Assembly (NCBI RefSeq): GCF_964355755.1
Contig: NC_092680.1
Location: 8,595,001 to 8,659,000 of the forward strand
Direction of reading: 5' to 3'
Length of the DNA stretch: 64,000 bases
Origin: Antedon mediterranea
Lineage: Eukaryota > Echinodermata > Crinoidea > Comatulida > Antedonidae
Made by a program: the position numbers and the translations under genes. Under the pieces are notes generated by a model. It was not told the DNA's origin, searched no databases, and saw nothing but the letters and a program-made list of their open reading frames with translations. Numbering within the stretch: the first letter of the stretch is position 1; the number at the start of each line of letters is the position of its first letter. Below, in pieces: positions 1 through 64,000 of this stretch.

Positions 1-3000
1 TCCAGCTGAACCGAGTAAGGTTGATGTTAGCCATGGGTCGACCGGTAGGGCGCAGTGGCTTGGCATGCCAGCCGCAGCGGCTGACACACCAGCTCGTAAC
101 GGATTCATCGGAAAATCTTGCTGAAGTTTAATAACCTGTACAGCTTCCATCTTCTCCTGTCGCCGCCATTTTGCTCTACGATTTTGAAACCATACCTATA
201 ACAATAAAATTCATGAAATATTTAATAACACAGTTATAATTTATAGTTAAAATTTCTGTTGCTTGCAAAATTGGTAAAAAAGAATGTTTAATTTATCTTA
301 TTTAAACTTATTATGTATGGGTATGATAAAAAACAAGGCCAACAGCCATTAAGTCGCATGCTACAATGCATAGTGATACCGGACCGACAGACAGACCAAC
401 AGACCGACCGACAGACAGACCGACAGACAGACCGACCGACCGACATAGTGAACTATACTGACCGAAATTACTGAACATGTTTAAAAATGTTTATATTTTT
501 TTAATTTACACGTGCGTAGCCTGTCACTTTTGACGAGCTCGTATAACGTAATTTCGAGTTGAAAAGTAAGTCAAGAAAACAGAAATCGGGCAAAAAGAGT
601 GCGCAATAACATTTAACGCGCAGTGCGCGCGCAAAAATATGCGCACTCATTGCAATTTTGTAAACGCTTAAAATTGCCTGAAACGTACTCTTATTTCATC
701 GAAAATAAATTTTGAAAATTTTAAGCGCGCGTACGCATGCGTTACATGCGCTACGCACGTAATTGTATTGCCATATGATGATTTATGCCCTGAAATTTAT
801 GAGTACCAAATTTTATTTAATTGTGATTCGTGGTTGTGAAGATATGATTACAAACGTGATTTCATTAAATCGTGCGTAGACCGCGTAATTTTTTATTGCG
901 CACCGTGAAAACATAACCACATCGATTCCTGGCCATAAGGAATATACTGTGAAAAATTGACCTAGCTAGATTAAACTGATATCAAGATCAGGTCAGAAAG
1001 CGATAAAACGCATAGTGATACCAGACCGACCGACCGACCGACATAGTGAACTATAGAGTCGCTTCCACGCAACTAAAAATGTAGCGAAAGAAAGTATTGC
1101 ATTAACATTGATTTACTGGTTAAAAATATGAAAAAAATAAGTTTACAAATGCATTATCTAAATTCAATATTTAAAACATTCATAAGGTAGAGTAGGAATT
1201 ATATTAAGTTTCTAAAATTGAACCAAACACTTACAGTATTTTACAAATAATTGCTTAAACACCATCATTGTTTAATAATGACAATGTCAGAAGGAAAATA
1301 GTAGTTTAATATATTTACAAACTACAGCCTATTATGCCTTAATTGACCAACTTGAAGTCCTTATTACATCTCATAAAGCAAATTATACTCGTTTTTCCCA
1401 ACTTATGTCGTCCATTAACAGAATATACTATATAATGAGTGGCATTATAGGCATGATTATAGGAACATTTTCTCTGATTATTCTCTGTAATGAGATCAAA
1501 CTATTCAGTGATGGTTCAAGTTGTTTTAATGAATGTTCATTAGGCACATTAAGCTAGGAACGCACTAAGGTTATAACCAAATTACTACGACGCACTAAAT
1601 GTTTGTTCAAAATCCCATTTTAGTTTGTTAGTATAATTAGGCCTAGTGACAATTTTTAGATTCTTGTCGTCATCATCATTCCAAACAAAGAGGAACGTTT
1701 ACTTTTTGAACAAACGCAGTTATTAAATGGAAATGAAATTTCCACAATATAATTTTGAAAGCATTTTATTGTTAATATTTGTATTTACATTAATAAACGA
1801 ATATGCATCAATCATGGATGTCTATATATCCCTAAATTGGATTGACTCGTGATAGACGAGTTATTAAGCGTTATTATTTTTATCACAAAGCACATGCCTT
1901 TATATGAAATTTTTACAGTAAAAATTGAACTACAGAAGCATAAAAATATCTTAACAATGTCTTAAATCTCAGCTAGAGGCAGGCATTATCAGATAATATT
2001 TGTGTGTATAACAGAAATCATGACGAAAAAATTATACAATATTGGGAAAACTGCAGACTTTTTTAGAATACCGATAGTTAGCTTTCAATCCTCAGAAAAT
2101 AAATTTAAAAAAAGTTTCATGTTAAAATGGATAGTTTTTTATATAGCATCTATAACATTGCTTTAGTCATCTGATAATGTTTGCCACACCGTTGTTTTCT
2201 TTTTTTCTCTTCTACAATATTTGTGTACAAAAAAAATAAACTGAAATTTGTTTACTTATAATAAATCAATAATGTTGCACAATAATGTGTTGTCTTCACA
2301 TCATTATTTTAAAGACAATTTAAGATGATCAAGTTTGATGGCACTTTAAATTCAATAATTTTTATGTGGGATTTAAAATAGTTTAGCGAATGAAGTCGAC
2401 AGTTCGTATATGCCTTCTCTTCTCAGTTCATTCTTTTTAAAAGTAATACTTTTTACGTAATTGAAACCTTAAGACGTATACTTTAGTATGCGAGTGAACT
2501 ATGTATTCGTTATTGGTGAAAGATTAAACAAGAAATATTTCTTACAAAAAACGCTGCTCGCTTATTGATAAATATTTTTTATTTCAAATGTTTTTGAATG
2601 TGTCATTTTATTGTCACATAATAGATAGTTATTTTACCTGAAAAAATGTAATTTAAAGCAACAAATACTTAAATTGTCTGTCAGACAATGGTTTTTGGGT
2701 TTCTTTTCATTTTTTATATGTGAATAAATATTACTTTTTTGTTACAGAAGTGAATACTCAATTTCTGTCACTTTAGTTAATTTTATTGCTAAGGTCAAAT
2801 CTGGGGGTCACTTCATCACCCTAGATATTTCAATTGTGAAGTATCCTATTACAAACACAAACTTTAATGGACTGTTTAGATAATAATTCAATGAATATCT
2901 GACACTGACAGTGAATATAGGGATTTGTAATTTTAGCATGACATGTCCTAATAGACTCTTTCCCAGCCGTTTTTTGGGTCTACTGTAGCAGCTGGAATCA

Positions 3001-4668
3001 ATAAATCATAGTGGAGTTTCCATTTTCACAAAACTGTCTGTCCTTAGAACTATAACTGCTGCATGCTTTAGCTTCTGATTGAGTAGTCCTAATGGGACGT
3101 AGCGGGCTAGAGCAGCAGCGTGAAAAATTATGATGGAAAAATAAAACTACGTTACCGTATCATGATACCCTTTTTTGTTTTTGTTAATTTAACTGAAACC
3201 TAAACATTCAACTTATTTTGGTCAGCATTCATCTACGTTTATTCGCCTGTCAAAATGATTTGACTATTTAAAATATTATGTAGGCCTATTAGTTCTTAAT
3301 TAATTACAATTTATTGATTACAGTTTTAATTGACGTTTATATACCTGAACTCTGACCTCTGGTAGGTTAACCCTTGATGCTAATTCTTCTCTACTGTATA
3401 CGTCTGGGTAATGTGATTTTTCAAAAGCTCTCTCAAGCTCATGAAGTTGAAATGTAGTAAATGTTGTCCGATTTCTTCGGTGTTTTTTCTTCTGTTTATC
3501 TGACATGTCGTCAACGTCGTCTTTGACGTGTAAATCGGAATCGTACTCGTCGGAGAGAACTGTGTCTTCAGAATGTTTTCGTGGCACAGGAAAGAGATGC
3601 TCATCTAGAACAAAATAAAAATGATGTATTGAAACAATAGTGTTTCTTGAAACCAATAAAATAAACAAAATAGAAAAGATAATAACAATAACACTAACAC
3701 TAATAATAACAATAATAATAACAATAATAATAATAATAATATAATAATAAAATTGGAAAAAAAAAACAACCAAAACCGTTTCCTCCGCCAGAGGGCAGAC
3801 AAGTTATTTAATGCGATTAATATATATTATTATAACATTTCAAATTAATTGATTAAATTTCAGTATATCACAGGGCGGTTTAGAAATAATGTTCATTGCC
3901 TGATGTGTTTATTATAAATTATATTATTATATTGTTTTCATTGCAGTAGTAAATAACGAAACTGCCATAATGAATAATGAATTAAACTGCAGCGTACGTC
4001 TAATCATAAAAGATATTGAAATAAAATATAATATTTCATTTTCATATCGTTTTATATTTCATATTTTCAATCTTATATCGATTATCGAAACATATGTTGT
4101 TCTAATATTCTTATACTGTAGGTTTGTTTGTTTCGTTATTTTTTCAAAATATTATTATTAATTTTAAAAAATGTGTTGGTAAGATTTTAAAAAATTTGAA
4201 AAAAAAATTAAAAACACTACAATGTTAAGGATCAAGGGAAAAAATGTTAATGAGTTGAGTACTTGAGTACAGTACTACAACACAATGTGGGTTTTTTTCA
4301 CCTAGACTAAAATACTCACAATAATAATGAAATTGATAATAAGGACATTAGTTTACACAAAGTGAATCAGTACCGTACATAAAGTCATAAAAGTTAACAT
4401 ACTAGAGGCCTAATAATTGTTAAAAGCAAATATCCTAATAAAATATTCTGATTTCTTTACAAACTAATCTAATAAATAGAATAGAATTACCTTCGTTTTG
4501 ATTATGGTCTGTAGCAGCTATTCGATCATCATCAACCAATTCAAATTCTCGGTTCGAATCTTCCGATTGCATTTGTTGGTCATTTACTGTTGTTTCTGGT
4601 AGGCCTAGAATAGCATCAATACTGTGACTGGGTTTAGCATCGCAACTTGCTGAGACCTTTGGCTTCAT
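1..4668 (-). CDS. rax: Rax/Rx retinal homeobox transcription factor, 3' end outside window
   Basis: Exons on the minus strand: 4668-4491, 3604-3345 and 195-1, the last running off the left edge. Splice phases fit (phase 1, then phase 0), giving at least 211 residues. Exon 1 carries the octapeptide HSIDAILGL, a repressor motif of paired-class factors. Exon 2 has an acidic stretch and then the homeodomain, opening [20 protein letters not shown]. Exon 3 resumes at [15 protein letters not shown]. The intron falls between Q46 and V47 of the homeodomain. Residue 50 is Gln (Q50 class). The sequence matches the Rx/Rax family almost residue for residue; the family acts in the nucleus in eye, forebrain and apical neurosecretory development. 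The C-terminal OAR motif must lie beyond position 1. Start ATG 4668 is chosen because a TATA-like box lies about 80 bp upstream and the octapeptide follows soon after. The tandem neighbour is hbn. Confidence 0.95.
196..3344 (-). other. rax intron 2 (3.1 kb)
   Basis: The intron splits the homeodomain codons at Q46/V47, with a GTATA donor at 3344 and a TATAG acceptor ending at 196. Apart from the GACC/GACA repeat region near 330-1065, I see only AT-rich unique-looking DNA. Confidence 0.85.
330..1065. repeat. Two GACC/GACA microsatellites in a shared repeat frame
   Basis: Positions 380-446 hold an interrupted (GACC/GACA)n tract and 1021-1044 a shorter (GACC)n tract. Both are preceded by GCATAGTGATACC and followed by GACATAGTGAACTATA, so they look like two copies of one interspersed element around a CG-rich segment (590-760) with several GCGCGC runs. 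The family is unidentified. Confidence 0.6.
3684..3752. repeat. (AAT/AAC)n simple repeat in rax intron 1
   Basis: A run of AAT and AAC triplets within the 886-bp first intron of rax. The long Ile/Val-rich reading frame crossing it on the minus strand is an artefact of this repeat. Confidence 0.85.
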
Positions 4669-4747
4669 TTCTAAGGCTTGTAATGGTCAAGTGTGTAAGT
4701 TGGGTGGTTATAGTTTCTGTCTTTCCGTTAAAATGGTTATAATAAAG

Positions 4748-4753
4748 TATATA
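4748..4753 (-). promoter_or_regulatory. Candidate TATA box of rax
   Basis: Read on the minus strand, the segment gives TTTATATAC about 80 bp upstream of the rax ATG (4668). This would put a start site near 4720 and a 5' UTR of roughly 50 bases. The assignment rests on position and sequence only. Confidence 0.4.
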
Positions 4754-4769
4754 AAGTAACCGTTGTTTC

Positions 4770-7700
4770 TTTTCCTCAGACCAAATATATAGCAACCGCT
4801 ATTCGTTGATAATCGATACTATATAATTACTAACTAGCAGTGGGCCTAGAGTTTGATAGCAAATTTAAGTAGTTTTATCTATTATTTATGTTAACTAAAA
4901 CGTATTAGTGCCGTAAATCCGTGTTGGTGATACGTTACCGTGAAACAATACAGTAATTGACACGACATCCAACTCCATCATGTGTTGTCGCAGCTGTGGG
5001 CGGAGCATTGGGTGATTGACAGAATGCCTGATTGACAGTCAATTAGGACCAAATTACATAAAGCAGACAAGTTAACCCGAATTAACACTGTATTGCTATC
5101 ATACAGATTCATCAACTCATAGAATTACCTTTAATTGTTTTCAAAACTATGAAAGTTATGTAAAGGGAAGAATATGGATACTATTTCACTGTAGGTGGTG
5201 GCTCCATAATATTCAAAGAGAATTATTTACTCGCTCACTCTAAATGTGCAAAGTCTTTTTGAATGATAAAGTATTAGAAAATACATATAAAGAAAGTTTA
5301 AATTTTTAAAGTTAATCTTTCTGCTAAAATTTATTATTTACTATTACTATAACATAGGCCTAATTACACAAATAAATGAGAAAGAGAGAAGGGCATGGCG
5401 GCAATAATTTCAGCGCTTTGTATTCTTTAGTTAATAATAATAATCGCTATAGAATATAACTATGATATTATATCAATAAATGTAGCTGCTTATTACCAAT
5501 GAATTCTTTAATACCATAGTTGACATACGTCTACTGTTTAATGCAATGACAATGATTTCTTCTCCTCGGATTGGGAATAGTAAACGCGGTTTTATTATGT
5601 TATTATTATTATGTCTAGTGTCTAGTAAATTACACCACATACTATATTTTATTCTAACGAATGTAAGATTTGAATTAGTTGCCTGATATAATAATTATAT
5701 GAACTGTACGATACGAGTGTGGGAGAAACATCAAACCGGGACAAAGAAGGTCAAATATACTTTAAGTTTCTGCAAAATTGATTTTAAAACCATGATTAAC
5801 ATAGTATTATGTTGAGTTGTGCAGGCAATATGAAAGGAGTACATACACAAGTATAGATAAATATTTGTAAAAATGAAGCGGTCATTTAATAACAACGAAT
5901 AATGAAGTTTATCTGAAAAATATTATTAAATTGTTTTACAGCAGCTTCCGTTATAGTTTTATTCTTGTTAGTAGACCTCATGACCTTAATTTGTACGCGC
6001 GTACATGAATTAAAAATACGTCGTATTAGCAAACACAATTTTTTGGTCTTATTAGTGTCATAAAAATACAACGAATTTGAAGCCTTGAGGTTCAATAAAT
6101 TACCAGAGAATCTTTCACAATATCGCATAGTATTGTAAAGATATCAATTAGGCTTTAAAGAGACCTAAATGTACATGATATTTCCATTTCATTTAGAAAG
6201 GTGAAAAATGCACCGTTTATTAGACTCCTTGTAAACTAAATGCTGCAATTATTTACGCTAATTTACAAGCGCTATTAATTTTCTATTGTTTGAGCATAAC
6301 CTAACACATGTGCTTCAAGATAATCATTAATATACTTATAGGCTAATGACTGTAATTTGTAAACTCAATGAGTTAACCTTCGTTTGTAAAACTTAATAAT
6401 TGGTCTTAAATATGATTTATTTTAGTGTAATGAGAGGAAAAAGAAAATTAATCACTTATTTTGTGAAAGAACTACAAATAATTATTCAAAATGATTTACC
6501 GGACGACCATCTACAAATTAGATTACTTTCTTAACTGAAGTGATGTTAGTGCAATTACTTCAACTTTAAACTTTTTTTTTTTAACAATAATGAGCTTGCT
6601 TTATTTGTATTAAACTAAGTTATAGACTTACATCCCAACTTCATCGGTTGAGAGATTGCAGAATTAAACTTTATGTGTATTTGGTTTTTCTTGTATATTG
6701 CTATTGGAATTGATTTTTACTAAATAAATTCAAAAAGGTAAGATAACAAAAATGAAAGCCTCGTCTCACAATAAATAAAACATAATTTTTGAATTTCCTA
6801 AGAAATTACCAATTGTAAAAGTTTTATTTTTAGTGCGCTGAAATATCGTACTAAACAATTATAACGAAATATTATTATTATTATTATCATTTTTGTATAA
6901 TACGGTACATATATAATACAATATCAATATCACCTCTCGGTGAATGGTTGTTGCGACTCAAAGTACAGTACAATAATAAAGACGAATCCAAGTACCCTTC
7001 TCGTAAATTGATTTGACTCAAACTACCAGTTAAATTGTCGCAATTAAAATACATTTTATTAATTACAGGCAGAGAACTTCCTGAACAAAGGTCAATAACT
7101 GAAGCGAAATACACGTAAAACATGTATTTAGCCTACAGCTGCCTGTTATATCGTAACAAAGTTAGTATTACACGAAACCATGAAGCCCTTCAGGAGAGGA
7201 TTGAGATATTTTGCATGAGAGGGGGAATCGGTATAAATACTGAAATACGTAATGGTATTTCTCTTTTAAGATTTTTTAATGGTTTTTAAATATTTTACAA
7301 ATATTTTAAACTTTGTTTTTATACGGTTTTAGATTTTTTTTTAAATTTTTATCATTGTTTTATATGTTGTTTTTTATACTGTTTTATTCATGAACCTTTT
7401 TTACTTGTTTTTATGTGATTTTGATCAAATGAATGAATGTAACATTAATATTATAACAACACATAAGTTATAATATTATTTATCGTGTGTGTTACGTCAC
7501 GTCAACGTGTGCGCACCGTGGGGTCGTACTCCCACCAAGGAAGGAGATTTTAGAACCTTTACTTGTTAAATAATATTGATCATCTCATTCCAGTAACTAA
7601 AATTAGGATATAAGCAATTAACATTGAATAGATATACACAGCAGATGGAATGCTAACGTATAGTTAGTGCGGCTTATATCGCATAAGGCACGTTAATAGT

Positions 7701-8430
7701 CAACCTATATGTATAGAGTTATTAGTCTTCCCGGCCCTGGTATAGATTATCTTGTTTCGGGAAACTTCATACATCACTTACTTGCTTGTTTACTTGTTTC
7801 CCGTACACTTTCGTCTACGGGATTGAGGCGAAGCACTCAGTGCTTAAAAGTCCCTCCTAACGAAAAAATCATATTCAATATAAGGTGAAAACTTCAGCGG
7901 GTGGTTGAACCATGCGACGTTAAGTTTTGCTTTGAACGAGTACATAAAACTACATCCGTAGGCAGAGCATTCCATAAGAGAGTAACTCTCACTTTGTTTT
8001 CGGCTTCATTTACAGAAAGCAAATGACGTTTAAGGCTGCTGTTAATCTGTATCTTAAAACCCCAGATCGCATTTTGCTATTGTTACAGGGTAAATGCAGT
8101 GTTTTATCTGTATAGGCCTAATATAACAGCAGATAGCATTATTGAGAATTGAAATCATTTTCTGGATCGCTGAAGAATACTTAATTAGGAGTACAAATAC
8201 CTTATAAGGTCAGTAATCAAAAATATTATCGGATGGTAATATCTCACTTTATGATAATTGAATACGTGTGAGCAGCATTGTCCAAGAGGATTGTACAACG
8301 CCCTCTCAGTTCTCAAAATAGATTTGTGTTAAACCTTGTTTCACAAAAATCTTGCTCATTGCAGACAATCATCAAACTGTTAAAACCATTTCACACAAGA
8401 CACTGCACATAAACCAATAATATTTTTTGA
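4770..8430. other. rax-hbn intergenic interval
   Basis: The interval is AT-rich, with no credible exon. Reading frames here are short, low in complexity and unlike known proteins. The proximal part (4750-5100) is the likely rax upstream region. The hbn poly(A) region lies at the right end. I recognise no repeat family in most of it. Confidence 0.6.
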
Positions 8431-8441
8431 TTTCATCATTA

Positions 8442-8447
8442 TTTATT
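8442..8447 (-). promoter_or_regulatory. Candidate hbn poly(A) signal
   Basis: AATAAA on the minus strand, about 235 bp downstream of the hbn stop codon, in an AT-rich 3' UTR. Confidence 0.45.
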
Positions 8448-8678
8448 TATACATCTTTTTTACAATAATAATAATAACTCTACATATATACAAATATTTA
8501 TAATCATTTATACATTGCACTTGTTACTTCCATTTTTAATGAATGGTTTTAAATAGCTGTCTTTAATTCGATGTATTATGATGTATTATCATTATCCCAA
8601 CCGTTATCCAAACCATGTTAAGTCTGAAATCAATCGAGTTTAGAGTGAGTTTTAATCTTACAATGTGTAACTTTAAAT

Positions 8679-10524
8679 CTATGTTAAAGAATGCTTTTCA
8701 TTACTTTCATGAACCGAAAATTGTTTACCAGCTTGTAATCTAAGTGCCTCAATACTTTGTCTTTTCATATGTACAGGATCATTTGGAAAAGCCAGTCTAT
8801 GGCCCATGTGTGAGTAAGGTACAATTGGTCCAACGAACGGTAATTGTTGGTATGGCCCGGCTGGGGCGAAAACTGCTGGGTGAGGTGCTACTGCGGTCAA
8901 TCCTGGAGGCCTAGGAAATCCATGACTAAAGTATGGTATGAACGGTTTTGCACTGCTGATTAAAGGATGGGTTTGCGCCTGCAGCCATGTAGAGTAACCA
9001 GTGGCGTAGTCCAACGGAGAGTTCATATCTGTTTTGCAGTCTGTGTTTGAACTTTCACGTCCAATAAATTTCTCCTTCTTCCTCCATTTTGCACGTCTGT
9101 TTTGAAACCACACCTAAAAGATATACAAAATAAATCATTATAGTTTGATCACCTATTATTTATAAATAGTAGCTAACGCTTTCTTTTAAGTGACAAATAA
9201 AATAGACTAGTAGTAGTCATGTAGATAAACAAGTTATACAATATTATTGATTACAGTAATTTAATCAACATAAGCAGTAAAAGTGAATTAAACTAATAAG
9301 ATAAATACAGCGATGAATAAATTACAGAACTATGTCAATCATTATTTGTCATTGAAAATAAATTTAGGTGTAAAATATCTTACACAGATTAAAACAAATT
9401 GAATGTAATTGAACAGACTACCAGTAAATGCATTTTGCCTGGTCAAATTTCATCCGAGGCTAATTGAATTAATCGTAAAACATTATCTACAACACTATAC
9501 TGTAGATTCAGCATAATTATTATACAAAAACAACATTTAATTTGCTATAATAACTAATATTATTTATCAGTATGATGAATGACATTTATAAGTAAAGATC
9601 ACAAAATAATGTTTTCTATCCGACTATCCGCAATGTAAGGTCAGAATTTTACCAGCATAATTTCTGTGTAAATTTAATGAAGACGGGCTTCTTAAGTCGT
9701 TCATATCCCTTTATGTAACCGTATTGAGTACAATATAATGCAAAAACTTAATAATACAATAGTATGTATAGACCAGAAATAATTCTTACCTGAACTCGTG
9801 ATTCGCTAAGATCGAGCTTAAGTGCTAGTTCTTCACGTGTGAATACATCTGGATACTGTGTCTTTTCGAACGCCATTTCTAATTGGTGAAGTTGGTACGT
9901 TGTAAATGTTGTTCGAGATCTGCGTACTTTACGAATCTTCGCCGATGGAATAGAAGCAATTGTCTGCTGTGTTAAATCATCTTCACCATCGATACTTTCT
10001 ACTTTAATGTGCGGTATGTCAATTTCTGTAATAAACAAAATTAACATAGAAATTAATTATACATTTACATAAAATACAAACTATAACAATTATTATTAAA
10101 ACATTTTGTTGAAAAGGTTCAATAGTAAGATCAATCGAAAAATAATGTTAATTCTCTATCTCATTTGTGTTTAAATAAAAAAATATCAACAATAATCAAA
10201 AATAATGTAAAATATAAAAATAAGACTTAAACTTTATATCAAAAATAATATTATTGCTATTAATATTATTAATATGAATTGTATAAAAATATCAAACAGT
10301 TTTAAATTACCTTTTTCGTCTTCACTTTCAGAACAACTTAAATGTGTCTCTTTCTTGACATCTTGTTTTGCCAGAGGTATTCGTGTAAGCGGCGGTGGTG
10401 GAATAGATGGCAGTTGTGGTTTCTCTTTAGATCCTAGTATAAAATCGATGGAATATGAAATCGGAGCCTGTGTTTCAAAACACATCTTCGATTTCATCAT
10501 AGGCCCAGCAACGACAGTCGACAT
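8679..10524 (-). CDS. hbn: Homeobrain paired-class homeobox transcription factor
   Basis: Exons on the minus strand: 10524-10311, 10025-9790 and 9113-8679 (with stop), giving 294 residues. Exon 1 carries an octapeptide-like YSIDFILG near residue 24. Exon 2 starts the homeodomain [20 protein letters not shown], with [15 protein letters not shown] and the helix-3 lead-in LDLSESRVQ. Exon 3 resumes at [15 protein letters not shown] and ends in a Pro/Ala/His-rich tail. The RRSRTTFTT start and [14 protein letters not shown] are characteristic of Drosophila-type homeobrain and distinguish it from ARX, ALX and UNCX. I see no OAR motif at the C terminus. Start ATG 10524 has A at -3 and lies downstream of a TATA box near 10626; the open frame from 10686 begins upstream of that box and was not used. 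Hbn proteins act in anterior neural patterning. Confidence 0.92.
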
Positions 10525-10621
10525 GTTCTTCGTTTCTTTAATAAATAAATAACTCCAGAAATGTTGCGATGTGACAACGATGCTGCTCAGTAGGTGAATG
10601 TGGAAAGTGAGTTGGCGCATG

Positions 10622-10664
10622 CTTATAAAGTCCGGTTTAAAAGCCAATATGACTAACAGCCAAT
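10622..10664 (-). promoter_or_regulatory. hbn core promoter: TATA box and two CCAAT elements
   Basis: On the minus strand CTTTATAAG (10630-10622) is a good TATA box about 100 bp upstream of the hbn ATG. Inverted CCAAT boxes (ATTGG) sit at 10648-10644 and 10664-10660. The spacing suits a start site near 10595. It is inferred from sequence and position. Confidence 0.55.
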
Positions 10665-11509
10665 CAGAGCGTTCTATTTCACTCAATGACTTAACGCATC
10701 AGCTAACACGTGTGAAATACAATTATCGTGTGAACCAATCTGTTAACGATTATCAAAGTGTTACGTAAATTAATTATATCATTGTTAACATTTTAACAAT
10801 GATTGAATTGAATTATGTAGGTATTATCATGTATGTACCAAAGAGGGTATTTAGTAGCTCAACGGATTTCCTATTTGTTATTTATTTGTTTTTGTAATAT
10901 TATAGGCTTGCATTTTATTTTAGTGTATTACTTTTAAATTCGAGAATACTTTTAAACATAATCGCTTGTCTATAAAAAATACAGCAAGTAAATAGGGTCT
11001 TTCTAAAATCAACAACCTCCATAAAAGACAACATCTCTAAATTCATAACAACGAGTATATATGCTATTTTTTATTTATTTTTGTAATTTTATAGGCCTAA
11101 ATGTAGGCCTATTTATTGTATTACTTTTTTTATTCCAGTATACATAATCGTTTGTGTATTTTTTTTAAATTCAGCAAATTAAAAAGGGATAATTCTAAAA
11201 TAATCAACATCCTTCATTAAAAGACCACATCTCTTAATTCATAACAATGAATAATCATTTATTGCGCTATCGAATAACTATTTTAGGCCTAAGTCAATTA
11301 GAAATAACACGTAGCTAGTTTTTTGTTTTAATTGCTTATTAAATTTATAAACAGATATTTTAATATATAATTTAAACTATATACAATTAAAATAATTGCA
11401 GATTGTTAGTCAGGTATTTACCATTAAAATGAAGTTGTAGTCTGTGTATATTTATTTCACCTATTTTAAAATATTAATTTCTGAAATGTTGTATGTGATG
11501 CGTGAAGTT

Positions 11510-12225
11510 GTCCCCGCCTCTTTCGTTAAAACTGAGCCCCCTTTGTTGTACGAGAAACGATATCTCCGCCCCCTTTGTTAAAACAATAGAAACATGGCTT
11601 TTCGTACTATAGTTATTTAAATTAGCATAATTAAAATTAAACAACAGAGGTTTACTATTATTTTTTATACTATTTTTGATTAATTGCGTTATTTAAAAAA
11701 AACTATTTCCATTACCAGTTTTATTTTATTGAATGACCAAGCAACAAAAACGGATTAAAATTGCCATTTCTATAATTTGGCATTGATTTCTCTCCAACTC
11801 CGCCTCCTTAGTTGAAATTAATATGAAACTCCGCCTCCATTGTTCCATCTCCGCCCCCTTTGTTAAAACAGCAGAAACATGGCTTTCGCTATTATAGTTA
11901 TTTAAATTAGCTTAGTTAAAATCCAACAGCTTTCCATTATTTGTCATATTATTTTTAATTCCTGGTTTTTTTTTTAATGTAGGCTACTAACCAAAATTAT
12001 TTATGCCCATGTTACCAGTTTTATTCTATTGAATAACCAAGCAACAAAAACGGGATTAAAATTGCCATTAGTCTATAATTTGGCATTGATTTCTCTCTAA
12101 CTCCGCCTCCTTAGTTGAAATTAATATGAAACTCCGCCTCCATTTTTCTATCTCCGCCCCTTTGTTAAAACAATAGAAATAGGCTTTCGATATTATAGTT
12201 ATTTAAATTAGCTTAGCCCATGTAT
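11510..12225. repeat. Tandem repeat, about 290-300-bp unit, with CTCCGCC clusters
   Basis: Each unit contains CTCCGCC-type boxes, TTTGTTAAAACA, a GAAACATGGCTTT-type stretch and TTATAGTTATTTAAATTAG. The box CTCCGCCCC occurs near 11563, 11849 and 12151, giving periods of about 286 and 302 bp. About 2.4 units are present and they have diverged by point changes and small indels. Read on the minus strand the boxes are GGGGCGGAG, which resembles an Sp1 site. Confidence 0.8.
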
Positions 12226-12533
12226 GAACAGTTTAATAGCAGGTTTACCATAATTGTCATTGTCCTAACAATATAATTACTCATGTATTCTAATACAGAA
12301 TTTCCAGACTAGAATGTTGAAACATTTTCCTATATAAATATGCAATATAATTATGTACAATATTACCAGACTGGAATTTTTCAACTTTAAAAACTGTTTA
12401 AAAGCTTTTAAATGCTCCAACTAGGCCTATCACTACGATTAAAATAGAAATTACCCACATGCGATAGGCCTACAATACATTATACCAAAACGTGTTCTTA
12501 TAAATCCAAAGGCAAATTACTGAAAAAAAAATG

Positions 12534-12672
12534 ACAATGCTGTGGGTATCAGTGGCTGGATCTCAACGGAGATACAAAAAAAAACGAAAAGCTAAATCAA
12601 AACGATAAAGTTAAACAGCCAGAAAAGTTAGCAGAGCTTTCGGGCAACACTAGCCCTTCATCAGTGAAAAAA
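12534..12672 (-). repeat. Interspersed repeat with hammerhead-like core
   Basis: On the minus strand it runs CTGATGA, a GGGC/GCCC hairpin, GAAAGCTCTGC, and ends near CCAGCCACTGATACCCACAG. A diverged copy in the opposite genomic orientation lies at 47788-47915. The CTGATGA...GAAA arrangement recalls the hammerhead motifs reported in Penelope-like retroelement termini, but one unpaired A disturbs stem II, so the family is unproven. Confidence 0.6.
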
Positions 12673-12889
12673 AACCTGTACATTTCCAGGCTGAGAAATT
12701 CTCTTAAATTCATTTATCAGGCCTCATTTCATTCATAACTAGAACTTGATTTTGGATAAGTAGGTCTCGAAAAAATGCAATTCCAGTTCACTTGTTACTT
12801 TAAGACTGCTCACCGGCTTATGAAAATTGTCTCCTATCTTTTAACACTAGCAGGTCTGAAAATAATACTAAAAAGTCGTCCAGAATTGG

Positions 12890-13066
12890 GACCGTGGGCC
12901 GGATTTCCTCTAAAATTTAATGAAGTGGTCTTTGACCACATATCTATCTGTATTTTCATTTTGGGTAAAGATCTTACAATACATTTTTTAGTAAATCTGC
13001 TAACAAACAAACAGACAAACACATGCGATCGACTACATACCTCCTTGGCGGAGGTAAACGATTTGG
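12890..13066. repeat. Interspersed repeat ending in a small hairpin
   Basis: The segment ends with repeated AACAAACA motifs and the palindrome TACCTCCTTGGCGGAGGTA (13040-13058). Open frames across it on both strands are not protein-like. I recognise the layout as that of a dispersed marine-invertebrate repeat, from memory only. Confidence 0.4.
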
Positions 13067-14119
13067 TTTGAGATACTTATGTTGTAAAAACTGTTCCAAA
13101 CTGCATTCTAATTCTGTCTTCGTCGAAACTGTTGACCGACTTTATACCGAGAGCTATTGAAATATTTATTCGATCTTCGAAAAGGGTTTCATTATTCGAC
13201 AGCTATTGAAAATGTATATTTTGTAATAAAACGTCTTCCAAAAAAATAACATTTTATTTGTAATAGTTACAGTATTTTATATTATTAATAGTACAATATT
13301 TTATCTAAAATAGTGAGAATATAGCAATATTTCAAATATGAAGCTACCAGCATCACATTTCATATGTCAATCACTATTTGGTTTTATTAACAATTTGCTT
13401 TAATTTTTTACGGTATTCGTTGTATTATATAATTATTAAAACCCTAGCTATAGCTATAGCTGTAAAACATAACATTACTGATTCGAATTGATCAAATTTA
13501 ATTACAAATAACTTAATGTTAAATAAAAAGGTCATCAGTTATTAATACTGTCAATCTGTTTGTTATTATTAATTCTTTTTATAATACAAAATTAGACACT
13601 ATCATGTAAAACGTAAGATCAACTCTATCCATCCATGGAGGCCCAGATCAACATAGGAATTTCCATGGAGCCATGCTCATACCAAATACATATTTATAAA
13701 ATGCAACACATACATAATAAAATATTTATCATTTAAAATATACTGTACAATAAAAGGATTATTATCATATTATTATTGTTTTAAAAAAAGGACGAAGAAA
13801 AAAAGATTTTGAGTGCTGTACTGTGCCTGTTGGTTGATATTTAATATGGTTTTTTAAAAACTATAAATACCGGTTATGTCGTTTTATGTTTTATCTGTGT
13901 TTTTTAACTGGTTATTACATATTTGTTCACTCATTAGCCATAGTTTGCTGCTCTAATCATGAAGATTGTGATTAATTTAATAAATAAAATAACAAATACA
14001 ATAATATCATATATCCTTAAATTGGTTTAAGCATAATTTACTTCTTTCTTCTAATCATTATAGTAAAACATTTTATTTGTTCATATTTTATATATTATCA
14101 TATATTATAACATCCAAAA

Positions 14120-14315
14120 TTAAATCTCCGCCTCCCTCGATGGCATTAATTCCAACTCCATTGTTACATGAAAAGTTGTCTCCGCCCCTTTCATTCATAT
14201 TGCAACTCTATTGTTATGTAAAACGTTATCCCCGCCTCCTTCGGACAAGCTCCACCTCCATTGTATCGTATCTCCGCCCCCTTTGTTTGTAAAACAATAG
14301 CAACGTGGCGTCTGC
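14120..14315. repeat. Dispersed relative of the CTCCGCC repeat
   Basis: CTCCGCC-type boxes recur at least four times (including near 14127, 14179 and 14272), followed by TTTGTTTGTAAAACAATAGCAA. This matches the end of the 11.5-12.2 kb repeat unit in a diverged form. Confidence 0.6.
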
Positions 14316-15797
14316 TTTTTTTTAAATGAGCTTACGAATGTCTCTTACTGTCGAATACAAATTATATTAGCATAGCGATGTTTTTTAATTTGCATAACAA
14401 TAAAAATGCCAATCATTATTCCATTCCCCTTTCTTTTAACTCCTCCCCAATTAATTTTGTTACTTAGCACGTCAATTTTGTTTCTAGAAAAATGATTAAG
14501 ACGATAATGATACTAATAATGTTACAATATAGAATTGTACCTTGTAAATCGTTCATTAAGAATGCAATTAGTACACATAATGATACCATACCATTACAAT
14601 AAAAAGAATTATATACACAGATGGTATTGAATCATACACAAAGTGCATAACAGTGGTACCACCATAATAAAGTTACGATTCACCATATTTTATTGTAGAT
14701 CAATATTATTTAATATCACGTTGTGCGTTTTAAATAACAGTGTTTTTATTTTATGTACTCGACGTATTGACTTTGTTATTGACGTTGTTGTATTTCAACT
14801 TGATCTACTGCCAAGAAAGTCACATTTTTATATTACTTTTGTTAAGCCTCCATACAAATGTGTTGTTTTTTTTTTGGAATCTGTATGTTTCTATAGCTAG
14901 CATAACAAAATATCAAGAATTAAAGGCAATGTTGGATAACATATTATAACTTACGACACCCTGACTAGTGTTTCTAACTATTAAATCTGATATAATTGAT
15001 GTGCAATCTTATTTTACTTTATTTATACACTGTTTGTTTTCTATTCTCGACATGTCTTTCGATCGATGATTGAAGAACAATGTTTTTTATGCAAACAAAG
15101 TTTTCAGCTATTCATAGATGCTGGTTTTGTATGTTCTAGCCTATAGCTTTAATAAATACCAAATAATAAATCTTTTTTTATATTTTGTTTTTGGAATCTC
15201 ATATAATAACCTCTAAAATAAAAATCTTAATCATTTTATTTCAATTTTGTGGAATAATGCTCAAACTTAAAATTTAAAACAACATTTTCGCCAGTTTGTA
15301 TTACAAACGTATGTAAAATAAGTTGCATATGGCATCTTTTTTTTACAGACACTTACTGTTGTATCAACTAATGTAGTTTATTCTATGAATTCACATAATA
15401 ACAGCAACAAGTTCATTGAATTTTATTTACTTAATGTTAACACGTTTTTTGACAGGCAAATATTGAAACACACATCAAACTTTATTCTTCCAAGACAAAA
15501 AGTGCATGAAATCTCTTTTGCCTCGACAGAAAATACATTATAGAAATTATTAATATATACAGCACTAAAATCTATACTTAAATTAGAAAAATAGAAAGAA
15601 GAGAAAAATAGGGCAAAAGAGATGCAATCAACGAAAATACACTGTGTGAATAAAAAAGACTTATATCGAAGAAGATGTGAATGAAAGGAGTATATGTTTT
15701 GATGTAATATTGTTTCTGGGCTTCTTAATATCATTTTTGAAAACCCAACAGTTGTAAACTGGCATCACAAAATGCATGAGTAGGCCTACACTGTAAA

Positions 15798-15913
15798 ATG
15801 TTGATATAAAGTTTGAGAAGACGATCAAAGCATATTGATCGAAACGTCGAGAAACTCAACAGTTCTTTTCAGAACTAATATACGTGGTGTACCGCAAACT
15901 TTATATCAACATT
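15798..15913. repeat. Inverted-repeat cassette with CGAAACGTC hairpin
   Basis: A perfect 18-bp inverted repeat (15798-15815 against 15896-15913; ATGTTGATATAAAGTTTG) encloses a hairpin, CGATCAA/TTGATCG, followed directly by AAACGTC. This resembles the small hairpins with a GAAACGTC tail found in some retroelement termini. A second cassette of the same design lies at 54201-54317. Confidence 0.6.
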
Positions 15914-18256
15914 GATTTCGCCATGCAAACCTTCAAACAATACATTACAATGTAAAAGCAAGATTGATTCGATAATTAGCGTACGTTATCCATTCTTCAT
16001 CTGAAAACCATGTAATTTAAGAGAAACAATAAGAAAAAATACGTGTCTGAAGTCAGCCTTTATTTCTGCAATTTAGCAATTATAAGAACTGTCGTTTATT
16101 TCAATTACAATCAATCATCTCTAGATTTTACTATCCAATAATTTACTATTGTTTTCGTCATTATCACCTTGATTGTAGTAAATGACTGATTTGTAATTAA
16201 AGACAAGACTGTCTACCTGATATATCATAATCTACTTTCCTCTATTCAAGTTTTTGAATGTTGAATTTACACTTAGGATGACGTTGATTCGACAGTCCAT
16301 ATCATTTTAGAAAAGGGCATTTTAAAGTTTAAATTAGATAGTTTGTATACATCCAATTTCAGATAACTTCTATTACTACCAGTAATTATCTTCATTATAT
16401 TATCGTAATTTTCATAAAAACCTTTATTTATTGTATAAGCTTGTCTTCATTTTGACAAAAGCACGAATTTAGCTATTGATTACATTAAAAGGTCCTGAGA
16501 ATAATAGAATAAACCAAGAGAATGATTTCTCTTCCACGATTTCTCATTGCAAGTTCATTCAGAAAGATCGTCATTCATTTACTCCATTTATATAAAACAA
16601 TCCCACTTTAGCCAAGGATAATATGATGTAACATTGATAACACTTTCTGAACGTTTGTCTGTTAATATTAAATGTATGTGTTGCTACCACCTACCTAATC
16701 GGTTTTATCCTTCAAAAAATGCAATTAGAAAAACATTTGAAAAAAAAAAAACAATATTAGGATTATTTTCAGTATAGGCCTATAATACAAACTGAACGCC
16801 GGGATTTTTTATTGCAATCTATTGTGTGGTTTGATGATCTAAATAATGTATGATCATATTGATTACAGTCCTATACCACTTAATTCTCTATCTATCAAGA
16901 ATCCAAGATATATTATATAACTCACAATTTGCATGTCTGTCCATGTCCAAAATGTAGGTTAAAGAGATACAATTAATCAATAATGTTTACCCCAAAAAAT
17001 GTATTAAAATAATAACAATTCAACTTTTAACCCGATAGGCATATAACAGTAATTCTTTGTAATGTATTCCAGTGTTTCCAGAGGTTCTAGATTTCTATAG
17101 TTGAAACTAATTGAATGGCACTTTCAGTTACTATTAAAAATTGAATCTAGTTAATGTAACCAGCAATTTCTACATTTTTCATGACCTTTTTTGTGTGTTT
17201 TAACCTAGTTATAGTTTTTTTCCATTGCAATGAAGATCTTTACCAACTTTTCTAATAAAACTGGATTACAACGATTGTACAACGACGCAAGCGAGTTGAC
17301 CAATAACAAAGTTTAACAGTAATCCACCCAACTTTTGTTGCGCTTGCGGTGTCTACACAGCATGTCAACTTTGCGCCGCAATTTACGATATATCAAATCT
17401 ATATATAAATTATGGTTAATTCTGACATAGGCGAGCACAATGCAAAAACTTCGGTACAAATCTCCGCCTTGGATACCTACCTTATCTATCCGAGATGCAC
17501 CGCGAAACGTAGATTTGATAACATTAGTGTGCACGCCGACGCTATTGTTCCATATTTATATCTTAGGAAGATATTATAAAGAGTTTTTTAACAACATTTA
17601 TGATTTCAACATTGGATTTTCCTCTCAATTTCAATTCTTCCCGGTCAAAGTAATTTCCGGGTTTAAGATAAGTTCACCTTAGTTTCAAATATTTTCTCTC
17701 TTTTATACACAAGGGAGCAGTTAAAATAATAGATTTGACCCTAAAGGTGACTGGAAACAGGCACTTTCCATCAATTAATACAGTGTCCCTTTGGAAGACG
17801 AAAAAAAATTGGCCATTAATCATAGCCATTTCAGTTTTTTGTTTATTTTAAAACATACCACACGTGTGTGAAGGTACAGTAGTTAAATAATAGGAATTAT
17901 ACTGCAAATTAATAAAGATCAAATTAAATATACGCCATAAAGAATCAGAATATATTGTGGGGAATAGTATTATAAAATTACATAGGGAGATTTGATAAGA
18001 CATTTTTCGAGTGAAATCCCGATAGCTGAGTTTTATTGAGTAAGCTTGCAGGAATAACTGTAGGCTATCTTCCTGTGTCCCGTTAGGACCGAGATGTCTG
18101 CCCATGTTGCAAGCCGTAATGTCTTCTTTCTTGGGCCCACTCTGTCACGGCAGTTAGTTTCAAAAGATGATTAAATTAAATAATGTATTAATAATTATTA
18201 GGATGGTATTCATTTGAATAAACGCCTCTCCAATAAAACATCACTTTGAATAATAA

Positions 18257-18271
18257 CCCCCCCCCCCCCCC
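18257..18271. repeat. Poly-C tract
   Basis: About 15 consecutive C residues, striking in this AT-rich context. The exact length may be affected by sequencing error. Confidence 0.85.
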
Positions 18272-18681
18272 ACAACCCAACTATCTAATAAACGTCCATC
18301 CACATATTTATAATAACACAATTATACTATTTGTAGTAGAATTCACCGCACTGTTATCTGCAATTTACCAAGCATTTGTTATTCTTTTTTACCACTTTTC
18401 ATATCTATGAGAGGATTTCATTTGATTATAAATGTTACCATATTATTAGAACTAAAAAATTTAACATATATCCCTCGAATAAGCACCTCCCTCAAATGAC
18501 CTCCGCCTCCCCAAAGGGCCCTACCAAACAATAAAAACTATACTTTAAAATGTTATTAATCATCTAAAACACTGTGAAACAAAGTAGTTCAGTTTTACGA
18601 ATGTCAAGCATTTTCAATAATGGTAACCGACAGAAAATGTATAAGGAGAACATTATCATTCCGAGAACCATCGTCTACACT

Positions 18682-18721
18682 TCCTAGAGGGGGAGCGAGC
18701 GAAGCGAGCTCACCCTCTAGT
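18682..18721. repeat. Imperfect palindrome, GAGCGAGCGAAGCGAGCTC core
   Basis: CTAGAGGG on the left pairs with CCCTCTAG on the right around a GAGCGAGC/GCGAGCTC stem. It looks like the terminus or hairpin of a non-autonomous element. A related GCTCGCTTCGCTCGC lies at 44399-44413. Confidence 0.55.
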
Positions 18722-19394
18722 ACAATTAATTTTGCTTAAAATGATTTCCGATTAATTAGCTCATACTTAGCCTATTTCACGACGATTCTGCTTTATATCT
18801 GTCTAAATAAGTTGGATTATCTTCAATTCAAATATAAGGTTTTTATCTTATTATACCAAACAGTATATATTTTAAACCCAAGGCTACACATTAATTAAGT
18901 TGAGTTTTCTTCAAACTCCTGTAAGATGCCAATGAAAATGTTGAGAAACTGCAAAAACATAAATAATGACATAAAATCAGACATGTTAAACTCTTCAACA
19001 TGTTTCCAATTTCAATTATCGACAAGGAAATATCAATTCAATGATAGTTTAACCAAAATAGTCTAATTGACTTTTCCGTTTGGTTGGTACGAAATAGTAT
19101 TTTAATGAGTTTTAATTAGGCCTACACTTTGATTAAACAAGGCCTAAAATATTAGTTTACGCATTTCTGACAAAGTGGTTGGAAATAATAAGTAATAGAA
19201 TTAATGTTTATCTCGCTTACCTATTCGTAATCGTAGTTTAAGAAATTCCGACCTATTTTGTATATCGTTCATTTTATTTTTCTATTTCATGCGATTTTAA
19301 TCAATGTACAGTAAGAATATTTATAACTTAGTTTAAGAAATCTTATTTCGTATAATTTGAGGTTACTTGTAATTATTGCTTATGATGTTTGTCT

Positions 19395-19482
19395 TTATGA
19401 TGTGAAGCGCCTTTGAGCATGAGTTTTCATGAAAAGGGCGCTATAGAAATCTGGTAAATAAATAAATAAATAAATAAATAAA
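19395..19482 (+). repeat. Retroelement 3' tail with (AAAT)n
   Basis: The sequence GTGAAGCGCCTTTGAGCATG, then GGGCGCTATAGAAATCTGG, then about seven AAAT/AATA units matches the usual 3' end of CR1/L2-type LINEs and the SINEs they mobilise. No coding remnant is visible upstream. Confidence 0.55.
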
Positions 19483-19486
19483 TACC

Positions 19487-19650
19487 TCAAGCCTGTTTTC
19501 CACTAATCAACTTTATTCGTGCGAATCAAACAGCCCTGAGCTCTGATTGGTTGCACATTTAGTTAAATGGGAAAAGTAGACAGAAATTTGAATACGCATG
19601 TGCATAGCGTGCTTTCAATTTAAGCGAATAAATTGAAAACCGATGGCTTA
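19487..19650. mobile_element. MITE fragment related to the element at 46.4 kb
   Basis: It shares AAGCCTGTTTTCCACTA near its start, GAGCTCTGATTGGTTG inside, and a GACAGAAA...GAATA..GCATG.GCATAGC stretch with the 46359-46725 element. The inverted ends have decayed. Confidence 0.55.
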
Positions 19651-22600
19651 TCAATAGACCATAATTCGCGTCCATTATTCATTATTGCGATATGCCTGTA
19701 TTTATTTTTAGCCCTAAAAAAAAAGAAAAAAACGCCCTATATTTTTAAGGAATCTCATAAACTATTTCTTGCATTTACTTTTTTTTATGAAACAAAAGAA
19801 ATTGTATATTTTAGTAACAATTAACTTTTATCGAAACGTATTGTAGTCTTAAAATTACGACTGAATGATAATAAAATTGAATTAATATATAGAGGCATAC
19901 ATGAGATGGTATAAAAAGAGGTATACGGAATTACGTGTACTTCATTGAACTATTCGACATGTGTTAATTTTTTTTGCGGGCAACTAGTCTTATTTGATAG
20001 ATAACTTTATATCTTTACTTTAAACAGTGCATATTTAAGTTATTTTTATATCATTTGCAAATAGTAAGATTATAATATTATAATCTAACAACATTATATC
20101 TTAGTAATTGAAACACATTTCAGAAAGGAGTATGTGCAAAAAAGAGAGAAACTCTAAGCATGAGGGGAGTAATTATTAATAGTAATCTTTAAAATAAATT
20201 ACTTAATAATAACTAAGTATAAAGTTGGGAAAATATTTTCCATTTTAACTTTCTGTATTTATAAAAGTAAAGTCAGTCATAGACTCGGTCTTGTAAACAA
20301 AATGTCCATGGTTAATGTTTACTGCTGAGTTAGAAGGTATAATCAATAGTGAGTTTTTAATAAATAAAGAAAAGGCAAAAAAAATGTGGTCAGATATGGA
20401 CCATAACAATTTAGCAAGGTATAAAATTAACGTTTATAAAATTGATATTTAGGTAAAGTAAAATATAACTATTTTTCTGGTTGCATGAAAGAGATAAATA
20501 GAGTTATAAAAAAAAGAATTCTGTGCTAAATTATACGTATGCTGTTAAGGATTGAACACTGGGCATAGTGCATCAGGTGTACTCACTTGATGTACTAACT
20601 GTTATGTAAAATTGTATAAAATAGAGGAAAATAATTGTTTTTTCCTTACTATTATATATATTGTAGGAGTGAGATATAAGAGGTATTTATTGAAAGTCAA
20701 TGTCAGTTGTAGTGTATCATAATATTACATTAATCAAGTGCAATGCATTGTAAACCAACATTTTATTGATGAAGAAATAAAAGTGGGTCGAACCTACATA
20801 AGACAAAAAAAAATGTTAAACTACGACTAAAAGTTATCTATTTAAGAGTTACTATATGTACATGTACAGTTCAAACTTTGGTGTAGAAACAATAAAGGCA
20901 CATTGAGATTGCTGGTAGTGCCTTGCGTTTGCCCCTGAAGCAAGCTGGAAGGCCTAGTGCAATTGCGTTGTTTGTCTAATTGGTGTTTGACTTTTAAGTC
21001 ATTGCCAATATTCTGGTAATGGCTATTAATACGTCACGTGAGCATGTATATATATCGAAACGCTTACTTACATTGACTATTGTCTTTATTTGTGAATTTA
21101 TTATTTATTTATTTCCACTTTACTAGATTTTTCTTAGATCTTAGTCATTTTCTTAGATATATTACGTATATTTTTGGTATTCCAAAATAAAATGAATGAA
21201 TTAATGCACGCTATATCAACGTGGTACATAATATAGTGCCAAACAACACTAAAGTTGATAGGCCTACACCAATCATTTTAATATGCAAAAGGACATCAGA
21301 AGAGATTAGGCCTAGGCCTATAAACTATAAATACTAGAAAAATCTCACTCTTCCACGATAATACACGGGAAAAAAGTTGATGGATCTTTGTTGAGAATTG
21401 AAGCTGCGACGGAAGTAGAAATGGGAGTAACATATTTGTCCTACACTAGCATATTCTCAACAAACTGCCTACTCTTTATGTATTTATATAACACCATACT
21501 GACATGGTTGTAAATGTTTACGCTTCATTTGTTTAGTTATCACTAATGAACTATATAATTTAATGACATATTATTAATCATATGCTAGTGATGTTTATGA
21601 TCTAATAGTCATGTGACATCGCATTATATACCATCATTCTTTTGATTCAAGGCCGTCAACTTGATGGTAGTCTTATCATGAGGTATAAACCTCCATGGTC
21701 TTATAAAGCTACGACAATATACATGGCTTCATTAACAATAATTAAAGAACGCTATCATCTTTAATATCATGGTTGCTGTAAATATTCTGATAAAATGATT
21801 TATGACTATACCTTTCCGGTAGATCAAGTATGCGATTGATTGATTAATTGATCAACAAATGATAATAGTAGATTGATTGATTGATTTAATTTAATATTAA
21901 TTTAATATTGTGTATGCTTTACGTACACGCAACGAAGGGAATTTGACCACTTCGTTGTGTCGCTTGCGATTGGTCAAATTATTTGTGCGCGTAAGAAGAC
22001 AGTATTTTCTTCAGTTAGTCCTATTATTAAACTAGAACTATAGGCTAGACCATTATAACTGAATGAATATTTTGTTTTTACTTAATTGTAGCCTAATAGT
22101 ACAAAATATAAAAGCTTGTGTTATACAAATAATATTATATAATACATCATAAAATTAAAATTAAAACTTAACATCATGATGTGAATCTCTAGGTTTTGAA
22201 TACACTAGGTCTATTTGTACAAAAAATAAGTTTGTCGAAATGTAAGCAAAATATGTTAGCTTGAAGAGTGAAGTGATATTGATAATACAAATAACTTTAA
22301 TTAGAAACGTGATGATGAGTACAATTGTACAATTAGGCCTATCCATTCCATTCGTTATTTGACCGAGAATCATTCGCTTAAACTATGACCCATGAACGAT
22401 TAAACTTTAGAATATAACATTTAATACATGCTGAGAATAAATCATATTTGACACACAATAACTATTATGAATTTATAAATTTGGACACAAACACCTTTTT
22501 CTTCAATAATTTTACATACAATATACCAGTATTTGTATTGATTAGCGATGTGCTTGGCATTTATAGTGACATTTACATGACAGGCCCAGTGATGGACACT

Positions 22601-23930
22601 ATCGTATTATTTATTGAAGTCTTTTAGCGGTCAATTGAGAACACACACTTTCAAATGTATTCGCAGAAACAAATCGTTGGTATGCGTATGTGTTCATATT
22701 TCAATTTAAATGTTTGCTAGTTCCTTTGAAAATCTCAATGTTTTGTTACTTATAACTTATCACTATAATGCTGATTAACGACACCTTTGTTTATGGGAAA
22801 TGACTGTTTTACTTATTTTATTATTATTGTTCTTAATATGTAAAAGGGTCCTACAAAAAAAACACGAAGCTACAGCTTTTTAACGCAGGATCCTTGTTAT
22901 CAGTTGTATTGCAATTATGACGTAATTGATGACTAAATAAAAATGTGGAATAAATGAAAATGAAATGAAATAATGTACCTAAATTATGGAATAACGTTAT
23001 TTGCTACAAATTTTTATTGTTTTCTATGTTTTTAAGAAAAACTAAAAACTTATGTTACTCTGAATTATGAAGAAATTGTTTAGTGTATCAGTTTTTGAGA
23101 GATGTACTGTACCACAAAAACATGAAAATTGAAGATTAATCAAATCAGACTGTGAATAGGTTATTATATAGTTTTAATAACGTTAATTCCTTCCGTTAAA
23201 AAAACGGGGAAAAAATAACGTTTGTCACATAAAATGACAACATTCAACTAAAGACCCATCGGCTGGCAATCAATTTGATTAATCTTTGGTTTAAATTACA
23301 GTTTTTCAGGTAAATAACATTTTTTCGATTCAATTTTTATGGATAACTATTTTGTAACAATCAACAACAAACAATTTTTTTTCAGGGGGACAATAAATCT
23401 TTAAATGTTTTAAAGATTAGATAATAGAAAAAAGGTTATGGATTGATGTTTCTTTGGCTTATGAGTTTTGTTTTCGTTTATTTTATAATCTCTCTAGAGA
23501 TTTCTATCACTGTTCAAACACTTTTTTAAAATAATTTAATGAATCATATATGAGTGTAAAAATACTACATGCATTTATTATGCTTATCTACTAACAACAT
23601 TTTTAAATATGTTTATGGCAGTAAAAGTGTCGAAAGCGGAGGTAATAAACGTGTCATTTTTAATAGTCTATTTATCGGCGGAAAGGACATTTCATATTAT
23701 GGTGGTGGTGGCTTTACTCTTATGTTTTTGTTGTTTCAAAAATCTCTATTTTTTTTTTTTATATATATCTTTATATGCAATTGATCCTTGTAATAAGTTT
23801 CCCAAGTATTTAATTTTACCATATTTCCTCATTTTTTTTAAATAAACATAGTCAACTAACGGTGACAAAACACAAAAGTCAAAATTAGGCACTGTCGCTT
23901 GGTGGTTGACAAGTTTGTTTCAAATACTTG

Positions 23931-24102
23931 GGATTTTTCTCAATACCGCCACTACACCACAAATGAGACTTCGTTTCTCAATCTGTAATTGCTTATTCTT
24001 GTATTTACCATTGATGGTTTGAAGTGCAATTAATTTTGCGTCAAGACTAACACATGATCAGACACACGAATAATCGTCTGGGTCTAGCAATCACCTGATA
24101 TA
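23931..24102. repeat. Direct repeat, copy 1 of 2
   Basis: This roughly 170-bp noncoding segment recurs at 25511-25680 in the same orientation. It begins GGATTTTTCTCAATACCGCC and includes AACACATGATCAGACACACG. The copies differ by scattered substitutions and a small indel. No coding potential is visible. Confidence 0.85.
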
Positions 24103-25510
24103 ATTATTTAGTTACGTTCTATTCTATGTTTTACGTCTATCATTCAGTCTTACAATAAAAAGTCCCATTGCATCGGAAATCATAGATTAATTTTTGTTTG
24201 TTGGATAATGCATTAGTTGGACAATAAGCAAACAATTCATGGAGCCATATAAAGATTTTCACCTTCAAACAAAACTTTTCTTAAATCGTCATTAAGTCGT
24301 TTGCTAAAGTATTAATGTATTCGCAACCAGTAGTGAAAAACACCCCTTTGTTTCTAATAGTTCACACCACTATCCAAACATACTTGTTAGACGTCACTCA
24401 GAATTCTAGGTACCGTCAATTCAATGTAATTTAGTTATCTTAAGTTTGCATGAATCGTATAGTATGAGTGCCGGGTAAATTCCTTAACATTTTTACGCCT
24501 TTTTGTAGTTGGTTTTGTTAATTATTTACTCATTAGTAAAGTACTATTGTCTGGTTAAAGACTTGTGAAAGGAACCTTAATTAATGGTCACAATAATGAA
24601 TAAGTGATTCTTGAGAATTTGTTGATTGGCAACCGTTAATGTTTCAAATGTGTGTTATAATACCAGGTGGATTGTGGGTAATGAGTAAAGGGCACCCCCA
24701 TCGCCTTGCAAAAGAAAGAGAGAAAACGATTTCAATCTATAGGCCTAGCCATCCATGTATCACAACATGGTTTTAATAGTAGATTAAGTCCAACTTAAAA
24801 TTCATGAGTTAGATATTTTTAGAAATAATTTGCGTATGTTTCGTAACAACATTAGTAGAACTGTGTCGTTTGTCTGTGTTCCCCTCCTGTAAATTGGTAA
24901 ACTTTGAGTTTGTTGGCTTGGAAAATAAATGAATATAAATAAATAAAAACGAAATTTGCTTTACTATACTTCATTACTAAGGTCAGTAATATTCTAACTC
25001 AAATTAATGTAACCTCGCTGGTTTTCCTTTCCTTTCCTTTTAGAAATGTAGGCCTATATTATTCCTACAACCACAATTTTTTTAATGTTATTGAGTAACG
25101 ATAAACATTTTAATGATTTCCGCTAGTCGGAACATCACATAAATATCTTATAATATTACCGGTATGTTATAAGTAATATATCACCAGCAGAAAAAATATG
25201 CCAAACCTCTGACTGAACAAAAAACTACAATAAAATGTAAATACAAATTGATCAGACTAGTTCCTTGTGTTATTTGTCTTTTTAGAAAAATGTCATTGTA
25301 AATTGTTTATTATTACAAAAATCATTATTTGTGTATTGTTATTAAAACTTTAATTTTGATATTCTTGTGTTGAATGAAAGATTGCAACCAATTTTATTTT
25401 CATGTCGTATTCAAAAATCCAGAGGCATATTCAATGCGGCTCGACAACATATAGTAGGATGAAACACAAACACAACAACCCCTAAATCTCCTAATCTTGT
25501 ATTAATTTCA

Positions 25511-25680
25511 GGATTTTTCTCAATACCGCCACTACACCACAAATGGGACTTTTCCATCCTGTAATTGCCGATTCTTGTATTTAGTATTGATGGTTTGAAG
25601 TGGAATCAATTTTGCTTCAAGACTAACACATGATCAGACACACGAATAATCGTCTGCGTGTAGCAATTTCCTAATTGTGT
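25511..25680. repeat. Direct repeat, copy 2 of 2
   Basis: The partner of 23931-24102, 1.58 kb downstream in the same orientation. Similarity stops abruptly at both ends, so it is either a diverged local duplication or two insertions of one element. Confidence 0.85.
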
Positions 25681-27261
25681 CCCTTCCGGTGTCATTGATA
25701 CAACAAAAACTTCATACTTTTTTACGTGGCCTATTGCCGGCGCTTACCTTGTGTTACAAAGATCCATCTTTTAACTTGTATAGGGAAAATAATGAATCGA
25801 ATTCATGCATGTAGGGTTATATCCGCCTGTTAAAGTTATATTAGTGAATTTATAATATTACGTAATGTATTTAATTCGTATTATGATCAATTAACGGTCC
25901 TTACAACTTTACGTATGCCGAGGTAAGGAGTTTAGTGGTGATCGTTGCTATCCAATTGGATTTCAACATACCATGGAAGCGCGCCTCAATGATCTAATAG
26001 TTATGTATGCATAAAAAGCAGAATATTCCGGGTTCGAATCTCGTTTGTGTGCCTTTCTCTCTCACTCCTTCTTTTATGAATTATTGTTTTATATTTGTTT
26101 GATTCGGGAACAACAAGTTTATTGTACTCAGTTGATGGTTCAACGTACAACTGTCCTCCTACAAGTTAACTCGTGGTCATCAAAATATGTATGAATACAC
26201 GTATAAAATGTAATTATCGTTCGTATAACCCTTTAAACATTTTCTTTATTCTCTATTATTCTTTATTCACAAAAAATTTAATAATATGGTATTCTTATTA
26301 AGAAACTAAGGTCTAAGGTATTTTTAATACTTTCGCGTGCGCATTAATGTATACTTATAATGACTATTACTATTATAAATTGTAGTTTGAAAAGATATGA
26401 CGTTAGAATTAAACTGTAAGATAATGAAGATGTCAGTGAGTTCGGTGTTTCGCTGAGTTTAATATTAACTTATATAATACATTCGATAAAGAAAGTGATT
26501 AATTATTACTGTATATATTTTCATTCATTGGTAGGCTTATTTTCGATTATTCTATTCACGGAAATAAAGTATTGGAATTTAGAGAGGACGAACTTTCACA
26601 TATATAATTCCCGGGGATGGTGTAATTTACAATATTAATATTTTTGCTTAATCGAAGGTAGTAAAACAGTGATTAAAAGCGAAAAACTGAAGCTTTAATT
26701 ATCAAACAAAAAAAGGTCTATATTTTTTTTCTTATTTTTTTCTGACATTGAGGGCGCTAAACATAAAATTTAGAATACAAGTGGCGTAAAGACACAGATA
26801 AAAAGGTGTTGTGGTAGCGCTAGCTAGTATAGCTTTAACTCTATTCCACCACGACCGGCATGGCATCAAACCCACAACACGACGCTAGGTCATGAATACC
26901 AATCGGACGGACGTAAACGTACGATGAATTACGTAATATAAAGCATGTATAAATGGACTATAGTTATACACTGTCGTAACGTGTAATGCTCCGTTTTGCC
27001 TACTCTACTGTATGCTTGGGTTCGAATCTCTGCATGCAGCTTTAGTATTTTAATGGAAAATAAATATTGTTTTTCTTTTATTGAAAGAGGTTTGTGATTC
27101 CCAGCGTCATATAATGAATTAACAGTCATAATCACTATCTAATTACAGTAATCGCCATATAGAGGATGCCTCTTGCCACCTTAGGAATTTTGTCACAATA
27201 GCCGGTTGACTCAATCAAATCGGTTTGGATTCATTTCAGCGCATTAGCATTTTGATCAATG

Positions 27262-27895
27262 TTAAAGACCCCTTCCCTGCAATTTTGGACGTTTTTTGGA
27301 AAATAATACATATATATCACTTTAAAAACATTAAACCATGTCATTCCTTGTCTTAAATGTACGTTTTATGGTAAATTATGATAAAAAGTGAGAAACAATG
27401 CACTACCTAAGTAGCTCGCGGCGATCGACCTCTCGTGGACGGTCTTAGGCCTAGCCTAGCTAGGCTTAGTTTTGTAGGCCTAGCTGTTAAACATCGGTAA
27501 CGTACGAACATCGTACGCTACCTATATACCTAGCCTGACGTTGTATAGTTGCTGCATTAATTGTCTTTCTATTTTTGCCAGACTCCGTTGATACAAATTG
27601 GGGAAAACCCGGTATTTTCGCTGAAAAGTTAGGAGTCTTCCATTTGTTTTGGCCTCACGATCGATCGAAAAGTGGGCGAATTACAGGTGAAAAACAAAAA
27701 TATCAATCCGCGCGCAATGCATTTTGGGATTTATAGCGGGCCGCTATAATTATTAGAATCGACTTATTTTTCACATTTTTAACCGTTTAAAGACGAAAAA
27801 AGTTATTGCAATAGGACCATATAGTATTATTTTTACATTAAATATAGTTTGTGATCTTAAATTAGATCTAAAAAACGTAGGGAATGGGGCTTTAA
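27262..27895. mobile_element. Non-autonomous DNA transposon with TTAA target site
   Basis: Imperfect inverted ends AGACCCCTTCCCT and AGGGAATGGGGCT are each flanked by TTAA (27262-27265 and 27892-27895), as expected for Kolobok- or piggyBac-type insertion. The inside holds GC-richer palindromic segments such as GCGGGCCGCTATAA and no open reading frame. Length is 634 bp. Confidence 0.6.
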
Positions 27896-28672
27896 CATAT
27901 TTTCTTAAAATATATAAAAAGGCACAAATTAGCTCAAAATAGAAAAAAACAAATCAAAGTACAGTAAGTGAAAAAAAAATTTAAAATTCATATTATATTA
28001 CGTCATTTCATGATCATTCTATTCGTTATGTCATAAATATGCATAATGAACGTCATTATGATGAAACTAAAGTATAAACAAGACTGATTCATTATTGTAA
28101 TTGTTTTATAAATTATTACTAATACTAAAATTAAGCATTTGTTTGTGGCTCGCGCTGTTGTATTTTATAATTGTGTTCTGTTGAATCACCCCCGTAGTCA
28201 TAGGTTGCATGAATTGCATGCACTTCGGTAACATTCATTATTTGTCACTATGATTTGAGTGAAAAATAAATGAGAGTCAGACACTAATAATCTTCTGTCA
28301 GTGACGTATGTACGAGCGTACAAAAAAGACCTATGCTCACAAATCAACTGTCAAACAAATGAAATGTGTTGTACTGTTTATTTGTTAGGGAGACCTCTAT
28401 CACGCACACCAGGCAGAGAGGGCGCTGCACACACATGTGCTATCCATTCATGCGTGCAAAAAAACAAATTTGGCCGAATCATACTAGGGCTAGCCTCCTT
28501 ATTAGGCCCAGCTAGGTAAATCACTTTTTTGTTTTTCCGGTAGGTAGGCCTATGCCTAATAGTTAGTACTAGCTTAATAATAAATTAGGCTAGGCCTAGT
28601 AGTAGGCCTAGACACAAGCTAGCCTAGGCCTAGTAGTTTAAGTAGTAGTAGGCTAGTAGTAGAGTAGTAGGC

Positions 28673-29553
28673 CGCTAGTTCCGTTTCGCACCTGTCGTTT
28701 ATTTCGACTCAAAATTGGTTAAGTAACTTTATCGTGAGTACCACACCTTAATAGAATTAGGCCTCAAAAATACTTTTACGAAGGAGATCACACAAAAAGT
28801 AAAAAATAAATCCTTTTATTTAGATTGATGAATTTACAGACGTGTTTCCCGCACATCGGTTTGTGAATTTCGCATACTCCATGTTCAATGTTGTTGTTTC
28901 TATGGAGCGCCAAAAGAGCAATCATAACAGAGGGCTAAAAACTCAGTAAATTGCGTATATTTAATGCATTTATTGGTGAAAATTACGTTCAATTTTATCA
29001 TATTTTATCAATGTCAATGCAACAAAAATATTACTGTTGATACTGTACATGGTTTTTGCAGGAACTTTTAGGAATGTACTGCATGCTGTACCTGATCTAG
29101 GCCTAAATAATAATAATATTCCTCTTAGTCTATATATAGTCTTACTCTTAGTTAGGCCTAGGGTTGGTTGCTATTTGAAAACAGCAAATTATTAGCAGTA
29201 AAATGTTAAAGCATTTTTATTGACAAAATATATTAAAATTAAACGTGTATTTCAATAATAAATGCATTAAAAGAAGACGCATTCCACTGAGTTTTTAACC
29301 ATCTATTGTTGTTGCTCTTTTGGCACTCCATAGAAACGAAAATATTGAACTTCGAGTATGCTAAATTCGCGAACGGTATGCGAGAAACATGTCTGTAAAA
29401 TCATAAGGACTTATTTGTTACTTTTTATGTGATTCTTCTTCATAAAAGTACTTATGAGGCCCAATTTTAAGGTGTGGTATTCACAATAAGTTGCTTAACA
29501 ATTTGGAGTCAAAAGGAAGTCGAAATAAAAACAGGTGCGAAACGGAACTAGCG
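28673..29553. mobile_element. Foldback element 1, arms of about 270 bp
   Basis: The first 23 bp (CGCTAGTTCCGTTTCGCACC and three more) are the exact reverse complement of 29531-29553. The left arm runs to about 28955 and the right arm starts near 29285, with roughly 80 per cent identity by eye. Shared landmarks are TTTCTATGGAGCGCCAAAAG and its complement. There is no coding capacity. It is the same family as the inner arms of 30654-31740. Confidence 0.8.
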
Positions 29554-29617
29554 CCGCCTAGCTAGGCCTGGGCCTAGGCAGGCTAGTGTAGTTACAGTAG
29601 TACTAGTAAATAATACG

Positions 29618-29849
29618 AGTCCTCCTAAATACAAAGACCTACCTAGCTACGCAATACGGACATTGTGACGCAATGGCATCAACTCAGTTCGTTTCGCGAA
29701 CACGAAGCTTGTCGATTAATTAACATTTTTGGTGTCTATATCATGCTAAAATTGATTGATGTTTTATTGATGGAAATGCTATTAGTAGTCTACCATATTT
29801 CATTAAATTAACACTTTAAATTGACAGGTCTTGGTATTTAGGAGGACCC
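29618..29849. mobile_element. Short MITE, 22-bp terminal inverted repeats
   Basis: GTCCTCCTAAATACAAAGACC at the left end pairs with the right end at 29826-29848 with one mismatch. The total is about 230 bp with no coding sequence. Target duplication is unclear. Confidence 0.65.
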
Positions 29850-29937
29850 GATAATACTACTCCTCTACTAGCTATTCTAGTAGTAGTATAGTTGGCCTAC
29901 TACTCTAGGCCTTATACTATAGAATAACCTATAATCC

Positions 29938-32345
29938 GGTGGCAGAAGGGGACAAATAATAATAAAAACATTTTTTTTAAATTTGATGTTTTCTCATCCT
30001 GTTAATCAATCATACGCAATGTAAGGTAAAAAGTTGTCCAAACTATGATTAATATCAATGGTTTTACAAGTAATCAAATTATTTGATCAGTAAAGTTGTG
30101 TTATTTCATTATAAATTCATCAAATCAGATTTAAAATGTTAGGCTGACCTTGAAAAAAATAAATGGTTAAAGCACAAGTTATTATAAAACTTTTCAAAAT
30201 TCATTGACATTTTGCAAAGATTGGTCAGAACATGGTTGCAGGCCTGCAATATTCATTTTGAGGCAATAAACTATCTGTGGCTAATATCGAGGCTAATATA
30301 AAAATTGTGGTCTGTCTGTGTAGTGAGTTGTGGGTTCCAGTTTTTATTAGCCAATGAAAGTGAAAATCTGAAGCATTATTGACCAAGATTATAGATCTGA
30401 GTAAATGTGTCATCAACTAGGAAAAAGTGGTCTCTTAGTCTTATGAAAGAAGGTAATCATTAAAACATTTGAAACATACAGTATTTGCAGAACTTGGCAA
30501 TGAGTGACAAACATATTCTTAGATAACGTTTCTACAAGCTTCAACATTGCTTTTTTGCTCTCTAAGGTTTATAAACCATACAGTGACGAATCCAAGATAT
30601 GCAATAAATAGAAAGAGATGCGAATTGAAATGGTGAAGTTAACCTATTGTTGCGGGTGTCACGAAACCTAAGACCACGAAAGCTAAGACCCCCTAAGACC
30701 TAAGATCACGAAAGCTAAGACCCAACACTCTAAGATTACAAATATTTATCTTTCGCACCTGCCTTGTATTTTAACTCCAAACATTTATTCTGAATACCAC
30801 ACCTTAGAATTGGCACTTTCATGAAAAAGAATCACATAAAAAGTAACAAATACATTTTTAAATTGATGATTTTACAGACGTTTTTCTCACACACAAAATG
30901 ACTAGCCTACAGTACAGGGTGGACCCAGTACAGTAGGCCTACCCCATGTTCAATGTTTTTGTTTCTATGGAACGTCAAAAGAGCAAACATTATATAGAGG
31001 GCTGAAAACTCTGTGGAGTCCATCTACAGTGTGGATGGAACAATGTAAAATTAAAATTGTAATGATAATAGTATAATCATGCAAGTACGAAGAAATAAAT
31101 ACTGGCAAATAAATTTTAATTTAAAAATCATGATAAGTTTTTTTGTTTTGTTTTCTTTCTGTTTTTATACTTGTACTATTATTGTTGCTCTTTTGGCGCT
31201 CCATAGAAACAAAAACATTGAGCATGGAGCTCGAGGAGTTACATTACAATATACAAAGAAACACATCTGTAAAATCATCAATTTAAAGGATTTATTTATT
31301 TGTTATTATGTGTTTCTCCTTCTGAAAGTACTTATAAGTCCTAATTTTAAAGTGTGGTGTTCAGGATAAAGTTAGTCAACAAATTTGGAGTCAAAATACA
31401 AGAAAGGCAGGTGCGTAAGAAAAACATCCTCTGAACCAACACAATGGAGTAAATATATACCAACAAACAACCCGTCAAGTTTGTTTGTTGTAAAGAAAAA
31501 ATATACATTTACTCAACGGGCGAAAATAATGTGAGTTTATCTATGTTTTGCGGTAGTATTAAATTATATTTATGGTAATAAATTAAACCTACTGTGTTTA
31601 AAATTATGTATGGATAAACAAGTATTGTTTTTAAGCTGTAGTATATCTTAGTATTTGTAATCTTAGGTGTTGGGTCTTAGCTTTCATGATCTTAGGTCTT
31701 AGGGGGTCTGAGCTTTCGTGTTCTTAGGTTTCGTGACACCCCTATTGTTGCATTGTCAAAATTAAAGGTGGAGGAAACTTGGATCTGCCTATGCTACACC
31801 TCACGCATAATGCATGAGTCTCAATGAGGGCCAATTTTGTATATACGTAGCTATTTCTCGCGCATCCATAACAAATATTCAGAAAAACATTATTTTGAAA
31901 TTAAAACTGAAAAAGTTGGCAGGTATACTATGCCCTATCATGTGGACGATGAATAGTAGTTTATTGCCCAAAACGACCTATAGATGTCAAATGGTGTATG
32001 ATGAATCTGCTCTTTTGATTGTGTATGATAGATTGATGTCTTAACAGAATGATAAAGGATCACATTTTTGTCTTAAATGTTAGTTTTTATTTGGTTTTAA
32101 CTTTTATGCAAATTTTGTGATTGGTTAATTGCAAAGGATTTTTTTTTATAAGGTGACTGAATAGATACCTATAACCATACAAGTTTTGAAAGACCAAATT
32201 GAACATTGACCCCTCATATCTTGAAAACGCTTCCTATCCTGATTGATTACGAACCATATTCGTAATCTATGGAAAATTCTGGTCTAGAAAACTTGGATGG
32301 CAATTTGTCCCTTTTGTATGGTGATTCCTGCCTCCTGCCACCGGA
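29938..32345. mobile_element. Composite element with CCGGTGGCAG termini and nested foldback
   Basis: CCGGTGGCAG at 29938 and CTGCCACCGG ending at 32345 are inverted. Just inside, AAGGGGACAAAT pairs with ATTTGTCCCTT after a small insertion on the right. A younger foldback element (30654-31740) sits within it. I found no transposase-like frame. Confidence 0.5.
30654..31740. mobile_element. Foldback element 2 with 11-bp target duplication
   Basis: The termini GGTGTCACGAAACCTAAGA are inverted without mismatch over 19 bp, and CCTATTGTTGC is duplicated at 30643-30653 and 31741-31751. The outer arms contain several CTAAGA(CC) subrepeats. The inner arms match foldback element 1, including TTTCTATGGA(A/G)CG(T/C)CAAAAGAGC. 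The right arm carries an extra stretch of about 200 bp near 31430-31640. Long inverted ends and a 9-11-bp duplication recall Mutator-like elements; no transposase is present. Confidence 0.75.
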
Positions 32346-32799
32346 ATACTAGGCCTAGTTAGTATTAAGTAGGCCCTGGAGGTGCATGGACTTTCGCACC
32401 ACACTCTCTTGAGTTACCCAATTTAAAAACATTCACCCGCTGCTCGGCAGGTGATGTTGAGAGACCGTAAAAAAAAAAGTTTTAGATGCGAAACTGCAGT
32501 AGCGCCTAGGCATAGTCTAGTAGTAGTTAGGCTAGTGTATATAGCATTAAAGGTCTAATTTTTATCAATCTGGTGATGATTGGGTCTGCGGGTAATTGGG
32601 TTTTAAAAATTGGCGGCCAGATCGTCTATCTTACTATCATCAGGGATCCAGTGAAGTCAGCCATTCACAAAGTCAGCCATTTGCAAAGTTGTTCCTTTCC
32701 AAAATCATTTAAACCAAACAAAATTTAAACACTCAATTTCAAAATTCAGGATGTGACGTGATAATATAATAATACCCAACCAGTTTAGTTTAATTCACT

Positions 32800-33178
32800 C
32801 CCTGCTTCTCAAGCCTCCAGAATTGATCGGACCAATAACAAGTTCTTGCGCTTTGTCGGCCCAACAGCCAACCTGCCTCCTATTGTTTCCCCGACATCTA
32901 GGAGAGCAAGATAGGACTTGCACTTCCTGTATAAATGTCTTACTTCTAAGTTTGATTGTGATCTTGTTTCGTTGTTTTATTTTAATGTTCCTGTTCGTAA
33001 TCTTCGTAGTAAACCCTTTCTTCATGTTAAATTTTCTCGTGTCAATGTTTGTAAAAATGGTATTTTCTGTAGACTCTCGTCATTGTACAATTCTTGTCTT
33101 TTAAAAAATAATTCTTTAGATATTTTTAACTGTAATTTTTCTCAATTTAAATGTATTATTAATGAAATTATTTAAATT
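32800..33178 (+). pseudogene. Decayed 3' end of a LINE reverse-transcriptase ORF
   Basis: In one frame the translation reads RRAR, a stop, then DLHFLYKCLTSKFDC, FYFNVPVRNLRSKP and SLYNS, ending at a stop near 33173. That pattern (R-DL-FLYK-L, NVP-RNLRS, YNS) is the usual C terminus of CR1/L2-like or RTE-like non-LTR polyproteins. The in-frame TAG at 32912 probably replaced a Gln codon. The rest of the element is missing and AT-rich tail sequence follows. Confidence 0.6.
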
Positions 33179-33320
33179 TTCTTTTTCATTTGTATATATT
33201 TATATTGGCTCATATTTTATAGTTTAGTTTTTATTTTCAACCTGTTATTGGTGTTTTACACTGTTGGTTTGATATAAAGAATAAATATAAAGAAAGTAAA
33301 TATAATTTACAAACATCTTA

Positions 33321-33613
33321 AGCCTGGTTTCCATAAAATCGCTACACCGTGTCGCCGACTGCTGTCGCCGACAGAGCGTAGCGATTCTATGGAAATGCTA
33401 GAATTTATCAGGGATCTAGTACGCGAGCGCTAAATATTCTTTGGTACACGCGTATACGACTCATCGCCGACAAAATCAGCAAAGTTGAACATGGTTGAAC
33501 TTTGCCGATTTGTCTGCGATGAATCGGGGAGACCTCCCCGATGCGCGTCGGCGACATGTGCGCGTGTAGCGATTTCAATGGAAACGGTGTAGCGATTTTA
33601 TGGAAACCAGGCT
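33321..33613. mobile_element. MITE with perfect 29-bp inverted ends and TTA duplication
   Basis: Positions 33321-33349 (AGCCTGGTTTCC...) are the exact reverse complement of 33585-33613. TTA is duplicated at 33318-33320 and 33614-33616, the PIF/Harbinger target pattern. The 293-bp interior is rich in CGCCGAC motifs and does not code. Confidence 0.8.
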
Positions 33614-33808
33614 TTACTATTTTTAAATAGCCATAATTTAATATTGGATTTCCCTGAATTAAAAAATTGTTTAAAATATAATATGCACACATAGTTAAAT
33701 ACTATAAATAAACAAAAATGTAATTTTCTAAAATTAGCACTTGCATAAAACGTATTTCTGAATTTGTAAAAATGATTGTAAGTTGTATTCTTCTATTGAA
33801 CCCGAATA

Positions 33809-33845
33809 GATCTGTCTTAATCTTAATCTTAATCTTAATCTTACT
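33809..33845. repeat. (TCTTAA)n simple repeat
   Basis: About five TCTTAA hexamers in tandem, upstream of the Bcl-2-like gene. Confidence 0.85.
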
Positions 33846-34448
33846 CAATAAATATGATTTATTTTAATCACAAATAAATACTATAATTTACACTTAAAGT
33901 ATTATTAATATAAAAATCAATTTTCCAAAGTAATTATTAAAATAACCTGCACCATCTAAACTGTAAACAATATGGGGTTTTTTTTTCTTTATTGTCCTGC
34001 TACTCCATTATATGCTAATAAGGTGATGTCATTTCTAAATATAGACATTATGTTTTTGTTACACTGTGTCTGTCGTATTGTAAACAAATAGCCATCACAA
34101 CTCACTAGAGTAACTACAATCAGAGCACAGTAAGTAGGTACATAGGTATTACACTATGCAACACTTAATAAATTCTTTGTTTTGCTTTTTAATGTTAAAA
34201 AAAAAATATTGTATTATACCATTTTAGCTAGAGTATTTTTGTATTGTTTTGTTTAATATTTATTTTTGTATGTAAGTTTTAACAACAGTGATAAGATCTT
34301 AATTTGTTTTAATTTTTCAAAGAAATTAATTTTCTTTTTTTATGTTTCAGATATGAAATAAAAAAGTCTTGTATCTCATCTCTCAGTGAAAAGAAAACGA
34401 AATCTGATTTTATTGAAACTTTCTTTGAAAAAAAAACATTTATTGAAC

Positions 34449-37400
34449 ATGAAGAAAAATAAACCAGAACCAATTTCAGCACCAACTGATGATCAATTAT
34501 TGAATGATGCATCAAACAAGACCACATCACCATCTGTTGTTAAAAGGAGTTCGCCAAAAGATTCTAACAATTCGTCTAAGGAATCGTCGCCTGTTAGTTT
34601 CGCTCGACGCAGAACAAACTCGTTAAGTTTAACGCCATTAGTAATTGAAGGTCATTTTAACGATGATCGAGGAGACCATGTAGACGGAGTAAAAAGTCAA
34701 CATTTTTTCCCTGATCAGAATGCAATTGGTGAGAAGTATAGTGAAGTGCAGAAGGAAGGGTTATTTCTATACCATGAGACTTTTTTAAAACCGGAGATGT
34801 CACGAAGGGGTATTCAGGAACCAGATTTGATAAAACAAGTTTATGAAAAGAATGTGCCGTAAGTTATATTTAAATTATTTAACTAGAACTACAATAAATG
34901 CCCAAATATTAATATGATTGAGATTGACATTACAGAAAATTATTTTCATCAGTTTTACAGTACCTTTGTGTAGCTGAAGATTACCATATACTACAAAACT
35001 ATGATTTTGGACCTCGGATAGATTCAATTATAATTATTCTAATAACAATTTTGCGTCTTCCCCAACCATACCAATGTCAGCTAAATTTTAACAGTCCATG
35101 TCTATTTTAAATTAAAACACATTTTTCTGCAACCCAGTGGATCGTTTTTATCATTTTATGAAATATTTAGCCCTCTTTAATCTATAATGCTGGATCTATT
35201 AACTACAGTTACTTGGTTACAAAATGATTAATGATGTCAGTATTTCCTAATTTACTTTTAGTACTTCCTGTGAATGTATTAATTATACTGTATATTATAC
35301 CAGCATTATATACTGTAAACATGAGTATTGATATAGTACAGAATTTAAATTTAATTATATAATTTAGTGAATTTGTAGCATTTAATACATCATGTGTGTA
35401 GGACTACCAAATTTCCAGGGCATATATATTTTGTTTCCTGTTTACCTTTTTCTAGAACATTTTACTGTCTGTTGAACTTGTTTTGTTTGTAAGGTCAATT
35501 CTTGTATAGACTTATTTAATGTTTCTTTGTAGTATTGTTTGGGTTTTTCCTTTGTTATATAAATACCGACATAGTAGTCTCAGTAAAATACAAGCCCAGA
35601 CATGTCATTGTATGTTTTGAAATTAACATTAACAATCGGGATGTACTGATGTTTATACAGTAGAATCCCTATTAAGGGAACACCTTTGGGACCGAACAAA
35701 ATGATGTCCTTATATACTATGGGGGTTTCTCAAAAGAGGGATTTACGCTGCAGTAAATCATAATAAATTGCAGTCGGTTTCCTTTATGCTTAGATCATAT
35801 TCTTGACTATCATCCTGTAGCTCTTGTTGCACTAAATAATTGTTATTTATTTAATTTATAATCAATAAAGAAAACTTTTGCCGACCCTAGCCATGCCAGT
35901 ATACCAATTTATATTAAAATTTGTACATTAGACCAGAGGTATACATCAGGTTCTAAATGTTGTTGCCAGATTTCAGTAAACTTTCATATTTCACGCCACG
36001 TTTAAATCCATGCGCAAACATGTCACATAAACACAGATTTTAATTTTTCGCTGTCAATCTTTATATTGGTATTCTTTATTTACGAAGTCCTTAGTTCATT
36101 CGGCAATCTACAGTACATCATTTAGTAAAGCATATTGTTCGTGTAAAATTGTTCGTTTGTGAAAGTATGTTGTTTTTTTTACATTAGTTCATTCGTTTGT
36201 GAAAGTAGGTTGTTCGTTTGTGATAGTACGTTGTTCGTTTGTGATAGTACGTTGTCTTTTTTACTTTGGTATTTTTGGAGGCAATTGCCTTCCATAGCCT
36301 AAAACAAGTAGTGACTTTACAGTTATCCTTCATTTTTCTAATACAGTAATGGTTTGGATAGTCCATCAGTAAAGACACCAGTAGGTTACAACAATCCTAA
36401 TTGGGCAAAAGCAGGGAAAGAGTTACGAATTATGGCAGATAAATTTGCTAGATCAGATGAAAGAGAAAAGGTCACGAAGAAAGCTACCAAGGTAACCACA
36501 TACAACTTTTTATTTAGTAATTTATGGATATCTGTATATAATACACTTAGCCAATAAGTAAAGAATTTACTTGGGTGGTTACTTATGATATTTTAATATC
36601 ATATTAAAAGTGCAGAACAAGGATCTCGATTCTGCCGAGTGTGGATAACCTAATTCAGGGGCGGTCGCAAGACTATTTGAATGGGGTTGCCCAAAGAGTC
36701 CAGATACAGTAAATATGCAAACTGCCGACATTGTGCACGGTTTTGGTGACTCTGGTGGTTAAATTGTAGGATCCAGTCTGTCAATTTACAAATATTCTCT
36801 TCCAGCCTTGGACTTCTATTAACCTTATGGATATTGCATCTGATGAAATGGGATCTAAATTTCAATTTAGTGGCAGAAAAAAACATTTAGTAAAAAATTA
36901 AGGGTGTTGCCCCGGCCACTAGGACAACACCCCTGCATCCGCCCCTGTAATTAGACATGTACTAAAACTAATTAAGTTTCTATAAACTGAGGCTTGAAAA
37001 GCACTCAACTGTTTACTTATTGTATTAATAAATGTTTTGATGTTAAAAATATTTGCTTGTTATTCTTTAGTATTCGCAGAGCAGTATTGAAACTTATGCT
37101 GAATACAGTGACTTACTGACGGAGCTCTTCCAATCAGGGGGTGTGACTTGCCACAGACTTGTAGTCCTATTCTTTTTCTGTAGTGATTTAACCATCATGG
37201 CCCTGGAACATAATTGTATAGATTATTTTGGACGCCTGGTAACTTGGACATATAGATTCATTCGTGATGGACTAAGTCAATGGATAGCTTCCAACGGTGG
37301 ATGGGTAAGAACATTAAATAATGGGACGAGGAAGAACCATGCCCAAGGCAAATATTAATTCTCAGAATAAAACTAAATACTGACATTGACAATACATTTT

Positions 37401-37533
37401 TAAATATAAATGTTCACTTATTTTTCAGAACGCAATTGTAGATACAACACGTATATACATCGACATAATCTTTAAGGTAGCGCTGATAGCTGTGGCTGGC
37501 GCAATCGTATATAGAGTGTTCATAGGGCGATGA
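34449..37533 (+). CDS. Multidomain Bcl-2 family protein, possibly Bak/Bax-like, tail-anchored
   Basis: Exons 34449-34858, 36347-36491, 37071-37304 and 37429-37533, with consistent phases, give 297 residues. Residues 1-100 form a Ser/Thr/Pro/Lys-rich extension absent from human BAK. Next come an alpha1-like helix (KEGLFLYHETFLKPEM), a BH3 region with GKELRIMADKFARS, a BH1 region SGGVTCHRLVVLFFF, a BH2 region with QWIASNGGW, and a C-terminal membrane anchor (ALIAVAGAIVYRVFIG). The anchor implies an outer-mitochondrial or ER membrane location and control of apoptosis. The layout and the WIAxxGGW motif resemble BAK most. BH1 is atypical: NWGR of the family reads TCHR here, and the BH3 GD is AD. 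The ATG at 34449 has A at -3. An acceptor-like site at 34350 suggests an upstream noncoding exon. Candidate poly(A) signals lie at 38931 and 39723. Whether it kills or protects cells cannot be read from the sequence. Confidence 0.85.
34859..36346 (+). other. Bcl-2-like gene intron 1 with repeats
   Basis: The intron holds a dispersed repeat near 35656-35745 (GTAGAATCCCTATTAAGGGA, a motif I associate with a common marine-invertebrate MITE) and the minisatellite at 36138-36258. The rest is AT-rich and featureless. Confidence 0.55.
36138..36258. repeat. Minisatellite, about 22-24-bp unit
   Basis: GTTCGTTTGTGAAAGTA or GTTCGTTTGTGATAGTA is repeated four times with a TTTTTTTACATTAGTTC interruption after the first unit. 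Confidence 0.8.
36656..36947. mobile_element. MITE in Bcl-2-like intron 2, CAGGGGCGG termini
   Basis: CAGGGGCGGTCGCAAGAC on the left and CATCCGCCCCTG on the right are inverted, and TAATT flanks both sides. The total is 292 bp. A related element lies nested at 44819-45104 in the UBL7 gene, sharing GCGGTCGCA, a GACTATTT-type stretch, GGGTTGCCCAA and AGAGTCCAG in opposite orientation. Confidence 0.65.
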
Positions 37534-40500
37534 TCAACATTCTGGTTATTTTACATGCTGCGTTGCTGCAATCATGATGATGCACTTATAAGTGTCATAT
37601 ACAGTGTCATCTTCATTGCTACTTCAACCATCCAGTACTTAAACATACCGAATAACGAAGGAAGCTCAAAAGATTTTTCTCCTGGTATGGTGCTTTTTAA
37701 GCTGCACAAGAATCTATGCAGTATTTCCATTTTTTTGTCTTTTTGTATTCAGTGACATTATATTAATATTTTGTGAAAGATGACTGGTTCCTTTTGTCCC
37801 TTCAAAACAAAGTCTTCTCTTGAGAGAAGAAGAGAACCACCGTCAAATCTCAGAGCTGCAGTTATGCAGAGATGTTAGGAAGCAACTTTTATTACCAAAG
37901 GAGGTCCACCACCAAGTGCTTGTCTTCAAAGTGCCTAGTACAATTTATAGAATACATTTCTATTTATTTTCATAGTGTACATTACTGTGTATATATTTAA
38001 GATAAGATTTATTTTTTATTTAAATTAAGATTACTGTAAAATAAGAAAAATGGTAAATCAATTACATTACTGTAAAATGTTTGTATACATGTTATCAGAT
38101 AAAAATGATTTGGTTCAGAATTTACATTGTTCATTGTATTAGACAGAAATTACAAAAAGAGTTTATCTGATTAGATATACTATAAATATCCTATTAAAAA
38201 AACCAACAATTTAAAAGAACAACATATGTGTGGGTGTATTTTCTTGTTCAGAATAATAACAGGAAAGTAAAGAATGACCTGGGTTAACCACTGAATTTAG
38301 TTCACAATACATACCAATATAGTTTGTATTCCTCCTATCTTGTATTGATACATATCTACCACTTAAGGAATGCACAAAGAAATGCAGCTTGTCTTATTTA
38401 GTCATCCTAGATGATGACTAAATATTTATTTCAAAAAATTACCATTGTTTATTTTTTACTCATCGAAACGACTTACCAATCAATTTTAATACATACATTT
38501 ATGTTTTATATTTTAATCTATCAGCTGTAGTTTACAGTAAGGGTGTATCCCTCAAAGGGTTGAGTCAATATTACTGTATCAGGCGCTGAGTCACTGAGCA
38601 CTGGTCACGCTTGACTTCTCGTCAAACAATTGATCCAAAGGTCTCGCTACGATATTGTAATAATCTCTCATAAATCAATTTCTTTCAAGGATATCTAGAG
38701 TATCCGTATGTTATTAATACGTAAGATTTTTATGAAAACAAACAAACATGATTTCAATATTAAACTTATTTTCAGCTCCTCTATGGTATTTTTTATTTTG
38801 ATCTGCATTTTAAAAAGATTTTAATTTTCAAAGCATTATTAAGTATTGTTTAGTTAAGTTAAACATGTTTAGTTTAATGTTACAATAGTCATTGATAGGA
38901 GTTGAGTTTTACAATAGTAAATTGTATATAAATAAACAGAATAGGACATGAATAAACATTTAAAGGCTTATACACTGGGGGATTTGTTTTTTGGAGAGAG
39001 AAGGGGAAGTGGAGGTTGTTGGTGGTAGGGGCGGATGCAATGGGCCCAGCTGGCCCCTCTAACTTTCACAAATTGTAATTCAAAATCCTGGATCCACCAC
39101 TGAGTAGGACTATCCCTTAAATGTATAGGCCTTTATAAAAGCTTAATTTACTGTAAAAATATGTAAATACTGTACGTATAAAACTATTTATTTTTAAATT
39201 TTAAGTGTTAGTAAATTAAGAAATTTCCTCTTTTAACACTGAATCCAAAATTTACAAGAGGACTTGATGTTAAACATTTATATTTAGTGCTGTTTTAATT
39301 TTCTTTTTTGAATACTGTACTAGTATCTGCAAATACTAATAACAAAATCTTATGGTCATAAACTTCTATCTACTAAGTTTTAGTTTGAAACTTGTCCATT
39401 CATTTATAAAAGGTAACATAATAATGGTAATATAAATGAACATACCATGTACATCAATACCCTGTCCTTTTGAAATTTGTTGTGTAATGATGTTACATTT
39501 TATGTATTTTATCAGGAAAAAAAAGATTATACAGGTGTATACCAACTATGCAAATTAGGGAGGAAATAATTGAGGTGGGCATTTTCATCTATTGTAAGGT
39601 GCTTCTTTTTTGTTTTATTTGTTATAAATGTTTGCAATATTTGTAAGTTAATTTCCTTGTTTAGAATGTGAATGGAATTTGATTGATGTTAAGATGTGGT
39701 AATAACAGTGCTAAAATTGCTAAATAAAATCATTTCAACTCATTTAATCAGTTTAGCTCCTAAAGATGAATTGCAAAATGTATTAATTTGACTAAAAAAT
39801 TCAATCTTTCAGATTTTAACTTATTTTTAATTATTATTAAGAAATGTCAATATTGTTGAAGTTTATGTTGAGCAATAAGGTAAAACATGAGTGGTATAAA
39901 AAAAGATGTTATAAGTTGAATGCTTGATCACGAGACAATCGGAATATGTAACTACAGTAAGAGGGAAAACCTCAACAACATATATTCATTTCACAGAAAA
40001 GTGTCCTGTCTTGAAATTCAATAGACTATTGGAGTTGTTGATCTAGCCTTCATCTTATAAAACTCAATATGCAAGCTAACCTAAGAATGGTGCTGTAAAT
40101 TAGCTATGCCTTTTCGTTGTTCAGTGGTGTTTTCATGTAAAGTGTTGCTAGACATCTTGATTTTGCATAATAAAATTGTTGAAAATAACCTCATTGTTTG
40201 TTTTTTTTTTCTGTCATAAATCACAATGCTTTTACGTTACGTTTTCTTTCCGACATCATGTCCAAAAGATTTGATTCGTTTGTTTTTCATAATCGTCAAT
40301 TCATTCTTTCAATTATGGAACCTGGGTGTATGCCATGCATTGCAAAAATTAGCAGGTTCTATGCTCATTCAAATACGAATAAGTTGCAATAGAGTAGATA
40401 CCATGCAACTTCCTGTTTTATAGATATTTCAGTCACCATTATAACAGATGGCCTTATGAATAGTCACTTACAAACCCGAACCCGAACCAGTGACGTAATG

Positions 40501-41348
40501 CCTATGAGTCTGGCTTGAGGGCCAGCAGCAGCGCAAACAAAAAAATTCAGCTAGGCTATAAATAGTAAAGCAAAATAATAGGAAAGGCCGGACATTAAAA
40601 ATAAACTTAAACAAAGTTCATTTCCAATAATGTGCTTTTATATGCGGTTCTACATTTCACCATGGATTAAAATGTATCCATGCTTTTACGCATGCGGAAC
40701 ACATCAGAATGCGTTGTTTCAGCGATGACTTCAAGGTTCCGCTACATCCTTTATATTTACTGATGTCGTAAGTGCCCCGCTGGAGCTGCCGTTAAAAGTA
40801 AACTGTTACAGCTAGGCCTGTGACTTTATACGGTAAATAAAGTAATCAACTATCAAAAGCGTAAATTCTCAAATATTAAAACGTTTTTTTAAATATAAAT
40901 ATGATATTATTCGTAAACAAAAACTGTCATGTCACTTATTTTTTATTGTATTGTCTAAACTTATTTTAAAAAATAAATAAAATATGTCAAAAAATCATGA
41001 AAAAGCCTAAAAACACAAGAATCCTAGCAATACAGGGCCCATTCGGACCCTGCGTTACACCACTGACATAAACGTTTAATAATACAACTGTAAAAATGAT
41101 GTACAGAATTAAATATATTTTAACATTTAAGTTTATTCAGGCCACAGAAAGCAGTGACTGCTCTCATCTTAAGAGATGGTCAGCTCATACCATATTCCAA
41201 GCATGTGTCTTGACTAGAACAAAGGATTTTTGTGACAACCCTGTCTCAACAATTGCATATACCTGTATAGAATTACATACGAGAACATCATTTTCATCAA
41301 TGCTATCAACATTTTGTTCATTCACATACAAATAAAAATCAGGTGTGA
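37534..41348. other. 3' flanks of the Bcl-2-like gene and UBL7 (convergent)
   Basis: The interval contains the 3' UTRs of the two convergent genes and AT-rich spacer. Candidate UBL7 poly(A) signal AATAAA is on the minus strand at 41137-41132, about 210 bp past its stop. A fragment of a GGGGCGGATGCA...GGATCCACCACTGA element lies near 39029-39105. I see no further gene. Confidence 0.55.
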
Positions 41349-44300
41349 CTATAATACTCGTTGAGAAATGATGAGATCAAGCGCCCCCTGCACTATCCCG
41401 TTACTGGCCTGCAACGCTCGTAGATTCTGGTCATCGTTAGGAAAACCCATGTCACGTAGTGTTTGCATTTGTTCCTGCAAGATAAAAATGTAAAACAGTC
41501 AACATACATTCAATCTACTTCTATTACTTTGTTCATCAAAAAAATAAAATCATAAAAGCACTAATCATTAATTTATATTTTAAATAAGCATAATTAGACC
41601 AACAAAAATTGCAATTTCCCTTCCTGGAAAAAAAAAATCAAATTTAAAATGCATTCTGAAAGTGAGGTTGCATAAAATGTGTCTCTTAATTTGTATATAT
41701 TGTGGGATTTTCCACAGGAAATTTGTAGTCAGATAAATATAGTTGACAGCTCATTTGCCCTATTTTCTAAACTAAACACTTTCAAAGAAACTTATAATAT
41801 ACCAATTTAAAATGCATTCTGAAAGTGAGGTTGCATAAAATGTGTCTCTTAATTTGTATATATTGTGGGATTTTCCACAGGAAATTTGTAGTCAGATAAA
41901 TATAGTTGACAGCTCATTTGCCCTATTTTCTAAACTAAACACTTTCAAAGAAACTTATAATATACCAATTTTTCACAATGCCCATTTTAGGTAATTATCT
42001 ATTAAGATTACTATATTCATAATGTTTATACTACAAATAGATTATTGTAAATTACTGTAAAAATTGGGGATTTTCCACCTGATAAATTATAGTAGTCAGA
42101 TTCTTATCTTTATATCAAAGTATTGTACATAAAAACATAAGATTTAAAAAATTCATATGTAGTTTTCTAAAATTTGGATTGGTGTGTGTGTGTGTGTGTG
42201 TGTGAAAATTGCATCCTAACATAACATCACATATTTCATTGTCTGAGCACAATACTTTATACTAAGAAGCCAAATAGTGAACCTTTCATTTTATGTAATA
42301 ATTGTTGAAGTGTTTATCATTTCATACAGACAGGCCTACTATATTGTTTAATCTCAAATGGGGAAAAAATCAACAAAAACTACTTTTAAGTCTTCTGCCT
42401 TTAACTGTCCATTCGAACGACTTGTATTTGCTGGTGAACTGGACACTGAAGCGGAAGCAGAGGCCTGCAATGCATGGGCCATAGCCTGAGTAAACATGTC
42501 AACAGTAATAGGCTGTAGACCTGATGAAGAGGAGGTTGTGTTTTGGGTTGTAGCCCCTGTTGATGTACTAGCTGCTGCTCCCTGCAAAAATACAATATAA
42601 TCATATTAAAAAAATAATATTACATATTCCCTATTTATTCAGAATTGTACAGTATATATTATTATATGCGTTAATAATTACAGATTAGTTTTAAATTAAG
42701 TTTCTAAATTAAAACAAAACAAACAAGCAAACTGTAAAGATTATAAAACTAAAGTAACGAACAAATGTGCGCTGTTGCTAACATCACAGTTTTATAATGC
42801 GGTAACAACGGTGAGAACGATAATGATTTTGTTATATAAATATGATTATGTTGACGTCAACAGGTTGGGGCCTAAACAGTGGTGGCGCCAGCGGGGGGGC
42901 TACGGGGGCTCTAGCCCCCTCGTCGGGGAGCCTAGCCCCCCCGTCGGGGAACACGGGTACTTTTTGTCGGGGAATATAATATACAGTAAAAAATGTTCGC
43001 GTTCACTTCATATAGCTTCAGCGCCTAGAAAACCACGTTCCATTGACCTTGAGAGTACGTCAGAGGGCTATTATGCACTTTTATGCATTCATCATTTATT
43101 GCCAGCGATCTAACTTACTACTAAACATTAGCTAGGTACGCACTTGTCTGGCGGTATCCCTTTGTACGAATTGTTCAACGTTGGGTCAACACGCGTGATA
43201 TCAAGTTCCATCCAGGGACCAAAATGTGTAATGTAGTTATTTTCCAGGCGAAGTTTACCGACGGTTACCGAAGGGAACACGGGTACTTTTTGTCGGGGAA
43301 TAAATTATAATATACAGTAAAAAGCGTTCGCGTTCACTTCGTAGCTAGCTTCAGCGCCTAGAAAACCGCGACGTTTCATTGACCGTGAGAGTACGTCAGA
43401 GTGATATTATGCACTTTATATGCATTCATTATTGCCAGCGATCTAACTTACTCCTAAACAATAGCTAGGTTCGCACTTGTCTGTCGGTATCCCTTTGTAC
43501 GAATCGTTCAACGTTGGGTCGAGACGCGTGATATCATGTTCCATCCAGGGACCAAAATGTGTACTGTAGTTATTTTCCAGGCGAAGTTTACTGACGGTTA
43601 CGTCGTGTACTGCGTCGACGTACGCTACACTACAGCAGCAAAAACGAATTATGTTAATTGTTCGTATGTTCACCAATTTTTTAATTTACAAGTAACCTTC
43701 TTTACCGTGGGGCACCTAAAATAAATTTTTCATCCATTACTAAACAAAAAAACATGCCATTTTCGCTTAGCCAACATCTTATTATAGCTAAGTTATTACA
43801 TTTTCAATGTCCTGTATGTCATGAATTTCTCACCACTCGGAAGTCCAGATGGTACGCACGCATACACTTGGGAGGAATAAACTTATTTCCATGACTGAAA
43901 AAGGTCTACGCTTGCGTTTTTTAAGCCTCTAGGCCTGATGTTTCCAAAGTATAAAATGCTATTTTTTGAAGACCTGCAGCTCTAGTTTTAAACAGTTTCT
44001 TAGCTCAGCCCCAACAATAAAGCTGGTCATATTTCGAAGTACAAGAAGTGCATTTTCCGGGACCTAACATCTCTATTTTTCAAACATTTCTTAGCTCAGT
44101 CACAACCATGATAGGGACTTATATATTTTGTTTCATGTTTTGAAGTATAATAAGTTCAATTTCCGGGACCTCCAACTCTATTTTTCTAAATTTTCTTTGA
44201 ACTTTTATTTTTTAAATTGAAAAATATGGATTGAAACAGTCATCGCGCATCGTTTTTTTGCACGCAGTATTTTATTTATGCATTATAAAAAATGGAAAAA

Positions 44301-47300
44301 ATGGCTACCCTAAATCTGATTAAAATGACCTCAAATGACGCTAGAACGCGTTGCTTCCGGGGGCCCTTGGCGGCCCCCTGGCCCCCAGCCTAGTGATGCT
44401 CGCTTCGCTCGCATAGCCCCCTCGTCGGGGAATGTAGCCCCCGCGTCGGGAAGATCCTGGCGCCACCCCTGGGCCTAAACTGACGATTCACCAAAGCAAG
44501 ACTGCGTTCTGATGTATGAATGAACACAAATGATTAGCCTACAACTAGCGACTTAGCATGATCATACATACTAACCCTAGAGGCATTAAGAGCAGCTGCT
44601 AACTGGCTAGCATTGATTGGTCGAACTTGTGAGTTTTGTGTCTGCCGTCTTCGCTGGTTACTGTTCTGAGCATTTGATGATGACTGTAGAGACGGCAAGT
44701 CATGCACAATCATATTTAAAAAAAGATTTCAATGTAATTATATTAGTTTTAAGCTCTGTCTACACTATCATTCAAACTAGTTGGACAAAAAAATGTGTGG
44801 TGTGCCCAAATATGGTAGCAGGGGCAGAAGCAGGGATGTTTTACCGGCAAAACAAAATAGGCGAGATAAATACTGCTGTTTACTACTGTAGCCCGATAGA
44901 TATAGTGTCATTTCCGACGAAAACTGCCGTTTTATCATGAATTTTACGTGAGAGTACCATTTCCGGCCACTTAGAGGTGTCATTTAACAAAATTCGCTTC
45001 ACCACAGCCCCCACCAGGAGAGGCATGCGGCGCAAATACTTGGTTTCTATTATGGCCCTGGACTCTTGGGCAACCCCCTTAAAATAGTCCTGCGACCGCC
45101 CCTGGGTTGTGATATGCTCAAACATGGTAGTGATATGACATCATCATGTCCATAAATGGGCATATCACATGTTTTCGTCACCTAAAGTTTGATAGTGTAG
45201 ACAGGGTTTTAGGAAAATCACACTAAATTAATTGCCAAAATCAACACACTATATTATTTCAAGTTAATATCAACATTCAAACAACACAACAGGAATGTAA
45301 CAACACAATTAAGTTTAAATTTGTTTAAAACAATCATTGAAGACATTAGAAACAAAAGAAAACTCTGAAATGCAATTAGTAAAATAACCCTGATTAAACA
45401 CCCATTTATTTACAGTGTTTATATTAAGGGTTGCTGTAAAGAACTTTACATGTTTTTTAGTAGGGAGCTTTCATTGTGATGATCAACAACGTAAATAGGT
45501 CATATAAATTCAGTGCGAAAGTGGAAACACGATGAGGGTGATCCATCCAGCAATTGCTGATCATTAGGGACCCTCAGAGGTTCACAAGACAAACATATAC
45601 ACAAGATGTTCTACATAAACAAAGTCTTATTACAAGTCTTTGGGAGTGGAGTTGTAATTTTGTCCTTAGAAAAATTCCTGACATGTGACGGGACTTGAAC
45701 CCAGGACCCTTGGAGTGGTAGCCAAGCATCATAACCACCAAGCCACAACTCCACTCTCGCTCCCCACTTCGACACAGTTTTTGAAGAGGCGATGACCTAT
45801 GACACCCGACCTAGCATGTTCCTAGGTCATCGCAAATCTAAAGCTCCCTATTAAAACAGATATATGCTAATAAATAGAATATGGCACGCATTTTGGATAA
45901 CCATATTTCCTTATAGATGTAGTGATGTTTCTTTGAATGAGAAAACAAGTTGATGGGTGCTTATTAGTTTAGCTTTAAAAAAGTACTTGAGTACCAACAA
46001 CAAAAAACAATTATATTTTTTAATAACTTACATCTGATGTATCCATCTCTTCATCTGACATAAAACCTTTAAAAAGCACAGAATAATTAGTAATACTGAA
46101 TATTTATATAGTATATGTATTTAATCCAGTCAACAAGTTTCAGGACAATATCATTTATATGATGTTTTTAGCATTTTAGTAGATTCACAGTATTTACTAT
46201 TGACAGTAAGCAGTATTAGCATATTCATTTACAAAATCAACAACATAATAACTAATATATAAGTATTGCAAATAATTTAAATCGTTCGTTTTAAAGGGTT
46301 CTCACCCGAATCTCAGTAGTGACGGTCGGTGGTTGCTCCTGGTGGTTGCTGATCCTATAAAGCTGGTTTCCACTAGGCAAATTTGTTCGCGCGAATCCCA
46401 TTCGTAGAGAAAAAAATCGCCTACTATCTTTCCACTACATGAGCGAATAGCTGCGACTTCATGTTCCTCGCGTGGCTGTTGAGCTTTCCGATTCGCATAA
46501 GTGCTTATAAAAGCGTCATAGCTCATTTCCTGAGCTCTGATTGGTTGTGCAACATTTCGCTTCGCAAAAGGTAGAAACAATTATAAATTTCGTTGCAGCG
46601 AAAAATAAAATAAACTAGAATCCGTCGCAGAGGGAAGTATGACAGACAGAAACTCGAATATGCATGCGCATAGCATGACACTATTGATTCGCGCGAACAA
46701 ATTCGCCTAGTGGAAAATCGGCTTTACAGATGTATATGACTAGCAATCGCCTCCTTTTTTAAAACTTTCCTCAAATTTACTTTCAAATGGCTTACCTGGT
46801 TCTTGGCCCGATAACACTGCCCCCAATCGGCTGTTTGTCTCACTTACAGAAGATGCTGCAATCTGTAGAGCAGCATGACCAATAGCAGGATGCTTCTCTA
46901 CAATCCTGAAATAACACATTATAAATAATAAATATAATAATAATATATATAATAAAATAATAAAAAGTAATAAATCCTTACAGTTTAAATGTTTTTGTTT
47001 CTGTATGGAATTGGTATACAAATGAATGTTTTCATGAGTTAGGGTATTACCTACACCCATCAAAATAATACGGCACCTGGAATTTGTACACCTGAACATG
47101 CAATGTACCACATAATATGCTTGCTCAAAATACACACAGATATGAAAGGATAAATTTTGATTATAACATTTAAACTTACTTTTTTAGATTATCAGGATCT
47201 GAAATTTGTATGATAAGATCAGCATCTCGTAAGAAAGCTGCAATGAAAAGTCAGTCAACTAATTAGTAGATAACGCATTTATCTCAACAAGTGCCAGCAA

Positions 47301-50300
47301 TGGAAGATTCTTAATATCTTGTATTGAATAACTGGGATTTCTATTATATACAGTATAAAATAATGTAACTTTACCCATAGCAACATGATCTGAGGTCAAG
47401 CCTGGAGTGGTTGCAGCTATGTTCTTCAGTGTATCTGGATTGTTTAGAATGGTGTAAACCTGCGAAATATAAAAGTAACCATTGCATTAAATGTTGATAA
47501 TTTCAAGGGAGAAGAAATATGACATGGTGATCTAAAAAATAAGAAATGATTGTGGTGCAGTTTTTCGCTGTAAAGAAAAATACTGTGTAAGTAATATATG
47601 ATCAACAGAAATACATAGTAATAACATATGGAATAATAATATAAATGTTACATGGACAGAAAGACTATCATTTCAACCCTGTTGTCCCAATATAGGGTGT
47701 TTGTTTACAACAATTATTTTATGGCTCAGATCATGTGACTCATAGGTGGCTAAGAAATGTACAAAAACCTATTTGCACTAGTAGCTAGTGTTACACGAAA
47801 GCTCTGCAATTTTTTTCTGGTTATTTTACTTTTTCTTTCTAATTTAGCTTTTTGCTTATTTTATTTGTATGTCCATCGAGATCCAGCCACTGATAACCCA
47901 CAGCATTTTCAATTTTTTCAGTAATGTGCCTTTTGATTTATAAATATGCACAACCTAGTTTTTAATTTTGTTGATGGTACTATTTATATTTTCACATATT
48001 CACGCTATATTTTATCTACATACACACTTGTTATATAAAGATTTTTTTCCTATTTTTTAGCGTGAGCATGACACATATATCACATGATCTGAGCCTGGGA
48101 TTAGATAAAGATATCTTACTGCATGACGATGTACAGGATTGATGAGGGCTGCATGTAGTGCTGTTAAAAGCTGATTAATGGCTTTATCATCAAATGGCTC
48201 TGTGAAAACAAAAATATCAATTATAAATGCCTTGCAGTATGTATAGTTGATTGATTCTATTCAACCACATCCCAGAGTAATGATATCCTGAATTGTAGTA
48301 ATATTTTTTTTAGTTAGTTGTTGTTCTTTAAAGATGTATTGTCCCTTTGACTAATTCCAAAAAATAAAAATATTTTTTAAAAATGGGTTATTTTGAAGTA
48401 TCATAATAGTTATTAACTTTCACCAAAAATTAGTTGAAAAAAAAAATCATTTAACTGAAATACAGATGTTTTTTCAGACGAATTGTAATCAAATTAATTT
48501 ACCTCTTAATTACGTAAACTTGTTTTTGGCTCGAATTTTCGACTTAAAGTGAATAACTTTAATATAACTTTGATATAGCCAAATGATATGGACTATAAAT
48601 TTAGAATATTTTGACCTTCATTTTTTGTGTTTCAATAAGTATACCTGGTTTAATTTCTTGCTCTGGCTCTCTCTTAGAGACTGCATGTAAAGTAACTCCA
48701 GGCTTCATTCCATATGATTCTAGACTCTTGCCATCTTGTAACACTTGTCCAGCATATATAATATCTAATAAAAAAAATGATTCTAAAAACAGAATTTGAA
48801 GATGACATGTTTATGGTTTATGGTGTACAGTATATTACTTATTATCATTGGCTGATGGATTTGGATTGGATGTACAACTATCTCATTAGTTTCCCTGGTG
48901 ATATTTAAAGCCTAAGGCTAGATGGCAGAATGCATGGTAGTGTATACTGTATATATATTTTTCAAGAATGACAATAGAAACTTTATAGAAACAAATTCTT
49001 ACAATTTGTATAGTATCGTTTTAGAATACATGCAAGATGATTGCGCACTCTCGGCTCTTAGCTCCCCGGCCTCCCAAAGAATTAATGGCATGTCTGATTG
49101 TTGATTTGCCAGCAGCCATATTGGAGAGAAACTCTCCCCAGATGGTTGTGTTTTGCGATTTGAATGCATTGGAGTGGATGATCTAGTCTTCGGCTTTAAT
49201 ATATTTGGTTTCCCTACATTACTATTGATGATGGGTATGGTGGCCATACTAATCTTCTCCTGGTATTGCCTGACAGCATTTTATGATAAAAAATGTTATT
49301 GAAGTAATGTCCTTTTGACTAATTCCAAAAAATTTTTAAAAAAAGATTTCGAAAAAAGTGGGTCATTTTGAAGTATCATAATAGTTATTAACTTTCACCA
49401 AAAATTAGTCGAAAAAAATATCATTTAACTGAAATACAGTCATTTTTTTGTTCAAAAAATATCTCATAATGCAATGCGCCTGTTTGGCTACTCTGTATGC
49501 ATAATCATAAAACTTCCTCGCGATCTGTGTGAAAACACCTTCTCAACCGTGAAAAGTTGTAAACATTCCTAATTAGCATCATGCATAATGTGTACTCAGG
49601 GTTTGAAATCTTTGTTTACTTTCGCTCGCGACGATTTTCCAGAGGAAATGTAATTAAACTAATTTACCTGTTATTTACATAAACTTGTTGTTTTTGGCTC
49701 AAATTTTTGACTTGAAGTGAATAACTTTAATATTACTTTGCTATAACCAATTAAAATTTAGAATATTTTGACCTTAATTTTTTTGTGTTTTAAGGGACAA
49801 TACATCTTTAATGTTATTGTGAAATTTGATTGTGTGTTTTATACGTTGTTCAAAATATACTGATTAGGTTTATTCTAAACTTTGGTAAGCGATGTTTTGC
49901 GGTGAAGAAGCTGACTATCTACTACTACTTTTAGAATGAAAAGTTTCACAATATTTTAACTTGTTTCTGGAATTTGAAAAAATACATAAAAAATAAGTTT
50001 ACTACTACTACTAGACTACTACCTAGCTAGGCCTAAAGGCTAGGTAGAGAGCATTGTTTGCTAGTAAACATGTACTTGATATTATTTTGTATCATAAACC
50101 CTACACATGGGCGATACCAAAGCCTACCGGACGTAAATTAGTATGACCGTGTACGATGGGCAATTACTACTAGGCCTATATAGAAAATGTTGATGCAGGC
50201 CTAGGCCTAGTCGGCACTTCCTGTTGCGTACACAGGGTCGGCAGCAAATGCAGGTTTGCCGGCGACGTGTTAATAAGGCTCAGAAATTCGGCCTTTAAAT

Positions 50301-50453
50301 AAATGTGAAACAGACGTTACCAAAAGCTGTAGAAGGTAATTTTAGTAATTTGACTACATCTTCCCGTACTACTCTTACATCTCCTAAAATATCTACACCA
50401 TTTAACCTTTCTCTAAACCGCTTTTCAATGAATTTTAGATTCAACGTCGACAT
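41349..50453 (-). CDS. UBL7: Ubiquitin-like protein 7 (UBL and UBA domains)
   Basis: Ten exons on the minus strand: 50453-50321, 48764-48645, 48199-48120, 47459-47375, 47237-47180, 46905-46796, 46066-46032, 44683-44576, 42581-42384 and 41474-41349. All junctions keep frame, giving 350 residues (human UBL7 has 380). Residues 1-85 are the UBL domain, closing with DIIYAGQVLQDGKSLESYG and PGVTLHAVSK. The middle has ATTPGLTSDHVAM, LRDADLIIQISDPDNL and the acidic FMSDEEMDTSD. Later come QVRPINASQLAAALNAS and PITVDMFTQAMAHALQAS. The last 40 residues form a UBA domain (LRDMGFPNDDQNLRALQAS). Every block matches human UBL7 in order. The architecture suggests a ubiquitin or proteasome adaptor. The exon 1 donor phase (1) fits exon 2. 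The donor of exon 9 (GTAGTTTT) is weak, so that boundary is less certain. Confidence 0.93.
41641..41966. repeat. Exact 163-bp tandem duplication in the last UBL7 intron
   Basis: Positions 41641-41803 and 41804-41966 are identical by eye. The unit includes TTGTGGGATTTTCCACAGG. Identity implies a very recent duplication or an assembly artefact. Confidence 0.9.
42182..42204. repeat. (GT)n microsatellite
   Basis: About eleven uninterrupted GT dinucleotides in the last UBL7 intron. Confidence 0.95.
42878..44470. mobile_element. 1.6-kb non-autonomous transposon in a UBL7 intron, 10-bp target duplication
   Basis: The termini AGTGGTGGCGCCAG and CTGGCGCCACCCCT are inverted with few mismatches, and GGGCCTAAAC is duplicated at 42868-42877 and 44471-44480. 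Both ends carry CCCCCTCGTCGGGG modules. Inside, a roughly 326-bp unit beginning CGGGTACTTTTTGTCGGGGAA is repeated (42954 and 43280), and a second repeat family with TCCGGGACCT and TTTCTTAGCTCAG follows (43930-44200). No transposase frame is visible. The termini are far more GC-rich than their surroundings. Confidence 0.8.
44754..45206. mobile_element. MITE with CTGTCTACACTATC ends, another MITE nested inside
   Basis: CTGTCTACACTATCATTCAAAC on the left is inverted to GTTTGATAGTGTAGACAG on the right. Nested at 44819-45104 is a second element with CAGGGGCAG and CCGCCCCTG ends. It inserted into the intron close to UBL7 exon 8 (ends 44683). Confidence 0.6.
45461..45850. mobile_element. MITE with TAGGGAGCTT ends and an internal tRNA-like segment
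   Basis: TAGGGAGCTT (45461-45470) is inverted at 45841-45850. Near the right end CGATGACCTA and TAGGTCATCG form a hairpin. The interior has the tRNA-like segment listed next. Confidence 0.6.
45686..45757 (-). repeat. tRNA-derived (SINE-like) segment with A and B boxes
   Basis: Read on the minus strand, TGGCTTGGTGGTTA fits a pol III A box and GGTTCAAGTCC fits a B box, about 40 bp apart, with CTACCACTCC in the anticodon-arm region. No clean seven-pair acceptor stem forms, so I take it as a tRNA-derived sequence and not a working tRNA gene. Confidence 0.5.
46359..46725. mobile_element. MITE with about 40-bp inverted ends
   Basis: TAAAGCTGGTTTCCACTAGG at the left pairs with the right end at 46686-46725 with about three mismatches; both contain TTTGTTCGCGCGAATC or its complement. 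TA flanks both sides. It lies between UBL7 exons 6 and 7. A decayed relative is at 19487-19650. Confidence 0.75.
47788..47915 (+). repeat. Diverged copy of the 12.5-kb interspersed repeat
   Basis: It contains GCTAGTGTTACACGAAAGCTC, TTCTGGTTATTT, TTTAGCTTTTTGCTT and GAGATCCAGCCACTGATA in the same order as the minus strand of 12534-12672. The CTGATGA part is not preserved here. Confidence 0.65.
48328..48636. mobile_element. TTAA-type MITE copy 1, right end missing
   Basis: It starts TTAAAGATGTATTGTCCC and runs in parallel with 49298-49811, but lacks the last 20 bp. Similarity stops about 8 bp before the donor of UBL7 exon 2, so this intron begins almost inside the element. Confidence 0.7.
48990..50320. 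other. UBL7 intron 1, distal part
   Basis: Besides the second TTAA-type MITE (49298-49811) and a dense run of TAGGCCTA motifs near 50030-50215, nothing is recognised. The open frame at 48999-49247 on the minus strand has no similarity to UBL7 and is taken as chance. Confidence 0.5.
49298..49811. mobile_element. TTAA-type MITE copy 2, left end degraded
   Basis: It ends GGGACAATACATCTTTAA, the inverse of the left end of copy 1. It has about 150 bp of extra interior (near 49440-49640) relative to copy 1. Both copies share TTTGAAGTATCATAATAGTT and GTGAATAACTTTAATAT. Confidence 0.7.
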
Positions 50454-51429
50454 TATTATTGTTATCGTGTCTGTTGTTCCCTTTAAATCGAACGCCCTCT
50501 ATAGCACACGTGAATATAGAGAGTGGTAGGTTCGAGGGAAAAACACAATCAGAAAAGAAAAACAATAATTTGTGTTGCAAATGCAAATGATAATTTTCAA
50601 CAAATTAAATTACTCGCATCCCATTACTCCCATCATAATTTAGAAAAATCAGTAATGAATCACTGCATGTCCGAATAATAGGCTATGGATATGATTTTGT
50701 AACGCTGAATGGGCCGGGGGATTTTTTTTTTAAAGGGGGATTCTGGGTTTAAAATTGCTTTTAAATATCGTTTATTTATTAAATAAAAAAAAAATATAAC
50801 AATATAGATATGTCAGAATGAAGAAGTAATAACGAGAAATTTAAAAAATTAAATTTCATATACATTTTAGGGTAAATTCATGGAAAGTCTGTTTTTCAGC
50901 AGCTTAGGGAAGCTCATTAATATTCATGAGATATTCACAAAATCACGTCACCAGTGGATTCCAAACTCGCGACGTCATGTACGTTGTGTTTGTCAACTAG
51001 GCCTAATTTACATCTCTCTTCCCTGTCAAACGACGACCACCCGATCATTGTGAAATACATTTTTTGTAGATTTTCTAAGCTAGGCCTAAAGTGTAATAAT
51101 AACAGTAGTAGCATATATTTATTTGACATTTAATGAAATACAAAATTTAGTACAGATTACGGAGTCATAAAGTATACTATTTTTATACCTCTATAGTACA
51201 GATCGTATTATCGGCTTCACGTACAATACTACTCTAGGCCTAGCCTAATGGGCGAGAGCCATTCTGACTATAGGGATTCCATGCCACGATGGCTACGTTA
51301 AAACAATCATTTCATTTAGGTATATTTATTCATAAAAAGACATCAAAATACAACGGCAGCCAAAAGGCTGAAAAGTAGTATTTTACAAAATTTGATAAAA
51401 ATATATAAATACATTATGTATAAAAGGTA

Positions 51430-51514
51430 AAACTAGTTTAAAAAAAAAAAACAAAAAACAAAAAAAAACAAAAAAAACAAAAAACAAAAAAAAAAAAAAT
51501 AATAATAATAATTT
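51430..51514. repeat. A-rich tract with AATAAT
   Basis: Long A runs broken by single C residues, then AATAATAATAATAAT. It lies in the 3' part of the LINE fragment, which is transcribed in the opposite sense. Confidence 0.85.
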
Positions 51515-51562
51515 ACCACATTAAAATTGGTCCACCTGTAAGTTAAAATAGTGCCAGCCTAT

Positions 51563-52205
51563 TCAATATTCATCATTAATGAGTCGGACTAAAAAAGGGA
51601 CTGGTGAAGATCTAAATCTTTCTGTACGACCAAACGGGATTTTGAGTAGAGGCTTACTCGCAGACCTCAGGGTTCTGCTAATGTCACGAACAGGTGGAAG
51701 AATGCTTCTAAATGTATCGGACTTTATTATTCCTTTACCAAATTTCAGTAAGAGTTGGACTCTTCTGTTAACTAGCGATGGAAGGTCTGACAATTTAAGA
51801 GCAGACTCGTAGGATACATAGTTCATGCCATAAATGATTCGTAGAGCTCTTTTTTGAACTCTTTCTATTGACTTAGTTTGGTCTTTCGTAATTGAACTGT
51901 GCCACACAGGGCATGCATATTCAACTAAAGGACGTATATAGCAAGTATATACTTGTAGTAAATCTTTACAAGGCGCCTTGGCTTTCTTAAGTATAATCAA
52001 AGTGTACAAACGTCGACATGCTTTAGCAACGATATCATGAATATGCATCTCCCATTTAAGGTTATCCTGCAAGGTGACACCAAGCAGTTTAATGTGATTT
52101 ACACATTTAAGATCATGGCCATTTAGATTGAAACTGGGAGGAGGACAGTCGGACTTTAGGAAGGAAATACGCATCACATTGCACTTGGATGGCTTGGGGC
52201 CCATG
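51563..52205 (-). pseudogene. 5'-truncated LINE, C-terminal part of reverse-transcriptase ORF
   Basis: The frame is open for about 213 residues and ends in a stop. Typical landmarks are KLLGVTLQDNLKW, YIRPLVEYACPVWHSS, ERVQKRALRIIYG and, at the end, FGRTERFRSSPVPFLVRLIN. These belong to the region after the RT catalytic core in jockey/CR1-type elements. The catalytic motifs and endonuclease are absent because the element is truncated near 52205. The intact frame suggests a fairly recent insertion. Confidence 0.8.
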
Positions 52206-53659
52206 GGCCTAGCTAGCCTACTACTACTAGACGATTGGCCCATAAATAACAAAACCCATCCTATCAACCAAAACTCCTAAACAATCTAAACCTAAAACGT
52301 TCTACAAAATCGGCTGTAAATATTGAAGCAAAACAAGGTCCGATCGCCGTCCACATGTATGGTGTCCCGATCGTCAAGTAGGCCTAAAATAGGCTTAGTT
52401 TACTCTCCAAAAAAGCGGATACTCATGCATCAAGCAAGTAGACCAGGTAATAGGAAGGAGATCTAGCTGATCCGGCCCACTTAAAAATTGAGCTAGCTAT
52501 AGTGTAGTAGACCCTATGCGAATTGATACTACCAGGCCTTTTACTATAGGCTGCACTACAAAAATATTCCAACTCTCTCATTCGAGCTATATTATCTATA
52601 CCATTCCGGTAGGTCGAGTCGACCTTCAATCAAATACTGACGTACATCGTTCATGTTGTGATTATAGACGGGGTATACTCGACCCGACCAGTTTGGTATT
52701 GTATATTGTATCTGCTTATCACGTGATGATGCCAGGCATGGTGGGCAGCAGAGAGAGCACGTGTGTATCGTCGTCTCGCTCGATCGATCCTCAGCAGGAG
52801 GAATGTACAGTATACGTTACGCTTCATTGATTTTGATTTTTCCCTAAGTCGGTGCGAAAATCGGCAAACGTAAAGTGCAAACATATCTAATTTTTCACTG
52901 TTTTGATGAATTTTCATAAAAAAATTGACTTTATAAATGGGAAGACCGACTAATATTACATCAAATGAGTATAATTTTACAAAAGTAATTGATATGGTTA
53001 ATGATAACGAGTCGTCGGAAGATGGACCATTTCACGAATTTCCTATTTTGTAACCACAGTGTGATTTTGCCGTAGCTGCACTTGTAATCTGGCCTGATTT
53101 CACAGCCTTCGTTCTGCTTCACTGGGCGCTTATATAAATTGAAACTTTTACCGTTCAAGAGACAAACAAATATATTTTACATTTTTTACTATTCATTTTA
53201 AACCTGGAACCCCCCTTTAAGAATGAAAAATATATACTGTATGACAAACTCAGTAGGTCCTATCTCTTTTATTTATATTTTAATTAGGGGCCTATTATAA
53301 TACATTTTCAAAATAAAAATAGCATAAGTTGTCATAATGTTGTTCCTTTTTTCACCTGCGGCGCGTCTCCTTGATCATGTATTTTGTTTAATATTAATAT
53401 TCTTTTTTTTGTTTGGCCTTTCATTATAAGAAGAATATACATAATGTAATTTGATCATGCTTGTTCCAAATGTTTTCATTTACAGTCAGGGGGAAAATGG
53501 CAAAAGATTTCCTACTTTCTAGGATTTTTATTAGATAATCTATATTGTTTTGACAACTCTTGACCACAGTGCTGATTTTTCCATTTTTCCTCTAATTTAG
53601 TGTGACGTGGAGATGAATCTTAGTCGTATTCGTTAAGTAACGTCACCATTAAACAACAT

Positions 53660-55999
53660 TTAAACTTTGGCGCTTTCTATATCCTTAATCAGGTCTTTGA
53701 ACACGCCGATTATATGAGAGCCCGTAGCAGCCTCCGTCAAATATCGCGGGATTCGTCCATTCGCCTCAGCTTGAGCTATGTACGTCAAATTTGTTTTACA
53801 TCGATCTCTATGAATAAAAATATATTATATAGTAAATAATACTCAAATCAAAGAATGTTCTATTTTTTTTAATCATATATGAGGTTTTAACGTGTGAGAT
53901 AGTTAAGTTTAGTGGCTTGCTATAAACCCATCTTACTTGTGTTTTTTTAGGAAGAATCCTGATGGATGAGTCGTTCCTCTTACGTAATCGTCTACAGGAG
54001 GGTAGTCCTTGTGATCAATACTGCAAGAGTTGACGCAAGTAAGGTTCAGTTCTGAAAACGTCTTAACTACGTCAAGATGAACGAAGTCTCGGTCAGAGAT
54101 CAGTCCCTGGAGAAGTTTTGTCGCAGAAACTTTCGATACTGTTATGTTCTTGAATACAACAATGACAACATTCGGTAGGTATTACAAATAAAATATATAG
54201 ACCGTTATTGTAATAGTAAATAAAGATTATTATATTTACACTTTAAGAAAGTGAAACTGATAGTTGGCGAAACGTCAGGTAAATAAAATAATCGTTATTT
54301 ACTATTACAATTACGGTCGAGATATAATTAACTATTATATTTTAACATTATTTTCCTATTTGACATTTAAAACTGCTTCAACGTACGCCTATTGCTAAAG
54401 CTTGGTTCCTACCGGACGCAACTCAAGTTTAGGCCTATAGATAGTTAACGCACGAGATTCGACATCCACACGACGCTGCGATATGAATGATGATCCACGT
54501 GCATGTGAAAATAAGCAAGCGTTATCACTTGGAACGCAACGCAACTAAGCGCATCAGAAGTTTACAAGCGACAGCCGGGTAATTGGCCAATTAACGGTGC
54601 GCTTTCGTCCTTCCTTGCGTTGTGTCCTTGTGGCAACCAAGCTAACTTTAACACATCCATAATTAATATGTGTTTGTGTATGGTCCCGTCATGAATTTAA
54701 CCATAAAATACTTTTATTTCCAACAGCAGATGTCTTTTTTTCTCTACACACATCCGTATTTAAAATGTTTTTATGACAAAAAAAAACAAGATACAATTAT
54801 TTTTACCTTAGTTACATCAATAAGAACAATACATTCAGAGACACTGGAATCCCACTTCTGTCGACGTCCATGTGGCGAAGGTAACAAATAAGACAATGCC
54901 TTTTCAGGTTCTAACTCCAGTACACAGTCACCACGATACCTAAAAAAGTTTAACGAGGTATTAGGCAATTAAAAATCATTTTGTTTAATTTATAATTGAG
55001 TAATTATAGTTTTGAAGACCCATAATTGAAATATATAATTCGGCAGAGAAATTGGCAGGAAACGAAATAATATATAATAATAATAATATAACTGTATTGC
55101 TCAATTTGTTCGCAATTTAGTTTTTAAAATAAATGTATAAACTGTTTTTAAGTTTATTTGTCGACCGACCAATTATTCGTTTTTCCTGATTACCGTCTAG
55201 GCCTACTTGGTGTTAATATTGTGGTTGGTAACTTACACATTTCCAGCAAAATCTCTGGATTTCTTGCATGAAACAGTCACATCGTCCTGAGATAAGATAA
55301 GATTTTATTTGTCCAAAATTAATTGTATTACTTTCTTTAGGACTACTGCAGTATTGTCACGTGATTAGTCGAGTAAAATCAAATATATGATTTTCAAATA
55401 CAGTTATGTTTTATATGACATATTGATCTCTGTTCTTCGGAATCAATAGTACAAACAGTCAATCTGGTCCTATACGCATAATAACAAAGGATAATCCCTG
55501 ATTCAATAATAAAATCAATATGGATGTTTAATCTTTCAATTATTCTGAAACCATAAAATGAACAAAAATGTTATGATTTGAAATGTATAACAGAATAAGA
55601 ATCAAAGTATATTAAAACAGCAAGATTAAGTGAATTCCTAAAATTTAACGATTCATAAATATGCAGGTTACCTTACTACTACATGACAAGTTAAGCTTTA
55701 TTCCTATTCCTGTCAAAATTTAGGTTGTGTGGCATTTAACATATCTAGGAACTATTAGGAATTGTATTGGCTCAACTTTTGACCCTCTCTTAGAAATTCT
55801 TAAACAACCGCCAGACGACGTGTATGGAAGTAGGTCTAATAGTCTCTTGTTTCTATGTGAAAAAATGAGAAAACAAGAATAGATGATTACAATGACAAAC
55901 CTCTACTTTAAGGAGTTTCCATTCTTCTTCGTGGTAATATTCCAAAACACGGTCAGTTAAAACATCTGCAAGTTCGGGAAAATTAAGTGCACTGTCCAT
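53660..55999 (-). CDS. STARD5: START-domain lipid transfer protein, STARD5-like
   Basis: Five exons on the minus strand: 55999-55901, 55286-55237, 54939-54807, 54148-53937 and 53807-53660. The frame is kept throughout and gives 213 residues, the length I recall for human STARD5. The whole protein is one START domain: EEEWKLLKVEDDVTVSC, DFAGNVYRGDC, RQKWDSSVSE, VSATKLLQGLISDRDFVHL, DYVRGTTHPSGFF and KTNLTYIAQAEANGRIPRYL, each aligning in order with STARD5/STARD6. Family members bind sterols or bile acids in the cytosol. There is no signal peptide or membrane segment. ATG 55999 has G at -3 and G at +4; an acceptor-like CCACAG just upstream (near 56024) suggests a 5' UTR intron. The donor GTTTGT of exon 1 is weak but needed by homology. 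STARD5 versus STARD6 is not settled. Confidence 0.9.
54201..54317. repeat. Inverted-repeat cassette with CGAAACGTC core, in START-gene intron
   Basis: The arms 54201-54231 and 54287-54317 are inverted with about three mismatches in 31 (ACCGT.ATTGTAATAGTAAA). The centre reads GAAAGTGAAACTGATAGTT then GGCGAAACGTCAGG. The design matches 15798-15913, but the arms differ in sequence. Confidence 0.6.
54398..54655. mobile_element. Possible MITE in START-gene intron
   Basis: AAAGCTTGGTTCCTACCGGAC near the left end and GTGGCAACCAAGCTAACTTT at the right are imperfectly inverted. The interior is GC-richer than its surroundings and has CGCAAC repeats. No target duplication is evident. Confidence 0.45.
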
Positions 56000-56735
56000 T
56001 TCAATCCTCTTTTTGGATATCTGTGGAATTAATGGTTCAGCTAGATTAAATAATTGCCAACCCAACAAGAATGCGAAATAAGTGTATAAGATCCAGTATA
56101 TATGATAAATAGTAAATTAATATATTGTCAGTGTACAGTACCTTGGGATATATCAATTTTATCATCCACAATTGTGAACAAAAATGATGCACAGCTGAGT
56201 GGCACAGATTGTGTGTTCAAAATATGACGTCATAAACACCATATCAAAGCTCTTGTTTTGTGACCGCATCACAAATCGCATAAAAACCATTGATCCGTAC
56301 ATAGGAGCAAATTCCACTGAAGTCGGAATCTTTTAAAAAAGCATCGTTATTCCTAATCAATTTTTAATGGAAAATCGTGGAACTTTTAGAAATGCCTTGT
56401 AAGTTGAAGAAAATGTTGGTATGCCTAAAAGATAGTTTTTTTCAGATTAGCTTCTGGTTTATATTATAAAAAAAATTAAATTAAAATGTTTATATCATGC
56501 CTGTGTCATGTGTACAATCAATAATATTGATTATTAAACGAATATCGAATTCTCAAAAAAAGAATAATTAGTTCCACATTTTAATCATAGCGCCCTCATA
56601 AGTTTATTGACAAATTAGAGTGTTTTTCAGGACACATGGAAAGACTACGCAGTGTCTGTTGTTTTACTACGTGACAACTTTTATCTGCAATATTAAACAT
56701 CTTTTCGACATTTTACTAAGATTCATTTCTAAATT
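56000..56735. promoter_or_regulatory. Shared 736-bp region between divergent START gene and RIOK2
   Basis: The two genes are head to head with 736 bp between their ATGs. The START gene may have a 5' UTR intron here, so the true promoter spacing is smaller. No TATA box is obvious. A bidirectional promoter is an inference from the layout. Confidence 0.45.
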
Positions 56736-61804
<5,069 letters not shown>

Positions 61805-62011
61805 ATATACAAAATGCTGATACTATAAAACCAAGTATGGACTGGTTTTAGATACAATACAATTGTATTACTCATTTTGAGTACAAAAAATTATGCTATA
61901 TAATCAAGGCCTTTAAATAGGTCTTTTACTCGCTTGAATTTGTAAATCATTTTTATCCTAGTATGTATTACATAGAGTAAGAAATTATTGTTGTCATTCC
62001 TACAAAGATCA

Positions 62012-62017
62012 AATAAA
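62012..62017 (+). promoter_or_regulatory. RIOK2 poly(A) signal
   Basis: AATAAA about 208 bp downstream of the RIOK2 stop, followed by a T-rich stretch. The next gene's ATG is 346 bp further on. Confidence 0.6.
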
Positions 62018-62362
62018 GATTTTTTTTTATGAAATTCTTGTTTTGTATTATTTGTTGTATAATGTGGAATTATTATTCTGAAATAAATCATTATTTGCCC
62101 TTACAATTGTATGTGTTTTTTGCTATTACGGTTTGTTATTGTATTGGAAATAATATTTTATTTTCAACCAGGATACATTTTTGACGCAAAGTGTAGCAGA
62201 GGCGAATCCAGGATATTGAATGAATTTATGTAAATTAATTATGTGCATTCTTTAAATGAGAAAGCGCCCTCTCTATGACAATAGTTTTTGATTTGTTTTT
62301 GGTTCTCTATGAAAAAAAAATAAGGGAATGAAAACTGTTGTTAATTGTTTTTATTTCTAAGT

Positions 62363-63806
62363 ATGGCTTCTTTAATAAGGGTAGGATTTCGAAGATCTTT
62401 GGCCATACGACAACTATCGAGGTATAGTTTGGTATATTTTTGTTGATTATTAATCTTTAATTATTCGGTTATTGCTAGCCACTACACTTTTGCCGGACCC
62501 GGCCTAGCTAGTCTAGGTTAGGCCTAAAAAAGGCCTCCCAGCGCGCAGCCTAGCTGGCTACTGCAGATACTACAAGCCCGGGCTTAGCCTACATATATGC
62601 CCATTCCCTTACGCCATTTAAAATTTATTTATGCATATGTATTATTATATTATTATTAATGCACATTTAAAAATTTGTGCAAGGAAGGTTTTGCTCAAAA
62701 TTCATTATTAGACATTCCATAATAATGATTCATTTTATATATACAGTATTTTTTTTGTTACAATGTTGTACAACTACAATATATAGTTTTCTTTGTTTTC
62801 AGACCAGCCTCCACAACTGTGCAGAACACAGGTCAAGATGAGTCAAGTATTAGTGAAGTTAAAGAACGTGTCGTAAGTAATGTATTGTAGTACTGTATTC
62901 AGATCAGTGTTGTACAGTAGTAACACCCTCCCCTTGTTGTCAACAATTGTTTTTTGTGATAACAAATTCTACTGACTGATTTTCCAGCCGCATATTGCTT
63001 CCGGGACTGTGTGATGTACATACATGTACGTTATTGTGAAAACGAACATGATGAAGTGTATCGATTGAGAACTCTGTAATGACTTTTTTAAAGCATAAAA
63101 CAATGTTTTATTTATTTTTTTTTAAGGAGGCGGCAGCAGCGTCCAAAAAGGAAGCAGGCTGGGGCGCTAAATATTAATATTTTTTATTTTTCCTTACAGT
63201 TCAGTTACTTACACAAATCTTCACTATACTGTATATTGGAAAATAAAGTGTTCTTAAATTGTATTCTATATCCCTCTTGGAATTAAATTGATATTATTAC
63301 ATTTTGTTATAACCTAACCAATTATTTTATAACAATCAACAGACCGACATTCGTGCAGTATCTGGAATTCCTGAAGAGCATATAAAGACAAGAAGAGTGA
63401 GAATATTTGTACCGGCTAAGACAGCTACACAGTCAGGAACGAATGACGTCCATTGTTGGAAACTTGAATTTGAAACCAGGGAACGATGGGAGAATCCTTT
63501 AATGGGCTGGACTTCTACGTAAGTTCCATTTTTTATTCAAAGTTACAACATATACCGTAGGCCTTCACAATCACAACATTGTTATGTTGCCCATGCCAGA
63601 CTACTACTTTTTTCTTAAATTGCATGCATGAGTGAACTAACTTTGCATAGGTGCATTGTGGTACAGTGCATTTTTAGTATGAATTGATTCTGATAAATAT
63701 TGTATCATTTGTTTAACTTTTTTTCATTTCAGTGGTGATCCATTATCTAATGTAGGTCTGTTTTTTGATACTAAAGAACAAGCTGCAAGTTTTGCTGAGA
63801 AAAATG
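62363..63806 (+). CDS. NDUFS4: NADH dehydrogenase (ubiquinone) iron-sulfur protein 4, 3' end outside window
   Basis: Visible exons 62363-62421, 62803-62872, 63343-63518 and 63733-63806 are in frame and give the first 126 residues; the last exon or exons lie beyond 64000. The N terminus [20 protein letters not shown] is Arg-rich and uncharged by acids, a typical mitochondrial presequence. Exon 3 has [18 protein letters not shown] and [17 protein letters not shown]. Exon 4 has [15 protein letters not shown]-like [14 protein letters not shown]. These match human NDUFS4 block by block. The protein is an accessory subunit of complex I near the N module, needed for assembly and stability. It follows RIOK2 on the same strand with 558 bp between stop and ATG. 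Intron 2 contains a possible alternative terminal exon. Confidence 0.96.
63127..63265 (+). CDS. Possible alternative terminal exon in NDUFS4 intron 2
   Basis: After a pyrimidine-rich tract and AAG acceptor (63126), a frame continues phase 0 from exon 2: [16 protein letters not shown], then TAA at 63175-63177. AATAAA follows at 63242-63247, then GTGTTCTT. The coding part is clearly GC-richer than the AT-rich intron around it. Spliced to exons 1-2 it would give a 59-residue mitochondrially targeted protein. I do not recognise the peptide. There is no transcript evidence here, so this is a candidate only. The end coordinate is an estimate from the poly(A) signal. Confidence 0.4.
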
Positions 63807-64000
63807 GTAATTACTAATTTTGTACGCATTATATTGTAGACTGTTTACTCACCTGGGAGTATTAGGGACACTAAACACGACGGTTAGAGGAGGACGACAA
63901 ATATTCTGTGTTCGTAAAATCATATACAGTCAACAGTAGCCGTTATTAGTTACGCACACTTGCGCGAAGACAGCAACGACCAACAGTATCTCTCTCCGAT

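Follow-up and report, generated by a model that had tools for sequence, protein, structure and literature searches.

The window, a stretch of 64,000 nucleotides of the Antedon mediterranea genome, and the sequence to its left hold a complete HRO cluster of three homeobox genes over about 61 kb, in which rx sits in the middle with otp on one side and hbn on the other, otp being read from the plus strand and rx and hbn from the minus strand. Position 1 of the window is C11:8595001 (C11 being contig NC_092680.1), and the features along the locus, from left to right, are as follows.

C11:8544912-8545165, plus strand, otp homeodomain exon, outside the window to the left
C11:8552983-8553525, plus strand, otp last exon, with an OAR at 8553442-8553498
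C11:8571541-8573662, plus strand, Toll-like-receptor-like gene between otp and rx
1..195 and on to C11:8594731, minus strand, rx exon 3, with an OAR at C11:8594779-8594829
3345..3604, minus strand, rx exon 2, homeodomain up to R-V-Q
4491..4668, minus strand, rx exon 1, octapeptide-like motif HSIDAILGL
4669..8678, no strand, hbn-rx spacer of 4.0 kb without a homeodomain match, its frames (up to 85 aa) viewed by eye only
8679..9113, minus strand, hbn exon 3, homeodomain end to stop, with an OAR-like stretch (by eye)
9790..10025, minus strand, hbn exon 2, homeodomain up to R-V-Q
10311..10524, minus strand, hbn exon 1 from the ATG, open frame with a GT donor and octapeptide-like motif YSIDFILGS

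The rx product is 300 aa long, its last exon extending 270 bases beyond the left window edge, and that of hbn 294 aa; the introns of both models are GT-AG in four cases out of four, and the hbn stop is separated from the rx ATG by 4,011 bases. An earlier note on this DNA had described two complete paired-class homeodomains on one strand, 4.0 kb apart, and both are in place on the minus strand, each interrupted by an intron just before V-W-F, so that complete here means complete after splicing. Features of its family are present in rx, namely an octapeptide (by eye), an Rx-type homeodomain (Pfam E = 7.3e-24; 43 of 46 columns identical to a provisional human RAX sequence) and an OAR beyond the window edge that, at 20.3 bits against a Pfam cut-off of 20.1, is barely above threshold. 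The hbn homeodomain scores a Pfam E of 8.5e-25, and Pfam gives no OAR in hbn exon 3, although an OAR-like stretch can be seen there by eye. We take the motifs YSIDFILGS and HSIDAILGL, which were spotted by eye, to be octapeptide-like.

As for otp, which the same note expected left of position 1, its homeodomain exon and OAR exon (32.9 bits) are indeed located there, 50 to 41 kb left of the window and on C11 together with rx and hbn rather than on another chromosome. These two exons, the first of which encodes an Otp-type homeodomain, are what identifies the gene: a first coding exon was not recognised by eye in C11:8541001-8544912, nor was one present in the listed frames (at least 75 aa) of the 20 kb further left, and no convincing gene left of otp was seen by eye in C11:8521001-8541000. 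That otp is read from the strand opposite to its two neighbors refines the earlier description.

Naming the three genes relied on trees of 46 homeodomain columns, for which most reference homeodomains were provisional sequences, including the single hbn reference. Own-family support in the 41-row tree was 98/82 for otp, 100/97 for rx and 96/85 for hbn, and the last of these groupings recurred in both other trees (91/73, unstarred, and 95/80). A PDB search with the hbn and otp homeodomains ranked aristaless, Alx4, Phox2b and others first and contained no Rx, Otp or Hbn chain among the best 60 of 134 and all 42 of 42 matches, and was therefore not used to name families.

The linkage itself is direct, since all three genes lie within 138 kb of contiguous C11 sequence without a single N and hence without an assembly gap. 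The span between the otp homeodomain exon and the hbn ATG measures 60.6 kb and, apart from the three genes themselves, takes in none of the 104 homeodomain matches. Among the best-scored matches to the three homeodomain exons (32, 29 and 26, self included) none other than self was more than 69% identical, and no second copy of hbn, rx or otp was seen. Besides the Toll-like-receptor-like gene, a retroelement fragment lies in the otp-rx gap of 41 kb. A non-homeobox gene inside the cluster is a difference from Nematostella, whose cluster is free of such genes, although the mosquito cluster also has other genes inside (PMC2938728). Random placement in this genome would bring the three named genes within 60.6 kb with p of about 9e-8, and any trio from 25 PRD genes, a number that we assumed, with p of about 2e-4.

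Mazza et al. (2010; PMC2938728) described the HRO cluster as whole in cnidarians (the sea anemone), insects and a mollusc, and Chipman (2014; PMC4244043) named it for the same three groups. In deuterostomes the former paper found only pieces and not the full cluster, and its presence in the deuterostome ancestor was left open, with echinoderm and hemichordate assemblies expected to inform the question. The open-access titles and abstract openings searched announced no complete cluster from either phylum, and one may still be published. In the feather star the order otp-rx-hbn is the one given for Nematostella, Drosophila, honeybee and flour beetle (PMC2938728), and the span is comparable to the 34 kb of Nematostella and to the Drosophila gaps of about 17 and 21 kb (PMC2938728). 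However, the order in mosquito, Lottia and spiders is different, and order is therefore not a fixed character. Closer to the crinoid, Strongylocentrotus purpuratus has hbn and rx linked on one strand as here, with a gap of about 22 kb instead of 4.0 kb (PMC2938728). The earlier note had ventured that this genome keeps at least the hbn-rx part of the cluster, and in fact the full trio is present. We conclude, with a probability of roughly 0.9, that this is a complete HRO cluster kept in a crinoid echinoderm, whose otp-rx-hbn linkage would have come down by common descent from the cnidarian-bilaterian ancestor.

Isl, published as consistently linked to HRO, is on C11 too, and this is weak evidence because it lies 5 Mb from the HRO genes and C11 makes up 6% of the genome. 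In the oyster much the same PRD/LIM gene set is reported on one scaffold, whereas here it is split over C11 and C10, the latter carrying Otx, Vsx, a probable Prop and a probable Gsc. Prop is the probable identity of the Prop-like gene from its tree support (99/90 in the 41-row tree, 93/65 in another tree). Similarly, the homeodomain at C10:82287 is probably Gsc: it joins a provisional GSC sequence in the tree (96/92), goosecoid came second in its PDB search, 0.4 bits under aristaless, and its nearest reference homeodomain by identity is a provisional DMBX1 at 30/46 versus 28/46 for GSC.

Elsewhere in the genome, the Hox genes fit a crinoid echinoderm: 12 Hox-type genes form one cluster, in which three 11/13-type posterior genes stand beside evx, the gene names being putative and based on signature residues. 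The cluster consists of ten ordered genes followed by 11/13b and 11/13c face to face, with 11/13d and e detached. The face-to-face pair is as published for the feather star, at 47 and 68 kb from 11/13a in contrast to over 360 kb in Anneissia japonica. Detached posterior-type Hox genes of this kind are reported for every class of echinoderms, and hemichordates were found to lack them.

The products of otp, rx and hbn are transcription factors with PRD-class homeodomains. Homology suggests that they take part in patterning the larval apical organ and the anterior neuroectoderm, and a nested or shared anterior regulation may hold the genes in place. Somewhat short of an even chance, though a serious contender, is that the trio owes its proximity to phylogenetic inertia alone, the genes simply never having been separated since their tandem duplication and sharing no regulation. 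In its favor, the otp-rx gap of 41 kb has a foreign gene in it, order and orientation vary among lineages, and the other oyster-linked PRD genes are on a different chromosome here; yet the same trio in cnidarians, arthropods, the limpet and this genome is a long persistence for unconstrained neighbors.

A second alternative concerns descent itself, namely that otp split from rx in early deuterostomes and rejoined it in this lineage. In the 2010 S. purpuratus draft the distance from rx to otp, which is on a separate scaffold, is at least 193 kb, as opposed to 41 kb here (PMC2938728), and otp is turned differently with respect to rx than in Nematostella: there hbn runs against the other two genes (PMC2938728), here otp does. 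However, the gene order is the one found in a cnidarian and in several insects, a break in the urchin line is likelier than a three-way reunion, and amphioxus otp and rx are still reported on a single scaffold, about 162 kb apart (PMC2938728). We regard a secondary otp-rx link as very improbable. Least probable of all, to the point that we would be surprised by it, is that the second gene is instead a divergent paralogue of Arx, Alx or Rx. Its identity to a provisional human ARX sequence (35/46) falls close below that to the provisional Drosophila hbn (40/46), and an hbn+Alx topology survives the AU test (p 0.117), but all three trees pair the gene with hbn, hbn+ARX is rejected (p 0.046, only just) as is hbn+rx (p 0.021), and the genome has separate Alx-like genes, on C7, as well as Arx/aristaless-like exons, on C5 and C6. 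Support for the placement of the second gene with hbn is moderate.

Crinoids are given as the sister group of all other living echinoderms, and a complete crinoid cluster argues that the deuterostome ancestor had all three genes together. A wider joint reading, which we offer tentatively and at clearly less than even odds, would add that crinoids keep the order of the sea anemone and insects, that chordates and sea urchins broke the cluster independently, that a PRD/LIM mega-cluster is represented here by two chromosome halves (otp, rx, hbn and Isl on the one, Gsc, Otx, Vsx and Prop on the other), and that shared anterior enhancers hold the trio. The type of cluster is known, but this complete example is new and comes from a lineage relevant to the question of the deuterostome ancestor, and it provides an animal in which to ask whether the break of the cluster, in chordates and apparently in sea urchins, accompanies altered control of anterior neural patterning.

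The homeobox genes homeobrain (hbn), rx and orthopedia (otp), which make up the ancient HRO cluster of paired-class (PRD) genes, lie together on contig C11 (NC_092680.1) of Antedon mediterranea, with the neighbours given here (window positions unless C11 is named; window position 1 is C11:8595001).

Genes of the HRO cluster and its surroundings
C11:8545031, plus strand: otp homeodomain match, an Otp homeodomain (42/46 with a provisional human OTP reference)
C11:8552983-8553525, plus strand: otp last exon, with a terminal OAR motif (32.9 bits)
C11:8571541-8573662, plus strand: Toll-like-receptor-like gene between otp and rx, in two open frames
4668-4491, 3604-3345 and 195-1, extending to C11:8594731, minus strand: rx, three coding exons, 300 aa
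10524-10311, 10025-9790 and 9113-8679, minus strand: hbn, three coding exons, 294 aa
37 kb, right of hbn: exons of a Bcl-2 family protein
54 kb, right of hbn: exons of a START-domain protein
59.5-60.5 kb, right of hbn: exons of a RIO kinase

The earlier note had described two homeodomain genes on one strand, 4.0 kb apart, and this was confirmed: hbn and rx are minus-strand genes within the first 10.5 kb of the window, with hbn upstream and a 4.0 kb intergenic gap, and both models are intact, their four introns all having GT/AG ends and their spliced frames staying open from ATG to stop. Both also have their homeodomain split by an intron at the same place, before V-W-F, and an octapeptide-like motif, recognised by eye, near the N-terminus; the OAR motif of rx, at 20.3 bits, barely clears the Pfam cut-off of 20.1 bits, and hbn has an OAR-like stretch but no OAR reported by the Pfam scan. 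A whole-genome Pfam homeodomain search gave 104 matches, of which the letters of 61 were read (chiefly matches that break off around position 46, those of the Hox cluster and every match on C11), and within the window it returned only rx and hbn. It was also expected that otp would lie left of the window, and there it is, with its homeodomain and OAR exons on the plus strand, although a search for its first coding exon did not find one. The order on C11 is otp (+), rx (-), hbn (-). The 3' ends of otp and rx point towards each other across 41.2 kb, and the otp homeodomain exon is 60.6 kb from the hbn ATG. The earlier interpretation as an hbn-rx-otp cluster is supported and extended. There is not one N across 138 kb (C11:8521001-8659000), which speaks against a scaffolding misjoin in the cluster region, an argument that bears on scaffolding and not on the contig itself. 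The assembly is 354 Mb in 18 contigs, eleven of them of 22-41 Mb; the number of these large contigs agrees with the chromosome number of Antedon.

The names of the three genes come from homeodomain trees in which the aristaless and ALX4 references were taken from PDB entries, the other references being provisional. In the main tree, built from 41 rows over 46 homeodomain columns, the partner of otp is OTP (98/82), that of rx is RAX (100/97) and that of hbn is Drosophila hbn (96/85), and the last two pairs are sisters (90/82); in chosen subsets of these rows the same three pairings have 99/94, 100/98 and 95/80 (32 rows) and 100/99, 97/97 and 91/73 (22 rows, the hbn value unstarred). Alternative groupings were compared in the 22-row set: hbn with rx (p 0.021) and hbn with ARX (p 0.046) were rejected, hbn with Alx was not (p 0.117), and a single clade of all three HRO families is absent from the tree, yet not rejected (p 0.43). 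Genome-wide searches with each homeodomain exon gave 32 (hbn), 29 (rx) and 26 (otp) matches, self included, and among the best candidates, the only ones scored, and outside stretches masked as N, there was no second copy of any of the three. The closest non-self match was rx for hbn (68% identical), an Alx-like gene for rx (69%) and an Otx-like gene for otp (66%).

In the Toll-like-receptor-like gene the leucine-rich repeats score 92.5 bits and the TIR domain 82.8 bits, and a frame with a reverse-transcriptase zinc finger (35.9 bits) comes after it; beyond rx and hbn, the Pfam scan of the window covered 13 selected frames. Separately, the palindromic octamer TAGGCCTA occurs at 40 sites in the 64-kb window (1638 to 62526; mean 0.50 and maximum 3 in 100 shuffles), with none in 32358-50027, and 76 times in the 138 kb of C11 against about 1.1 expected from base composition, a 67-fold enrichment, while variants altered at one end base reach at most about 12-fold. 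The sequences on either side of its sites have nothing in common, which sets it apart from ordinary repeat families.

All three genes encode homeodomain transcription factors. In sea urchin, serotonergic neurons of the anterior neuroectoderm are reported to depend on Hbn (PMC4839626) and the larval apical organ on Rx (PMC10465340), and Mazza et al. (2010, PMC2938728) describe the anterior territories of rx, hbn and otp as nested. By homology, the three genes would be expected to serve that anterior programme here as well. Common enhancers or a contact domain may hold the trio together, a sensible proposal that is about as likely as plain inertia, by which the genes have simply stayed adjacent.

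The oyster PRD/LIM group, on one scaffold in that animal, is split here: C11 carries otp, rx, hbn and, at a distance of about 5 Mb from otp, Isl, whose LIM exons are present, and a second contig, C10, carries Otx, Vsx, a probable Prop and a probable Gsc.

Paired-type genes named on C10
Otx: 100/95 in the 41-row tree, 99/99 in the smaller tree
Vsx: 100/99 in both trees
Probable Prop: 99/90 in the 41-row tree, 93/65 in the smaller tree
Probable Gsc: 96/92 in the smaller tree; only second in the PDB search

The four paired-type genes read on C10 are at 82287, 3723858, 16449580 and 19625385, and the chance that they would be exactly the other four of oyster, among 20 other paired-type loci in the tree, is about 2e-4, presuming correct names and no paired-type gene among the seven C10 homeodomain matches outside the 61 read; paired-type C5:21763292 was excluded from the tree loci because of a stop inside its match. 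This distribution suggests that one ancestral PRD/LIM-bearing chromosome was split into C10 and C11. Elsewhere, C7:28975243 and C7:28987087 are near-identical copies of a diverged paired-type homeodomain exon, separated by 12 kb and on one strand. C11:13219225 is another paired-type homeodomain, and 2.1 kb downstream of it there is an OAR motif.

The Hox genes form one 412 kb block (C2:7793581-8206132), in which 12 Hox-type homeodomains are accompanied by an evx-like gene. By their signatures, the homeodomains presumably run in the order 11/13c (+), 11/13b (-), then 11/13a, 9/10, 8, 7, 6, 5, 4, 3, 2 and 1, all plus. Here 11/13b and 11/13c face each other at 47 and 68 kb from 11/13a, a departure from the feather star A. 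japonica, in which the published distance is over 360 kb. Two further homeodomains of posterior type are detached from the cluster. One, C2:8834273 (34/44 with 11/13b), shares the Hox chromosome and is about 0.63 Mb away from the cluster's Hox1 end; the other is C8:11079703 (29/44). Each match stops at about homeodomain position 45, which hints at an intron just after it, and the two look like echinoderm 11/13d and 11/13e. Szabo and Ferrier (2018, PMC6307216) found 11/13d and 11/13e in every class of echinoderms, with no clear hemichordate example, and regarded crinoid linkage data as essential here. Read together, these Hox features very probably mark a crinoid echinoderm.

Mazza et al. (2010, PMC2938728) describe full HRO clusters in Nematostella, four insects and Lottia, and for deuterostomes only partial linkage: in sea urchin hbn and rx share a strand at a distance of about 22 kb while otp is on a different scaffold, amphioxus has otp and rx about 162 kb apart, and chordates lack hbn. 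By that account the gene order here equals that of Nematostella, Drosophila, honeybee and beetle, unlike mosquito and Lottia, and the hbn-rx orientation that of sea urchin. Later papers add spiders (reordered), tick and scorpion (PMC10726417), a centipede (PMC4244043) and the snail Biomphalaria glabrata (PMC8848322), and one states detection in deuterostomes too, with no species named alongside (PMC7566022). In the open-access literature searched, as far as its available text goes, no full cluster was found for an echinoderm or hemichordate. The A. mediterranea cluster is therefore a new complete member of the known HRO cluster, in a lineage without a full example in that literature, and it bears directly on a point left explicitly open, the deuterostome ancestor.
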